Assembly: GCA_030693205.1 (NCBI GenBank)
Contig: JAUYBG010000022.1
Coordinates: 1-44,925, forward strand
Direction of reading: 5' to 3'
DNA length: 44,925 bases
From: a bacterium
Lineage (GTDB): Bacteria > Patescibacteriota > Minisyncoccia > JAHIHE01
Part shown: in pieces, positions 1 to 44,925 of the stretch
Layout: the number at the start of each line of letters is the position of its first letter
Numbering within the stretch: position 1 is the stretch's first letter
Notes under the pieces: model-generated
Told to the model about the DNA's origin: nothing
The model's database searches: none
What the model saw: the letters and a program-made list of their open reading frames with translations, nothing else
Position numbers and translations under genes: made by a program

Positions 1-144
1 AAAAGGAAAACGAAACTTTTCTTTGGCTGTCTGCTCTGAACGAGCAGGGCGGCGGGGCTTCGCTTCGGCTCGGGCGAGGCGGAATTCCCCCCACAACCCC
101 CTGCCGCCTCGCCCTCGCTTGGGCTGGCGAAATTTTTGACGGCG
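1..144 (+). repeat. Left arm of ~145-bp inverted repeat bounding the R-M module
   Basis: This GC-rich segment is the reverse complement of 5216-5360, with only about two substitutions and one single-base indel seen by eye. It also contains its own palindrome (GGGCGAGGCGG at 72-82 against CCGCCTCGCCC at 104-114). It starts at the window edge, so its true left end is unknown. It contains no gene and abuts the stop codon of the DUF5677-like gene. Together with the right arm it encloses the whole restriction-modification module. Confidence 0.93.
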
Positions 145-147
145 ATT

Positions 148-1713
148 TTATTTTTGGCCAGTGATAAAGCCTAAGAATTTATACATTTTACGATAGCGAA
201 TTTTTGAATATATCCCTTTCCACCAAGAAATTTTCTCTGGCTTAGGTTCGCTCATAATCTTACAGTTGAGATCGGGATACTGAGAGTGTATGAGCTCTAA
301 AATAAAATTTGTTATTTTTACTACGTCTTCCAACACGCCGGGTAACGGATAGACGGAAACCGAAGGAATAAGATGTAGTCTATGTAATGGATTTGCGCAC
401 ATGGCGAAATTGGCTTCTCGTATTGCACCCCAATTGCCATGCGAAAAAGACGATGTCCAATCGTAATATGCGTCATAAATATCCTTACACCCAGCATCAT
501 CACTCATCTTTCGCAAATCTGAATCTGTCCAGTGCCCGAGATCTATATCAGAAAACTCCTCCCACTGATCTTCATTTGTTATTTCCTTCAGAAATGCCTC
601 ATCAATAAAAGATGGTTTGTCCTTCAAATCCCTGTTTTTTAGATAGCTTAATTTCATTTTCCCAATTCCATAATTTCGATAATCGCTCCATGTAGCTTCG
701 TCTTTTTTCTTAATGAGATAAGAAAGTGTGATATAAGCTTCTACGCACGACCTAAGAGCTAGTCTGCCTATCATTCCTCTCGATAGATTCGTAGCGACTA
801 ATTCATCCAATAGTCTTAACGCATAGAAACCAAAACCAAATATTGCATCGTGTCTAGACTCAATGGCAGTAGATTCATCAGTCTTGAGATAATGAAGCAG
901 AAGGAGATGTCTAGTTCTGTGAATTTGGTCGTGGCTTACTCTGATACTATCCTTTCTTTGTTCTTTTCTTGGCAGAGGTGCGCAGAGTGTTGATTGCAGG
1001 CATGCTTTCCAAAATTTCTCCGGCCAATCATTTTGTTTTCCTTCATTTCTCATTTGCATTCCAATTTCGGAAGCGCGTATAAAGGGACGCACGTGTCTCA
1101 AATCCCCGTAGTTTGGATATTCAAATACGCCTCGCAAGGTCTCATCAATTCCACCAATAGAGCTTGAAAATTTTATTTTTCCGCCGTGAATTTCGCATAA
1201 AAATTTAATCCATCTGCAATCGGTGGCCTCTTGCGATTGATGCCATAAAGTTGCACTCACGCCCTTTGCGAGAAAATCCGCGGTCTCTCCCTCGTCTTTT
1301 GGATCTCCTAAAATTTCTTTCCATTCACTATAGCCTGGAAGCGCGGGAAATATGACGAGCGAGCGCAAGATTTTTTGTGCTTCGGGATGTGATTCTTTAA
1401 GTAGGTTGATTAAGGCGATCCGGCTCTCTTTTGGCCAAGTCGCTATTCCCGAGTGTGTAACATCCGATAAGGTCGGATTTTTTCTCACCAGCTCGGCAAC
1501 CTTTCGAAAAATATCAAGGGCTTCCTCTCGCTTTATATTTCCAATCAACAAAACAGCCCAGAGCATTTCCGGCATCCGATTATCTTTCCAAGAGGAAGGG
1601 CTCATTGGAAGTTGCCGAAACGGAGGGAGGAGAGTTTTACCTTCCCGTTTATGCTTAGAAATGTCCGTTGTGCGCTGTTCTTCGGTTTTTTTCTCTAATT
1701 TATCTTCTTGCAT
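148..1713 (-). CDS. DUF5677-like protein of unknown function in the R-M module
   Basis: This 521-residue soluble protein has no signal peptide or membrane segment. The C-terminal half (about residues 265-480) has the look of the DUF5677 family: a helix with LRSCVEAYITLSYL, then a Trp/Tyr-rich stretch, then YDWTSSFSHGNWGA, where the Ser-x-x-His-Gly motif is typical. The N-terminal 250 residues are not recognised. The gene starts 24 bp after the vsr stop on the same strand, so the two probably share a transcript. Its stop lies only a few bases from the left inverted repeat, so it is the outermost gene of the island. DUF5677-like proteins occur in defence-rich neighbourhoods, but no biochemical role can be given from sequence. 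An accessory defence role is inferred from position only. Confidence 0.6.
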   Translation of the reverse strand: MQEDKLEKKTEEQRTTDISKHKREGKTLLPPFRQLPMSPSSWKDNRMPEMLWAVLLIGNIKREEALDIFRKVAELVRKNPTLSDVTHSGIATWPKESRIALINLLKESHPEAQKILRSLVIFPALPGYSEWKEILGDPKDEGETADFLAKGVSATLWHQSQEATDCRWIKFLCEIHGGKIKFSSSIGGIDETLRGVFEYPNYGDLRHVRPFIRASEIGMQMRNEGKQNDWPEKFWKACLQSTLCAPLPRKEQRKDSIRVSHDQIHRTRHLLLLHYLKTDESTAIESRHDAIFGFGFYALRLLDELVATNLSRGMIGRLALRSCVEAYITLSYLIKKKDEATWSDYRNYGIGKMKLSYLKNRDLKDKPSFIDEAFLKEITNEDQWEEFSDIDLGHWTDSDLRKMSDDAGCKDIYDAYYDWTSSFSHGNWGAIREANFAMCANPLHRLHLIPSVSVYPLPGVLEDVVKITNFILELIHSQYPDLNCKIMSEPKPEKISWWKGIYSKIRYRKMYKFLGFITGQK

Positions 1714-1737
1714 GGTATATGTGAATAACTCGCTCTT

Positions 1738-2151
1738 TTATACTTTCGATTTATTTATAAATTTACCAATTTCCCAGAATGCTTTAATCGGATTTTTTAT
1801 TATTTCATGCTCCCAGATTCTCAAAATTTTCCACCCTTGTTTTTTCAGCTTTGCTCGATTTCTTTTATCGCGCAAGATATTTGATTTAATTTTTTCTCGC
1901 CAGTATTTTTTGGGAAGCCTCTTCTCATCTTTTAAAAAATATCTTCCGTGCCAGAAGTCCCCGTCAATAAAAATTGCTATCTTTTTTCTAGGAAAGGCGA
2001 TGTCAGGGGAACCAGCGGCTTTTTTATAATGTTTTTGGAAATAGATTTTTCTTTTCCGGAGCTCGCAAAAAACAATGCGCTCAGCTTTTGTATTTTTCGA
2101 GCGAATTTTTGACATTATTTCGCTTCTTTTCTTTTTAGAAAAAACGTCCAT
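1738..2151 (-). CDS. vsr: Very short patch repair endonuclease Vsr
   Basis: This is a 137-residue Vsr-family endonuclease, the usual length. Vsr nicks 5' of the T in T:G mismatches created when 5-methylcytosine deaminates in a methylated site. Visible family signatures are the N-terminal SEIMSKIRSKNTKAE block, the SPDIAFPRKKIAIFIDGDFW core with the catalytic Asp and the FxDGxFWHG motif, and the C-terminal GWKILRIWEHEI block. The gene diverges from the LexA-methyltransferase gene across a 98-bp region and is followed on the same strand by the DUF5677-like gene. Pairing with a cytosine-5 methyltransferase is the classic arrangement (as with dcm-vsr), which supports both calls. Start at 2151 is chosen because it begins the conserved N-terminus. 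Confidence 0.93.
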   Translation of the reverse strand: MDVFSKKKRSEIMSKIRSKNTKAERIVFCELRKRKIYFQKHYKKAAGSPDIAFPRKKIAIFIDGDFWHGRYFLKDEKRLPKKYWREKIKSNILRDKRNRAKLKKQGWKILRIWEHEIIKNPIKAFWEIGKFINKSKV

Positions 2152-2187
2152 AAAACATTGATTAAAAATCTGTGGATAACTACCGCT

Positions 2188-2216
2188 TTGATTTTCGGTT
2201 CCTTTTCGGTTATAAT
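2188..2216 (+). promoter_or_regulatory. Promoter of LexA-methyltransferase gene with tandem 9-bp repeats
   Basis: A -35-like TTGATT (2188-2193) and a perfect -10 TATAAT (2211-2216) are separated by 17 bp. Two copies of TTTTCGGTT (2192-2200 and 2203-2211), 11 bp apart, fill the spacer and overlap both boxes. An 11-bp period places them on the same helix face, as expected for an autorepressor operator. That the fused LexA domain binds them is inference. Confidence 0.6.
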
Positions 2217-2249
2217 TGAATTGTAGCGCAAACTAACTTTTATAGCAAT

Positions 2250-3827
2250 ATGCAAACTCTGACAAAAAAACAAAAACTGGTCTTCGATTTTATAAATACA
2301 TATCGAGCTGAAAATGGCATTTCGCCCACGATTGAAGAAATTAGGAAGAAGTTAAAACTTAGGGCGGTTTCAACAATTCACGAACATATAAATACCCTAA
2401 AAGAAAAAGGCTATCTTTCAAAATCTGATAATTCAGCAAGAGGCATCTCTCTTAAGAAAAAAATAAAATCAATTATTGAGATTCCAATTATTGGGAGAAT
2501 TGCTGCCGGTCAGCCGATTGAAGCAATAGAGAATATAGAGGATACGATTTCACTTATAAATCCTAGCATTAAAACCTCAGAGGGTTATTACGCGCTCCGT
2601 GTTGTCGGTGAAAGTATGATTGACGAAGGTATTTTTGATGGCGATATTGTCGTGATTAAAAAACAATCAGTAGCAGAAAATGGACAGACAGTCGTGGCCA
2701 TTATTGACGACAACGAAGCAACGCTTAAAAAGTTATATCGGGAAAAAACAAGATTTCGGCTAGAACCGAGAAATCAAAGCTTGCTCCCTTTTTATAGAAA
2801 AGAAGTTGAAGTGAGGGGCGTGGTTGTTCAGATAATTAGGAATATAGATACAAAAGAGGAGAAAAAACCACAAAAAAAGACAAGGCATGGATTCAGAACC
2901 ATTGACCTATTTGCAGGTATTGGCGGAATAAGGATTGGTTTTGAAAATGCTGGTTTTAGCACTGTTTTTGCAAATGATTTTGAACCTCAATGTAAAGAAA
3001 CATACGATCTTAATTTTAAGGATTCGAAATTAATTGTTGAGGATATAAGAAAAATCGGCATAGACGATTTGCCAGAATTTGATTTTTTATTAGGCGGGTT
3101 CCCTTGCCAAGCATTTTCTATCGCAGGATATAGGCAGGGATTTAACGACGAAAAAGGGCGTGGAAATTTATTTTTCGATATTGCGCGGATTATCGATGCT
3201 CGTAAGCCAGAAGGTTTTCTTCTAGAAAATGTAAAAAATCTAAAAAGCCATGACGGGGGAAAAACTTTCAAAATAATCGAGGAAACATTGAAAAATCTCG
3301 GCTACCACATAAAACCTAAAGTCTTAAATAGCATGGAATACGGGAATATTCCGCAGAATCGAGAACGAATTTATATTGTAGGTTTCAAAAATAAAGATTA
3401 TGCCGACAAGTTTTCTTTTCCCGATCCGATAAAACTATCGAAAAAGATCAATGACTTGCTAGAAAAAAATGTCTCTGAAAAGTATTATTACAATGGAAAA
3501 CCTTTATATGAAAAATTGAAAGGTTTTGTAAAAGAAGAAGGAAAAGTATATCAATGGCGCAGGCAATATGTCCGTGAAAATAAAAGCGGTGTTTGTCCAA
3601 CGCTCACAGCAAACATGGGCATGGGGGGGCATAATGTGCCCATTATTAAAGATAAGAAAGGAATTAGGAAACTGACTCCGCTAGAATGCGCTCGCGTTCA
3701 AGGTTTCCCGGAAAATTACAAATTGCCGCAAATTGCAGATTCTGCCCTATATAAACAGCTTGGAAATTCGGTAAGCGTGCCAGTAATTGAGGCTGTCGCA
3801 AGACAAATGATGAAAGCAATGGAATAG
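2250..3827 (+). CDS. LexA repressor fused to DNA (cytosine-5) methyltransferase
   Basis: A 525-residue two-part protein. Residues 1-198 are a full LexA: winged-helix DNA-binding domain (1-65), cleavage site Ala86-Gly87 in IGRIAAGQP, catalytic Ser122 in VVGESM and Lys160 in EATLKK, so autocleavage looks intact. After a charged linker (200-214), residues 215-525 are a complete cytosine-5 methyltransferase: motif I IDLFAGIGG (218-226), motif IV GGFPCQ with catalytic Cys286, motif VI ENV (326-328), motif VIII PQNRERIYIVGF, a recognition region near 385-465 and final motifs RKLTPLECARVQGFP and QLGNSV. It is convergent with the probable endonuclease gene (2-bp gap) and divergent from vsr. I infer that it methylates the cognate site and represses its own promoter, with RecA-stimulated cleavage possibly separating the halves. 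The target sequence is unknown. Confidence 0.93.
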   Translation: MQTLTKKQKLVFDFINTYRAENGISPTIEEIRKKLKLRAVSTIHEHINTLKEKGYLSKSDNSARGISLKKKIKSIIEIPIIGRIAAGQPIEAIENIEDTISLINPSIKTSEGYYALRVVGESMIDEGIFDGDIVVIKKQSVAENGQTVVAIIDDNEATLKKLYREKTRFRLEPRNQSLLPFYRKEVEVRGVVVQIIRNIDTKEEKKPQKKTRHGFRTIDLFAGIGGIRIGFENAGFSTVFANDFEPQCKETYDLNFKDSKLIVEDIRKIGIDDLPEFDFLLGGFPCQAFSIAGYRQGFNDEKGRGNLFFDIARIIDARKPEGFLLENVKNLKSHDGGKTFKIIEETLKNLGYHIKPKVLNSMEYGNIPQNRERIYIVGFKNKDYADKFSFPDPIKLSKKINDLLEKNVSEKYYYNGKPLYEKLKGFVKEEGKVYQWRRQYVRENKSGVCPTLTANMGMGGHNVPIIKDKKGIRKLTPLECARVQGFPENYKLPQIADSALYKQLGNSVSVPVIEAVARQMMKAME

Positions 3828-3829
3828 GA

Positions 3830-4873
3830 TTATATTTCTTTCGCGATGTGCTCAAGATTTTTTTCGGTTTCGGTGATTAATTTTTTGGACTGCAAAGACG
3901 GGATGTTTCTTTTCGCTATCCAAATATTATTTCTATTTAAAGCAGGGTTTCTCCCGACCGTATGAAGATTGAAAAGATATGTCTTCCCTTTTTCCAGATT
4001 GAATGTTCCAAGCACATCATTTGAAACTACAACATTAGTAAGGCAATGAATAAATCGCCGTGAGCTTTTTTGATTAAGTTTTTCGTATGATTCAATTTTG
4101 CCGTTGAATTTAATATTCCCAATAAACTTAGGATCTGGAAATTTGCTATCCATAACATATCTTTCGAGAACGCCATTTGAAAAAGTCCCGATCTTCTTTA
4201 GTTTTCCCTTGCCTATATTGCTGTCCGTCTGTTTTCCAGCAATTTCAAATATCTCTGTTTCATACATAAAAAAACCTTTCTTAAATTCGATGCCATGTTC
4301 ATCTAGCTCTTTTCCAGATATGGCATATTCAATAACTATCTCGATATTTTCAATGCTGGTAAAATCTTTAAATATCTCAGACTTAAATTTGTCTCTAAGA
4401 TAAATTCCCAACAGATCTTTTTGCTTGATATTCCCTTGATTGTTATTCTGTATATAAGCGCCTATGACAAAAATATTCTCTGGCTTAGATGATCTTTTAA
4501 TCGTATCAAATTGTTCAAGCGTAAGACCGATCCACCGATCATCTTTGGAAATGTTTTTTATTTCCAAAAAACACTTGGGCTTTCTCTCTTTTCTATTTTC
4601 TACAACACTAACGATATCTGGTTCATTTAGAACTTCGTTGTTTTGCTTGATATCGAAATCTAAAATATAATCTTTGCTCGGATTTAATGATTTAAGAACA
4701 TTAGCAACTCCAAGCTCAACGAGTTTTCCCAGAATGAAACTGTCCAAAACTCCGCCCAAACCTCTTGAAGCCCCAGATGTTCGAGAAGACTGAGATTTTT
4801 TTGGTTCAAGATGATACCTAAGGGCAAAGTTAAACGCGGTATCGAAATCTTTTCTTGTAATTTTATATTTCAT
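3830..4873 (-). CDS. Probable type II restriction endonuclease
   Basis: A 347-residue soluble protein with no confident family match by eye. Residues about 84-107 fit a PD-(D/E)xK nuclease core: NEPDIVSV, then CFLEIKN 20 residues on, giving the Asp and the Glu-x-Lys pair. The context is the main evidence: it is convergent with the methyltransferase fusion (2-bp gap) and lies 3 bp downstream of the XRE controller gene on the same strand. This is the usual C-R operon facing an M gene. It would cut the site that the fused methyltransferase protects. The last third (from about residue 225) is unrecognised and could be the DNA-recognition part. An alternative is another nuclease class, but position favours the cognate endonuclease. 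Confidence 0.72.
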   Translation of the reverse strand: MKYKITRKDFDTAFNFALRYHLEPKKSQSSRTSGASRGLGGVLDSFILGKLVELGVANVLKSLNPSKDYILDFDIKQNNEVLNEPDIVSVVENRKERKPKCFLEIKNISKDDRWIGLTLEQFDTIKRSSKPENIFVIGAYIQNNNQGNIKQKDLLGIYLRDKFKSEIFKDFTSIENIEIVIEYAISGKELDEHGIEFKKGFFMYETEIFEIAGKQTDSNIGKGKLKKIGTFSNGVLERYVMDSKFPDPKFIGNIKFNGKIESYEKLNQKSSRRFIHCLTNVVVSNDVLGTFNLEKGKTYLFNLHTVGRNPALNRNNIWIAKRNIPSLQSKKLITETEKNLEHIAKEI

Positions 4874-4876
4874 AAT

Positions 4877-5098
4877 CTATTTAATAAAAAACGATATGTC
4901 TTTCCGATATATTTTTGCGAATTCCCGTAAATGAACAATGTCAATACGCCGCTGACCCGCTTCAACCTTGGAAACATGGGATTGTGTCTTGCCGAGCAAT
5001 TTTGCAACTTCTGCCTGATCTAAGCCCGCTCCTTGGCGAGCTTTTTTTAATTGCTCAACAATGTATTTATGGTCTTTTGAATAAATTGCTTTTGTCAT
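4877..5098 (-). CDS. XRE-family controller (C) protein of the R-M system
   Basis: A 73-residue helix-turn-helix protein, typical C-protein length. The Cro/C1-type HTH spans most of it: QLKKARQGAGLDQAEVAKLL, then GKTQSHVSKVEAGQRRIDI with the SxVSKxExGQR recognition-helix pattern, ending DISFFIK. Longer in-frame starts at 5125 and 5224 exist, but a TATAAT box lies between 5113 and 5118 on this strand, downstream of both. The start at 5098 is therefore the only one of the three that can be translated from that promoter, though with a very short leader. It is followed after 3 bp by the endonuclease gene. C proteins delay endonuclease synthesis until methylation is established; that role is inferred from family and position. 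Confidence 0.82.
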   Translation of the reverse strand: MTKAIYSKDHKYIVEQLKKARQGAGLDQAEVAKLLGKTQSHVSKVEAGQRRIDIVHLREFAKIYRKDISFFIK

Positions 5099-5150
5099 AT
5101 TAGTATTTTTATTATAATATGCCATTGTGTCATATTCCAAATTGTCATAT
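5093..5150 (-). promoter_or_regulatory. Promoter and candidate C-protein operators (3x TGTCATAT)
   Basis: On the minus strand a TTGGAA -35 and TATAAT -10 (5113-5118) are 18 bp apart just upstream of the controller gene. On the plus strand the 8-mer TGTCATAT occurs three times, at 5093-5100 (over the start codon), 5128-5135 and 5143-5150. The last two are 15 bp apart and overlap the -35 region. Multiple direct sites around a C-gene promoter are expected for activation followed by repression; the binding itself is inferred. Confidence 0.6.
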
Positions 5151-5215
5151 ACTAAATTAGGGAGTTCTGCAACCTTTTCCGCGCAGGGAGGGTGGGGCAA
5201 GGAAAAGATTATTTC

Positions 5216-5360
5216 CGCCGTCAAAAATTTCGCCAGCCCAAGCGAGGGCGAGGCGGAAGGGGGGTGTGGGGGGAATTCCGCCTCGCCCGAGCCGAAGCGA
5301 AGCCCCGCCGCCCTGCTCGTTCAGAGCAGACAGCCAAAGAAAAGTTTCGTTTTCCTTTTA
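5216..5360 (-). repeat. Right arm of ~145-bp inverted repeat bounding the R-M module
   Basis: This is the reverse complement of 1-144. It lies about 65 bp beyond the controller promoter. Beyond it (5361-5517) is a GC-rich, low-complexity stretch with a repeated TCAGCGTTCGGA (about 5462-5473 and 5499-5510) and no gene that I can support. Confidence 0.93.
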
Positions 5361-5517
5361 GAAGAAAAAATCGGGCGCGCGCAAATAAAAAATCGTGAAC
5401 AAAACTTTTCTTTGTCGGAGCGAGCATCAGCGAGCGGCGGCGGGGCGGAGCATCAAAATTCAGCGTTCGGATTTTCGCTAAAAAAAGTTCGGATTTCGTT
5501 CAGCGTTCGGAGCTGTC

Positions 5518-5548
5518 AAAATAACCGCTTATCTAAGCGGTTATTTTT
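5518..5548 (+). terminator. Rho-independent terminator-like hairpin
   Basis: A stem AAAATAACCGCTT pairs with AAGCGGTTATTTT around a 4-base ATCT loop, with U-rich sequence on both sides, so it could act in both directions. It separates the R-M island from the next gene. Confidence 0.8.
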
Positions 5549-5562
5549 AATACCACCGACTA

Positions 5563-5591
5563 TTGACTTTTGGCTTAAAACCTGCTATACT
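5563..5591 (+). promoter_or_regulatory. Sigma-70-like promoter for 5681 gene
   Basis: TTGACT (5563-5568) and TATACT (5586-5591) are 17 bp apart, followed by an approximately 80-nt leader and a strong GGAGG ribosome binding site before the start at 5681. Confidence 0.7.
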
Positions 5592-5680
5592 GGCTAGTCA
5601 TGATGTAGAAATCGTGGCGAAAAATCCTAGACTTACAGCAATGTAAAAATAGGTATGCATATTCTGGAGGAAAAATAAAT

Positions 5681-6061
5681 ATGAAAGATGAAAGAGGACT
5701 TGAAGCAATAAAAGAGCTCAAAAGATTAAAAAAAGGATATTGTTTTGAAACAGCAAAGCTTGATGCGCTAAAAATAAAGCAAGCTGTTAGAAACAAAATA
5801 ATCAGTTGGGACGAGTTAAAAACAACTGATGAAAAAATTGACCTGTATGTTAAAGAGGTTCAGCGACGAGAAGCTATTAGGTATTTGGGGCATTTAATAT
5901 GTGATCAAGATTTTGGCCTACAGCCCGCTATGCACTTTGCAGAAGTAGTAATACAAGCTACTAAAGATGGCGTAATCAGTTTGTATGAGTTAAAAATAAC
6001 CAACAAAGAGATTGATCAGCTTCTTGTACAGATAAAAGAAAAAGAAAAACTTCGTAAATAA
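5681..6061 (+). CDS. Hypothetical protein with two tandem helical repeats
   Basis: A 126-residue, charged, soluble protein that I do not recognise. It contains an internal duplication: roughly residues 22-63 (FETAKLDALKIKQAVRNKII, then SWDELKTTDEKIDLYVKEV) resemble residues 80-121 (LQPAMHFAEVVIQATKDGVI, then SLYELKITNKEIDQLLVQI). The shared pattern is helix, a short Ile-Ser turn, then a (Y/D)ELK-x-T(N/D)(K/E)-x-ID helix. A GGAGG site lies 13 bp before the ATG and a good promoter lies upstream, so it is very likely expressed. It is the first gene after the R-M island. The repeats suggest a binding or scaffold role, but there is no evidence for a particular partner. Confidence 0.75.
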   Translation: MKDERGLEAIKELKRLKKGYCFETAKLDALKIKQAVRNKIISWDELKTTDEKIDLYVKEVQRREAIRYLGHLICDQDFGLQPAMHFAEVVIQATKDGVISLYELKITNKEIDQLLVQIKEKEKLRK

Positions 6062-6082
6062 ACTAAAAATTTTAAAGCAATT

Positions 6083-6120
6083 AAGGGAGCTATATTAAAA
6101 GCAAAATTCCCTTTTCATTT
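6083..6120 (+). terminator. Weak terminator-like hairpin after the 5681 gene
   Basis: AAGGGA (6083-6088) can pair with TCCCTT (6108-6113), followed by a T-rich run. The loop is long (19 nt), so this is a tentative call. Confidence 0.35.
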
Positions 6121-6200
6121 TCCAAGTCCACAAAATAATTTGTAGATTTAGAAAAGCCCCTGATGGAATCATCGGAGGCGAAATTGTTCTTTTAAAAAAA

Positions 6201-6257
6201 TCCTTTATGGAACAGATGTAATAAATACGATTTTTACTATATTTGTTCCGTAAAGGA
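6201..6257 (+). repeat. 14-bp inverted repeat upstream of a 30-codon ORF
   Basis: TCCTTTATGGAACA (6201-6214) and TGTTCCGTAAAGGA (6244-6257) pair over 14 positions with one T.G wobble around a 29-nt AT-rich spacer. The right arm ends 18 bp before the start of the small ORF at 6276, so it could be a two-site operator or an RNA hairpin over the leader. Confidence 0.7.
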
Positions 6258-6275
6258 AAATAATGGAGGATTAAA

Positions 6276-6368
6276 ATGGCAAATGTTAATTGTATTAAAG
6301 AAAAAATCGCAAAGAAAGTTCCTACAGAGAAACAAAATTATCTAACATATCAAACGAAAGCTGACTGA
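6276..6368 (+). CDS. Small ORF, 30 codons, with strong ribosome binding site
   Basis: An ATG lies 6 bp after a GGAGG and opens a 30-residue basic, Lys-rich peptide starting MANVNCIKEKIAKKVPTEKQ and ending at a TGA. The ribosome binding site resembles those of the neighbours at 5681 and 6493, and an inverted repeat sits just upstream. It has no recognisable domain or membrane segment. It may be a genuine small protein, or the surviving start of a longer gene cut off at 6368; no similarity in the sequence after the stop allows a decision. Confidence 0.45.
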   Translation: MANVNCIKEKIAKKVPTEKQNYLTYQTKAD

Positions 6369-6492
6369 TTGCTATCGTTTATGCTTAGAATAGATTTTTT
6401 TCATCTTGCATGTGAATATCCTATTGGAAAACGATATTTCTGAATAGAATAAAACGGGAACAAAGGAAGAGATAATCAGGAGGAGTTTATAG

Positions 6493-6945
6493 ATGAAGTA
6501 CGAAAAGATTAATGGGACAACCCATATATATGTAGGGAATGACGAAACAGAGCTTGATGTAGCGCGGGCTATATTAAAAGCTTCTTTTGCAACAGCAAGG
6601 TCATTGGCGGAAGGAGTAATAATAGAGCCGAATTACACAACTCCAGGCATAGTTTTGGGAACAATACTTTATGACAAAAATGATTCTATTTCAAACAAGG
6701 ATGTAGATTCTCTGATTCAATTCGGTGTATCATTATTGCCTTTTAAAAAAGCAAATAATGTGCAACGATTTGGTTTAGATTCTTACCAAGGAAGAAGATG
6801 TAAGACTGACATAGAAAAAGTGAATAAAAAACACTTTACCCCTGATAACTATATTTTTGAAAGAGATAGAGGTGCGCCCGATAAAATGCTGGACATGGCC
6901 AATGAAATTTTGGCTAAAGAAAAAATAACAAAACGACACAAATAA
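6493..6945 (+). CDS. Hypothetical protein, 150 aa
   Basis: A 150-residue soluble protein of unknown function, translated from a strong AGGAGGAG site 8-10 bp before the ATG. It begins MKYEKINGTTHIYVGNDETE and has a compact alpha/beta look: a strand-forming N-terminus, a helix near residues 21-42 (DVARAILKASFATARSLAEG), and a Lys/Asp-rich C-terminal half with NKKHFTPDNYIFERDRG. There is no signal peptide or obvious catalytic motif. It ends at a hairpin terminator, which also lies after the convergent recombinase remnant. Position in an accessory stretch between an R-M island and a toxin-antitoxin pair suggests mobile cargo. The function is unknown. Confidence 0.72.
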   Translation: MKYEKINGTTHIYVGNDETELDVARAILKASFATARSLAEGVIIEPNYTTPGIVLGTILYDKNDSISNKDVDSLIQFGVSLLPFKKANNVQRFGLDSYQGRRCKTDIEKVNKKHFTPDNYIFERDRGAPDKMLDMANEILAKEKITKRHK

Positions 6946-6974
6946 AGAGTGAATCATGCGGTTTACTCTTTTTA
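6944..6974 (+). terminator. Terminator-like hairpin
   Basis: AAAGAGTGAA pairs with TTTACTCTTT (one G.T wobble) around an 11-nt loop, with T-rich sequence following. It sits between the convergent 6493 gene and the recombinase remnant. Confidence 0.65.
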
Positions 6975-7361
6975 ATTTAGCATACTTATTGCTTCAAATT
7001 TTAAAAATCCAAATTCTAGATTTAAACCTTTCCAGTCAAAAGTTCTGAATGCGTCCAGTAGGGGGAGCATTTCTGGACACTTGTTATATTTTACAAGTGC
7101 ATCGAAGGGCTTTTTAAGCTCAAACAAAAGATTTCTTTCGTTTAAACGGCAGTTCTGAAGCAAGTAATTCAGCAATTGCCGTTTTTCGTTTGGTTCAGAA
7201 CTTTCAAAAATTTCTGAAGCCCTTTGTGATAGGCTTAATACTTGATTTACAGCCAAATAGTAGCTTTCATCGGCTATACTATGCCTTTGCATTTTTTCAA
7301 GCAGTCCTTGTTGTATTTCTTTATATTCTTTTAACTTATTGTCATAGATGTCGCTAGTAAT
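6972..7361 (-). pseudogene. C-terminal remnant of a large serine recombinase
   Basis: Reading on the minus strand from about 7361, the frame gives ITSDIYDNKLKEYKEIQQ, then SYYLAVNQVLSLSQRASEIF, then NEKRQLLNYLLQNCRLNERN, then LFELKKPFDALVKYNKC and LPLLDAFRTFDW. This is the typical tail of recombinases of the large serine family (the region after the zinc ribbon and coiled coil). The N-terminal catalytic resolvase domain is absent, and a stop codon interrupts the frame at about 7377-7379. An in-frame ATG at 7292 is internal to the remnant and need not be a start. With the second remnant at 8633 it marks past integration at this place. Confidence 0.78.
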
Positions 7362-7576
7362 CCGCCTCGTTCGGCTTTATCCTATTTTTCGTATTCGTGC
7401 CTCGTTGGAATTATTGCATTTATTCTATCAAATATGGTTGAAATTGCAATATTAAGCATAAACAGCAATGTTGCGTTTTAATGCAAAATTCATCTGATCA
7501 TGTTAAATTGTGGATAACATAATTAGTCATTAAAACCAGAATGTGTTATAATTAATTATAGGATTGTGTCTGACTA

Positions 7577-7604
7577 TTGACATCTAGTGTTAAAGTGGTA
7601 TAGT
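7577..7604 (+). promoter_or_regulatory. Promoter candidate upstream of the toxin-antitoxin pair
   Basis: A perfect TTGACA (7577-7582) and TATAGT (7599-7604) are 16 bp apart, about 100 bp before the antitoxin start. The rest of 7362-7703 shows no gene, only AT-rich sequence with further TATAAT-like boxes (for example near 7681) and a TGTGGATAA at 7509-7517. Confidence 0.6.
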
Positions 7605-7703
7605 TAAATGTCCTACACTTATAAATGAATTTACTGACTATCTCTGTAATAATGTTATTATAAGCTGGAGTATAAGTTTGTATAATATCATTTAAATAGA
7701 TCT

Positions 7704-8204
7704 ATGGTTAATACTACATGCCCAAAAATTGACGAGCGTATATATAAAAACGCTGTTTTGTATTTTATTAAGTATTGTAATAATCAGTATTTACACGGCA
7801 CAAAACTTAATAAGCTTTTATATTATCTTGATTTTGTATATTTTCGTGATCATAAAAAATCTATTACTGGAGATTTATATATTCATCAAGAATATGGTCC
7901 TGTACCCTCACATGCTGGCGAAATACTTACTGAACTTAATAGTGACCAAGCGATTGATATTCAAACCATTGACTACAAAAATGGCGAAATGATAAATTTT
8001 AAGATTAAAGATTCAACAAAATTAGACGAGTCTGTTTTCTCCGTTGATCAAAGTAAACTGCTTAAGCAAATTTGTGACGAATTCGGAAATTGGCCGACCG
8101 ATAAAATCGTTGCGCAGACGCATCTTGAAGCGCCTTGGTTTTATTCAAAACCGTATGAAGTTGTCGATTATGCCTATGCAAGCGACATTGATTTCTTTCG
8201 GTAA
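7704..8204 (+). CDS. Panacea-domain (DUF4065) antitoxin, PanA-like
   Basis: A 166-residue protein matching the Panacea/SocA-like domain (DUF4065): YFIKYCNNQYLHGTKLNKLLYYLDF near the start (residues 17-40), then YFRDHKKSITGDLYIHQEYGPVPSHAGEIL, in which the ITGDxYxxxxYGPVP motif is diagnostic. The C-terminal part has SKLLKQICDEFGNWPTDKIV and THLEAPW. Panacea proteins act as antitoxins for many unrelated toxins. The next gene starts 12 bp downstream on the same strand and encodes a plausible RelE-like toxin, so I read this as an antitoxin-first module. It sits between two recombinase remnants. No DNA-binding domain is added, so how it is regulated is unclear. Confidence 0.85.
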   Translation: MVNTTCPKIDERIYKNAVLYFIKYCNNQYLHGTKLNKLLYYLDFVYFRDHKKSITGDLYIHQEYGPVPSHAGEILTELNSDQAIDIQTIDYKNGEMINFKIKDSTKLDESVFSVDQSKLLKQICDEFGNWPTDKIVAQTHLEAPWFYSKPYEVVDYAYASDIDFFR

Positions 8205-8216
8205 TTTGTTACGCAT

Positions 8217-8600
8217 ATGGCATGGATTTATGTTGAAAGAGAACAGTTTGTCCGCATGTGCGATAAGATCGTTATTTCTATTACTGTACGTGAAGCAATT
8301 AAATCATGGGCACCTACTGTAGGTCGGAATGAAATTCCTCGTCAAAAGCTTGTTTATAGATCACCAAAAAATAGTTATGAAGCTTGGGCCGCTGGTATAC
8401 CGAATCCCGATAGTAATAAAGGGAAAAGTGGTGGTTATCGGATTGTTTATTATCTTATTCTTAGAGAAAATACTATTAATCTTGATTTTATTGAAGAACG
8501 TAAAGAGCTTGGCTTCCATGGCGAAGGTCACCGAAAAAAAGATAAGTATAATGATTATATCCGAGATTTAAAAGAATATTTAAAAAAACTTGATTCGTAA
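8217..8600 (+). CDS. Probable RelE/ParE-superfamily toxin partner of the Panacea antitoxin
   Basis: A 127-residue basic protein. The second half resembles the RelE fold: GKSGGYRIVYYLILRENTIN, in which GGYRIVYY corresponds to the usual strand, then LDFIEERKEL, a basic KKDKYNDYI segment and a C-terminal helix. The first half (YRSPKNSYEAWAAGIPNPDS) is less typical, and no catalytic residue can be assigned with confidence. No clear ribosome binding site precedes the ATG at 8217. Translation coupled to the antitoxin 12 bp upstream is likely; an internal Met at residue 14 is an alternative start. A terminator hairpin at 8599-8627 closes the pair. The toxin role is inferred from the Panacea neighbour and fold pattern. 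Confidence 0.68.
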   Translation: MAWIYVEREQFVRMCDKIVISITVREAIKSWAPTVGRNEIPRQKLVYRSPKNSYEAWAAGIPNPDSNKGKSGGYRIVYYLILRENTINLDFIEERKELGFHGEGHRKKDKYNDYIRDLKEYLKKLDS

Positions 8601-8627
8601 AAAAGCATGATTTTAGTCTGCTTTTTT
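8599..8627 (+). terminator. Terminator of the toxin-antitoxin pair
   Basis: AAAAAAGCA (8599-8607) pairs with TGCTTTTTT (8619-8627) around an 11-nt loop, ending in a T run and overlapping the toxin stop codon. Confidence 0.75.
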
Positions 8628-8632
8628 ATTTA

Positions 8633-8731
8633 CTATAAATCGCAATTCAACATTTTCAAGTTTTTTAAAAAGTTAAATTCTTGATTTAATGTTTTCCAAT
8701 CAAATGTTCTGAATGCGTCCAGTAGGGGGAG
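8633..8731 (-). pseudogene. Second, shorter serine recombinase 3' fragment
   Basis: The minus strand encodes LPLLDAFRTFDWKTLNQEFN then FLKNLKMLNCDL and a TAG stop, matching the end of the remnant at 6972. The 27-bp segment GTTCTGAATGCGTCCAGTAG plus GGGGAGC is identical at 8706-8732 and 7042-7068. Similarity ends abruptly at 8732. Only the last 33 codons remain. Confidence 0.75.
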
Positions 8732-8776
8732 CCGATTATTTTTGTGGCAAATGATCCGTCCCCGTCCAGAAAGCTG

Positions 8777-8803
8777 AAAAAGCGAGTAAAATCTCGCTTT
8801 TTT
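8777..8803 (+). terminator. Rho-independent terminator-like hairpin
   Basis: AAAAAGCGAG (8777-8786) pairs perfectly with CTCGCTTTTT (8793-8802) around a 6-nt loop. It marks the right edge of the accessory stretch. Confidence 0.75.
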
Positions 8804-8892
8804 GGTTACTCGTTTTATGTTAGAAATGACAGATACCCGTTGCTTAAAAGCTGATTTTATGGTAATTTAAATTAAATAATAACTATAAATCT

Positions 8893-9879
8893 ATGCAAAT
8901 TATTAAACCAGCAAAACTTAAAAAAGGCGATGAAGTGCGAGTTATTGCGCCATCAAGATCAATGTCGATTATCGCCGAAGAAAGTAAAAATATCGCGAAT
9001 CGTCGATTTTTCGAAATGGGGTTGAAATTGAGTTTTGGCAAACACATTGAAGAAGTAGACGAATTTGTTTCCTACTCAATCGAATCGCGCATTGAAGATT
9101 TGCATGAGGCGTTTAGTAATCCTGATGTAAAAGCGATTTTTACCGTGATTGGCGGATTCAATAGTAACCAGCTTTTAAGATACATTGATTGGGATTTAAT
9201 CAAGAAGAATCCAAAGATACTCTGTGGCTTTTCCGATATTACCGCTTTGAATAATGCGATATATGCCAAGACAGGCCTGATAACTTATTCTGGGCCACAC
9301 TATTCAACTTTTGGCCATGAGCTGTATTTTGACCATACTTTAGAATATTTTAAAAAATGTTTACTTCAAGACAAACCTTTTGAAGTCTTACCAAGTAAAA
9401 ATTGGACTGATGATATGTGGTGGGCGGATCAAAAAAATAGAAATCTTGTTCCTAACCCTGGTTGGCTAGTGATAAACGAAGGAGGAGCAGAAGGAACGAT
9501 TGTTGGTTCTAATCTTTGCACATTTAATCTTTTACAAGGAACTGAGTATTTCCCTAGCTTAGAAGGTTCGGTATTGTTTCTCGAAGACGATGAAGAATCA
9601 AAGCCATATCATTTTAATAGAGACTTGCAATCCCTCATTCATCTTCCTGAGTTCAAAGGAGTGAAAGGAATTGTTATCGGTAGATTTCAGAAGGCTAGCC
9701 AGATGACAGATGATAAATTAATCAAGATAATAAAGACCAAAAAAGAATTGGATAAAATTCCAGTCATTGCCAATGTAGACTTTGGACATACTGATCCAAT
9801 AATCACTTTTCCAATTGGCGGAACAGCAAGAATGCGAGTAGAAAAAGAAAATTCAAAACTAGAGATTATCGAACATTAG
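8893..9879 (+). CDS. S66-family peptidase (LD-carboxypeptidase / MccF-like)
   Basis: A 328-residue cytoplasmic serine peptidase of family S66. LdcA members trim the terminal D-Ala from murein tetrapeptides during recycling; MccF members hydrolyse the toxic form of microcin C and related acyl-sulfamoyl adenylates. Visible features are the N-terminal PAKLKKGDEVRVIAPS, the nucleophile elbow GFSDIT with Ser114, VLFLEDDEES with the likely catalytic Glu231, and VDFGHTDP with His299. The segment AIYAKTGLITYSGPHYSTFG (residues 121-140) is closer to MccF-like members than to classical LdcA, so immunity or detoxification is possible. It stands alone between the accessory region and the kinase gene. No signal peptide is seen. 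Confidence 0.87.
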   Translation: MQIIKPAKLKKGDEVRVIAPSRSMSIIAEESKNIANRRFFEMGLKLSFGKHIEEVDEFVSYSIESRIEDLHEAFSNPDVKAIFTVIGGFNSNQLLRYIDWDLIKKNPKILCGFSDITALNNAIYAKTGLITYSGPHYSTFGHELYFDHTLEYFKKCLLQDKPFEVLPSKNWTDDMWWADQKNRNLVPNPGWLVINEGGAEGTIVGSNLCTFNLLQGTEYFPSLEGSVLFLEDDEESKPYHFNRDLQSLIHLPEFKGVKGIVIGRFQKASQMTDDKLIKIIKTKKELDKIPVIANVDFGHTDPIITFPIGGTARMRVEKENSKLEIIEH

Positions 9880-9944
9880 CTAATAAACAGGTATAATTTT
9901 AAATCGTTTTTGCTGTAAATACGTTCCAACTTCCTTCCTGCGTC

Positions 9945-9998
9945 TCGCTTCTTCGTCGATTGGCGGATTAAGCGAGGCAAGCGAACCTTCAATGACAA
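9945..9998 (+). repeat. Degenerate relative of the GTCATTGCGAG palindromic element
   Basis: This stretch carries TCTCGCTTCTTCGTC, then GATTGGCGGATTAAGCGAGG and CTTCAATGAC, which resembles parts of the better preserved elements at 24187 and 42385 but without clean ends. The remainder of 9880-10171 shows no gene. Confidence 0.35.
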
Positions 9999-10058
9999 AT
10001 AACAAAATTAAAAAGCTGTAAAGTCAAATTAATTTATTTTAGCATTTGTTGTTGAGAT

Positions 10059-10100
10059 ATAAAGCCGAGTATTAATTAAAACTCGGCTTTATGCTATAAT
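10059..10100 (+). promoter_or_regulatory. 12-bp hairpin followed by extended -10 promoter
   Basis: ATAAAGCCGAGT (10059-10070) pairs with ACTCGGCTTTAT (10081-10092) around 10 nt, and the right arm runs straight into TGCTATAAT (10092-10100), an extended -10. No good -35 is seen; its place would fall in the hairpin loop. It probably drives the kinase gene at 10172, and the hairpin may be the operator or an upstream terminator. Confidence 0.5.
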
Positions 10101-10171
10101 GAAAGTAATTCAAAATGTAAATATTAAAAACTAAGCGAGCATTTTGATTTTTTTCATTTTGGTTTTTTATT

Positions 10172-12058
10172 ATGCGACTGAATTTATTTTTTAAATTATT
10201 TTTGCCGATCGTTGCCGCTTTTGTTATTTTTATAGCAGCTGTTTTTTTAGCTGTTTCCAGCGATATTAAAAATGATAATATCGCAGTGCTGATTATTTTT
10301 GGCGGATTATTCCTTTTACTGGCAATGCTTGCTTTGTTTTTAGACTTTTTCGTCATTAAGCCGATTAACGCGACTAGAGAAGCGATTAGCAAGATCAGGC
10401 AGGGAGATTTCAAGCAAAGAGTCATGATAAAAGCTGATGATGAAATAGGCTATATGATCAAAGTGTTCAATGAGATGATGGATAGCATTCAAAATTCAGA
10501 CAAAAAAATAAAAGAAGAGCGTCAGGAGCTTCAAGCGATCCTTTTTTCGATGGGCGAAGGATTGTTGGTTTTGGACAAAGATCTGAATATTATTTTGTTG
10601 AACAAGACGGCCGAAAAACTTTTGAATGTAGTTGCAAAAAACTCGGTTGGCAAGCATATTAAAAAAATTTTAGCGCTTCTAAAGGGCGACAAGGAGCTTC
10701 CTCCGGATGAATGGCCGGCTAGAAGAATGTTGAAAAGCGGAAAGAGCGTATCGGTCACCATTAAAGATAATATTTATTATAAGAGTGTTTCCGGAAGGGT
10801 GTTTCCGGTAGAAATTACCACTGCTCCTTTTGTCAGAGAGGGGATTATCGGCGCGATTGTTGTTTTCAGGGATGTCAGCGAGTTAAAAACTGCCGAAGAA
10901 GATCGCGAATTTGCCCGCATTAATTTGGAAAGCGCTTTAAAAAGCGTTTATGTTGAACGCGACATCGCACAAGAGCAAAAAAACAGGCTGGAAACGATCC
11001 TTGATAGCATTGGAGACGCTGTGTTCGCGATAGACGAAGAAAAAAAGATCATTATTTTCAACCCGGCGGCGGAAGCGCTTACCGGTTTTAAATTTACCAA
11101 ATTGCGCGGGGTTGTTTATAATAAATATTTGAAATTCTTAGACGAGGTTACCAAAAAAGAAAAAACAAAACATATTGACAGGGCGCTAAAAGGAGATGTT
11201 GTTGTCGCGGACAGGCATTTTGTTTTAATGATTAAAAGAAGGAGTTTGATTTATATCGAAGAGCGCATTACGTCAATCAAGAACCGGCAGGGAAAAATTA
11301 TGGGCTGTATCGTGGTTTTTCGCGATATTACCGCTAAAAGAAAACTGGAAATGATGCGTTCCGATTTTATTTCTATCGCTTCCCACCAATTAAGAACTCC
11401 GCTTTCCGCGACAAAATGGTTTTTGGAAATTTTGGTTAACGGCGACGTGGGCGCTCTTAAAAAGAAACAATTGGATATAGTAAAAGAAACGTATGTTAAT
11501 AATCAGAGCATGATCAATTTGGTGAACACGATGCTTAGCATGTCCCGCATCGAAAGCAAACAGCTGATTATTAATTTAGAAAAGATAAAAATAGAAGATA
11601 CTGTCGAAAAAATTTTGAGCGAGCTTAAGCCGCTGCTGGAAAAAAAAGACCAAGAAATAAAGTTTTTGGGGATGGAGGACAAGCAACTTGAGATAGAAAC
11701 AGACAAAGTTTTACTTAAAAATATTATTGATAATTTGGTTATTAATTCGTCAAAATATAGTCCCAGCGGCGCGGACATAATCGTTAAAATAGTAAAGAAA
11801 AATTCCAGTTTATTATTATTTTCAGTGGCTGATAAAGGAATAGGAATACCTAAGGCGGAGCAGTACAAGATTTTCAAAAAGTTTTCCCGCGCTAATAATG
11901 CCGTGTCTTATAATGCCAGCGGCACAGGCTTGGGACTGTATATCGTGAAGTCGATTTTAGACGTGTTTGGGGGTAAAATATGGTTTAAATCAAGCGAAAA
12001 TAAGGGATCGGTATTCTATTTTTTCTTGCCAATAAGTAAAGGATATTGTAAAATATAA
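10172..12058 (+). CDS. Membrane sensor histidine kinase (HAMP, two PAS)
   Basis: A 628-residue sensor kinase. Two membrane segments (about residues 7-29 and 38-62) leave almost no extracellular part. A HAMP domain follows (62-113, ending DEIGYMIKVFNEMMDSI), then two PAS domains (117-238 and 271-388, each ending VVFRDV or VVFRDI), HisKA with SIASHQLRTPLS and phospho-acceptor His405, and a complete HATPase domain: NIIDNLVINSSKY (N box), ADKGIGIP (G1) and GTGLGLYIV (G2, about 584-592). The first PAS has an insert with DEWPARRMLKSGK, seen in bacterial PAS kinases. The receiver gene at 12100 is the likely partner. With so little outside the membrane, the stimulus is probably sensed in the membrane or cytoplasm. 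Confidence 0.93.
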   Translation: MRLNLFFKLFLPIVAAFVIFIAAVFLAVSSDIKNDNIAVLIIFGGLFLLLAMLALFLDFFVIKPINATREAISKIRQGDFKQRVMIKADDEIGYMIKVFNEMMDSIQNSDKKIKEERQELQAILFSMGEGLLVLDKDLNIILLNKTAEKLLNVVAKNSVGKHIKKILALLKGDKELPPDEWPARRMLKSGKSVSVTIKDNIYYKSVSGRVFPVEITTAPFVREGIIGAIVVFRDVSELKTAEEDREFARINLESALKSVYVERDIAQEQKNRLETILDSIGDAVFAIDEEKKIIIFNPAAEALTGFKFTKLRGVVYNKYLKFLDEVTKKEKTKHIDRALKGDVVVADRHFVLMIKRRSLIYIEERITSIKNRQGKIMGCIVVFRDITAKRKLEMMRSDFISIASHQLRTPLSATKWFLEILVNGDVGALKKKQLDIVKETYVNNQSMINLVNTMLSMSRIESKQLIINLEKIKIEDTVEKILSELKPLLEKKDQEIKFLGMEDKQLEIETDKVLLKNIIDNLVINSSKYSPSGADIIVKIVKKNSSLLLFSVADKGIGIPKAEQYKIFKKFSRANNAVSYNASGTGLGLYIVKSILDVFGGKIWFKSSENKGSVFYFFLPISKGYCKI

Positions 12059-12099
12059 GATATGCGGCGGCATAAGCAATAATTTTTTAAAAAAGCGAT

Positions 12100-12477
12100 A
12101 TGAAAAAAGAAAAAACAAAAATTCTAATTATTGAAGATGATAGTTTTTTGATCAAAGCTTATCAGATAAAATTCGAGAGATCGGGCTATGATGTTTTGGT
12201 GGCGCTGGATGGAGACGAAGGATTTAAGATGGCTAAAAAAGAAATGCCTAAATTGATCGTTTTGGACCTGATGCTGCCGAAAATGAACGGGTTTGAATTT
12301 TTAAAAAAGATCAAGAGCGACGAAAGCATGAAAGGCATTCCCGTAGTGGCGCTTTCCAATCTTGGGCAGAGATCGGATCAGGAAAAAGCGTTTTCTTTGG
12401 GAGCGGTTGAATATTTTATTAAAACAGAGTATACATTGGAAGAGATCATTAATAAGATCAGCAAGTATATAAAATAG
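12100..12477 (+). CDS. Single-domain response regulator (CheY-like)
   Basis: A 125-residue receiver domain with no output domain. The acidic pocket (IIEDD, residues 10-14), phospho-acceptor Asp56 in IVLDLMLPKMNG, Ser86 in VVALSNLGQ and Lys108 in YFIKTE are all present. It starts 41 bp after the kinase gene and probably receives phosphate from it. It acts by protein-protein contact; since type IV pilus genes follow directly, pilus control is a reasonable but unproven target. Unlike the two receiver genes at 24484 and 24950, it lacks the repeated A-B-A' leader. Confidence 0.92.
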   Translation: MKKEKTKILIIEDDSFLIKAYQIKFERSGYDVLVALDGDEGFKMAKKEMPKLIVLDLMLPKMNGFEFLKKIKSDESMKGIPVVALSNLGQRSDQEKAFSLGAVEYFIKTEYTLEEIINKISKYIK

Positions 12478-12488
12478 TTTGCTGTTTC

Positions 12489-12508
12489 ACGATCCGCCGG
12501 CTGGCGGA
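12489..12508 (+). repeat. Short palindrome ATCCGCC-GGCT-GGCGGAT
   Basis: A 7-bp perfect stem with a 4-nt loop between the receiver gene and the pilin gene. The same core appears inside the larger repeat at 25418, so it looks like a fragment of that family. Confidence 0.6.
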
Positions 12509-12551
12509 TAAAATTCTAATGTTAAAATATTAATTAAAAGGAGGTGAAAGA

Positions 12552-13223
12552 ATGAAAACGAGCAAAAATCTAACGAAAGGTTTTACACTACTTGAGCTTT
12601 TGATCGTGATCGCGATTTTGGCGATTTTGTCAGTCACCCTGGTGTTGATCTTAAACCCGGCGGAAAGTTTGAAAAAAAGCCGCGATACTCAGAGAATGAG
12701 CGATCTCTCTACTATAAAAACCGCGATTGGTTTATATTTAACTAGTGTTAATCCCGCTTATTTGGGAGGAGCGGCGGCGAACACCGCTTGTAAAACCGGT
12801 GCCGGAGCTGGTACTTGGGCGGCCAATGATAAGATTTTTTATTCGGTTGATTCCACAACTCTCATTACGGGCACTTTGGATGGCAGCGCGCTTGTAGTTG
12901 CCGGGCAAGTGGTGGCGGCTGATATAGGCAAGACTGACGGAACAGGCTGGCTGCCTGTCAATCTAAGCGGGATAACAGGGGGTTCCCCAGTTTCCAATAT
13001 GCCGCTTGATCCGACAAATAGCATTGGCACTTATTCCGCCGTTACCAACCTCGACAAAGTTTATCGCTACGCTTGCCACGATACTAATTTAACTTTTGAA
13101 ATAGACGCTGTGTTGGAGAGCAGTGAATTTAGCAATAAAATGACCAAAGACGGCGGTAATAACACTGCTTATTATGAAGTTGGGACAAAGCTGGATATCT
13201 TGGGTGCTGGAACGGATTTTTAA
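12552..13223 (+). CDS. Type IV prepilin-like protein (probable major pilin)
   Basis: A 223-residue type IV pilin. The short basic leader ends in KG, cleaved before Phe11, then TLLELLIVIAILAILSVTLV with Glu at mature position +5. The following helix (SLKKSRDTQRMSDLSTIKTA) and the globular part with two Cys in the C-terminal head (NTACKT and RYACHD) fit a pilin. A near-consensus AAAAGGAGGTGA site lies 4-8 bp before the ATG, the best ribosome binding site in the window, suggesting high expression and a major pilin role. It is the first gene of the pilus block with pilB and pilC downstream. Confidence 0.88.
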   Translation: MKTSKNLTKGFTLLELLIVIAILAILSVTLVLILNPAESLKKSRDTQRMSDLSTIKTAIGLYLTSVNPAYLGGAAANTACKTGAGAGTWAANDKIFYSVDSTTLITGTLDGSALVVAGQVVAADIGKTDGTGWLPVNLSGITGGSPVSNMPLDPTNSIGTYSAVTNLDKVYRYACHDTNLTFEIDAVLESSEFSNKMTKDGGNNTAYYEVGTKLDILGAGTDF

Positions 13224-13256
13224 ATTATTTAGAGTTTTGTCAGATAAAAATATTTT

Positions 13257-13315
13257 GATAGATCGTTCGATTGGTATCTACGGCTTACGTTTGATATTGG
13301 GTCTAACGATCTATC
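13257..13315 (+). repeat. 11-bp inverted repeat downstream of the pilin gene
   Basis: GATAGATCGTT (13257-13267) and AACGATCTATC (13305-13315) are perfect complements 37 nt apart; an inner GGTATC/GATAT pairing could extend the structure. Possibly an RNA 3' end that protects pilin mRNA; inference only. Confidence 0.6.
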
Positions 13316-13335
13316 TTAATATTAGCCATGGAAGT

Positions 13336-13454
13336 AAAATTTTCAATTTACAATTCTCAATTTTCAATGAATTTTCAATGTTTTAATTTTCAATTTGAAA
13401 ATTAGTTCATTGGGATTTGATTGAAAATTGGCGCTTGAAAATTGTAAATTTTTA
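13336..13454 (+). repeat. Long AT-rich imperfect palindrome
   Basis: The left half (AAAATTTTCAATTTACAATT, then CTCAATTTTCAATG) is matched by the reverse complement of the right half (ATTGAAAATTGGCGCTTGAA then AATTGTAAATTTTT). Each arm is about 55 bp with several mismatches. It fills most of the gap between the pilin gene and the membrane-protein gene. Confidence 0.75.
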
Positions 13455-13464
13455 TATTTAACAG

Positions 13465-14061
13465 ATGAATATTGCAAATATTCTAAACATTCTGATTTTC
13501 GCCGTTCCGCTTTTTTGGCTTGGTGTTATTTTAGTTTCCTGGTTTAAGACTCGCGAGCTTGATCTTAAACTGATCAAGCGCGGGGTTCTGATCGTGATAG
13601 CGCTTTTTATTTTGCAAGGCGCTTATCTCACGATCGCGACTTATAATGCGTGGAAATTGGATCCGATGAGCCGCTATCTTCTGCCGCCGCATAATACATG
13701 GTATTTTGCCAGTTACGCCTATTTTCATTTTTGGCGGCCGGAAGTCGTTAATTTGTTCGTTGGAACGATCTGGGCGGGCTTTTTGTTTTTAATTAATAAA
13801 TTTTCGCAAGAGAGATTTTTTGAAAAATCCGATATCTATCTTGCTTTTTTTACCGCTTTCGTCGTGGGTTGGCCGAAATTTTTCGCTTATTTAGCCATTG
13901 CTTTTGGATTGTTAACATTGAAAGGAATTATAAACGCGATCATTTTAAAAGATAAAAGCCGGCTTGCGCTCACTACGAGCATTGCTTTGAGCGCGCTGGT
14001 TGTCGCGGGATTCGGCAATCTTATTATGAAATTGCAATTTTTTGATAATTTAAAACTTTAA
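13465..14061 (+). CDS. Hypothetical multi-pass membrane protein in the pilus operon
   Basis: A 198-residue hydrophobic protein with about five membrane segments (roughly residues 6-25, 40-58, 90-110, 125-150 and 165-190). A polar loop between the second and third carries PMSRYLLPPHNTWYFASYAY. I do not recognise a family; there are no Asp-Gly motifs of prepilin peptidases. It ends 7 bp before pilB and starts after the pilin palindrome, so it is probably co-transcribed with pilB and could be a lineage-specific pilus assembly component. The function is not known. Confidence 0.7.
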   Translation: MNIANILNILIFAVPLFWLGVILVSWFKTRELDLKLIKRGVLIVIALFILQGAYLTIATYNAWKLDPMSRYLLPPHNTWYFASYAYFHFWRPEVVNLFVGTIWAGFLFLINKFSQERFFEKSDIYLAFFTAFVVGWPKFFAYLAIAFGLLTLKGIINAIILKDKSRLALTTSIALSALVVAGFGNLIMKLQFFDNLKL

Positions 14062-14068
14062 AGCGATT

Positions 14069-15769
14069 ATGCATATAAATCAAAAAGAAATAAAAAAAAT
14101 AATCTTAGATTCCGGGATCGTCGAGGGCGCGGATTATGAAAAAGCGGATAAAGACGCGGAGCGCTTTGGCTTAAAAATAGAAAATGTTTTGATCGGCAAC
14201 AATCTTATCACGGAAAAATATTTGACCGAGTTGTTGTCGGAATATTTGGGCGTTCCGGCGGCAAATCTTTTGAGCGAGGAAATAAAATTCAGCGATATGG
14301 AACTTTTGAGCGAGGTGGCGGCCAAGAAAATGCAAGCGGTTGTTTTTGGGCGGGAAAAGGAATTTTTGCGCGTCGCGATGACAGACCCTCTGGACCTGCA
14401 GGCGATCGAATATATCAGGGCTAAGACAAAAATGCCGGTCAAGGTTTATATTACCGGACTTACCGATCTTAAAGAAACATGGAAGAAATATCAGAAAGAT
14501 ATCGGCAAAGAATTCCATCAGATCATAAAAGAGAATGTCGAACGGGCCAATGCCAGCAAAGGCGACGCGGTGAAAATCGCGCAAGATCTGCCGGTGATCT
14601 CGATTCTCGACACAATGCTTAGTTATGCCGTGGCGCATAATTCTTCGGATATTCACATCGAGATATTTGAATCAAAAGTCGTAGTGCGCTACAGGATCGA
14701 CGGCTTGCTGCACGATGTCATTGATCTTCCTTTGGTGATCCATCCGGCGCTTATCGCGCGCATCAAAATATTGGCGAATTTGCAAATTGACGAGCATCGC
14801 GTTCCGCAGGATGGCAGATTCAGGTTTAAGTCCGAAGATCAGGATATTTCCATCAGAGTTTCCATTATGCCGACTTTTCACGGAGAAAAAGCAGTGTTGC
14901 GCATCTTGGCCGGATCAGCCCGGCCGCTTAATCTCACGGATCTCGGTTTGAGTGAAAAGCATCTGGAAATCGTGAAAAACAATATTTCAAAAACTCAAGG
15001 ATTGATCTTGGTCACCGGTCCCACCGGCAGCGGCAAGACCACGACGCTTTATACTATTCTTCATCTTCTCAATAAGCCCGAAGTCAATATTTGCACCATT
15101 GAAGATCCGATCGAATACGACATTACGCGTATTAATCAGACCCAGGTAAATCCTAAAACCGGAATTACTTTTGCCGAAGGCTTGCGGTCTTTTTTGCGCC
15201 AAAATCCGAATATTATAATGGTGGGAGAAATTCGCGATAAAGAAACTTTGGAAATGGCCATTCACGCTTCGCTCACCGGACACTTGGTGCTCGCCACGCT
15301 TCATACCAATGATGCCGTGCTGTCCATTCCGCGCTTGATAGACATGGGCGCCGAACCGTTTTTGCTTGCTTCCACTCTTTCGATGATAGTGGCGCAAAGA
15401 TTAGTGAGAAGAAATTGCACCAATTGTTTGGCCAGCAATAAATTAAAAAAAGACGTAACGCAGATAATAAAAAAGCAATTGGCGCTTAACCCTTATAGCA
15501 AATTTGACGTGAAAGCTCTGGATACGGCCTATCATTCGAAAGGATGCAATATTTGCGGAGGCACCGGCTATCGCGGGCAGGTGGGAATTTACGAGATCTT
15601 GGAATTAACGCCGGCGATAAAGAACCTGATCGTTGTAAGTCCTGACGGCGATAAGATCAAAAAACAGGCGGCCAAAGACGGGATGACTTTTTTGTTTGAA
15701 GACGGACTGGAAAAAGTGCAGAGAGGGGAGACGACAGTTTCCGAAATCCTCAGAGTGATCAGAGAGTAA
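14069..15769 (+). CDS. pilB: Type IV pilus assembly ATPase PilB
   Basis: A 566-residue member of the GspE/PilB secretion ATPases, usual length. The N-terminal MshEN-like domain (about 1-150) is followed by N2 and the ATPase: Walker A GPTGSGKTTT (317-326), the Asp-box IEDPIEY, Walker B IIMVGEIRD (382-390), and His-box HLVLATLHTND (405-415). A zinc motif CTNC (450-453) pairs with CNIC (493-496), typical of PilB rather than PilT. It powers pilus extension at the inner face of the membrane. pilC follows after a 94-bp gap with repeats. No pilT-like retraction ATPase is seen in this window. Confidence 0.96.
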   Translation: MHINQKEIKKIILDSGIVEGADYEKADKDAERFGLKIENVLIGNNLITEKYLTELLSEYLGVPAANLLSEEIKFSDMELLSEVAAKKMQAVVFGREKEFLRVAMTDPLDLQAIEYIRAKTKMPVKVYITGLTDLKETWKKYQKDIGKEFHQIIKENVERANASKGDAVKIAQDLPVISILDTMLSYAVAHNSSDIHIEIFESKVVVRYRIDGLLHDVIDLPLVIHPALIARIKILANLQIDEHRVPQDGRFRFKSEDQDISIRVSIMPTFHGEKAVLRILAGSARPLNLTDLGLSEKHLEIVKNNISKTQGLILVTGPTGSGKTTTLYTILHLLNKPEVNICTIEDPIEYDITRINQTQVNPKTGITFAEGLRSFLRQNPNIIMVGEIRDKETLEMAIHASLTGHLVLATLHTNDAVLSIPRLIDMGAEPFLLASTLSMIVAQRLVRRNCTNCLASNKLKKDVTQIIKKQLALNPYSKFDVKALDTAYHSKGCNICGGTGYRGQVGIYEILELTPAIKNLIVVSPDGDKIKKQAAKDGMTFLFEDGLEKVQRGETTVSEILRVIRE

Positions 15770-15773
15770 GATT

Positions 15774-15857
15774 CACGATTTATGATATATGATTTACGAT
15801 TTATGAACGAGTTGGATTTTTCTTAAATCTTAAATCTTAAATCTTAAATCTTAAATC
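15774..15857 (+). repeat. ATTTA-type inverted repeat between pilB and pilC, with CTTAAAT tandem
   Basis: Left half: GATTTATGATATATGATTTA then CGATTTATGA; right half: five consecutive copies of the heptamer CTTAAAT then CA. The halves can pair as an AT-rich hairpin. Related structures sit at 17080 and 36541, each before a type IV pilus gene. Confidence 0.75.
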
Positions 15858-15863
15858 ATTTTT

Positions 15864-17075
15864 GTGCCTACATTTGTCTATACTGCCGCGAATAATCAGG
15901 GAGAAATTATAAACGGGGAATTGGAAACGCCGGACAAAAGAACCGTGTCCGACTACCTAAGCCGGCAGGATCTAACGATCATCTCCATTCATACCAAAAA
16001 AATTTCGGTAGAAGGTTTTGAATTTGATATTTTTTCGAGCGTCTCATCGCAAGACCGGATAATGCTCGTCAAACACCTTACGACAATTATCAAGGCAGGG
16101 CTGACGCTCAAGGAAGGCATTGAAATAGTATTGTACGATACCAAGAAAAAAGCGCTGAAGAAAATTTTAACCGAAGCAAAATTTGATCTGGAAAAAGGCC
16201 AGCCGCTTTCCGTTGCTTTTAAAAAATATCCAAATGTTTTTTCTCCGATTTTTATCGCGTTCTTGGAAGCGGGAGAAGCTTCGGGCACGCTTGATCAATC
16301 ATTGGAACATTTAGGAGTTTCTCTTTCGAAAGAATATAAATTAATGCAAAAAGTATGGGGCGCGATGGTTTATCCGATGGTTTTGATATTTGCTTCAGCC
16401 GCCATCGTGGCTATTTTAATGATTTTTGTCGTGCCTAATCTGATCAAAGTTTTCAGTCAGAGCAAAAATGAACTTCCTTGGATCACCAAGCTGATCGTCG
16501 CGATAAGCAGTTTTTTGACCGGCAATATTTATTTGATCTTAGGAATTTTATTGATTGCCGGCATCGCTATTTTTTATTTTCGTTCGGCTGTTTTTTTTCA
16601 GAGGACGATCTATCAGGTGATTTTTAAAATTCCGCTAGTGTCTGCTTTGTATCAAAAAATAATTTTAGCCAGGTTCGCCAGGATCCTCGGAACCCTTTTG
16701 GCCAGCGGAGCGACGATCCTAAAAGCTTTGGATATCTCTTCTCAAGCGGTCGGACAAAATCGCTATCTTGATACGATCAAGAATTTAAAAGCTGAAGTAG
16801 TGCGGGGCGTTTCTCTGGGAAATGCTTTTAAGCACCAGGGAGAGGTTTTCCCCTATATGCTTTCCAGCATGGTTAGCGTCGGCGAGAAAACCGGAAAAAC
16901 CGATTCTATTTTAATAGATTTGGCGGAATTTTATGAGGAAGAAATAGACAATAGTTTGAAAAGTTTAGTGTCATTGATCGAACCGCTTCTCCTTTTGGTT
17001 ATGGGCGCGGTGGTGGCCGGAATAGCTTTCGCTGTTATTTTGCCGATCTATCAACTAGTGGGATCGGTACGTTAA
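15864..17075 (+). CDS. pilC: Type IV pilus inner-membrane platform protein PilC
   Basis: A 403-residue PilC/GspF protein starting at a GTG. Two T2SF domains are visible: the first about residues 67-190 (LVKHLTTIIKAGLTLKEGIE, FIAFLEAGEASGTLDQSLEH) and the second about 270-395 (FARILGTLLASGATILKALD, YMLSSMVSVGEKTGKTDSIL). Membrane segments are near 168-195, 215-240 and 370-395. It forms the platform on which PilB acts during pilin insertion. The start is chosen because MPTFVYTA is the conserved beginning of the family. It lies between pilB and the pseudopilin genes. Confidence 0.96.
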   Translation: MPTFVYTAANNQGEIINGELETPDKRTVSDYLSRQDLTIISIHTKKISVEGFEFDIFSSVSSQDRIMLVKHLTTIIKAGLTLKEGIEIVLYDTKKKALKKILTEAKFDLEKGQPLSVAFKKYPNVFSPIFIAFLEAGEASGTLDQSLEHLGVSLSKEYKLMQKVWGAMVYPMVLIFASAAIVAILMIFVVPNLIKVFSQSKNELPWITKLIVAISSFLTGNIYLILGILLIAGIAIFYFRSAVFFQRTIYQVIFKIPLVSALYQKIILARFARILGTLLASGATILKALDISSQAVGQNRYLDTIKNLKAEVVRGVSLGNAFKHQGEVFPYMLSSMVSVGEKTGKTDSILIDLAEFYEEEIDNSLKSLVSLIEPLLLLVMGAVVAGIAFAVILPIYQLVGSVR

Positions 17076-17079
17076 TGCA

Positions 17080-17152
17080 CAGATTTAGGATTTATGAATT
17101 ATGATTTATGAATAATTCAAAATCCTAAATCTTAAATCCTAAATCTTAAATC
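17080..17152 (+). repeat. ATTTA-type inverted repeat between pilC and pseudopilin gene
   Basis: GATTTAGGATTTATGAATTA then TGATTTATGA on the left is partly complementary to CCTAAATCTTAAATCCTAAA then TCTTAAATC on the right. It resembles the repeats at 15774 and 36541. Confidence 0.7.
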
Positions 17153-17154
17153 AG

Positions 17155-17694
17155 ATGAACAATCGTGGTTTCAGTTTATTGGAATTAATAATCGTGATGG
17201 CGATTTTGGCTATTCTTTCCAGCGGCGCGGTGATTTGGTTTTTCGGGTATCAAGGGCAGGCTGAGGTTGACTCAACTTCTAAAATGATAGTTGACACTTT
17301 GCGCGATGCCCAATCGCGTTCGATCAGCGGAAAAGACTTTAAGGCGTGGGGTGTATGTTTTAGCGCACAGGAAAATAAATTTGTTTTATTCCGGAATGAT
17401 TGCAATAGCAATGGCGCGATGGATAATGGCGAAACAGGGGTGGATTGCGGAGGCGGCGAGTGTTTTGACTGCGATCTGAAATGCAACGGAGTCGCCGTTA
17501 AAGAAGATAATTATTTAGCGTCTTTTGTTAAGATCGGCAATGTCTCTCTTTTGGGCGGAGGAAATAAAATTATTTTTAATAATCGGGGAAGCGGCGCGGC
17601 GCAATACGGGACAGTAAGGATTGAGCAAACGAATAGTAGCGCGAGTTTTAAAGATATTATTGTTACTTCTCAGGGAAAAATTGACAGGCAGTAA
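17155..17694 (+). CDS. GspH-like pseudopilin with Cys-rich insert
   Basis: A 179-residue prepilin. The leader MNNRG is cut before FSLLELIIVMAILAILSSGA; Glu is at +5. Helix residues and LRDAQSRSISG fit the GspH/FimT minor pseudopilin pattern. In the middle, MDNGETGVDCGGGECFDCDL adds a cluster of Cys (about residues 103-115), which resembles an NGETGVDCGGxxCxxC motif seen in secreted proteins and may bind metal or form disulfides. It sits after pilC and 16 bp before the next pseudopilin gene. The insert is unusual for a minor pilin and may be exposed at the pilus tip. Confidence 0.84.
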   Translation: MNNRGFSLLELIIVMAILAILSSGAVIWFFGYQGQAEVDSTSKMIVDTLRDAQSRSISGKDFKAWGVCFSAQENKFVLFRNDCNSNGAMDNGETGVDCGGGECFDCDLKCNGVAVKEDNYLASFVKIGNVSLLGGGNKIIFNNRGSGAAQYGTVRIEQTNSSASFKDIIVTSQGKIDRQ

Positions 17695-17710
17695 ATAGGA
17701 TAGTAATTAT

Positions 17711-18388
17711 ATGGAAAAAATTTTAAATCAAAAAGGCGCGCTTTTGCTGGAAATATTGCTGGCGGTTTTGGTCGGCGCGACGATTATCGGCGCGGTTAGC
17801 GGGCTGGTTTATGTAAGCCAAAAAAGCGGGCAGAATTCCGGCGCCAAAAGTTCGGCTATTTCTTTGGCCGAGGAAGGATTTGAGGCGATGCAATCGATTA
17901 GCGAGGCGGATTGGCATAATATTTATTTGCCGCCGACAGGCAGCGGCGATCCGGATACTGATAAAGGAATGGCAAAGCCGTATTATGTTTACAAAAGCGG
18001 CTCTTCCTGGGCGCTTGGCAGTGTGGTTGTCGGCAATGAGGGAAATATTTCAATTGATGGTATAATATACGCAAGAAAGATCTACATTGAGAATATTACC
18101 CGCAAAAAGACGCTGGAAAGGCCGATTTGCACGGAAGCGGAAAATTGCGCGCCTGACGAAAAAGTGAAAGATCTTTCCACGCAAAAGATCAAAGTGGTGG
18201 TCTCAAAAAGCGGCAGCGCGGATATTACGCTTGAAGAATATTTAACGCGCTGGAAAAATAATACTTTCAGCCAAAGCAATTGGTCCGGGGGTTCGGGGCA
18301 AGCGGATTTTTCCGATTCGTCGAAGTATGATTCGGATGACGGGAATATCGATACCGGCACGCCCGGGAGCATTAAGCTTAAACAGTAG
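17711..18388 (+). CDS. Prepilin-like protein (PilV/GspI type)
   Basis: A 225-residue prepilin-like protein. The leader MEKILNQKG precedes ALLLEILLAVLVGATIIGAV, with Ala rather than Phe/Met at +1 and Glu at +5, followed by LAEEGFEAMQSI, typical of PilV/GspI minor pilins. The C-terminal head is long and Ser/Asp/Gly-rich (SQSNWSGGSGQADFSDSSKY). It follows the GspH-like gene directly and ends the first pilus block. The order suggests co-assembly of a minor pilin complex with 17155 and perhaps 36631 and 37161. Confidence 0.8.
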   Translation: MEKILNQKGALLLEILLAVLVGATIIGAVSGLVYVSQKSGQNSGAKSSAISLAEEGFEAMQSISEADWHNIYLPPTGSGDPDTDKGMAKPYYVYKSGSSWALGSVVVGNEGNISIDGIIYARKIYIENITRKKTLERPICTEAENCAPDEKVKDLSTQKIKVVVSKSGSADITLEEYLTRWKNNTFSQSNWSGGSGQADFSDSSKYDSDDGNIDTGTPGSIKLKQ

Positions 18389-18458
18389 ATTTTTAGTTTA
18401 TGGTTTAATAACGATAAATAAAAATTATTTTGTTTTAATAATTTAATAAATTTAAAAT

Positions 18459-19484
18459 ATGGACAAAAAGTATATAATCATTGGCGCGGTTTTAATTTTA
18501 ATCGCGGCAGCAGCAGCCGTCGGGTTTTTGGGGCAAAAAGGCGGAGAAAAAACAACCAATACAAGCGGAGTGCCGTCTGTCAAATATGCGGGCAAAAAAA
18601 TTCTTTTTGTGAATTCTTATCATGAGGGTTATGAGTGGAGTGATGGCGTAGCAAAAGGTATTGTTGGAGTTTTGAAAGACACGGGAGTTGAACTTAAAAC
18701 TCATTGGATGGATACCAAGAGAAATGATTCCGATCAATTTGGAAAAGAAGCGGGGCTGCTGGCAAAATCGGTTATTGAAGAGTTTAAACCCGATGTTGTC
18801 ATAGTTTGTGATGATCCCGCGTTCAAGTATTTAGTCAAGCCATATTACAAAGACGCAAAATTGCCTTTTGTTTTTTGTGGTATAAACTGGGATACTTCTA
18901 TCTACGGAACGCCTTACAAAAATGCTACGGGTATGGTAGAAATAAGTTTAACCCCCCAGCTCATCTCTATGCTGAAAGAGCATTCAAAAGGGACAAGAGT
19001 TGGATTTATAGCCGGGAATACCTCTACCGACAAGAAAAACGCGGAATATCAAAGTAAAATGTTCAATATAAATTTTACAAAAATATATCATGTTAACACT
19101 TTTAATGAATGGAAAGCGGCGTTTTTGAATCTTCAAAATGAAACGGATTTGGCAATACTCGAAAATAATGCCGGCATAGTAGGTTGGGATAGCGAGGCGG
19201 CAGAGGCATTTGTTTTGGAAAACATAAAGATTCCTTTAGGTACATTCCAATCTTTTATGATGAAGTACGTGCTAATAGGACTGATAAAAATACCGGAGGA
19301 GCAGGGGGAATGGTCTGCTCAAACCGCGTTAAAGATACTGGATGGCGCCAGTCCGGAGAACATTCCCGAAGCAACAAACAAAAAAAGCGATTTAATGCTG
19401 AATTTAAAAATCGCGAAGAAACTAAACGTATCTTTTACTCCCGTCTTGATAAGAACGGCAAAAACTATAATTAAGGATGAATAA
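18459..19484 (+). CDS. Membrane-tethered ABC-type substrate-binding (sensory) protein
   Basis: A 341-residue protein with an N-terminal membrane helix (IIIGAVLILIAAAAAVGFLG, about 5-24) without a lipobox Cys, then a two-lobed binding fold of the ABC_sub_bind/TrpX-like type: KILFVNSYHEGYEWSDGVAK, FKPDVVIVCDDPAFKYLVKP, LPFVFCGINWDTSIYG, and a second lobe from about 180. No permease or ATPase gene is near. The next gene, 2 bp downstream, encodes a HAMP membrane protein, so it probably works as the extracellular ligand sensor of a signalling complex rather than in import. The ligand is unknown. Confidence 0.82.
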   Translation: MDKKYIIIGAVLILIAAAAAVGFLGQKGGEKTTNTSGVPSVKYAGKKILFVNSYHEGYEWSDGVAKGIVGVLKDTGVELKTHWMDTKRNDSDQFGKEAGLLAKSVIEEFKPDVVIVCDDPAFKYLVKPYYKDAKLPFVFCGINWDTSIYGTPYKNATGMVEISLTPQLISMLKEHSKGTRVGFIAGNTSTDKKNAEYQSKMFNINFTKIYHVNTFNEWKAAFLNLQNETDLAILENNAGIVGWDSEAAEAFVLENIKIPLGTFQSFMMKYVLIGLIKIPEEQGEWSAQTALKILDGASPENIPEATNKKSDLMLNLKIAKKLNVSFTPVLIRTAKTIIKDE

Positions 19485-19486
19485 TT

Positions 19487-20479
19487 ATGAAAATAAGCAA
19501 TAAAATTTCTCTTTCTTTTTTGGCGTTTTTCTTTCTTTTTTTAATGTTCTTTATTGTTGGCAGCTACACGCTTTCCGTTGTTAGCGATAAATTCTCCGAT
19601 ATTATTCCGTTAAATAATCAGAATGTAATTTTACAAGAACAGATAAGTCGCATAAGCTTATTTGAGTCTGAGTTTAATGCGTATATTGTGATTGGAAGCA
19701 AAGAACTTAAGGCGGCAATTAAAGATTATTCCGAAGAATCCTCTCAAGAAATATATACTCTTGTTAATGACGAGAAGAAGAAAGAAGAATTCAAGATGGC
19801 TTTCCTTGAGCTCGGCGGGAATATTAATTTTTTAATTGAAATAAACGAACAATCTGAAAATAAGCCTGTTTTGAATAATCAAATTCTTAAAGTGTATGAA
19901 TCAATAGATAAGCTAAGGGTGCTTGAAAATAAATTATTAGATTACAAAACGAATGAATTACAAAATATTATCAAAGAACAAAAAGATATTATAGCAAAGA
20001 TAATAAAACTATTTTTATTTTTTTGCGTATCCATTTTAGTTATCGGATTTTTTCTCATTCTTTTTTTAAGAAAAACTGTTGTGCCAATAACAAATCTAAG
20101 AAACGCGGCAATTAATATCGGTAAAGGAGATCTTGATATAAAAATTGCAGTGGAAGCAAGCGATGAAGTTGGCGAGTTGGCCTCCGCTTTTAACGAAATG
20201 GTAATTAAACTAAAAGGGTCTTATTTGATATTAGAGCAAAAAGTTAAAGAAAGAACCAAAGATCTTGAAACGGAAAGAGGGAGTTTGGAAAAGAAAGTCA
20301 AGGAAAGAACGGCGGATCTGGAAAAATTAAAGGAAGGATTGGAAGAAACCGTGGCTAAGCGATCCGAAGAACTTAATAAAAAATTGACAGAATTAGAACG
20401 GGTAAATAAATTGATGGTCGGCCGCGAATTGAAAATGGTGGAGTTAAAGAAAGAAAACGAGGAGTTAAAAAAGGAATAA
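19487..20479 (+). CDS. Membrane HAMP protein with long coiled coil, no kinase domain
   Basis: A 330-residue protein. Membrane helix 1 (about 8-31), an extracellular helical sensor (32-165), membrane helix 2 (167-192), HAMP (193-246, ending DEVGELASAFNEMVIKLKGS), then a charged coiled coil to the end with repeated KVKERT-x-DLE units. The tail NKLMVGRELKMVELKKENEE is the linker usually found just before the HisKA or PAS part of a histidine kinase, but the reading frame ends there. It is therefore either a truncated kinase or an adaptor that passes a signal to another kinase, such as the one at 22030. The gene starts 2 bp after the binding-protein gene. Confidence 0.85.
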   Translation: MKISNKISLSFLAFFFLFLMFFIVGSYTLSVVSDKFSDIIPLNNQNVILQEQISRISLFESEFNAYIVIGSKELKAAIKDYSEESSQEIYTLVNDEKKKEEFKMAFLELGGNINFLIEINEQSENKPVLNNQILKVYESIDKLRVLENKLLDYKTNELQNIIKEQKDIIAKIIKLFLFFCVSILVIGFFLILFLRKTVVPITNLRNAAINIGKGDLDIKIAVEASDEVGELASAFNEMVIKLKGSYLILEQKVKERTKDLETERGSLEKKVKERTADLEKLKEGLEETVAKRSEELNKKLTELERVNKLMVGRELKMVELKKENEELKKE

Positions 20480-20525
20480 AGAGTTTTGTCCATAAAGGCA
20501 AGCCAAAAGGCGTAGCCTGGGTGCT

Positions 20526-20582
20526 CCAAATTCTAATAAAATTTTCAAGACAGTAGTCGCAGAAAATTTTATTAGAATTTGG
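20526..20582 (+). repeat. Perfect 21-bp stem hairpin
   Basis: CCAAATTCTAATAAAATTTT then C (20526-20546) pairs perfectly with 20562-20582 around a 15-nt loop. It lies just after the HAMP gene and before the broken gene start at 20622. Confidence 0.85.
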
Positions 20583-20621
20583 GCAAAGGTCGAATAAAAT
20601 AATTAACCAATTAATAAAAAT

Positions 20622-20663
20622 ATGAATAAAAAGTACGCAATCGGCGGTTTAGTTTTAATTTAA
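20622..20663 (+). pseudogene. 13-codon stub resembling the 18459 gene start
   Basis: ATG opens MNKKYAIGGLVLI and stops at TAA. This parallels the first residues of the 18459 product (MDKKYIIIGAVLILI). It looks like the beginning of a lost paralogous binding-protein gene, cut off directly before the 20678 gene. The match is short, so chance or a common signal-anchor pattern cannot be excluded. Confidence 0.5.
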
Positions 20664-20677
20664 ACAATCAATAAAAT

Positions 20678-21889
20678 ATGTCAAAAAAATTATTTATCAC
20701 ATCAATTGTTTTATTAGTTATTATTTCTGGCGCGATATTTGTTTATTTTAAGACCCCAAAACCGGAATCTTCCGGAACGCGGGATGTTGTTCCGGGGGTC
20801 ACTGCCACGGAAATCATCGTCGGCTCGTCTTCTGCCCTAAGCGGACAAATCGGCTATCTCGGAAGCGCTTATATTAAAGGAGCAATGACGCGCATCAATC
20901 AGATAAATGAAGAAGGCGGGATTTACGGAAGAAAAATAAGAGTAATCGCCTATGATGACCAGTACGACCCTGCGAAATGCGTTGTAAATACCCAAAAATT
21001 GATTGAAGAAGATAAAGTTTTTGCCTTGTTCAATTATACGGGAACACCAACGGCAGTCAAAATTATTCCCATGGTGGAAGAAAAAAAAATTCCCTTGGTG
21101 GGATTATTAACCGGGGCTAACACGCTTAGAGAACCGTTTAGAAAATACATCTTTAATATCAGGGCGTCTTATTATCAGGAAATCGAGTTGGCGGTTAATT
21201 ATTTCACGGAAGATTTAAGACTTAAAAAGATCGGGGTTTTCTATCAAGCCGATGCCTATGGATTAGATGGACTTGAAGGAGTAAGGATCGCTCTTCAAAA
21301 AAAAGGAAAAGAATTAATAACCGCCGTTTCCTATGTCAGGGGAACAATGGATGTTGAAGAAGCAGTGGAAGCTATTGTTAATTCCGGCGCCGAAGCGGTG
21401 ACAATGGTCGGCACTTCTTCTCCATCAGCAAAATTTGTCAAATTAGTTAAACAAAAAAAACCAGGAATGCTTTTCCACAGCGTCTCTTTCGTTGGTCCCG
21501 AAGAATTTATGAAAGACTTGGAAGGTTCCACCGAAAATGTTTTTGTCACTCAGGTCGTTCCTCCGGTCAACGAATATGAAGCCAAACTTTTTGAAGGAGT
21601 AGCTTTATATAGAAATGCTCTTAAGAAATATTATCCCGGAGAAAATCCCAGCTTTGGAGGAGGAGAAGGTTTTATTAACGCTAGAATTTTAATTGAAGCC
21701 CTAAGAAGAAGTGGCAAAGATCTAACCAGAGAAAAGTTTATGGAGTCTTTAGAGTCAATCAAAGATTACTCAGTTGGTATGGGGTCGGCGGTAAGTTTTG
21801 GCCCCAATGACCATCAGGGAATAGACAGTGTTTATTTAACAATAATAAAAGATGGAAAATTTACCCTTTTCTTTTCCCCCCCCCATTGA
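20678..21889 (+). CDS. Membrane-tethered LivK-like substrate-binding protein
   Basis: A 403-residue type I periplasmic binding protein (Peripla_BP_6 family). An N-terminal anchor helix (about 5-24) has no lipobox Cys. The family start TATEIIVGSSSALSGQIGYL is followed by GGIYGRKIRVIAYDDQYDPA, then IPLVGLLTGANTLR and KKIGVFYQADAYGLDGLEG. Such proteins bind amino acids or related small molecules outside the membrane. No transport genes are near; the next gene is a sensor kinase, so a sensing role is likely. The gene ends in a run of nine C (21876-21884) just before TGA; one more C would extend the protein by several residues. The 3' end should be treated as uncertain. Confidence 0.88.
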   Translation: MSKKLFITSIVLLVIISGAIFVYFKTPKPESSGTRDVVPGVTATEIIVGSSSALSGQIGYLGSAYIKGAMTRINQINEEGGIYGRKIRVIAYDDQYDPAKCVVNTQKLIEEDKVFALFNYTGTPTAVKIIPMVEEKKIPLVGLLTGANTLREPFRKYIFNIRASYYQEIELAVNYFTEDLRLKKIGVFYQADAYGLDGLEGVRIALQKKGKELITAVSYVRGTMDVEEAVEAIVNSGAEAVTMVGTSSPSAKFVKLVKQKKPGMLFHSVSFVGPEEFMKDLEGSTENVFVTQVVPPVNEYEAKLFEGVALYRNALKKYYPGENPSFGGGEGFINARILIEALRRSGKDLTREKFMESLESIKDYSVGMGSAVSFGPNDHQGIDSVYLTIIKDGKFTLFFSPPH

Positions 21890-21926
21890 ATTTAATCGGT
21901 AGTTAAGGAATTTCAATGAATGGCAA

Positions 21927-21973
21927 ATCCTAAAACTTCGCTTTAGGATTTGCCTAAAGCGAAGTTTTAGGAT
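21927..21973 (+). repeat. Perfect 21-bp stem hairpin with alternative pairing
   Basis: ATCCTAAAACTTCGCTTTAG then G (21927-21947) pairs perfectly with 21953-21973 around a 5-nt loop. The left half can instead fold on itself (AAATCCTAAA with TTTAGGATTT). It lies between the LivK-like gene and the kinase gene. Confidence 0.85.
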
Positions 21974-22029
21974 GTAACTGATAAAACTAAAATAGGCGAT
22001 TTCGTAACCCAATCTAATTGATAATACTA

Positions 22030-24153
22030 ATGGAAAATAAAATATCCTCACTATTCAGCAGGATAATTGGCGGTTTTAAAATTAGAACCAAGCTTCTTTC
22101 CTTTTTTTTGATTATAATCCTGATAACTTCAGGAATTAGTATTTTAATTGTCTATTTTTTACTGAATAAAATCCTGACAAATGAGTTGTTGAACAGAGTT
22201 ACTATTGCTGCCAATAGTTTGGCGATTAACTTAACCGACCCTATTTTAATCAGCGATAAAGACAGAATTGTTGATTTGATTTTTAACGAAAAATTCTCTC
22301 GTAAAGATATTGTTTATGTAATGGTCATTGATGAGAAAAACCAAATTATCGAAAGCACTTCGAGCAAAGCACAATCAGAAACTCTTCTTCACAAAAATCT
22401 CTTATTTCCCGGAGAGAATACCCAGATTAAATCAATTCAATACGAAGTCGGGGAAGATATTTACGATATTGCCATAAGATTGGAATATAACAAAGGAATT
22501 TTAAGGACAGGCTACTATAAAAAACAAATTAATAAGGCGGTGATGGACATCATTTTATTTTTAATTCTTGGCTTACTGGTTTCTTTATCAATCGCCATAG
22601 CCCTCGTTTTTTTATTTGTCAATATAATCGTAAAGCCGATTAAAGATTTGGAAAGAATGGTTGCTGAGATCGCTGCGGGCAATTTAAAACAAAAGGTTTT
22701 AATAAAATCAAACGACGAAATCGGCCAACTGGCGGCAAGTTTCAATAATATGGCCGAAAGTTTAAAAAATACTTATGATAATTTAAAAGAAAAAGAAGAA
22801 GGATTGAAAAAAGCGAATTTTGAAGCTAAAGACAGGATCATTGAACTAAAAAAAAGCAACGATTTGCAGATAAGTGCCAAAACGGCTATGCTTAACCTGT
22901 TGGAAGACGCGCATCAAATGGAGCAAAAAATTAGAGAAAAAACAAAAAGCTTGGAAAAGAAGACGGAAGAGTTGTCGGAAAAAAATACTGAAATTTTAAA
23001 ATCACTGGAAAAAGAGAAGATTTTGGAGTATCATTTACAAAAAGAGCGTGATCATGTTGAAGCAATTGTCAATTCGGTCAATGATAGTATTTTAGTGCTG
23101 GGGATAAGTTTGAACGTGCTTCTCGTTAATGATTCTACCGAGAAAATACTGGGAAAATCAAAAAACGACTTAGTCGGAAAATATTTAGGGGATATCATAG
23201 ATATCTACAAGGATAATAAAAAGTTTTCATACAGGAATTGTTTTATTCTTAACGCGGTATTTTCAGAAAATCGCATAACGACAAAAATAGGAGAAAATTA
23301 TTCATATGTTGACAGGGACGGGGAAAAAATACCGATTGTTATGGCGGTTTCTTCTCTGCGGGGGACGGGCCGCGACCGCGGAGTTGTGCTGATGATCAGA
23401 GACATTACTAGCGAGAAAAAACTGGATGACGCGAAGATAGGTTTTATTTCCACTGCCAGCCATCAGTTGCGCACGCCGCTTACGTCGCTTCGGTGGTTCT
23501 CGGAAATGCTCTTGGAAGGGGATGCGGGCAAGATGAATAAAAACCAAAAAACTTTTCTTAACAATATTTACGAAGGCGTCGTTCGTATGATAAATCTGGT
23601 GAATCTTTTGCTGCAGATGGCGAGGGTTGAAGCCGGAAGAGTGAAGATAGAGCCGGTAGCGGTTAATTTATCCAAGATGACGGAAAGTGTCGCAACGGCT
23701 TTTAAAGCGGATCTCGAAAAGAAAAATCAAAAAGTGGTAATAAAGGCAATTCCCAAAAAAATTCCGGACATTTATATGGATTATGACGTTATTTGGCAGG
23801 TGCTTCAAAATTTGATTTCCAATGCCATAAGATATTCTCCGAAAAAAGGAGTTATTACGGTAAAAATAGAAAAAAAGGATAAATTTGTCGAGTTGTCGAT
23901 CAAAAATGAAGGAATCGGAATTCCCAAAAGCCAGCAAGAAAGGATCTTTGAAAAATTTTATCGGGCGAATAACGCCGTACAAGCGGCGCCCGAGGGGTCC
24001 GGTCTGGGATTGGCGCTGGTAAAATTATTAGTGGAAGGGTGGCGCGGAAAAGTGTGGTTTGAATCAAAAGAAGGCAAGGGCGCGACCTTCTTCATCACCA
24101 TACCGCTTAGCGGCATGGAAGCCAAAGAGGGCGAAGTGAAATTGGCGGTATAA
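22030..24153 (+). CDS. Membrane sensor histidine kinase
   Basis: A 707-residue kinase. Start at ATG 22030 is preferred to the in-frame TTG at 22018. Membrane helix 1 (about 20-45), an extracellular sensor (46-170, ending IAIRLEYNKGILRTGYYKKQ), membrane helix 2 (171-200), HAMP (200-250), a long coiled coil (250-340), one PAS (343-465 including VVLMIRDIT), HisKA with STASHQLRTPLTSLRW and His478, and HATPase with NLISNAIRYS, NEGIGIP and GSGLGLALV. The two receiver genes at 24484 and 24950 are the obvious partners. The upstream tethered binding proteins may present ligand to its outer domain. Confidence 0.93.
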   Translation: MENKISSLFSRIIGGFKIRTKLLSFFLIIILITSGISILIVYFLLNKILTNELLNRVTIAANSLAINLTDPILISDKDRIVDLIFNEKFSRKDIVYVMVIDEKNQIIESTSSKAQSETLLHKNLLFPGENTQIKSIQYEVGEDIYDIAIRLEYNKGILRTGYYKKQINKAVMDIILFLILGLLVSLSIAIALVFLFVNIIVKPIKDLERMVAEIAAGNLKQKVLIKSNDEIGQLAASFNNMAESLKNTYDNLKEKEEGLKKANFEAKDRIIELKKSNDLQISAKTAMLNLLEDAHQMEQKIREKTKSLEKKTEELSEKNTEILKSLEKEKILEYHLQKERDHVEAIVNSVNDSILVLGISLNVLLVNDSTEKILGKSKNDLVGKYLGDIIDIYKDNKKFSYRNCFILNAVFSENRITTKIGENYSYVDRDGEKIPIVMAVSSLRGTGRDRGVVLMIRDITSEKKLDDAKIGFISTASHQLRTPLTSLRWFSEMLLEGDAGKMNKNQKTFLNNIYEGVVRMINLVNLLLQMARVEAGRVKIEPVAVNLSKMTESVATAFKADLEKKNQKVVIKAIPKKIPDIYMDYDVIWQVLQNLISNAIRYSPKKGVITVKIEKKDKFVELSIKNEGIGIPKSQQERIFEKFYRANNAVQAAPEGSGLGLALVKLLVEGWRGKVWFESKEGKGATFFITIPLSGMEAKEGEVKLAV

Positions 24154-24186
24154 ATATAACTAAATAAATTTGTAAAATGCTTATTT

Positions 24187-24370
24187 GTCATTGCGAGGAG
24201 CTTGGGCGGTTGCGAGGCTTAAGCCGAAGCAAACCTGTCGAATTTCAGAAAGTCGCTTACCAAATTAGATGAACGAGATTCCTCGCTTCGCTCGGAACAG
24301 GCTCCGCAATCTATAGTCGAGACTTGAGATTGCCGCACTCTCCGCCAATCGGCGGATCGCTCGCAATGAC
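24187..24370 (+). repeat. Full palindromic repeat with GTCATTGCGAG / CTCGCAATGAC ends
   Basis: Terminal GTCATTGCGAG (24187-24197) and CTCGCAATGAC (24360-24370) frame a 184-bp element with internal palindromes such as CCGCCAATCGGCGG. It lies in the 330-bp gap after the kinase gene and contains no gene. The same ends define the element inside the U32 gene at 42385. Confidence 0.85.
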
Positions 24371-24426
24371 AGAAAATGGCTATCTCGTAATTCGCGATAA
24401 TTAAATAAATTTTAAACACACAAAAT

Positions 24427-24503
24427 CCGTTAGAAATATATAAGATATTGATTTTTAGCGGGGCAGTGTAAAAAATAAACAATATGAAAATTTCCGGCGG
24501 GTT
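24427..24503 (+). promoter_or_regulatory. Three-segment leader (A, B, A') over the start of the 24484 gene, copy 1
   Basis: A: CCGTTAGAAAT (24427-24437). B: ATTTTTAGCGGGG (24451-24463), able to pair with A through G.U wobbles. A': ATTTCCGGCGGGTT (24490-24503), inside the first codons, also able to pair with A but less well. B ends 20 nt before the ATG. No ordinary ribosome binding site is seen. Copies 2 and 3 are at 24893 and 39131. Confidence 0.6.
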
Positions 24504-24882
24504 GAAAAAAAACAAAACGGTAGTGGTAGTTGTGGAGGACGAGCCGTCTTTGCTGATGGCGATAGATTTTAAGCTTAAAAAAATCGGCTATGAGGTATTT
24601 ACGGCCGAGACCGGGGAAAAAGGCTTGGAGTTAATAAAAGAAAAAAAACCGGCTTTGATCTGGGCGGATCTTCTTTTGCCGGGAATGAATGGCATAGAAT
24701 TGCTCAGAAAAATTAAAAAAGAGCCGGAGTTGAAAAAAATACCTTTTGTCATCGTCAGCGTTTCCGCCGGCCCGGATAAAATAAAAGAAGCTTTTTCTCT
24801 CGGAGCCACGGATTATATCGTAAAAAGCAATTATCACATTGATGAAATAATAGAAAGAGTTATTAAGCTAATTAAAGTTTAA
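24484..24882 (+). CDS. Single-domain response regulator, repeat-derived N-terminus
   Basis: A 132-residue receiver protein: acidic pocket VVEDE (16-20), phospho-acceptor Asp62 in IWADLLLPGMNG, Ser/Thr position in VIVSVSAGP and Lys in YIVKSNYH. The receiver fold starts only at about residue 11; the first residues MKISGGLKKN are encoded by segment A' of the leader repeat and are shared with the products at 24950 and 39192. Asp62 is preceded by Trp-Ala instead of the usual hydrophobic pair, but the core is intact. It is probably phosphorylated by the kinase at 22030. Confidence 0.92.
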   Translation: MKISGGLKKNKTVVVVVEDEPSLLMAIDFKLKKIGYEVFTAETGEKGLELIKEKKPALIWADLLLPGMNGIELLRKIKKEPELKKIPFVIVSVSAGPDKIKEAFSLGATDYIVKSNYHIDEIIERVIKLIKV

Positions 24883-24892
24883 AAATATTTAA

Positions 24893-24969
24893 CCCGTTAG
24901 AAATACGAAAATCATTGATTTTTAATGGGGCAGCGTAAAAACAAACAATATGAAAATTTCTAACGGGTT
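24893..24969 (+). promoter_or_regulatory. Three-segment leader (A, B, A') over the start of the 24950 gene, copy 2
   Basis: A: CCCGTTAGAAAT (24893-24904). B: ATTTTTAATGGGG (24918-24930). A': ATTTCTAACGGGTT (24956-24969), a perfect complement of A within the coding start. The B to ATG distance is 19 nt. Differences between copies in B mostly keep pairing as G.U. Confidence 0.65.
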
Positions 24970-25378
24970 GGAACAAAATAACACAAATCAAAATAAAAGC
25001 GGCAAGATCGGGAAGGTCATATTATTGATCGAGGATGATGCTTTGCTGGTTAAGGCCTATGAGGCGAAGTTTAAAAAGGAGGGATTGAACGTCTGGATCA
25101 TAATGAATGGAACCGAGGCGATCAAGAGCCTGGAAAAAGATCCGCCTTCTTTGGTGCTTCTGGATCTAATGCTTCCCGGAGCCAGCGGTTTTGATGTGTT
25201 AAGAGCGATAAAAAATAATGAAAAATGGAAAAATATTCCGGTGGTTGTTTTGACGAACTTGGGGCAAAATCAGGATATTGAAAGGATAAAAGAGATCGGA
25301 GAGGTCAAGGAATATATTATAAAAGCGAATATGAAAATAAGCGATATAATTGAAAAGATCAAGAAATATTTAGCATAG
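24950..25378 (+). CDS. Single-domain response regulator, repeat-derived N-terminus
   Basis: A 142-residue receiver: LLIEDD (25-30), Asp72 in VLLDLMLPGASG, VVVLTNLGQ with the Thr switch residue, and YIIKAN with Lys. The first 20 residues (MKISNGLEQNNTNQNKSGKI) are an Asn-rich extension of which MKISNGL comes from the leader repeat. The core is more like the 12100 receiver (LLIEDD, KAYE, LTNLGQ) than like its neighbour at 24484, so the two adjacent receivers are not a recent tandem duplication. Both could be served by the 22030 kinase. Confidence 0.92.
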   Translation: MKISNGLEQNNTNQNKSGKIGKVILLIEDDALLVKAYEAKFKKEGLNVWIIMNGTEAIKSLEKDPPSLVLLDLMLPGASGFDVLRAIKNNEKWKNIPVVVLTNLGQNQDIERIKEIGEVKEYIIKANMKISDIIEKIKKYLA

Positions 25379-25417
25379 ATTATTATTTTTTTAAATGAAC
25401 TTTAGTATTGTTTTTTT

Positions 25418-25462
25418 GTCATTGCGAGAATCCGCCGGCTGGCGGAGACGAAGCAATCTCAG
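25418..25462 (+). repeat. Half copy of the GTCATTGCGAG palindromic element
   Basis: GTCATTGCGAGAATCCGCCG then GCTGGCGGAGACGAAGCAAT and CTCAG. It matches the left part of the elements at 24187 and 42385 but lacks the right end. Confidence 0.8.
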
Positions 25463-25498
25463 AAAAGGGCTATTTTGTAATTTAAAGAAAATAGAATT

Positions 25499-26488
25499 AT
25501 GTCGAAAAACAAGGAGGAATCGCAAAAAATCGAAAAGATGCACCAAAAGCAAAAAAGTGCTATAATGGCATTAATTGCTTTGGCGTTTATTTTGGCCGGA
25601 GCGAATCTTTGGACATTTTTTTATTATGTTCCGAATAAAAATAACGAGAGCGATCTCGCGGGAAAATTAAACGCCGGCAAATATAATTTTCTTGATCCGG
25701 CCAGAGGAATTTACGACAAGAAAGACTTAATAGTCAATATTCAGCCGCTTCGCGATTATCTGGGTGATAAATACGAAGCTGACCCGAATATCTCTGTTTA
25801 TTTTGAATATCTGCCCACCGGCGCGAATATTTCTGTAAGCAAAGATGCGGAATTTTATCCGGCAAGTTTGCTGAAAGTTCCGATAGCGATGGCGGCGGCA
25901 AAAAAGATCGATAAAGGGGAATGGAGATGGGATAATAAATTGGTTTTAATGGCAACCGATAAAGATGATAAATTCGGAGATTTATACAATAAACCGACTG
26001 GTTCGGTTTTTACCATAGAAGAATTAGCCAGGCGTTCTTTGATTGATTCGGACAATACGGCGCATTTCATTCTTTTGCGCAATATGGAACCTTCCGAAAT
26101 AAATGAAGTATATGCTCATATGGGGCTTGACGGTTTTTTGGAAACCGACGGGAGCATTAGCGCAAAGCGTTATTCTGTCATATTGCGCGCGCTTTACAAC
26201 TCTTCTTATTTGTCAGAAGCGAACTCGCAAAAAATTATTTCTTTTTTATCCGAAGAGCCTTTCAGGGAATATCTAGGAAGCGGCTTTCCGGAGAATATTG
26301 TTTTCGCCCATAAAATAGGGATGAATATAGACAAGAAAGTTTACATAGATTCAGGTATAATATACTTTGACAGCAGACCGTATATTTTAGTAGTAATGAC
26401 AAAATCAAAAACCGAGCAAGAGGCGAAAGAGGTTATGAAAGACATTTCGGAAAAAGTTTTTAATTATGTAAAAGAATATAAAGAGTAA
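25499..26488 (+). CDS. Class A beta-lactamase-fold serine hydrolase, membrane-anchored
   Basis: A 329-residue protein with an N-terminal membrane helix (about 20-43) and an extracellular penicillin-recognising domain. The three motifs are visible: SLLK with Ser123 and Lys126, SDN (184-186, in LIDSDNTAHF), and KIG (272-274) in place of KTG. It could be a beta-lactamase or a D,D-peptidase-like hydrolase; the Ile in the third motif and the lack of an evident Glu166 loop make classical resistance uncertain. It ends 17 bp before the giant protein gene, so cell-envelope remodelling near the surface protein is a reasonable inference. Confidence 0.85.
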   Translation: MSKNKEESQKIEKMHQKQKSAIMALIALAFILAGANLWTFFYYVPNKNNESDLAGKLNAGKYNFLDPARGIYDKKDLIVNIQPLRDYLGDKYEADPNISVYFEYLPTGANISVSKDAEFYPASLLKVPIAMAAAKKIDKGEWRWDNKLVLMATDKDDKFGDLYNKPTGSVFTIEELARRSLIDSDNTAHFILLRNMEPSEINEVYAHMGLDGFLETDGSISAKRYSVILRALYNSSYLSEANSQKIISFLSEEPFREYLGSGFPENIVFAHKIGMNIDKKVYIDSGIIYFDSRPYILVVMTKSKTEQEAKEVMKDISEKVFNYVKEYKE

Positions 26489-26505
26489 TTCTAAATATTT
26501 TATTA

Positions 26506-29500
26506 ATGATTAAAAGATTTTTAAAAATATTCAAAAATATTTTTATATTTCTGGTTATCACAGGGGTGGTTTTTTCCAATATCCCTTTTTATGCTTTGAC
26601 AGAGTTAGTCGATTCTTATGAAAAAACCAGCGGCATTGTGGATAAAGTTTGGCTATTGCAAAACGAACATCAGTCCAGAGTGGTTGATAATTTTTCATCG
26701 CTTCGCAATTTGGCGGAAAAGATGAAAGTGCGTGAAGCGCGAGCGGCAGTATCCGTTCGCAATGTGGGAGCATATGTGAGCGGCACAGCTAACTTAACGC
26801 CCGTTATTCCTGCTACCGCGGTCGCGGGTGATATGATGCTTTTGGCCTACGGCACAAAACCGTATAATGACGCCCCCACAATTAATCAAGGATGGATAAG
26901 TATCGGTTCCGCAACAGACGGCACAGTAGCGGCCGGCGTTGACGTCGGTTCAATGCAAACGAGTATTTACTATAAAGAGCATACGGGGTCAGAAACAAAT
27001 CCGACAATTACCAATGGTACAAACAATGTTTCCGGAGCTGCAATTATCGTATTTCAAAAAGGAGCGAGCGAAACATGGGAAACTCCCGTTGGCGCGGGCG
27101 GCGGAGACGCTACGGCGGGAACGGGATTTTCCGTTACCGCTTCCGCTAACCCGGGAATAACTTTGGGAGATATGCTCGTGGGTTATGCCGCTATCCGCTC
27201 TGATGCCGGCGCGCAATCGGCAATCGGTATTACCGCAACCGGATTGACGGTTGGAGCGTTCACGGAATACCCCGCATCAGATTTAATAACGACATCGGGC
27301 GGGGATATGGCGATGTCCGGCGGTTACCACTTGGTTACTGCAGGCACAGCTTCTGCCGCTCCGGTCTATGCCTCTACTTTGGCGGCTGCGCATACGGGTT
27401 CGGCTTTTATAGTGAGATTGCGAGCAACAACGCCGGCTGATACCACCCCTCCGACTCCAAACCCGATGACTTTTGCCACGCCGCCGGCAAACTTCAGCGT
27501 TAGTCAAATAGATATGACGGCGACCACGGCTACTGATGCGACTACGCCGCCAGTCAGTTATTTTTTCACTCTTGATAATTCTATTTGTGCCGCCAATGCC
27601 GGCACAGGCGGCACTTCCAGCGCGTGGCAGGCAGGAACTGCTTATAGCGATACTTTGCTTCAGCCGAACCAATGCTATGGCTATACGGTAAAAGCTCGCG
27701 ATTCGGCCGGCACCCCGAATGAAACTACCGCTTCCGGAATTTCTTCAGCTTATACTTCGGCTAATGTGCCGGGCACGCCGACTTTAAGCGGAGCAACGGT
27801 GTCAACATTGAATTTAACTAATGCCGAAAATAGCAACCCTGCTGCCAACCCGACAACCAACTTCGCCGTGCAAGTGGTTACCACTACACCCAATGATGCT
27901 ACTTGGATTAATCAATGGGTAAATGCCACTGGCAATCCTTCGGCCACGGCAGTTTGGTTAACTGATGCGCAATTGGACGCTTTGGTTTTACAAGGATTGC
28001 AAGGAAGTACTTTATATGGAGTTAAAGTAAAAGCACGAAACCAAGATACTGACGAAACCGCCTTGAGCGCGGAAGGGCAGGGGACGACATCGGCGCCTAC
28101 GCCGATAGTAACAACCACCACTACCGGCACGCAGACTGTTAATATTGATGCCGGCGCGACCGGACAATATCTTGGCGGCGCTTGGCGTTTCCAGCAAAAT
28201 TCCGGTTCAGCTGATACAATTACGGCTTTGACAATTTCCGATACAGGTACGATAAACGCTAATCTCAATGCTTCTAATGCGACACTTAGATATTCGACTG
28301 CTAATGCCGGCACTTGTTCTTACGCCGGCACGGAAACCATCGCTAAAACAGGTGTGTCTTTTGATGCTTCGGATAAAGCGGCGTTTACCGCTTTGACTTC
28401 CAGTATTCCTTTGACAATAAGCCCGAATTATACCTGTGTATATTTAATAATCGATGCGGGTGCCAATGCGGTGGGCGGAAATACGATTGAACCGCAAATT
28501 ACAGCCGCGGCTGATTTCACTCTTTCCGGCGGTTCAACCAAAGCCGGCACTTATCCGGTGGCGCTTGGAGGCATTACCACCGTTCGTCCTAATGTCACTG
28601 ATGCTACTGATTCGGCTTTGGCTGACGGCGGTAGAAATGGGGAAACGTTTACCATTACCGGCACCGGTTTTGGCACGGTTTGCGGATCAATTTCCGTGCA
28701 AGTGGCTGGCTTAGCTTTGACTTGCAACAGCGCGAACAATACGACTATTTCCGCGACTGTGCCATCAGCTCAAGTGACCACATTCGGCGGCACTGCCGCT
28801 AACGGTTTGCTGGTGACTGTGGGCGGCACGGCTGATGACGCGAGACTGACATATTATGTTTATCCGAATATTACTTCTGTTTCCGCAACTGCGACTGATG
28901 CGGCGCGAGAATTGGAAAGTATTACCTTGAACGGTACGCGATTTGATACGAATGCCAATCCCGGAACTGTTTATTTTACCGGCGGTTTTGGCTCGGTTGC
29001 GGCGTCAGTTACCACCTGGGGAGATACGGGCGTGATTGTCACTGTACCGGCGGCAATCGCCGATAATATTTACACCGGCGACATTACTTTAACTCGTGCG
29101 GCCGCTACCGGTTCAAAAACCGATTTGGCTTACGGCTCCAACACTTTTAGGATTCTGCCGAAAATCGCTTCCACTGCTCCAGTCAATCTTAAAGGCGGAC
29201 GAGGAGATACTATTTCAATCACCGGCGACCATCTTTGCCAATCCGGTGTTTGCCCTTCAGTATTCAGCGCGGCTAATAGTGTTAATTTTACCAGTGGATC
29301 AGTGACAAGCGGTTCTTCCACTTGGACCGACACTTCCATTCCTTCGATTGTAATTCCGGGCACGGCAACCGATGGAAATTTAAATATTACTTCCAATACT
29401 ACTTATACTTCCAACAATTTAACCTATGATATTAAATTCGCGCCGACTACACCGACCAATGGCGTGCCTGCCGGGCAATCAAGTATTGCTCTTAATCCGA

Positions 29501-32500
29501 CTATTAACAGTTCAGCATTTTCCGATGGTACTGACGCTGATACTCATCTTGATTCCGAATGGCAGATAGACGAAGAAGGGACATTTGTTACCCCTGAATG
29601 GAGTGAAACATTATCTAGCGCCAATGTTTCCGTTGTTGTAAATAACACGAACGGAGCATTTGCCGGACTTCTGGCCGGCCAAACTTCTCTTGTTTGCGGT
29701 AAAACATATTCTTTCAGGGAGAGGCATAAAGATAACGGCGGCGTAACTTCCCAGGAATGGTCAGGATGGGCAACCGCTTCCACGTTCAATACTATTTCCT
29801 GCGGACCGGATGCGACTTCGGTAAGTTATCAGGTCGGCGGCGATGGAGGGCGAAGCGGATACAGCGCTACTATAACAGGCGCCGGTTTTGGCACAGCGGC
29901 AGGCGGCAGTCGGGCAAATTGCGCGGGCGGCGCCGGCACCGGTTGCGTGAGATTTGTCGTCGGCGGTAATGCCACCGTGGCTGACGCTGATGTTACGGCA
30001 TGGACGGATACCTCTATCAGCTTTACTGTTAATTCTGCTCTTGCTTCTGACGGAGGCGCGCTGGCTTTGCAAGTAGTCGCCGCCGGCGTATCAGACGGCT
30101 CGCCGTTGAACTTTTATATTTATCCGACCGTCTCAAGCTATACCGCTACATTCGCCGATGGTGGTTATCAGGACGGCACGGTCACGATAAATGGCGATCA
30201 TCTCGGTTCATCCGGCGCGACGACAAATATTTCTTTTAATGGCACAAATCCCGCGAGCGTTGGCGTTTGGAATTCAACATCCATTAGCACGGTGGATACG
30301 CCGGATGCGGGTACTGATTCCGGCACGATCACTGTGACTCGAGCCAGCGATTCCAAAGCGTCAAACGCCTCGTCTGCTTTTTATATCTATCCGCAGGTTA
30401 CGGGAATTTCCGCCGCTACTTTTGCTGACGGCGGTTATCAGGATGGCACTTTTACTTTAAGCGGTAATCACTTTGGTGCCGGCGGCGTTGCAGCGAATAT
30501 TTCTATTAACGGTGTGGCTCCTTCTTCCATAGGAACTTGGGCAGTGGGCTCGGTCACTACGGTTGATATTCCCAATACTGGCACGGATTCAGGTGTGATC
30601 ACTTTGACCAATCCCGGCACTTCCAAAACTTCCAATAATTCAGCCGCATTTTATATTTATCCGCAGATTTCGAGCTATACCGCTTCCAAAGGAGATGGTG
30701 ATGTTCAGACTGCCACGATTACGATTTCCGGCAATCACTTTGGCGCCGGCGGCACGGGAGCCAATATTTCCGTCAACGGCGTGGCTCCTTCCTCTGTCGG
30801 AGTTTGGGGTGTGGGTTCGGTCACCGCGGTTGATATTCCCAATACCGGTACGGATTCAGGCGTGATCACTTTGACCAATCCCGGCACTTCCAAAACTTCC
30901 AATAACTCATCAACATTCTATATCTATCCGCAAGTCACTTCTATTTCCAATTGTGAAACTTTGGCGGCAGATGCCGCGCGTGAATACAGCGCTTCTGACG
31001 CCGCGTGTCCGGTAAGCGGACTTAAAGACGGACAGATCCATGTTAACGGCAATCACTTCGGCACGCCGGCCGGAGCGAATCCCTTGACTATTTTGGGTGT
31101 GGATACTTCCGGCTATACTTCGTGGACAACTACATTAGTAAGCACGGCGCAAGTGCCGGTTGCTATCGTTAACTCCACTTACATCGGCGACATTGTCATT
31201 AAAAGAAGCGATAACAAAACTCATGCTTATTACGGCGGAAATGTTTTCCGCATTCTGCCCAGGATCGCTTCCACTACTCCGGTTAATCTCAAAGGCGGCG
31301 GAGGCGATACCGGAGTGAGCATTGCGGGCGACCATCTTTGTCAGTCAGGCACTTGTCCGACTTTATTCAGCGCGGCCAATAGTGTTAATTTTATCGGCGG
31401 GTCAGTGACTTCCGGCTCTTCCACTTGGACCGATACATCTATTCCTTCAATTGTAATTCCCGGCACGGCAACGGATGGCGCTTTAAACATTACTTCCAAC
31501 ACTACCTATACTTCTAATAATTTAACTTATGATATTAAGTTCGCGCCAGCTACTCCGACCAATGGCGTGCCGGCCGGTCAATCAGGTGTGACTTTTAATC
31601 CGACGATCAACAGCTCGGCATTTTCCGACGGCACTGACGGCGACACTCATCTTGATTCTGAATGGCAGATTGACGAGGAAGGGACGTTTGTTACTCCTGA
31701 ATGGAGTGAAACATTATCCAGCGCCAATATCTCGGTAACGGTAAATAATACCAATGGAACATTTGCCGGACTTTTAGCCGGACAGACGGCTCTCGCTTGC
31801 AGTAAGACCTATTCTTTCCGAGAACGGCACAAAGACAATGGCGGAGTAACTTCCCAGGAATGGTCAGGGTGGGCAACCGCTTCCACGTTCAATACTGTTG
31901 CTTGCGGACCGAACGCGACTTCAATTTCCAATTCAACGGAAGGCACGCTTACCGACGGCGGCAGGATCAGCCAGACAATTGTTATTACCGGCACTGATTT
32001 TATCGGTGTTACAGCCGGAAATCGCGCTACTTGCGCGGGCGGCGCCGGCACCGGTTGTGTGAAGATCGGCGGCACTGGCGGACAGATCATTGCTGACGCA
32101 AAAGTGACTGCCTGGGGCGCCACCTCAATTACTATTCAATTATCTTTGACCGATCTGACTACGACTTATGGCGGCGCGACGACGAATGGTCTAATGGTCT
32201 ATGTTGCCGGCGTTTCCGATTCCGACGGCCTGACGTTTTATATTTATCCCGATATCACTTCTCTGACCGCGCCGCTGGGCGCAAATACCGGCGCCAGAGA
32301 ATACGCGTCTGGCGATACCGATGGAGTTTTCACTATTATCGGAAATAAATTCGGCACCGGACCGACCAGCGGTTCGGCCGTGATCGTCGGCGGGACAGTT
32401 GCGACTTTTGTGGCTGATGGCACTTGTGATGCCGCGGACGGCTGGGCGGAAACCTGTATAAAAGTTCAAGTACCGACAAGCATTTCCGACAGCACTGATT

Positions 32501-34866
32501 CCGGTTACGCGATCGTCACTCAAGGCGCCGGCACAAGCAATAAGGTTACTAATTCAACCGATGCGGAAAGCGCGATAAATATTTGGCCGAGAGTGACGGG
32601 TATTTCCGCCGCTACTCAAGCCGATGGCGGATATCAGAACGGAACATTTACTTTGAATGGCAGTCATTTTGGCGCCAGCGCCGGCTCTATTTTGGTTAAC
32701 GGGCAAACACAAGACGGTACGCCGACCTGGGGCGCGGCTTCAATTACCGGCGTCGGCATTCCCAATGCCGGCACGGATTCCGGCAGCATTGTTTTGACAA
32801 AATCCGACGCAAAAACTTCAAATTCCTGGTCAACATTTTATATCTATCCGCAGATCACGGGATTCACCGCTGCCAAAGGAGACGGCGATATACAGACAGG
32901 CACGATCACGATTTCGGGAAATCATTTTGGCACCAGCGGCGGCAACGCGCAGCTCTTGATCAATACCATTGCTCCGTCAGCGACCACTCCGACTTGGGGC
33001 GCAGTTTCGATCACTAATGTGGATATTCCAAACACTGGCGCTAATTCCGGCGTGGTCAAGGTGACAAATCCGCAGACTACCAAACAATCAAATGATTCTT
33101 CCGCTTTCTATATTTATCCGCAGATCACTTCTGTTTCCAATTGCGAGACTTTGTCGGGAGATACCGCGCGTGAATATAATGCCACTGATGCCGCCTGTCC
33201 GATAAGCGGATTAAAAGACGGTGAAATTCATATTAATGGCAATCACTTCGGTGCTACGGCGGGAACGCTCACTATTCTTGGCACAAGCGCTCCAACTTAT
33301 GTTTCTTGGGGAGCGAGCTTGATTTCCACCTTGCAAGTTCCGATCGCTATCGCGGACGATTCTTATACGGGCAGTATCGCGCTTACGCGTTCCGATGCCA
33401 CAACAAGCTCGTATACCGGTTTCAGGATTGCGCCGAGGATCATCTCTCTTAGCCCCAGCGATGGCGCGGAAAGTACCAGCGTAACGGTTATTGGAAATCA
33501 TCTCTGCCAAGCCGGTTCTGCTAATTGCCCGAACGCTTTTTCTTACACCACGCCGATCTCCAATGTTTTGTTCGGAACGACTAATGCTTTAGCTCAGACG
33601 CCTTGGGGTTGGGAAAATGGCGATAGTTCAGCAACAGGTGTTAAAGTTAAAGTGCCAGCCGGCGCGGGAATCGTAGCGGTAAAAGTGATTAGCGGCGTTG
33701 GCGGTTTTGATTACGAAAGCAATGCAAAAGATTTCAGTTATGTCTCTACCGCGCCGACTGACCCGACCAATTTGAGGCAATTTAAACCGGATGGTGTGAC
33801 TCAAATTACCATTGGCGCCGGCGTCAATAGCAATAGCGTTATCTTAAAAGGCGACAGCACGGCTTTGATTTCGATCAATATGGTCTTGGAAGTTGAAGTT
33901 AAGCAAACTTACATACCATTTGACGGCGCGCCGACCGCTTTAAGCGCGGTTCAAGGACCTGGTACTGTTTTTAGCGATGTCGCGGTAACGGTTTCCGGAT
34001 TAACTGATGGACTATATCATTGGCGAGCTAGAGCTAAAAATTCCGGTACCAACGAAGTTTCCAACTGGATCTCTTTTGGCGGAAACGCCGACGGCGTAAC
34101 AGATTTTTATGTGGACACCACCGGTCCGGTGATTTCCAGCGTTGCCGAAACTGATGTTTCCGATATTCAGGCGACTATTATTTGGAATACCGACGGAAGC
34201 GCTACTCAGCAAGTGGCGTATGGCACAGTCTGTCCGACCGCTCAAGCCAGCGCGGCCGCGACATTTAGCGTTTTGGCCAACAAGCAACCGGAGTCGCCGG
34301 CCGGTTCAGGCACTTCGCATTCAGTGGTTTTATCAGGCCTTATTGCCAGCAAAGATTATTATTATATGGTTCGTTCGGCCGATGCTATTGGTAATTATAC
34401 TTATAATCCGTCCGTTGCTAATTCTTGCAATAATTTTACGACCACGGCGCCTCGAACCAGAGTAATGAAAACCTTGGAATTTTACATCGAACAATTGAAT
34501 ACCGGCGCTACCAGTTTCAATAAGACTTTCGATACGTTTATTTCCGAATCAAAGATCGATCGCTCCAATATATTTATAAAAAGCGTTATTATTGAAGTTT
34601 TCGGAATTTCAAAAAGCGGAACCGGCGATATCACGGTTATTGTTAATTTGAATAGCTCCGAGACATCTTATGTTTTGGCTGATCCGGGTGCCAATAGCAC
34701 TTTTTGGAAATTCGCTAAAAATGCCAGTTCTTTGAACTTCGATTGTGTATCTTGCACGGATAATTTCAGTGTTGATAATTCGCTTGTTGTCAGCGTGAGC
34801 GGCGCGACCAGCACTTCTTTGCTTGGCGCCAAAGCCATCATTACTTATTATTATGAACCGTTATAA
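26506..34866 (+). CDS. Giant secreted repeat protein with many IPT/TIG-like domains
   Basis: A 2786-residue protein. An N-terminal signal/anchor (about 8-31) precedes a conserved beta-rich domain (80-312), fibronectin III-like stretches near 313-515 (PPTPNPMTFATPPANFSVSQ), and a long series of IPT/TIG-like Ig folds from about 700 to 2440 marked by GNHFG, GDHLC or GTGFG turns and FYIYPQ linkers. A further fibronectin-like part (about 2530-2640) and a C-terminal domain (2649-2786) follow. Large blocks are duplicated (883-1110 with 1583-1802; 1300-1585 with 2030-2310). There is no LPxTG motif or C-terminal helix. It is probably an extended surface or adhesion protein; the partner is unknown. Confidence 0.9.
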   Translation: MIKRFLKIFKNIFIFLVITGVVFSNIPFYALTELVDSYEKTSGIVDKVWLLQNEHQSRVVDNFSSLRNLAEKMKVREARAAVSVRNVGAYVSGTANLTPVIPATAVAGDMMLLAYGTKPYNDAPTINQGWISIGSATDGTVAAGVDVGSMQTSIYYKEHTGSETNPTITNGTNNVSGAAIIVFQKGASETWETPVGAGGGDATAGTGFSVTASANPGITLGDMLVGYAAIRSDAGAQSAIGITATGLTVGAFTEYPASDLITTSGGDMAMSGGYHLVTAGTASAAPVYASTLAAAHTGSAFIVRLRATTPADTTPPTPNPMTFATPPANFSVSQIDMTATTATDATTPPVSYFFTLDNSICAANAGTGGTSSAWQAGTAYSDTLLQPNQCYGYTVKARDSAGTPNETTASGISSAYTSANVPGTPTLSGATVSTLNLTNAENSNPAANPTTNFAVQVVTTTPNDATWINQWVNATGNPSATAVWLTDAQLDALVLQGLQGSTLYGVKVKARNQDTDETALSAEGQGTTSAPTPIVTTTTTGTQTVNIDAGATGQYLGGAWRFQQNSGSADTITALTISDTGTINANLNASNATLRYSTANAGTCSYAGTETIAKTGVSFDASDKAAFTALTSSIPLTISPNYTCVYLIIDAGANAVGGNTIEPQITAAADFTLSGGSTKAGTYPVALGGITTVRPNVTDATDSALADGGRNGETFTITGTGFGTVCGSISVQVAGLALTCNSANNTTISATVPSAQVTTFGGTAANGLLVTVGGTADDARLTYYVYPNITSVSATATDAARELESITLNGTRFDTNANPGTVYFTGGFGSVAASVTTWGDTGVIVTVPAAIADNIYTGDITLTRAAATGSKTDLAYGSNTFRILPKIASTAPVNLKGGRGDTISITGDHLCQSGVCPSVFSAANSVNFTSGSVTSGSSTWTDTSIPSIVIPGTATDGNLNITSNTTYTSNNLTYDIKFAPTTPTNGVPAGQSSIALNPTINSSAFSDGTDADTHLDSEWQIDEEGTFVTPEWSETLSSANVSVVVNNTNGAFAGLLAGQTSLVCGKTYSFRERHKDNGGVTSQEWSGWATASTFNTISCGPDATSVSYQVGGDGGRSGYSATITGAGFGTAAGGSRANCAGGAGTGCVRFVVGGNATVADADVTAWTDTSISFTVNSALASDGGALALQVVAAGVSDGSPLNFYIYPTVSSYTATFADGGYQDGTVTINGDHLGSSGATTNISFNGTNPASVGVWNSTSISTVDTPDAGTDSGTITVTRASDSKASNASSAFYIYPQVTGISAATFADGGYQDGTFTLSGNHFGAGGVAANISINGVAPSSIGTWAVGSVTTVDIPNTGTDSGVITLTNPGTSKTSNNSAAFYIYPQISSYTASKGDGDVQTATITISGNHFGAGGTGANISVNGVAPSSVGVWGVGSVTAVDIPNTGTDSGVITLTNPGTSKTSNNSSTFYIYPQVTSISNCETLAADAAREYSASDAACPVSGLKDGQIHVNGNHFGTPAGANPLTILGVDTSGYTSWTTTLVSTAQVPVAIVNSTYIGDIVIKRSDNKTHAYYGGNVFRILPRIASTTPVNLKGGGGDTGVSIAGDHLCQSGTCPTLFSAANSVNFIGGSVTSGSSTWTDTSIPSIVIPGTATDGALNITSNTTYTSNNLTYDIKFAPATPTNGVPAGQSGVTFNPTINSSAFSDGTDGDTHLDSEWQIDEEGTFVTPEWSETLSSANISVTVNNTNGTFAGLLAGQTALACSKTYSFRERHKDNGGVTSQEWSGWATASTFNTVACGPNATSISNSTEGTLTDGGRISQTIVITGTDFIGVTAGNRATCAGGAGTGCVKIGGTGGQIIADAKVTAWGATSITIQLSLTDLTTTYGGATTNGLMVYVAGVSDSDGLTFYIYPDITSLTAPLGANTGAREYASGDTDGVFTIIGNKFGTGPTSGSAVIVGGTVATFVADGTCDAADGWAETCIKVQVPTSISDSTDSGYAIVTQGAGTSNKVTNSTDAESAINIWPRVTGISAATQADGGYQNGTFTLNGSHFGASAGSILVNGQTQDGTPTWGAASITGVGIPNAGTDSGSIVLTKSDAKTSNSWSTFYIYPQITGFTAAKGDGDIQTGTITISGNHFGTSGGNAQLLINTIAPSATTPTWGAVSITNVDIPNTGANSGVVKVTNPQTTKQSNDSSAFYIYPQITSVSNCETLSGDTAREYNATDAACPISGLKDGEIHINGNHFGATAGTLTILGTSAPTYVSWGASLISTLQVPIAIADDSYTGSIALTRSDATTSSYTGFRIAPRIISLSPSDGAESTSVTVIGNHLCQAGSANCPNAFSYTTPISNVLFGTTNALAQTPWGWENGDSSATGVKVKVPAGAGIVAVKVISGVGGFDYESNAKDFSYVSTAPTDPTNLRQFKPDGVTQITIGAGVNSNSVILKGDSTALISINMVLEVEVKQTYIPFDGAPTALSAVQGPGTVFSDVAVTVSGLTDGLYHWRARAKNSGTNEVSNWISFGGNADGVTDFYVDTTGPVISSVAETDVSDIQATIIWNTDGSATQQVAYGTVCPTAQASAAATFSVLANKQPESPAGSGTSHSVVLSGLIASKDYYYMVRSADAIGNYTYNPSVANSCNNFTTTAPRTRVMKTLEFYIEQLNTGATSFNKTFDTFISESKIDRSNIFIKSVIIEVFGISKSGTGDITVIVNLNSSETSYVLADPGANSTFWKFAKNASSLNFDCVSCTDNFSVDNSLVVSVSGATSTSLLGAKAIITYYYEPL
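29155..29832 (+). repeat. Internal duplication in the giant gene, copy 1 (pairs with 31255-31918)
   Basis: The DNA here encodes APVNLKGGRGD through EWSGWATASTFNTISCGP. A second copy at about 31255-31918 encodes TPVNLKGGGGD through EWSGWATASTFNTVACGP. Long stretches are identical or nearly so at the nucleotide level, for example around TCCCAGGAATGGTCAGG in both. Recent duplication or gene conversion is likely. Confidence 0.85.
31255..31918 (+). repeat. Internal duplication in the giant gene, copy 2
   Basis: Second copy of the block at 29155-29832. The flanking domains differ, so a multi-domain unit was copied as a piece. Another block, about 30400-31250, resembles 32590-33430 in the order ADGGYQ(D/N)G, GDGD(V/I)QT, SNCETL. 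Confidence 0.85.
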
Positions 34867-34936
34867 GCTGAAATTAAGAGCGTATCAATATTTATAAATT
34901 ATATTAATTTTTAACTTAAATCATTAAATAAAAAAT

Positions 34937-35623
34937 ATGAATCAAAAATCTTTAGTAATGATCTTAGTTGTTTTTATTGTTGTTATTTTGGCGGCGGCGG
35001 TCTATGTTGTTTCGCCGGAAATCTTTCAGGGTTTGAAAACAGGCGGCGGGGTTGTTAATTTACCGCCGGAAAAACCGAAAGTCATTGAAGAGAAGCTGGT
35101 TATTCCGGAAACTGAAAAAATAACCGGCGGAGAAGGGCGAACAGTCGATCAGGGGCCGGTAGAAGTGCCTCTGGTTCCTAAAACCGAATCTGAAAAAGTA
35201 GTGGTATCAAAAGCGGTCTTAACCGTGAAAGGAAGCTATGATCTGGCCGTTTTGGAAGCGAATAAATGGGCAAGCGACGCCAGTTTGATTTTTATCAAAT
35301 CTCTGGGCGCCGTGACTCTTGAAGGAAAATCCAGCCAGTGGCAATTGGCTTTTTCTTCCAAAACAAAATCGAGCAAAGGGTATGAAATAATTATTCAGGG
35401 AGACCAGATCGTTTCCAAAAAAGAGATCGATTCCGCGGCGAGCGGCGCCGATCTGCCAAGCGTATGGAGAGATTCGGGCGAGGTCATAATCTCTCTTCAG
35501 GAATTGCCGCAATTTTCGACTGCTACGGTTTCGACCATAAATTTATATTATAATACCGATGGCAAACTATGGAGATACGTCCTTTCAACTTCAAGAGGCA
35601 ACACCTCAATGTCGGCGGAATAA
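34937..35623 (+). CDS. Membrane-anchored hypothetical protein (PepSY-like C-terminus)
   Basis: A 228-residue protein with an N-terminal membrane helix (about 6-28), a Pro/Glu/Lys-rich linker (40-90), and an extracellular alpha/beta part. Residues 98-170 (VKGSYDLAVLEANKWASDAS, then SKTKSSKGYEIIIQGDQIVS) have a pattern like PepSY-type folds: helix with AxxxA, then antiparallel strands ending in GDQIVS. The assignment is by eye. It lies between the giant secreted protein and another secreted protein, and its 3' end overlaps the next gene by 55 bp in another frame. A role in folding or anchoring these large proteins is possible but not shown. Confidence 0.72.
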   Translation: MNQKSLVMILVVFIVVILAAAVYVVSPEIFQGLKTGGGVVNLPPEKPKVIEEKLVIPETEKITGGEGRTVDQGPVEVPLVPKTESEKVVVSKAVLTVKGSYDLAVLEANKWASDASLIFIKSLGAVTLEGKSSQWQLAFSSKTKSSKGYEIIIQGDQIVSKKEIDSAASGADLPSVWRDSGEVIISLQELPQFSTATVSTINLYYNTDGKLWRYVLSTSRGNTSMSAE

Positions 35624-36534
35624 TTTGTTTGTTTTTGTTTTTAACCGGTGTTTTGATAATTTCCAGCCGGATGGTTTTTGGTTTTGCTCCTGAAGAAAAA
35701 CAGCCTCCTTCGCACCAAACCAGGACTCTGAAGTTTTTTATTTTCCAGAATCCGGCAGTGATGGTAAACGGAAATTCTTCCACCGTTCCTTTTGATCTTT
35801 TTATCGGTGAAAAGGATCCGCAAATAAAAGACGCTTATATAGAAATTACCGGAGTGACGAACGGCGCGAACGATATCGCGGCCGATATCCGCGCCACTCA
35901 AGGGTCTGATTACGTTCAGTCTTTCGCCACCACCCGCGCCAAGTCTTTTAATCTCGATTCTTTCGGAAAACCGAATCATTTTAAGATTCTTTATACCGGC
36001 ATCGGTAATTCAACCGATACTTCGCTTTTATATTGCCTTGGGCAGATCATTCGGTCTCCCGGCACTTATCCTTTTGAATTTAAAATTGATGTTTCGGGAG
36101 CCGATGTTTCGGCCGTGCATGCCAGAATGGTTATCACTTACAAGTTTACCCCGCCGACAGCCGGCACTTTGCCGGTTTTAGGTTATATCATATCTTCCAC
36201 GGTGGATACGGGAATAACCAAAGGCGCGGCTTATAATTCTTTGACCTGGAAAGGAAATCTTAACGGCGGTTCTATCGGGCAGGTGGGTTTGCAAATTGCC
36301 ACTTCGGATTCAAGCATTGGCCCCTGGGTATTTGAAGGGCCGGATTGCGTTTCCGGCACAAGCTATATCGCCGATGTCGATACCCCGATTCCCATAGAGA
36401 CAGATTGCGCCTTGAATCATAACAACAAGCGCTATTTTCGCTATAAAATCATAATTTGTTCCAGTAGCGATTGCGCTTCCAACGGATCAATTAATCCCCG
36501 GGTTGATGAAGTGGTGGTGAATTGGTCGCCATAG
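35569..36534 (+). CDS. Secreted protein sharing a domain with the giant protein C-terminus
   Basis: A 321-residue protein with a signal peptide or anchor (about 15-40), then a beta-rich domain (50-192) starting RTLKFFIFQNPAVMVNGNSS and ending VSAVHARMVITYKFTPP. The pattern follows the C-terminal domain of the giant protein (RTRVMKTLEFYIEQLN to AKAIITYYYEP): a strand, F-x-FI-x-E, IK-x-x-x-IE-x-x-G, DI, and a final ITY strand. A second part (200-321) has two Cys pairs. The start lies 55 bp inside the previous gene. The ATG gives a well-formed signal sequence; no better in-frame start was found. It is probably a surface partner of the giant protein. Confidence 0.75.
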   Translation: MEIRPFNFKRQHLNVGGIICLFLFLTGVLIISSRMVFGFAPEEKQPPSHQTRTLKFFIFQNPAVMVNGNSSTVPFDLFIGEKDPQIKDAYIEITGVTNGANDIAADIRATQGSDYVQSFATTRAKSFNLDSFGKPNHFKILYTGIGNSTDTSLLYCLGQIIRSPGTYPFEFKIDVSGADVSAVHARMVITYKFTPPTAGTLPVLGYIISSTVDTGITKGAAYNSLTWKGNLNGGSIGQVGLQIATSDSSIGPWVFEGPDCVSGTSYIADVDTPIPIETDCALNHNNKRYFRYKIIICSSSDCASNGSINPRVDEVVVNWSP

Positions 36535-36540
36535 GAGAAG

Positions 36541-36613
36541 ATTTAAGAAGTACGATTTACGATTTAAGAGCATTTTTTTATCGTAATTCATAAATCGTAA
36601 ATCATAAATCAAA
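36541..36613 (+). repeat. ATTTA-type inverted repeat upstream of the GspJ-like gene
   Basis: Left: ACGATTTACGATTTAAGA; right: CGTAATTCATAAATCGTAAA then TCATAAATC. The arms pair around a T-rich centre. Third copy of the type found at 15774 and 17080. Confidence 0.75.
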
Positions 36614-36630
36614 AAGTTGCGAAAAACGAT

Positions 36631-37155
36631 ATGGTATTTAATATTACTAAACAAAAGTTTGATGGAGGCTTTTCGCTATTGGAACTATTGATCTATATCG
36701 CCATCTTATCGGGTTTTTTGGTAGTGATCGTTAATCTTTTTTTTACGATTTCCACCAGTTCCACGCGCGAAGAGGTGCGCGTCGAAGTCAGGCAAAATTT
36801 GCGTTTTGCCAGCCAGAAGATAGTGGATGAGGTGCGTTCCGGGAAGGAGATCATTTCCGCGACTTTGGCGGACGGGGGATCGGGGAATATTTTGGATATT
36901 AAAATTGCCGATGAGACCACTACGAGATTCAGCGTCTCGAGTGGCGTTTTACGAAGAACGCAAAATTTCGGTTTGCCGGGAGAAATTACGGAAAACATTA
37001 CAACGGACCAGGTTACCGTCAGCATGTCGCCGGAAATTTTTAGTCGCGCGGGTAGCACTATTCAAATAAATCTCAAAATAGACTATAATGATAACGGAAG
37101 GGGAGATTATAAGTTTTTTGAAAGCGTCAAGACAACCGCGTCTTTGAGATTGTAA
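36631..37155 (+). CDS. GspJ/PilW-like pseudopilin
   Basis: A 174-residue prepilin. Leader MVFNITKQKFDGG, cut before FSLLELLIYIAILSGFLVVI, Glu at +5. The LLELLIYIAILS pattern and the following VEVRQNLRFASQKIVDEVRS helix match GspJ/PilW minor pilins. The head domain is beta-rich with LADGGSGNILDIKIAD. It opens the second pilus block, 5 bp before the PilX-like gene. Confidence 0.85.
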   Translation: MVFNITKQKFDGGFSLLELLIYIAILSGFLVVIVNLFFTISTSSTREEVRVEVRQNLRFASQKIVDEVRSGKEIISATLADGGSGNILDIKIADETTTRFSVSSGVLRRTQNFGLPGEITENITTDQVTVSMSPEIFSRAGSTIQINLKIDYNDNGRGDYKFFESVKTTASLRL

Positions 37156-37160
37156 TTAAG

Positions 37161-37613
37161 ATGTTTAAAAATAATAAAAAATATTGGGGAGAAAAAGGCG
37201 CCATGGCTCTGTCTTCGGTTTTGGCTCTGTCGATAATTTTATTGGCGCTGGGGCTGGCGATGGCATTTTCCGGATTTGTTCAAAGCGATATTACCTACAA
37301 TCAAGATAAAGCCGCTATCGCGTTTTATATCGCCGAAGCGGGAGCGAAGGATGCGATGCAGAAAGTCGTCAGAAATAAAAATTACAGCAACGCGGGTTAT
37401 GTTTTAAGCCTTACTACCGGTAGCGCGAATATTGTGGTCAGCAAAGACGTCCCAGCGGCGGAAAGAACGGAGATCTTGAGCACCGGCGCGGTGGGGGTGA
37501 ATACTAAAAAGATCAGAGTTGTTCTTAACACTGATACGGACAATGATAATAATGGAAAAGTAACGATTGTGTCTTGGGAAGAATGCCGGAAATCCGGCGC
37601 GTTATGCAATTAA
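37161..37613 (+). CDS. PilX/GspK-like minor pilus protein
   Basis: A 150-residue protein. The N-terminus EKGAMALSSVLALSIILLAL with KG|A cleavage and a long hydrophobic helix, followed by QDKAAIAFYIAEAGAKDAMQ, is the usual PilX pattern (helix with FYxAEAGxxxAxQ). The head is short and ends with two Cys (WEECRKSGALCN). PilX-type proteins join minor pilins at the filament tip. It lies between the GspJ-like gene and the PilM-PilN fusion, all on one strand with small gaps. Confidence 0.82.
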   Translation: MFKNNKKYWGEKGAMALSSVLALSIILLALGLAMAFSGFVQSDITYNQDKAAIAFYIAEAGAKDAMQKVVRNKNYSNAGYVLSLTTGSANIVVSKDVPAAERTEILSTGAVGVNTKKIRVVLNTDTDNDNNGKVTIVSWEECRKSGALCN

Positions 37614-37640
37614 ATTTTTACATAAGCATAAATTTTAAAA

Positions 37641-39116
37641 ATGGATTTTCTAAATCTTTTGATTCCCAAAGAAAAAATAGTCGGTATTGAAATAGGCAAT
37701 CGAAAGCTTAGGATGCTGGCTTTGGCCAAAGATAGTTTTGGCAATATTTCCGTTCAAGGAAAATCCGAAGTGGACATGGAAGAGGGCGTGATCGATCATG
37801 GCGCGGTGAAAGATGGAAAAAAACTAAGCGCCGCTTTGGCTAGTCTCAAAAAAACATTTAAACCCCGGAGCGCGCTGTCCGTGTTTGCGATCGTTACTGT
37901 TTCTCAAAATAATATTTATAGCGATATTTTGGAATTTCCAAAAAATTTAACGAATGAACAATTGATCGAAGCGATTAGTTTTAATGTTGCCAAGTCTTCG
38001 CCTTTGCCTTTGAGCGAATGCTATCTGGATTGGCAACTGATCGAAACCGGCAAGGTAAAAGACAAGATTTTGACCTATATTATTCCCAAAGGAATAGTAA
38101 ACGCCTATAAAAGCGCTTTGGAGGAGAATGGTTTCAGTCTTATCGCTTTGGAATCGACAACGCTCTCGATCGGCCGGGCGGCGGAAATAACCGGTGAACC
38201 GACTTTGTTTTTTTATTTGACGGACGAAGGCGTAACCAGCATGATTTATAGCGGTAATAATTCTTATTTCAGCCAGTTTGAATTTTGGCAGGAAGCTTCC
38301 GGCGGCGCGCCGATCAAAGATATTGGCGATCTTAGCAAAGTTTTGAAAACAAAAATCAAGAATTTGTCGTATTATTTTGAAAATCAGTACAATAAGGAAA
38401 AAATTAAAAAAGTTTTATTGATGAGTGAGGGTTTTGACGCGGATAAGATCATTGGAAAGATAGATTACAAAGATGTTTTGATCGAAAAAGCCAGTTCCGG
38501 CATTTCTTCGATAGATAATTATGACTGGATTCCCGTGGGAGGAGCGGCCAAGCGCGCTTTTATTCCCCGGAGCGAGGATACTATTATCAGCTTGCTGCCG
38601 GTTGGCACGGAAAGTCTTTACGAAACGCAAAAGATGACCTCTTTTGCCAACTCGATCTTGATCGTAGTGGCGACCATAATGTTGTTTTACATAGTGGCTT
38701 TTACGACTTCGCTATTTTTTATTTCTTATTTGGGAAAGGACTTAAGCCGGCAAATGGAAACCAGAAGCAACATGCAAATGCCCGCCGACTATTCCAAAAT
38801 TGACCAGGAAACCAAAGAATTCAATGGCTACGTCAGCGACTTGTTAAACGTTTCTTCCAAAACCAGCACTGATTACGGGGCTATAATGGGAAAGATCAGC
38901 AGTTTGAATTCTTCGGGAATAGCTTTGACAAGCATCAGTTTTGATAATATTTCAGGTGTGATCGCAATTTCCGGGGTTTCTTCATCCAGGGAAGACTTAA
39001 ACGCGTTTAAATTCCGATTAGCCAATTCTTCTTTTTTCAGTAACGTAAAATTTTCCGTGCAAAACATCGCTCAAAAAAGCAACATTCCTTTTAGTACAAG
39101 TTTTAATTTGAAATAG
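37641..39116 (+). CDS. PilM-PilN fusion, pilus alignment subcomplex
   Basis: A 491-residue protein. Residues 1-310 follow PilM, the FtsA/actin-like cytoplasmic ATPase fold: KIVGIEIGNRKLRMLAL, a helix with EFPKNLTNEQLIEAISFNVA, and GEPTLFFYLTDEGVTSMIYS. Residues 315-320 (ISLLPV) correspond to the INLLP-like motif at the start of PilN, which normally binds PilM. A membrane helix (336-362) and a PilN-like periplasmic part (363-491) with LNSSGIALTSISFDNISGVI follow. PilM and PilN are usually separate genes; here they are one chain. The PilO-like gene follows after 75 bp. Confidence 0.86.
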   Translation: MDFLNLLIPKEKIVGIEIGNRKLRMLALAKDSFGNISVQGKSEVDMEEGVIDHGAVKDGKKLSAALASLKKTFKPRSALSVFAIVTVSQNNIYSDILEFPKNLTNEQLIEAISFNVAKSSPLPLSECYLDWQLIETGKVKDKILTYIIPKGIVNAYKSALEENGFSLIALESTTLSIGRAAEITGEPTLFFYLTDEGVTSMIYSGNNSYFSQFEFWQEASGGAPIKDIGDLSKVLKTKIKNLSYYFENQYNKEKIKKVLLMSEGFDADKIIGKIDYKDVLIEKASSGISSIDNYDWIPVGGAAKRAFIPRSEDTIISLLPVGTESLYETQKMTSFANSILIVVATIMLFYIVAFTTSLFFISYLGKDLSRQMETRSNMQMPADYSKIDQETKEFNGYVSDLLNVSSKTSTDYGAIMGKISSLNSSGIALTSISFDNISGVIAISGVSSSREDLNAFKFRLANSSFFSNVKFSVQNIAQKSNIPFSTSFNLK

Positions 39117-39130
39117 CTTACAATATGAAA

Positions 39131-39211
39131 CCCGTTAGAAATAAATAAATAAATTATTTTTAACGAGGCAAGTAATAAAGAAAATATAAATATGGAAATT
39201 TCTAATGGGTT
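39131..39211 (+). promoter_or_regulatory. Three-segment leader (A, B, A') over the start of the PilO-like gene, copy 3
   Basis: A: CCCGTTAGAAAT (39131-39142). B: ATTTTTAACGAGG (39156-39168). A': ATTTCTAATGGGTT (39198-39211) in the first codons. B to ATG is 23 nt. It is the same arrangement as at 24427 and 24893, 14 kb away, before an unrelated gene. Confidence 0.65.
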
Positions 39212-39740
39212 GAAATTAAGTCAAATTGTAAAATTAATCATAACGATCTTTGTGATCATTGTCGCGGGCAGTGCGGGGTCTTTTGTATTAAAAAATAAAA
39301 TTGAAGCAAGCGGCAAGAATATTTATGAATCACGCAGTATGTTGAAGGTTTTGGAAAATCGAGATGAAAATTATTCTTTTCTTAAAACCGATTATCCTTT
39401 GGTGCGGGACGGGTTGCCGATTCTGAAAAAATCTTTGCCTAAAGAAGATGGCCTTGATAAAGTGGTTACGAGCCTGGACGCGCTGGCAAGTGAAACTAAT
39501 AATACCCAAAATTTAATTTTTGATTCTTCGGGGATCGCGCAGATCATCGGCGGAATGAGAAGCATTGATTTTTCGGCAAGCCTTGATGGCAATTTCGGAT
39601 CGTTTGAAAGTTATTTTAAAAAAATGCAAAGGCTTCCTTATTTCATTGAGATCGGAAGCGTTAGCATTAATAATGGCGCGGGAGTTTTTAACGACAATAG
39701 CCATTTAAGTTTTAAAGCCAAGCTTTACATTAAAAATTAA
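39192..39740 (+). CDS. PilO-like pilus assembly protein
   Basis: A 182-residue protein with one membrane helix (about 14-33), a coiled-coil region (35-65), and a small alpha/beta domain (75-182) with a PilO look: LPKEDGLDKVVTSLDALASE, then RSIDFSASLDGNFGSFESYF and KKMQRLPYFIEIGSVSINNG. PilO pairs with PilN around the pilus. Its first residues MEISNGLK are encoded by the leader repeat. It follows the PilM-PilN fusion, supporting the assignment. Confidence 0.84.
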   Translation: MEISNGLKLSQIVKLIITIFVIIVAGSAGSFVLKNKIEASGKNIYESRSMLKVLENRDENYSFLKTDYPLVRDGLPILKKSLPKEDGLDKVVTSLDALASETNNTQNLIFDSSGIAQIIGGMRSIDFSASLDGNFGSFESYFKKMQRLPYFIEIGSVSINNGAGVFNDNSHLSFKAKLYIKN

Positions 39741-39750
39741 TCTTGTTACC

Positions 39751-40083
39751 ATGTTGAATAGCCGGACAAAAGATAAGATCTACGCTTTTTTGAGTTTTTT
39801 AGTTATTGTTTTGGCAATCGGCAGTTTTGTTTTAGTGGTTAATTTTTTGCTGCAAATCAATAAATATGTTTTTAACTTGGACGAAAAAATAGTGAAAGAA
39901 AAAACCACTGTTATGGACAAGGCGGGATTTGAAAATATAAAAGAAAAATTAAGATTGAAAGAGAGCGGCGGCGCGGAAGAACCTCCGGCGGAAATAATAC
40001 CTTTGGAAACTTTAACACCAAGCCCTTCGCCCAGTCCTTCGCCCAGTCCTTCGCCCAGTCCCTCAACCAGTCCATTGCCTTAA
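39751..40083 (+). CDS. Membrane protein with Ser-Pro repeat tail, pilus operon end
   Basis: A 110-residue protein with one membrane helix (about 12-34), a charged helix (40-75) and a tail of repeated PSPSPSPS (about 89-110). It starts 10 bp after the PilO-like gene, where pilP is often found, but it lacks a PilP-like beta domain. It is more likely a short bitopic protein whose tail spans the wall or periplasm. The function is not known. Confidence 0.7.
   Translation: MLNSRTKDKIYAFLSFLVIVLAIGSFVLVVNFLLQINKYVFNLDEKIVKEKTTVMDKAGFENIKEKLRLKESGGAEEPPAEIIPLETLTPSPSPSPSPSPSPSPSTSPLP
40018..40074 (+). repeat. 12-bp tandem repeat encoding the Ser-Pro tail
   Basis: Four near-identical units of AGTCC(T/C)TCGCCC and a degenerate last one. 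Copy number may vary; each unit changes the tail by four residues and keeps the frame. Confidence 0.8.
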
Positions 40084-40136
40084 GTTACGGACGGCAAAGC
40101 GTATAGAAAATATTTATGTTTAGTATGTGAAAAACA

Positions 40137-40170
40137 GAAAAGAGGAGCGGCGCGCTTCTCTCTTTTGTTC
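40137..40170 (+). terminator. Terminator-like hairpin after pilus block two
   Basis: AAAAGAGGAGCG and CGCTTCTCTCTTTT form an imperfect stem ending in a T run, at the end of the pilus operon and before the DedA-like gene. Confidence 0.55.
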
Positions 40171-40191
40171 GTTTGTTCTAAGATTTTATCT

Positions 40192-40632
40192 ATGATATCA
40201 ATAGTGATAATAACATACCTAACTCTTTTTGCGGCCAGTTTTTTAGCCGCGACAATTTTACCATTGTCGCCGGATTTGATTGCTGCAAAGATGGCGCTTG
40301 ATGGAAATATATTATTTTATATCATCGCCGTTGCGGCTATCGGAAGCTATCTCGGAAGCTGCACCACCTATTATTTGGGATATCTTGGCAGGGAAAAGAT
40401 CTTAAAAAAAAGACCGGAAAAGAAAGAGGGAAAAATGGAAAAGTATCATAAAATATTTGAGCGTTACGGCGCACCGATTCTTTTGCTTACATGGGTTCCG
40501 ATTGTGGGGGATATTTTTGCGGGTATTGCCGGGGTCTTGGAAATTAATTTTTGGGTTTTTTCGCTGTACGCGCTGCTCGGCAAGATCATCAGATTTACTT
40601 TTGTGGTTTATTTAGCGGAAAAATTCATATAA
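40192..40632 (+). CDS. DedA-like small membrane protein
   Basis: A 146-residue protein with about four membrane segments. The conserved DedA (SNARE-associated) signs are present: GSYLGSCTTYYLGYLGREKI, then FERYGAPILLLTWVPIVGDI with the Arg/Gly-Ala and Pro pattern, and a last helix. DedA proteins move lipid carriers or help envelope homeostasis. It is shorter than the usual 190-220 residues, so it is a compact form (YqaA-like). Start at ATG 40192 is preferred over the in-frame TTG at 40165, which lies inside the terminator. Confidence 0.8.
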   Translation: MISIVIITYLTLFAASFLAATILPLSPDLIAAKMALDGNILFYIIAVAAIGSYLGSCTTYYLGYLGREKILKKRPEKKEGKMEKYHKIFERYGAPILLLTWVPIVGDIFAGIAGVLEINFWVFSLYALLGKIIRFTFVVYLAEKFI

Positions 40633-40641
40633 TTGTAGAGT

Positions 40642-40790
40642 GGCGAATACAGTATATTTTTTTATTTGCGGCGGGCGCTATAAGGTTTTTCTTAATTGAT
40701 CAAATGTGTTTGCAAAATATTTTTTAATTTATTCGGTTTATTGGTGCAAGCTGGCCCGAGTCCTCAATAAAAAAATATACCGCATTCGCC
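40642..40790 (+). repeat. 149-bp element with 25-bp terminal inverted repeats
   Basis: GGCGAATACAGTATATTTTT then TTATT (40642-40666) and the reverse complement at 40766-40790 match at 23 of 25 positions. The 99-bp interior has no gene. It fits a miniature inverted-repeat element or a long RNA hairpin; no clear target-site duplication is seen. Confidence 0.65.
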
Positions 40791-40831
40791 TTATAATAAG
40801 TTTATTGTAGATTTAAAATATTTATAAAATT

Positions 40832-43219
40832 ATGACAAAACCTGAACTTCTTGCTCCGGCAGGAGATTGGAAAAGTTTTATCGCGGCGGTGGAGGCGGGA
40901 GCCGACGCGGTTTATTTTGGCGGAAAAGACTTTAGCGCGAGAAATCTCGCGGTGAATTTGACGCGGGAGGAAATCAAGAAAGCCATTGACTACGCGCATT
41001 TGAGAGGCGTGAAGTGCTACGCGGCAGTAAACATATTGGTAAAAGACAGCGAGTTTGCCGGGCTTTTTGATTATATAAATTTTCTATACGCGGAAGGCAT
41101 AGACGCTTTGATCGTTCAGGATCTGGGAGTTTTTAATATTGCCCGGAAATATTGGCCTGATCTGCCGCTCCACGCCAGCACGCAAATGAGCGCGCATAAT
41201 TTAAATGATATTTTGGTCTTGGGAAAAATGGGTTTTAAAAGAGCGGTGCTGGCGCGGGAGCTGACGATAAAAGAAATTTGCGATATTAAAAGTAAGCTGC
41301 AATCCGCCTCAACGGCGGACTCGCCGAAGAGGCGAGGAATCGAGATAAAATGTTTTGTTCATGGCGCGTTGTGTTTTTCCTATTCCGGGCAATGTTTTTT
41401 GAGTTCGATGATCGGCGGACGCAGTGGAAATCGCGGCCGCTGCGCTCAGCCGTGCCGGAAAAAATATGCGTTGGTTGACAGCAAAACGAGTGAAAGCTTG
41501 AACACTGAGGGATATTTATTAAGCACCAAAGACCTGTGCGCTTTGGATATTTTGGATAAAATTCAATTTGTTGATTCACTAAAGATTGAAGGGCGGATGA
41601 AAGGCGCGGCGTATGTCGGAGGAGTGCTGGAAAAATATCGGAAAGCGGTAAATTCTTTGGCGCGGAATGAAAAAATAGTGCCGGAAGAATTGGAAGCGGA
41701 TAAAAAAGAATTGGCCGGGATCTTTAATCGAGGAGGATTTTCTCACGGCTATTTGCTCGATAAAAAACCCAAAGATCTGATTTCGCCCGAGAGATCGAAA
41801 AATTTCGGCGTATTGGCGGGTTTGGTGATAGAAGCGCGGCGCGGCGCAATAAAGATCAGGACAAAAGACGTGGGAGTAAATGATGGGCTGGAAATTTGGG
41901 GGCGGGAAGGGCAGGAAAAAAATATCGGATTCCGGGTGGAAAAAATGTCCGGGGATATCATAAATATTTTTATCGAGGGAGATATTCGGGTCGGGGACAA
42001 AGTTTATAAAAATTTTGACTATAAGCTTAATAAAAAATTGGAAGCGCTGGCAGAAGAAAATTATCAAAAAAAGACCCCGGCAAGAATGATCTTCCGGGCC
42101 AAGGAAGGAAAAAATATTTCTCTGGAAATAAATGGCGTAAAAACAGAAGGGGAAAAAGCGGAAAGCGCCATAAAGATCGAGACTTCGGAAGACGCGGCGC
42201 GCAAACAGCTCTCTAAGCTTGGGGCTACGCCTTTTTTTGTCGAGAAAATTGATGTTGAGATCGTCGGGAAAGTTTATATTCCTTTAAAAAATTTAAATAA
42301 TTTGCGCCGCGACGGCGCGCAGAAACTCGAAAAAAAAATTATAAATTCTTTTAAGCGCGAGAAAAAAGAAACGCCGAATCTTTTGTCATTGCGAGGAATC
42401 CGCCCACTGGCGGAGACGAAGCAACCCATAACCGAAATTAGAGATTGCCGCGCCCCGAATACGGGGCTCGCAATGACAGATAAAGCGGTAAATGCCGGAC
42501 GGCGGATTGCCATTCAATCGAATGATTCGGCGGTTTTGGATGAGCTGGCGAATAAAAAAATCAGCCGGATCTATACCGCGCTTAAAATTAATGTTGAAAA
42601 ATTCCATAAAAATAATATTGAAGTTTATCAGGCGTTGCCAAGGATTTTTAGAGAAGGAGAAAAAATAGAAATATTTGCCGACTATGACGGATTTCTGGTG
42701 CCAGCGCTCGGATACTTGAGGATCTTACCTGAAAAAGCCAAAAAAATCGGAGATTTTTCGATGAATATTTTTAATAATTATTCGGTGCGGGAGATGAAGG
42801 ATCTAGGTTTTTCGGGTTTTACCGCTTCTGTGGAAAGCACGCTTAGTGAAATTAATGATCTTAATTGCGAGAAAATGGAAAAAGAAGCGGTTGTGTACGG
42901 TTATTTGCCGCTAATGATCGCTGAACATTGCGTGTTGCGTGGAACTTCGTTTTGCGGTGAGAGGAAATGCAGGATAACTGATGAGAAAAAAATAAATTTT
43001 CCGATTTTTACGGATTGCGCCAATTGCCGGATGCAAATTTTAAATTCTGTGCCGCTATATTTTACCGGCATAAACAACTTAGACGCCGATAATATCAGGA
43101 TAATTCAGACGATAGAAGGTTCGGGAAAATTTTTAAAAATCGTGGAAAATTATTTATCCGGTAATTTTGGTTTTACGGAAAACACCACCACCGGACATTT
43201 TAACCGGGGAGTGGAATAA
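40832..43219 (+). CDS. U32 family peptidase / tRNA or rRNA hydroxylation-type protein with inserted palindromes
   Basis: A 795-residue member of peptidase family U32. The start PELLAPAGDWKSFIAAVEAG and the block CFVHGALCFSYSGQCFLSSM followed by GGRSGNRGRCAQPCRKKY (about 174-211) are diagnostic, and the C-terminal part follows the DUF3656-containing members (RlhA/YhbU-like). Several of this group support hydroxylation of tRNA or rRNA instead of peptide cleavage, with the conserved Cys likely holding a metal cluster. Two palindromic pieces interrupt the frame without breaking it, at 41303-41336 and 42385-42477. It stands alone, 200 bp after the DedA-like gene. Confidence 0.88.
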   Translation: MTKPELLAPAGDWKSFIAAVEAGADAVYFGGKDFSARNLAVNLTREEIKKAIDYAHLRGVKCYAAVNILVKDSEFAGLFDYINFLYAEGIDALIVQDLGVFNIARKYWPDLPLHASTQMSAHNLNDILVLGKMGFKRAVLARELTIKEICDIKSKLQSASTADSPKRRGIEIKCFVHGALCFSYSGQCFLSSMIGGRSGNRGRCAQPCRKKYALVDSKTSESLNTEGYLLSTKDLCALDILDKIQFVDSLKIEGRMKGAAYVGGVLEKYRKAVNSLARNEKIVPEELEADKKELAGIFNRGGFSHGYLLDKKPKDLISPERSKNFGVLAGLVIEARRGAIKIRTKDVGVNDGLEIWGREGQEKNIGFRVEKMSGDIINIFIEGDIRVGDKVYKNFDYKLNKKLEALAEENYQKKTPARMIFRAKEGKNISLEINGVKTEGEKAESAIKIETSEDAARKQLSKLGATPFFVEKIDVEIVGKVYIPLKNLNNLRRDGAQKLEKKIINSFKREKKETPNLLSLRGIRPLAETKQPITEIRDCRAPNTGLAMTDKAVNAGRRIAIQSNDSAVLDELANKKISRIYTALKINVEKFHKNNIEVYQALPRIFREGEKIEIFADYDGFLVPALGYLRILPEKAKKIGDFSMNIFNNYSVREMKDLGFSGFTASVESTLSEINDLNCEKMEKEAVVYGYLPLMIAEHCVLRGTSFCGERKCRITDEKKINFPIFTDCANCRMQILNSVPLYFTGINNLDADNIRIIQTIEGSGKFLKIVENYLSGNFGFTENTTTGHFNRGVE
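41303..41336 (+). repeat. Two adjacent palindromes inside the U32 gene
   Basis: TCCGCC-TCAAC-GGCGGA (41303-41319) is followed directly by CTCGCC-GAAGA-GGCGAG (41320-41336). They encode SASTADSPKRRG, an addition between the helix ending KSKLQ and the conserved GIEIKCFVHG. Confidence 0.75.
42385..42477 (+). repeat. 93-bp palindromic element inserted in frame in the U32 gene
   Basis: GTCATTGCGAG (42385-42395) and CTCGCAATGAC (42467-42477) bound the element. It is exactly 31 codons long, contains no stop in this frame, and adds about SLRGIRPLAETKQPITEIRD then CRAPNTGLAMT to the protein. The same ends are seen in the intergenic element at 24187. Confidence 0.88.
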
Positions 43220-43250
43220 AAGTTTTTTAAATTGGCTAAAATCCGGTATT

Positions 43251-43279
43251 TTGTTGTTTTGGTGAAAATATGGTATAAT
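43251..43279 (+). promoter_or_regulatory. Promoter of the large secreted protein gene
   Basis: TTGTTG (43251-43256) and an extended -10 TGGTATAAT (TATAAT at 43274-43279) are 17 bp apart, about 50 bp before the ATG at 43328. Confidence 0.7.
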
Positions 43280-43327
43280 ATTACATAAACAAAAAGGTTA
43301 ATAGGGGGTTTGTTTTGAATAAATAAA

Positions 43328-44925
43328 ATGAGAAATAATCAGAATTTAAAATTAAAAATTCTAGGTTTTTTATTTTTTCAATAATACTTGTCGTATTGTC
43401 TGTTTTTAATCTTCTTCCGTCTTCGGCGCAAGCGGTTGCCGGCGCGCCAAAAATTTTAAATTATCAAGGAAGGCTTTTAAATAATTCGGGCGATTTGCTC
43501 GGTGTTCCACCGGAAAATTATTGTTTTCGCTTTTCTATTTATAATGACGTGACTGTCGGGGCGCCGGACAGCAAGATTTGGCCCACGGGAACGCCGCTTA
43601 CGATGATAGTCAATGTTAGAAATGGAATTTTTAACGCGGGTGTCGGCGATACGGCGGCAGGCGGTGATCTTCTTGATTATAATTTTCAAGACAATGACAC
43701 CGTTTTTTTAAATGTTGACGTGGCCGCGCAAGTAAGCGGTTCTTGCGCCGGAGTGACTTTTGATAATTTGAGCCCGCGCCAGCGAATTGTTTCTTCCGGT
43801 TTTGCCGTGAATGCCAATACGGTCGGAGGGTTTACTCCGTCGCAAACTCCAGCGGGCAATCAAATTCCGGTATTGAATTCCGGAGCGCTTAATTTAGCCG
43901 GTGCGGTAAATGCAGGCGGGCTTACTTTGGGAACAGCTTCGTCCATAACAGGAATTATAAATTTAAAAAATTCTGCGAATAGCAATACTGTTTCTATACA
44001 ATCGGGTATAACATCCTCGCCATACACTCTGACTCTTCCGGTAGACGACGGGACACCAAACCAATTTTTACAAACAAATGGAACTGGGACATTGTCTTGG
44101 GTAACAATTGGCGGAGGCGGAGATGCACTGGTAGCTAATCCGTTATCTCAATTTGCTTTAACTACATCGCTCCAACTTAAAGGAGTTATTTCAGACGAAA
44201 CAGGTTCAGGAGCATTGGTCTTTGGAACCGCGCCGACTATTGCCGGCGGTTCAATCGGTGCTCTCACTTCTTTCGGTGTCCGCTCCACCGGCACCGGAGC
44301 TTTTGATTTGAAACTGGCCAATACGGAAAATCTGACGGTTTCCGACAAAACATTGACCGTAACTCTTAACAATGCCAATCGCGTTCTGACAATTTCCGGC
44401 GATGCAACAATTTCCGGCGCTAACACCGGGGACCAGACAAGCATTGTCGGGATCACCGGCACCACCGCCCAATTCAACACCGCTCTCTCGGACGCGGACT
44501 TTGCCACCGGCGGCGGCACGGCCACCGGCACCAACACCGGCGACAGCGCGGCCAACAGTTCTTCCACTTTTATCGGTATGACCTCCGTGGCCTTGAACCG
44601 AGCCTCAGGAGCTTTAGTCCTTACCGGCATCACGAGCATTGACGGCAGTGCCGCCACTGTCTCCGGCGCGGCGCAAACCAATATCACTTCTCTCGGAACT
44701 TTGACCGGACTCTCGATAGGCGGCACGGAAACGATCACTTCCGCTTCGGCTACCGCTTTGGTCGTCGGAGCCAGCGGCGTCACCAATCCCGCTTTTAAAA
44801 TTGATGCTTCCACCGTTTCTTCCGCGACCGGCCTTAACATCAAATCCGCGGCCGCGGCCGGCGGAGTGGCTCTTTCCGTCCTTTCTTCCGGCGTGGACGA
44901 AGCTTTGAATATTGACGCCAAAGGC
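43328..44925 (+). CDS. Large secreted repeat protein, partial, with frame change in its signal peptide
   Basis: ATG 43328 opens MRNNQNLKLKILGFLFFQ and stops at 43382. From 43372 the -1 frame is open without a stop to the window edge (over 515 codons) and begins IFSIILVVLSVFNLLPSSAQ, the hydrophobic core and cleavage site of a signal peptide. The body starts APKILNYQGRLLNNSGDLLG, seen in many secreted fibre-like proteins, and goes on to repeats such as ISGANTGDQTSIVGITGTTA, resembling tail-fibre and adhesin repeats. Only together do the two frames give a complete signal peptide. Either the T tract lost one T, or ribosomes slip at T TTT TTA. No in-frame ATG serves the body alone. The gene runs beyond the window. 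Confidence 0.8.
43366..43378 (+). promoter_or_regulatory. Slippery T tract (T TTT TTA then T6) at the frame change
   Basis: In the frame of ATG 43328 the bases read ggT TTT TTA TTT TTT. T TTT TTA (43366-43372) is a classic -1 slip heptamer and A TTT TTT follows at once. A seventh T in the first tract would also restore the frame. Confidence 0.6.

Follow-up and report, generated by a model that had tools for sequence, protein, structure and literature searches.

A LexA-methyltransferase fusion of a patescibacterium as a likely damage-responsive modification enzyme of type II restriction-modification

The window, by which we mean the whole stretch of 44,925 nucleotides analysed here, encodes on its plus strand (2250..3827, ATG 2250, TAG 3827) a protein of 525 aa in which a full LexA repressor is fused to a full cytosine-5 (C5) DNA methyltransferase. 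To judge from its sequence, this protein supplies the modification activity of a type II restriction-modification (R-M) system; it is very probably autorepressed and bears an intact LexA switch. We consider it quite probable that the LexA-autorepressed enzyme senses DNA damage and thereby equips the type II system with a restriction alleviation of its own. It is one member of what is apparently a widespread and undescribed family.

The fusion protein and its family

An earlier note made from the letters of the DNA had claimed a full LexA and a full methyltransferase in one frame, and we found that both halves of the protein score well above the curated cut-offs of Pfam and NCBIfam. The LexA winged helix-turn-helix (wHTH) spans residues 1-65 (Pfam LexA_DNA_bind, 57 bits against a cut-off of 23.7) and the S24 domain residues 79-193 (Pfam Peptidase_S24, 101 bits against 23.3), while residues 1-199 match the NCBIfam LexA equivalog TIGR00498 with 189 bits against 111. 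A linker at about 199-213 leads to the C5 methylase at residues 215-521 (317 bits in Pfam, 341 bits for TIGR00675 in NCBIfam). The predicted functional residues, namely the cleavage site A86-G87, the dyad S122/K160 and the catalytic C286 (PCQ cysteine), were confirmed at the positions claimed before, and the frame runs unbroken, and free of stops, from residue 198 to 215. A structure model made from 13 C5 fusions (mean pLDDT 78) has two folded parts and a low-confidence or disordered linker at 199-213, and Foldseek matched it to M.HhaI and Thermotoga LexA. A sequencing or assembly artefact was rejected in view of 46 non-redundant fusions and a second, 81% identical copy elsewhere in the same genome.

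This genome (1.0 Mb, 23 contigs, 100% complete) holds three further LexA-methyltransferase fusions, the C5 paralogue just mentioned and two of the N4/N6 type (PF01555). No stand-alone LexA was found in a search of the 23 contigs. The remaining S24 proteins are a signal peptidase and a small regulator whose neighbour is a putative three-Cys-motif partner gene, so each LexA_DNA_bind/S24 LexA found in the genome is methylase-fused. RecA is encoded in the genome as well. The third own-genome fusion shows a same-direction overlap with a second N6_N4 methylase gene (L003, 2-721, minus strand). Downstream of an own-genome fusion we noted a 129-aa gene whose family was not recognised (L004, 2916-3305); its homologue is joined to the methylase C-terminus in L016 (1468-3321), which amounts to a triple fusion.

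The database check for fusions and their neighbours that the earlier note had proposed yielded the 46 non-redundant fusions, usually with a convergent endonuclease gene, from many lineages of the Candidate Phyla Radiation (CPR), from Omnitrophota and from one viral contig. In a LexA profile search over 380 genomes of the phylum the fused LexAs head the list, in at least about 20 genomes, that of the window among them, and among the matches listed they outscore nearly all stand-alone LexAs; several of these genomes contain both a stand-alone LexA and a fusion. A scan of named genomes placed fusions in Nomurabacteria, Magasanikbacteria, Levybacteria, Berkelbacteria, Saccharibacteria, Uhrbacteria, Kaiserbacteria, Ryanbacteria, Curtissbacteria, Jorgensenbacteria, Roizmanbacteria, Tagabacteria and two Omnitrophota. 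Kinship places the genome of the window among the patescibacteria: a genome of its class contributes locus L010, which matches the Nomurabacteria record L038. Seven plasmid records and one phage record gave joined matches covering more than 80% of the query, which we treat as candidate matches. The methylases belong to the classes C5, N6_N4 (N4/N6), D12 and Eco57I/N6_Mtase, and the cleavage site (A86, G87) and Ser-Lys dyad (S122, K160) are kept in 46 of 46 fusions. We found no description of LexA-methylase fusions in the open-access literature; earlier notice of the direct-repeat box, or of a fusion, may exist in the 2017 work of Sanchez-Osuna on Patescibacteria LexA.

Promoter, operator and recognition helix

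At 2188..2216 on the plus strand, where a promoter had been proposed, we read a predicted sigma70-type promoter TTGATT-N17-TATAAT with the -35 element at 2188-2193, a 17-bp spacer and the -10 element at 2211-2216. Its -35/-10 spacer holds the putative operator TTTCGGTTCCTTTTCGG (2193..2209, plus strand), a direct repeat TTTC-N7-TTTC with a period of 11 bp. The pattern TTC[GT]-N7-TTC[GT] is present upstream of 42 of the 46 fusions (0.73 expected, maximum 3 in 100 shuffles), usually inside the spacer, and missing from the upstream regions of the other four; TTC[GT] direct repeats at other spacings from 4 to 13 were found in none of the 46. The stringent form of the operator has five copies in the whole genome, four at the LexA-methylase promoters and one intragenic, the latter being at chance level because a reversed control gives 3. 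No operator was detected upstream of recA in this genome by the stringent motif scan.

Operator and recognition helix vary together. Residue 45 of the helix is E or Q where the half-site reads TTCGG and F, Y or H where it reads TTC[GT]A, and has the highest mutual information with the half-site of 75 positions. The second half-site obeys this rule in 41 of 42 cases (Fisher p 5e-11), a covariation that is partly phylogenetic, with 7 changes each on the best tree but just one independent pair on well-supported branches. A LexA-type operator in the fusion's own promoter together with the covariation makes autorepression very likely as far as sequences can tell, which lends weight to the earlier note's suggestion that the protein represses its own gene.

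The geometry of the operator equals that of the alphaproteobacterial LexA box GTTC-N7-GTTC (PMC8565304), and a similar TTC-N7-TTC direct repeat is frequent in the promoters of stand-alone patescibacterial lexA genes. This repeat of the stand-alone genes, together with a 2020 paper that names work on Patescibacteria in connection with direct-repeat LexA motifs (PMC7739468), makes it probable that the fusions inherited their class of operator from ordinary LexA. With LexA as defined by TIGR00498 the fusion shares the wHTH, the S24 fold, the A-G site and the Ser-Lys dyad. Unlike LexA, it is fused to a methylase and its operator is found only at its own kind of gene; with the motif used, no multi-gene SOS regulon including recA was seen.

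Among methyltransferases, M.SsoII, M.EcoRII and M.Ecl18kI likewise have an N-terminal DNA-binding domain and an operator overlapping their own promoter, and likewise belong to type II R-M systems. As in these regulatory enzymes we find, in silico, the domain fusion and the operator in the own promoter, but the N-terminus is not confined to an HTH: that of the M.SsoII type consists of a small HTH, of about 70 aa in M.SsoII, and lacks a protease, whereas the fusion has a complete two-domain LexA. Enzymes of the M.SsoII type are moreover C5 methylases, in contrast to the C5, N4/N6, D12 or Eco57I types of the fusions.

A DnaA-box-like element, TGTGGATAAC (2171..2180, plus strand), accompanies the promoter and in many fusions precedes the operator by about 20-25 bp. 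The exact 9-mer occurs in 21 of 46 fusion promoters and a version with at most one mismatch in 32 of 46 (0.07 and 1.5 expected, respectively), and four of the 11 copies of TGTGGATAAC in the window's genome are at fusion promoters. A further copy in the window (7509-7518) precedes two genes (7704-8600), the first Panacea/SocA-like and the next one small, which by eye resemble a toxin-antitoxin pair.

Neighbouring genes and evolution of the two parts

A convergent gene accompanies 39 of the 46 fusions and ends between -21 and +30 bp from the methylase stop, most commonly with a 4-bp overlap; such tail-to-tail overlap could cause antisense interference with the endonuclease gene. The convergent endonucleases belong to at least ten Pfam families (Bsp6I, NgoFVII, MvaI/BcnI, BsaWI, TaqI, MamI, HindIII, EcoRV, BglII and ScaI), the partner of the own-genome paralogue being of the Bsp6I type, and at the level of the family the adjacent endonuclease of a type II R-M system is thus in place. 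In the window the corresponding gene (3830..4873, minus strand) follows convergently after a 2-bp gap and encodes a protein of 347 aa, by its position the presumed cognate restriction endonuclease. We read candidate PD-(D/E)xK residues around EPDI...FLEIK in this protein, which is an ORFan with no match in Pfam, NCBIfam, PADLOC, PDB sequences, plasmids or 287 relatives, and whose single-sequence fold model reaches a pLDDT of 32. As it has no recognisable relative, the endonuclease role rests on position and the candidate motif. GCNGC, the target to be expected in view of the paralogue's Bsp6I-type partner, is only weakly under-represented in the window (195 observed, 223 expected) and therefore says little on specificity.

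Upstream of the presumed endonuclease gene lies a small C-protein-like HTH gene (4877..5095, minus strand, 72 codons read, PF01381), which scores below the NCBIfam cut-off. Homologues with 47-85% identity are found in 11 other loci of the same kind, and across the 12 loci the small HTH is conserved together with promoter repeats. The LexA operator is absent from the small-HTH promoters of these 12 loci, with one distant exception at -128 in L053, so endonuclease and methylase seem to be separately controlled. In having a small HTH gene directly before the presumed endonuclease gene, and conserved repeats in its promoter, the locus may be likened to type II R-M systems with controller (C) proteins, but here the small HTH, whose C-protein-like action is a prediction, is paired with a convergent LexA-regulated methylase.

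In a tree of 75 LexAs, with weak root support and rows picked partly by similarity, the fused ones fall into one cluster of 53 that includes 7 unfused members, with 6 changes between fused and unfused labels against 23 expected for shuffled labels. Chance joining of LexA to a single methylase was rejected on account of the many methylase classes and the one LexA cluster. Among the nested unfused LexAs L059 faces an AlwI gene and L060 an Mrr gene, and for L058 and L022 no restriction gene is evident nearby. The unfused L086 and L094 are first in operons of overlapping genes including a C5 methylase, plausibly a precursor state of the fusion. A gene for a DpnI-family endonuclease directly follows another unfused LexA of this cluster in L052 (4998-6377). 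Sequence comparisons indicate that the LexA and methylase parts recombine freely: L016 and L055 are 92.6% identical in LexA and 18.7% in the remainder, whereas L007 and L040 share 73% in the methylase and 56% in LexA. Purifying selection acts on the LexA part, with dN/dS values of 0.025 and 0.062 for the two pairs that allow the best measurement.

Proposed damage response and alternatives

In the mechanism we propose, the LexA wHTH would bind TTTC-N7-TTTC in its own promoter and keep methylase expression low, and the converging endonuclease gene would be run from a separate promoter under its own small HTH controller. DNA might be broken by self-restriction owing to under-methylation, by replication or repair that makes unmodified DNA, or by infection, and RecA filaments on the broken DNA would stimulate LexA self-cleavage. 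It is plausible that RecA-stimulated cleavage at A86-G87 releases an active CTD-methylase, and RecA-triggered derepression of the fusion gene, with the cleaved HTH quitting the operator, is likely. The freed CTD-methylase would keep methylating, so that host protection would go up before further harm by the endonuclease; DNA damage would thus probably raise the protection of the cell's own DNA, as a restriction alleviation built into the type II system. Imbalance of type II R-M is known to induce SOS (PMC3874152), which would close a loop from low methylation through self-cutting, RecA* and LexA cleavage to more methylase. Against this reading, more methylation during infection would protect phage too.

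The LexA half could instead be a static autorepressor that only binds the operator and dimerises, cleavage being unused in the cell. Neither operator nor helix covariation requires cleavage, and HTH-methylase autorepressors with a small HTH are known from M.SsoII and M.EcoRII; we nevertheless regard a static repressor as rather unlikely, given the invariant cleavage site and Ser-Lys dyad in all 46 fusions, the low dN/dS of the LexA part and the RecA of the genome. A86, G87, S122 and K160 are residues that a static repressor would not need, which argues for a cleavable switch, but the stand-alone LexAs of the tree conserve them equally, and common descent or some other function could account for the retention of the S24 residues.

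The divergent upstream genes bear on another alternative, a hub of defence islands in which the fusion would mainly gate the divergent immune operon and autorepression of the methylase would be secondary. In the window the divergent gene (1738..2151, minus strand) encodes a Vsr T:G mismatch endonuclease (PF03852/TIGR00632, over cut-off), which also adjoins several other fusions. CBASS genes (cyclases) are divergent in L037, L054 and L247, and by similarity in L059, a ThsB-like TIR gene in L241 and PD-Lambda-3 in L243. CapK+CapS provide a precedent for DNA-damage regulators situated between R-M and CBASS; this pair, CapW/BrxR and CapH+CapP are likewise damage-responsive repressors beside immune operons, but they are unrelated proteins that control an adjacent operon and carry no enzyme of the system as a fusion partner. 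We think such a hub very improbable, because the operator is placed in the methylase promoter, and because the loci consistently have methylase and convergent endonuclease in common but differ in their divergent gene, which elsewhere is unrelated and need not serve defence. That fusions replace stand-alone LexA as general SOS repressors, tying methylation to the control of repair genes, is suggested by the lack of a stand-alone LexA in the window's genome and by the similar direct repeat of stand-alone lexA promoters, but is highly unlikely and was rejected as main reading on the operator distribution (four fusion promoters and one intragenic site, none before recA) and because stand-alone LexA and fusion occur together in other genomes. 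Of the link between methylation, restriction and the SOS state drawn in the earlier note, the fused switch thus stands and a general regulon does not.

It has long been asked how R-M systems spare their host once damage or replication stress has set in, and for type I systems alleviation is understood. For type II systems, no mechanism dedicated to such a coupling with damage is known to us. In the damage-sensing reading favoured here the modification enzyme itself bears the canonical DNA-damage switch, and LexA would have left its SOS role to become a dedicated regulator of defence in bacteria with very small genomes. The ClpXP-dependent restriction alleviation of EcoKI has the same proposed purpose, the guarding of unmodified self DNA after damage (PMC11109961); type I alleviation degrades the restriction complex, whereas the fusion would raise methylation in a type II system. 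We see an evenly balanced case for the wider view that LexA is a general, exchangeable control module of restriction in the CPR, a cleavable LexA with its promoter and operator having been joined repeatedly to unrelated methyltransferases, giving SOS-triggered type II alleviation and in some loci co-regulating a divergent immune operon (CBASS). In practical terms, a LexA-methylase gene with a tail-to-tail neighbour offers a simple genetic marker for unrecognised restriction endonucleases, such as the ORFan of the window.

Further along the window we noted by eye an MccF/LD-carboxypeptidase (S66)-like gene (8893-9879) and a repetitive, apparently surface-located protein of 2786 aa with IPT/TIG-like character (26506-34866).

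Follow-up and report, generated by a model that had tools for sequence, protein, structure and literature searches.

The closest analogues of the element described here are MITEs and the Rickettsia palindromic elements. The latter are palindromic, in-frame inserts in genes of unrelated function, to which they add a peptide (PMC10969869). The window, i.e. the whole stretch of 44,925 nucleotides that was analysed, harbors three copies of an A-B-A' leader over two receiver genes and a pilO-like gene, located exactly where an earlier note on this DNA had placed them (Table 1). We consider it probable, at roughly three chances in four, that each of these leaders represents one copy of a small mobile element that is not autonomous. 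The earlier impression that no described family fits still holds, as the Rfam search returned no family match and we found no paper that contains the repeat or, in such a setting, the MNPVRN peptide.

Structure of the element and its copies in the window

A covariance-model search of the window retrieved just these three loci (E 4e-15 to 6e-14), and CCGTTAGAAAT occurs six times with at most one mismatch compared with 1.5 expected occurrences, a count that was reached by none of 100 shuffles. A and A' are a terminal inverted repeat, which corrects the earlier description of an A-B-A' leader. Together with one outer base they form 13-bp terminal inverted repeats (XCCCGTTAGAnnn), and the palindrome is sharply bounded with the duplicated target sequence directly outside. 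Among 230 pairs picked by their core alone, the outermost base is paired in 217 (129 after shuffling) and the three inner positions in 230, 220 and 219 (213, 195 and 186 after shuffling), whereas pairing ceases beyond them. Symmetric stem variants (AGC, AAG, AGT, GAT, CAT) are present in the ends. The length of the element ranges from 27 to 275 bp, and the enclosed loop is variable in sequence and measures 3 to about 250 nt.

Flanking 4-bp target duplications of the type YNNR are exact in 66 of 119 copies and occur in one register (shuffled mean 10.6, maximum 20). In the window the duplication is exact in one of the three copies. Non-matching flanks are also common outside the window, and they perhaps result from recombination between copies. 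Empty-site support comes from RsmH, whose in-frame insert is bordered by TAAA at both sides and is lacking in the solved RsmH of T. maritima.

Table 1. Features of the three element copies and their associated genes in the window
Feature	Positions	Strand	Remarks
Element copy 1	24425..24502	+	over first receiver gene; diverged copy
Copy 1 flanks	CAAA 24421-24424 (left), TGAA 24503-24506 (right)		two transitions apart, duplication inexact
Copy 1 boxes	A 24426-24437, B 24451-24463, ATG 24484, A' 24490-24501	+	B is ATTTTTAGCGGGG, complement of A
Receiver-domain protein, first	24484..24882	+	starts at internal ATG 24484 of copy 1
Element copy 2	24892..24968	+	over second receiver gene
Copy 2 flanks	TTTA 24888-24891, TGGA 24969-24972		no match between them
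Copy 2 boxes	A 24893-24904, B 24918-24930, ATG 24950, A' 24956-24967	+	B is ATTTTTAATGGGG
Receiver-domain protein, second	24950..25378	+	starts at internal ATG of copy 2
Element copy 3	39130..39210	+	over pilO-like gene
Copy 3 flanks	TGAA 39126-39129 and 39211-39214		exact 4-bp target duplication
Copy 3 boxes	A 39131-39142, B 39156-39168, ATG 39192, A' 39198-39209	+	B is ATTTTTAACGAGG
Copy 3 upstream short frame	39125..39148	+	ATG AAA CCC GTT AGA AAT AAA TAA (MKPVRNK, stop)
PilO-like gene	39192..39740	+	starts at internal ATG of copy 3

The right borders of copies 1 and 2 read TTG (24502-24504 and 24968-24970), each in frame with its receiver gene, and prior to insertion the start of the first one would have given M-K-K-N-K-T-V. 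The PilO-like gene is directly preceded by a PilM/PilN fusion gene. As judged from its sequence, the short frame of copy 3 is the original start codon left behind, which now reads into the element. The uninterrupted gene would have joined position 39125 to TGAAATTAAG at 39211 (MKLSQIVKLI...). The same arrangement of a left-over start recurs in other copies.

Distribution and placement within start codons

The earlier note had suggested a covariance model and a genome search; the model that retrieved the three loci of the window detects at least eight additional strong copies elsewhere in the same genome. Copies are distributed across Patescibacteria as well as Deltaproteobacteria, Omnitrophota, Elusimicrobia, Planctomycetota, WOR-3, KSB1 and Nitrospirota; many of the carriers are groundwater bacteria. 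Exact arms (forward/reverse) amount to 27/25, 17/18 and 11/14 in individual genomes of Patescibacteria and to 68/72 in one deltaproteobacterium, compared with 0-1 in reversed-pattern controls. The host genes, whose identities were read from N-termini, are functionally unrelated and comprise ribosomal protein L21-like, peptidyl-tRNA hydrolase-like, MurC-like, EngB-like and FtsI-like genes, receivers and a pilus protein. The multitude of copies and phyla together with the target duplications bears out the initial characterization of the leader as "mobile or shared".

Within the sample of 108 copies, 46 (about 43%) are located inside a start codon (A^TGNN). This share is about 40 times higher than the approximately 1% expected from random insertion and tolerance, with intergenic and start-codon targets under the target model as the null. 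The placement to the base is explained by the 4-bp duplication: the last base of the element and the duplicated TG restore an in-frame NTG start, and all 72 right borders reading ATG or GTG are in the phase of the gene (64 of 64 once deduplicated). Elements ending in A restore ATG and those ending in G leave GTG, whereas T-ended elements in the genome of the window combine a TTG border with an internal ATG of their own. An internal in-frame ATG is present in 26 of the 34 GTG-border copies but only in 4 of the 30 ATG-border copies (p = 3e-7). The left copy of the duplication retains the original ATG, from which M(N/K)PVRN... is read. The earlier reading had recognized the repeats, but missed the target duplication, the position within the start codon and the left start with its M(N/K)PVRN peptides; the N-terminus M(K/E)IS(N/G)GL, which it had attributed to the repeat, arises merely as a side effect of the right repeat having been inserted there.

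Two more specific targets were considered and rejected. TATAAT-like hexamers are located 3-10 nt upstream of the invaded ATG in 13 cases (4.4 after shuffling, maximum 12), a modest signal for leaderless promoters that suits some sites only. For stop codons there is merely a small left-flank peak that mostly reflects ATGA overlaps. The stop-codon set also includes frames terminating at TAG within the repeat.

A purely selfish hairpin, with start codons as harmless sites and B as a relic of repeat duplication that has no role in expression, is in our opinion an unlikely explanation. It would be in accordance with the depletion of gene interiors, which contain 12 of 105 copies compared with 47% of random placements, most copies being located at gene starts, and with a duplication that keeps the start codon and, in ATGA overlaps, also the upstream stop. 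The 40-fold excess over the prediction from intergenic and start-codon targets argues against it, and the distribution of the B box bears on it from both sides.

The B box and alternative pairing

The B box is real and represents a second complement of A, located in the loop on the gene strand. All pairing evidence for A, B and A' is computed. Complements of A are found 35 times on the gene strand and 7 times in the opposite orientation (p = 1.5e-5), and the mean z of loop pairing in gene orientation is -1.46 for A compared with 0.03 for A' (p = 6e-9). A z below -2 characterizes 54% of the AT-rich start copies but 16% of the AT-rich non-start copies. This concentration of B in start copies and on the coding strand, observed for AT-rich elements, argues against a mere relic, whereas deltaproteobacterial copies away from starts, which also carry B, favor it. 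The internal ATG is co-inherited with B, so that any selection acting on B cannot be separated from selection on this start codon.

The base following B covaries with the outermost base X of A (p = 0.01), so that A has alternative partners with strong (A-A') and moderate (A-B) covariation. The alternative pairing proposed in the earlier note has therefore gained statistical support from the complement in the loop and from covariation, but pairing of A with A' generally exceeds pairing with B in stability by a wide margin (medians of -19.5 and -8.8 kcal/mol), and a free start accordingly needs co-transcriptional folding or help by the ribosome. In copy 1 the computed energies are -12.3 kcal/mol for A:B and -10.6 kcal/mol for A:A'. 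The pattern of B fits a decoy hairpin that would free A' and the start.

The oriented covarying B box, the A-A' covariation and the placement at gene starts are also compatible with the cis-regulatory RNA switch of the earlier note, in a dedicated form that responds to a signal (as a riboswitch, a thermometer or an operator for a protein), is common to many genes and is only incidentally mobile. We regard this scenario as quite improbable given the variable sequence and length of the loop, the many copies that lack B or are distant from gene starts, host genes without a common function, the absent Rfam match and a placement that the duplication already accounts for.

Mobilization and comparison with known systems

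We propose that the element inserts at YNNR tetramers, whose 4 bp are duplicated, and accumulates above all within start codons, with a mobilizing enzyme that would act in trans. In the mRNA, A:A' pairing would clamp the region around the new start; alternatively, A:B pairing would form a small upstream hairpin and leave A' and the start free, and A would likewise be occupied while the short MNPVRN frame is being translated. The B box and the spare start may ensure that a host gene whose start codon has been invaded by the hairpin is still translated, and could at a later stage serve regulation. A more far-reaching reading, which we hold to be less likely than not, is a transposase-less hairpin that is mobilized in trans, actively homes to start codons and has evolved a gene-rescue module of decoy B box and replacement start; it might possibly gain access through the bubble formed at transcription start or, in genes that are nearly leaderless, through their start region. 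If active homing is true, the element represents a class of mobile elements adapted to start-codon occupancy. To settle time and again in start codons while the gene survives is an unusual way to live in compact genomes, and it offers a concrete route by which RNA leaders of one family could arise from a dispersed repeat. In these genomes, the M(N/K)PVRN...ISNGV N-termini would then be traces left by insertion and not features of the proteins, and they may mislead start-site annotation.

Neither the inspected loci nor the transposase families that were searched yielded a transposase with the ends of the element. Long-range arm pairs (L184, L194, L199, L244, L290, L291), considered as candidates for an autonomous copy, enclose ordinary genes or nested elements but no transposase. 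An IS1380/piggyBac-like origin, prompted by the CCC...TAGAAA ends, was discarded because PF13701 is absent from 74 genomes, and an integron attC reading of GTTAGAA/TTCTAAC was dismissed by reasoning on its unsuitable core-site order and the 4-bp duplication. A size of 27 bp is oddly small for a transposase substrate. Mobilization by a Y1 (RAYT) transposase, as in repetitive extragenic palindromes, would agree with the short palindromic shape, the very high copy number, the symmetric stem variants, which point to a hairpin as substrate, and the frequency of Y1 genes among deltaproteobacterial and elusimicrobial carriers. It is nevertheless very improbable: the copy-rich genomes G001 and G035 yielded no Y1 gene, the repeat flanks neither the Y1_Tnp nor the DDE_Tnp_1 genes at the inspected loci, and the target is duplicated by 4 bp, whereas to our knowledge Y1 elements leave no target duplication.

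The element shares with MITEs its short and non-coding nature, terminal inverted repeats of defined length (13 bp, with a sharp inner boundary), a fixed-length target duplication (4 bp, YNNR), many dispersed copies in unrelated contexts and several internal families under one set of ends. Unlike MITEs, it resides mostly at gene starts and to a large extent exactly within the start codon, is as small as 27 bp, occurs with a single set of ends across many phyla, and no parent insertion sequence was found. REP/REPIN sequences are similarly very short, dispersed palindromes of high copy number, but they have a fixed GTAG-type tag instead of direct 4-bp flanks, and a linked RAYT gene is missing here. 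The in-frame RsmH, FtsI-like and MurF-like cases resemble, by description, the Rickettsia palindromic elements; the latter measure about 150 bp and are mostly internal to open reading frames, whereas most of our copies are shorter, only 12 of 105 lie inside protein-coding genes, and they are distinguished by their position at the start codon, the 4-bp duplication and the spare start codon. Leader attenuators and translational coupling via short frames exhibit the same logic of mutually exclusive A, B and A' with a short frame over A, but the element has no conserved effector or gene class, and its whole leader would have arrived by insertion.

Ends, target and mobility of the element

Our analysis of 230 arm pairs, which were picked by their core alone, showed that pairing of the two arms A and A' takes in base X at the outer end and three bases, no more, on the inner side before dropping to background. 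This defines the unit as X-CCCGTTAGA-nnn ... nnn-TCTAACGGG-X', flanked by a duplicated 4-bp target. The element sizes are 27, 38, 59, 66, 76, 93 and up to 275 bp; the 27-bp form, of which the compared genome G001 holds several copies, consists of the 12-bp core stem and a three-base loop. The loops belong to several unrelated families, but the ends are identical across them. Variant ends are mostly symmetric (AGC, AAG, AGT, GAT, CAT, TAT, GTT), which indicates upkeep or correction of the palindrome as such. A hairpin substrate, RNA pairing or template-switch repair can account for this, and symmetric ends do not by themselves prove an RNA function. The G001 loci L245-L251 contain several nearly identical hairpins of about 27 bp whose three-base loop is usually GCA/TGC and whose 4-bp flanks mostly match (TTTG, CAAA, CTTG); these may be the smallest units of the family that can move.

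The earlier note had proposed that the three A-B-A' leaders of the window represent a mobile or shared RNA switch; its positions and its A, B and A' strings are all correct on re-reading, and mobility is documented by the target duplications. Across 119 copies the left (-5 to -2) and right (+2 to +5) flanks agree in register at 82%, 72%, 71% and 84%, and all four bases are identical in 66 copies (shuffled mean 10.6, maximum 20). The target consensus is YNNR (TGAA/TTCA, TAAA/TTTA, CAAG, TTGA, TGGA, TGCG and others). One example is an rsmH from Nealsonbacteria (TAAA-TCCCGTTAGAGAT ... ATCTCTAACGGGA-TAAA), a clear insertion within a gene: the insert adds an in-frame peptide that is lacking in T. 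maritima RsmH (21-column alignment gap).

Coordinates of the leader genes and of further repeats
Feature	Location	Observation
Genes under the leaders	window 24484, 24950; 39192	two receiver genes; pilO-like gene
Second dispersed repeat	window 24260-24377, 25415-25462, 42378-42416	pattern ...CGCTCGCAATGACA / GATTGC...GCGGAG...; inverted in part (pair I1, with 85% complementarity across 39 nt); seen as well beside an element copy at another place in this genome (L027)
Open frame	window 26506-34866	2786 residues; contains several repeats, each 240-300 nt long, and has type IV pilus genes close by; the product is probably a large protein of the cell surface
Nested related repeat	L244, 520-600 and 1475-1545	CCCCGTTAGAGATAAATCTCTAAACGGGGCTAACGGGG (peptide NPVRDKSLNGANG), within an element located N-terminally in a prepilin-like gene
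Longer loop family	L020 / G000:C6:73045-73166 (window's genome)	90-110 nt, also G001 loci L252 and L254; adjoins TTGACA...TATAAT-like sequence, away from start codons
One element copy	G000:C4:19-108 and G000:C8:2884-2973	terminal on two short contigs, which suggests that assembly is interrupted by this repeat

Insertion into start codons

Scoring of 193 distinct elements provided 135 associations with gene starts. The right border, composed of the last element base and the duplicated TG, reads ATG or GTG in 72 of them, always in phase with the gene (72/72; 64/64 after removal of similar copies), thereby pinpointing the insertion point A^TGNN. The placement over start codons that the earlier note had wished to see examined is found in 46 of 108 copies, compared with about 1% of the tolerated sites predicted from crude gene calls and target weights of the other copies; because the search was biased toward a single class of loop length and gene calling was simple, the factor of this enrichment is uncertain, but its direction is not. 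The old ATG is kept in the left duplicate and now reads M(N/K/D/S)PVRN, a frame that mostly stops within the element and yields MNPVRN...ISNGV fusions by read-through in about a fifth; at ATGA overlaps the upstream stop codon is preserved there as well. An internal in-frame ATG is present in 26 of 34 G-ended elements, which leave only GTG, versus 4 of 30 A-ended elements, which restore ATG (p = 3e-7). By this pattern the element looks adapted to the site it occupies.

The three leader loci are the sole matches of a ten-copy model within the window, and A:A' pairing is recovered in each leader folded alone (z -3.0, -5.6, -4.3). Their A...T ends restore TTG at the right border, in frame in all three genes, and 18 nt before this TTG each copy has an ATG of its own. 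At pilO the TGAA target is duplicated exactly and the frame MKPVRNK-stop is left over; joining the flanks without the insert yields ATGAAATTAAGTCAA (MKLSQ...), which is plausible as the start before insertion. The flanks of the receiver copies have diverged (CAAA/TGAA and TTTA/TGGA), and we thus infer their mobility from the element family. The receiver domains start at residues 14 and 24, which places the element-derived residues outside the domain.

The B box and its proposed role in tolerance of the insertion

Read in gene orientation, a loop segment pairs with A (deduplicated mean z -1.46 against shuffled loops) rather than with A' (0.03; p = 6e-9). z values below -2 occur in 54% of AT-rich elements at starts and 16% elsewhere, a comparison whose independence is lowered because AT-rich start copies may be one subfamily. 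The motif [AG][AG][CT]GGG is present in 83 of 193 loops (22 in shuffles), favours the coding strand by 35 to 7 among start copies, and is followed by a base that tracks the outermost A base (C with G, T with A; p = 0.01). The deltaproteobacterial 38-bp copies L298-L302 (G075, G076; CCCGTTAGAAAT-TCCAGCGGGGCATT-ATTTCTAACGGG), located away from starts, also hold a B-like AGCGGGGC, and the role of B may therefore be older than gene rescue.

Mobility, target, restored start, spare start and oriented B are established at the level of sequence. During transcription A would meet B first, and the short hairpin formed upstream would keep A' and the region of the start unpaired; a ribosome translating the M(N/K)PVRN frame would cover A with the same effect. 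If A were free as A' emerges, the long stem would form and lower initiation. Release of the start by either route would allow the gene to tolerate the insertion. The computed energies in the window are -11 to -14 kcal/mol for A:B (12 bp) and -11 to -18 for A:A'.

Distribution and relation to known elements

The window's genome (1.0 Mb, 23 contigs) harbors eight further strong copies according to the ten-copy model, and arm searches added several weaker ones. The genes beneath are unrelated, among them an EngB-like GTPase, MurC, a PfkB-like kinase, a solute-binding protein and a YqeY-like protein (names given by inspection of the N-termini). A search with this model, of the kind advised by the earlier note, retrieved matches in 21 of 54 related genomes, frequently in high number. 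The exact 12-base arm occurs (forward/reverse) 27/25 times in G001, 17/18 in G049, 11/14 in G035, 40/39 and 68/72 in two Deltaproteobacteria and 23/20 in an elusimicrobium, compared with 0-1 for the reversed pattern. Matches listed for CCCGTTAGAAAT-N40..70-ATTTCTAACGGG in a genome collection include Patescibacteria, Deltaproteobacteria, Omnitrophota, Elusimicrobia, Planctomycetota, WOR-3, KSB1 and Nitrospirota; the pattern is present in two viral contigs as well.

No mobilising enzyme was identified among the Y1, DDE_Tnp_1 and IS1380 genes searched: Y1 transposases were not found in two of the most copy-rich Patescibacteria, IS1380 genes are absent from the 74 genomes searched, and the element ends flank neither the inspected Y1 genes nor those of DDE_Tnp_1. 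Mobilisation may occur in trans, through a system that is located elsewhere or lost.

The start-codon concentration, restored start, spare ATG, B decoy and 27-bp size are undescribed in the literature and family libraries searched; descriptions may exist elsewhere. In kind the element resembles a MITE, and where it has inserted in frame into proteins it is reminiscent of the Rickettsia palindromic elements (PMC10969869).

Follow-up and report, generated by a model that had tools for sequence, protein, structure and literature searches.

Programmed -1 ribosomal frameshifting is known from X XXY YYZ heptamers such as those of dnaX, of IS elements and of HIV-1 (U UUU UUA), and according to a review U_UUU_UUA is far less prone to shift in E. 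coli than A_AAA_AAG (PMC5009743). Short poly-A/T tracts near gene starts have been proposed as a general mechanism of gene inactivation, for example in inlA of L. monocytogenes (PMC2831843). Where frame transitions are unclustered and the gene has homologues, a survey covering 1106 genomes ascribes them mostly to sequencing errors or to recent indels (PMC3711429); an indel in a run of 3-8 bases can be partly bypassed through slippage of the polymerase or the ribosome (PMC3812077). In our literature search we found no paper that connects programmed ribosomal frameshifting to the candidate phyla radiation.

The window analysed here is a whole contig (C22) of 44,925 bases, belonging to a 1.0 Mb genome in 23 contigs that is rated 100% complete. 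The frame that begins at ATG 43328-43330 reads MRNNQNLKLKILGFLFFQ and is closed after 18 codons by TAA 43382-43384, while the -1 frame, immediately preceded by TAA 43336, runs open for 529 codons without a stop, from 43339 as far as the window edge, where the contig itself ends. The earliest ATG, GTG or TTG in the -1 frame is TTG 43396, already within the hydrophobic core, and the long-frame segment scores as coding, beginning 18 codons ahead of this codon. This reading of the ORFs bears out an earlier note on this DNA, which had described the ATG frame and a long -1 frame lacking a start of its own up to the window edge; the heptamer T TTT TTA followed by six T is likewise present (T6 at 43366-43371, A at 43372, T6 at 43373-43378). 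The two frames do meet, but not "exactly at" the heptamer as had been claimed: they overlap by 43 nt (43339-43381), a region that contains A4, A5, T6 and T6, and since a change anywhere within it would join the frames, the crossover is confined to these 43 nt rather than to the heptamer. The product that joins the ATG frame to the -1 frame would indeed carry a good signal peptide, although it would not be the only product to do so, since a start at AUU 43351 would also give one (MKNSRFFIFSIILVV...). The features of the region are collected in the table.

Table. Positions of the features around the frame change, numbered along the window
Feature	Position	Strand	Basis
Extended -10 promoter-like element TGGTATAAT, no good -35	43271-43279	+	read from sequence; inference
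Shine-Dalgarno-like AGGGGGT	43303-43309	+	7-nt match to the SD consensus, one G-U pair allowed
TTG AAT AAA TAA, a 3-codon frame (MNK-stop) with a well-spaced start	43315-43326	+	sequence
18-codon frame MRNNQNLKLKILGFLFFQ with its stop	43328-43384	+	sequence, ORF reading
Frame overlap; the sole region where a one-base change joins the frames	43339-43381	+	sequence, ORFs
-1 frame, encoding the signal-peptide core, the 'NYQGRL' domain at the N-terminus and the repeat-rich region; truncated by the contig end	43339-44925	+	sequence, homologues
T6-A-T6 tract, opening with T TTT TTA in register with the ATG frame	43366-43378	+	sequence
Weak 7-bp AU-rich hairpin, 8 nt 3' of the heptamer	43381-43399	+	folding against shuffles

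In our judgement the frame change probably reflects an isolated slip of one base, whether a real indel in a lineage that lacks MutS or a single error in the consensus, and such an ordinary slip is likely to account for it with nothing special required. A one-base slip in this A/T-rich stretch, most likely in T6-A-T6, would have put the first ~15 codons out of frame. It could represent a real and recent indel in the sampled lineage, aided by the absence of MutS mismatch repair, or alternatively a single mistake that the assembly introduced into the consensus close to the contig end. Cells with this form of the gene would make the full protein only at a low level, via accidental slippage of the ribosome or the polymerase.

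The locus was compared with homologues of the long frame, which encodes the signal-peptide core, then GAPKILNYQGRLLNNSGDLLG, and then a repeat-rich body. All 46 homologue loci, 37 from a first set and nine from a second (45 distinct, as one in the second set repeats the same sequence), have an in-frame ATG, GTG or TTG ahead of the hydrophobic core, and thus, among the copies examined, no other shows the frame change. Since the closest homologues are only ~60-61% identical, the tract itself is not comparable base by base. The long frame matches these relatives without a stop, and so the gene shows no further decay. In 10 of the 37 first-set loci only a GTG or TTG precedes the signal peptide (L005, L010, L018, L019, L020, L024, L028, L029, L033 and L037), and these ten family members mostly lack a Shine-Dalgarno (SD) sequence. 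In some members of the family TATAAT is found just 5' of the start, a placement that suggests leaderless transcripts in those members.

The secreted-protein gene is accessory: homologues are scattered over the phylum, with a match in 64 of the 383 genomes of the class, and among relatives the gene was found in eight of 54 searched genomes and is absent from a genome of the same family. Named homologues of the contig lie in Patescibacteria. Searches of Pfam, NCBIfam and PDB with the -1 frame protein gave no match, and PHROGs returned one weak virion-structural match, located in the repetitive part of the protein. Within the same genome, no paralogue with an intact start was found for the N-terminal domain.

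How ordinary are the tract and its heptamer in this genome? Over both strands of the window TTTTTTA occurs 81 times, against 61.7 expected. In the intact genes, counted over ~169 kb (the window, C14 and 100 kb of C6), T TTT TTA stands in register at 41 sites in 125 genes. Among the 38 genes with an intact hydrophobic N-terminus, 18 have T6 or longer there, and eight have T TTT TTA in register within the first 50 codons; a slip at the tract therefore needs no special site. About one fifth of the hydrophobic N-termini in the stretches examined thus carry such a heptamer with no frame change, and for this reason a slippery heptamer that happens to be in frame should, in an AT-rich genome, be treated with caution, as weak evidence.

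This bears directly on programmed -1 frameshifting at T TTT TTA, which would be needed for the full secreted protein to be made and which we regard as highly improbable, no dedicated frameshifting signal being evident. The slippery heptamer (43366-43372) is in the zero-frame register, a hairpin begins 8 nt after it and joining the frames yields a good signal peptide, all of which would fit such a mechanism. However, for the 61 nt that follow the heptamer the folding energy is -7.1 kcal/mol (z -1.67), and 13 of 200 shuffles were as stable; among the 41 other in-register heptamers, 26 are followed by a 61-nt fold that is equally or more stable, and 12 have an equal or better hairpin nearby. The larger leader (43286-43420) has a weak fold (z -2.06), and no downstream stimulatory structure was found above the background set by the shuffles and the other heptamers. 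Moreover, the frame change is not conserved across the 46 homologue loci, the heptamer is common in intact genes, U UUU UUA is reported to be much less shift-prone than A AAA AAG in E. coli (PMC5009743), and the 18-residue zero-frame product has no evident use. Thus, of the three defining features of programmed -1 frameshifting that were tested, the heptamer in register was found here, whereas the structure and the conservation were not.

For a slip of the ordinary kind, the repair background of the genome is relevant. A search for MutS domain V found none in this genome (rated complete, see above), so that slips would be poorly repaired; the domain is missing in 35 of the 37 genomes of the same order and class that were searched, this one included. 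The assembly could also be at fault. A systematic long-read homopolymer error would be expected to leave many genes broken at A/T runs, and this was not seen: intact genes contain 719 A/T runs of six or more (207 T and 512 A) that keep the phase, and the ~169 kb scanned showed no second clear frame break at a homopolymer, so that a systematic error is unlikely and an error here would be isolated. The one other candidate for a broken gene, at ~97.4-97.6 kb of C6 (minus strand), was rejected, as it involves no homopolymer slip. It is a histidine-kinase ATPase tail (NPNGSGLGLFIAKQIIAKHGGKIKV; locus L048, ~97390-97593) with no start of its own, separated by a TAG from the gene just ahead of it in the same frame, i.e. 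a gene remnant. The evidence against systematic error does not argue against a lone error near the contig end, from which the tract is ~1.6 kb away. We infer which base changed, and whether it changed in the cell or in the assembly, as opposed to the frames, the coding potential, the tract frequency and the homologues, which are observed. The earlier note had listed four options and chosen none; of these, mutation or assembly error is best supported, programmed frameshifting is disfavoured, and phase variation keeps a small probability.

Phase variation would mean that the T tract, near the beginning of a surface-protein gene, changes in length and thereby turns expression on and off reversibly within a population. 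We consider this unlikely, even though the protein is of a surface type, the tract is early, MutS was not found, and 5' poly-A/T tracts have been put forward as a general inactivation mechanism (PMC2831843). The first 50 codons also hold nearly twice as many runs of T6 or longer as expected (50 observed against 27), but this 5' excess stems at least partly from hydrophobic N-termini. Phase variation leads one to expect an unusually long, unstable tract, whereas the tract here is only T6, shorter than 62 T7-T9 runs that keep the frame in other, intact genes of this genome (49 T7, 12 T8 and one T9). A search of viral contigs for a near-identical record across the tract returned none, and genome contigs gave only relatives at ~58%. 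Quite unlikely, too, is the broader proposal that T6-A-T6 is a selected control point, at which either frameshifting or reversible slippage in the signal peptide would set the export of a large surface protein. As it stands, the finding matters little. Were reads to show mixed tract lengths, it would become a case of surface-protein switching in Patescibacteria, a subject on which, to our knowledge, there is little work.

One may also ask whether translation begins elsewhere. The promoter-like element at 43271-43279 was not reported by the consensus promoter scan, which requires a -35. A distance of 18 nt separates the AGGGGGT at 43303-43309 from ATG 43328, against 5 nt to TTG 43315; SD sequences, however, are absent in 92 of 120 genes of the stretches examined, and hence this spacing does not settle the choice of start. 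TTG 43315 shares its frame with the long ORF and is closed off by TAA 43324 and TAA 43336; its three-codon frame ends one base 5' of ATG 43328 and, together with the strong SD-like sequence, could couple translation to that ATG.

That UUG 43315 was the original start, and that two nonsense changes (TAA 43324 and TAA 43336) broke the gene, is hardly credible: the SD-like sequence is indeed closer to it and the intervening codons are lysine-rich, like the n-region of a signal peptide, but this is the less economical route, requiring two stop mutations where one indel would do, and the genome does not use SD sequences as a rule. Alternatively, no frameshift would be needed if the long frame were translated from AUU 43351, which would supply a short positively charged n-region with the hydrophobic core directly after it, and a start without an SD sequence would be usual among these genes. 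This is very unlikely as well, since AUU start codons are very rare, no SD-like sequence lies upstream, and none of the 46 homologue loci requires such a start. Re-initiation at TTG 43396, 12 nt past the stop of the short frame, was rejected, as it would leave a signal peptide without an n-region.

Elsewhere in the genome, the end of contig C14 is occupied by an open frame of 906 codons that has no start of its own (21001-23721, minus strand, locus L043). Its beginning is a near copy of window positions 44551-44711 (161 nt at 87% DNA identity), and its last part is a proline-rich tail, PTPEPTLSPTP. This frame may be the 3' part of the secreted gene of the window, or a paralogue, split by the assembly at repeats. 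The window itself also encodes, at 26506-34866, a secreted protein of 2786 codons with TIG repeats, with type IV pilus-like genes on either side of it (12552-18388 and 36631-39740).

Compared with the systems described at the outset, the locus shares with dnaX, IS elements and HIV-1 a heptamer in register and a hairpin at the usual spacing, but here the hairpin is weak and unexceptional, conservation is lacking and the zero frame yields no more than a piece of a signal peptide. With the poly-A of L. monocytogenes inlA it has in common a short A/T run near the gene start, a change in whose length breaks the frame, although here no variants in length were observed, the run is T6 rather than A7 and the protein is a different one (PMC2831843). 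It resembles the singleton frame-transition genes of the GeneTack survey in that the frame change is not shared by homologues and a homologous protein lies on its far side, whereas those genes come from finished genomes and this one from a 23-contig draft assembly (PMC3711429). Finally, it belongs with the secreted proteins of Patescibacteria that have an N-terminal '(Y/H/F)QGRL' domain, with which it shares the signal peptide, the GxPxI(L/I)xxQGRL motif, the repeat-rich body and up to 60-61% identity, and from which it differs in that only in this copy is the start out of frame.
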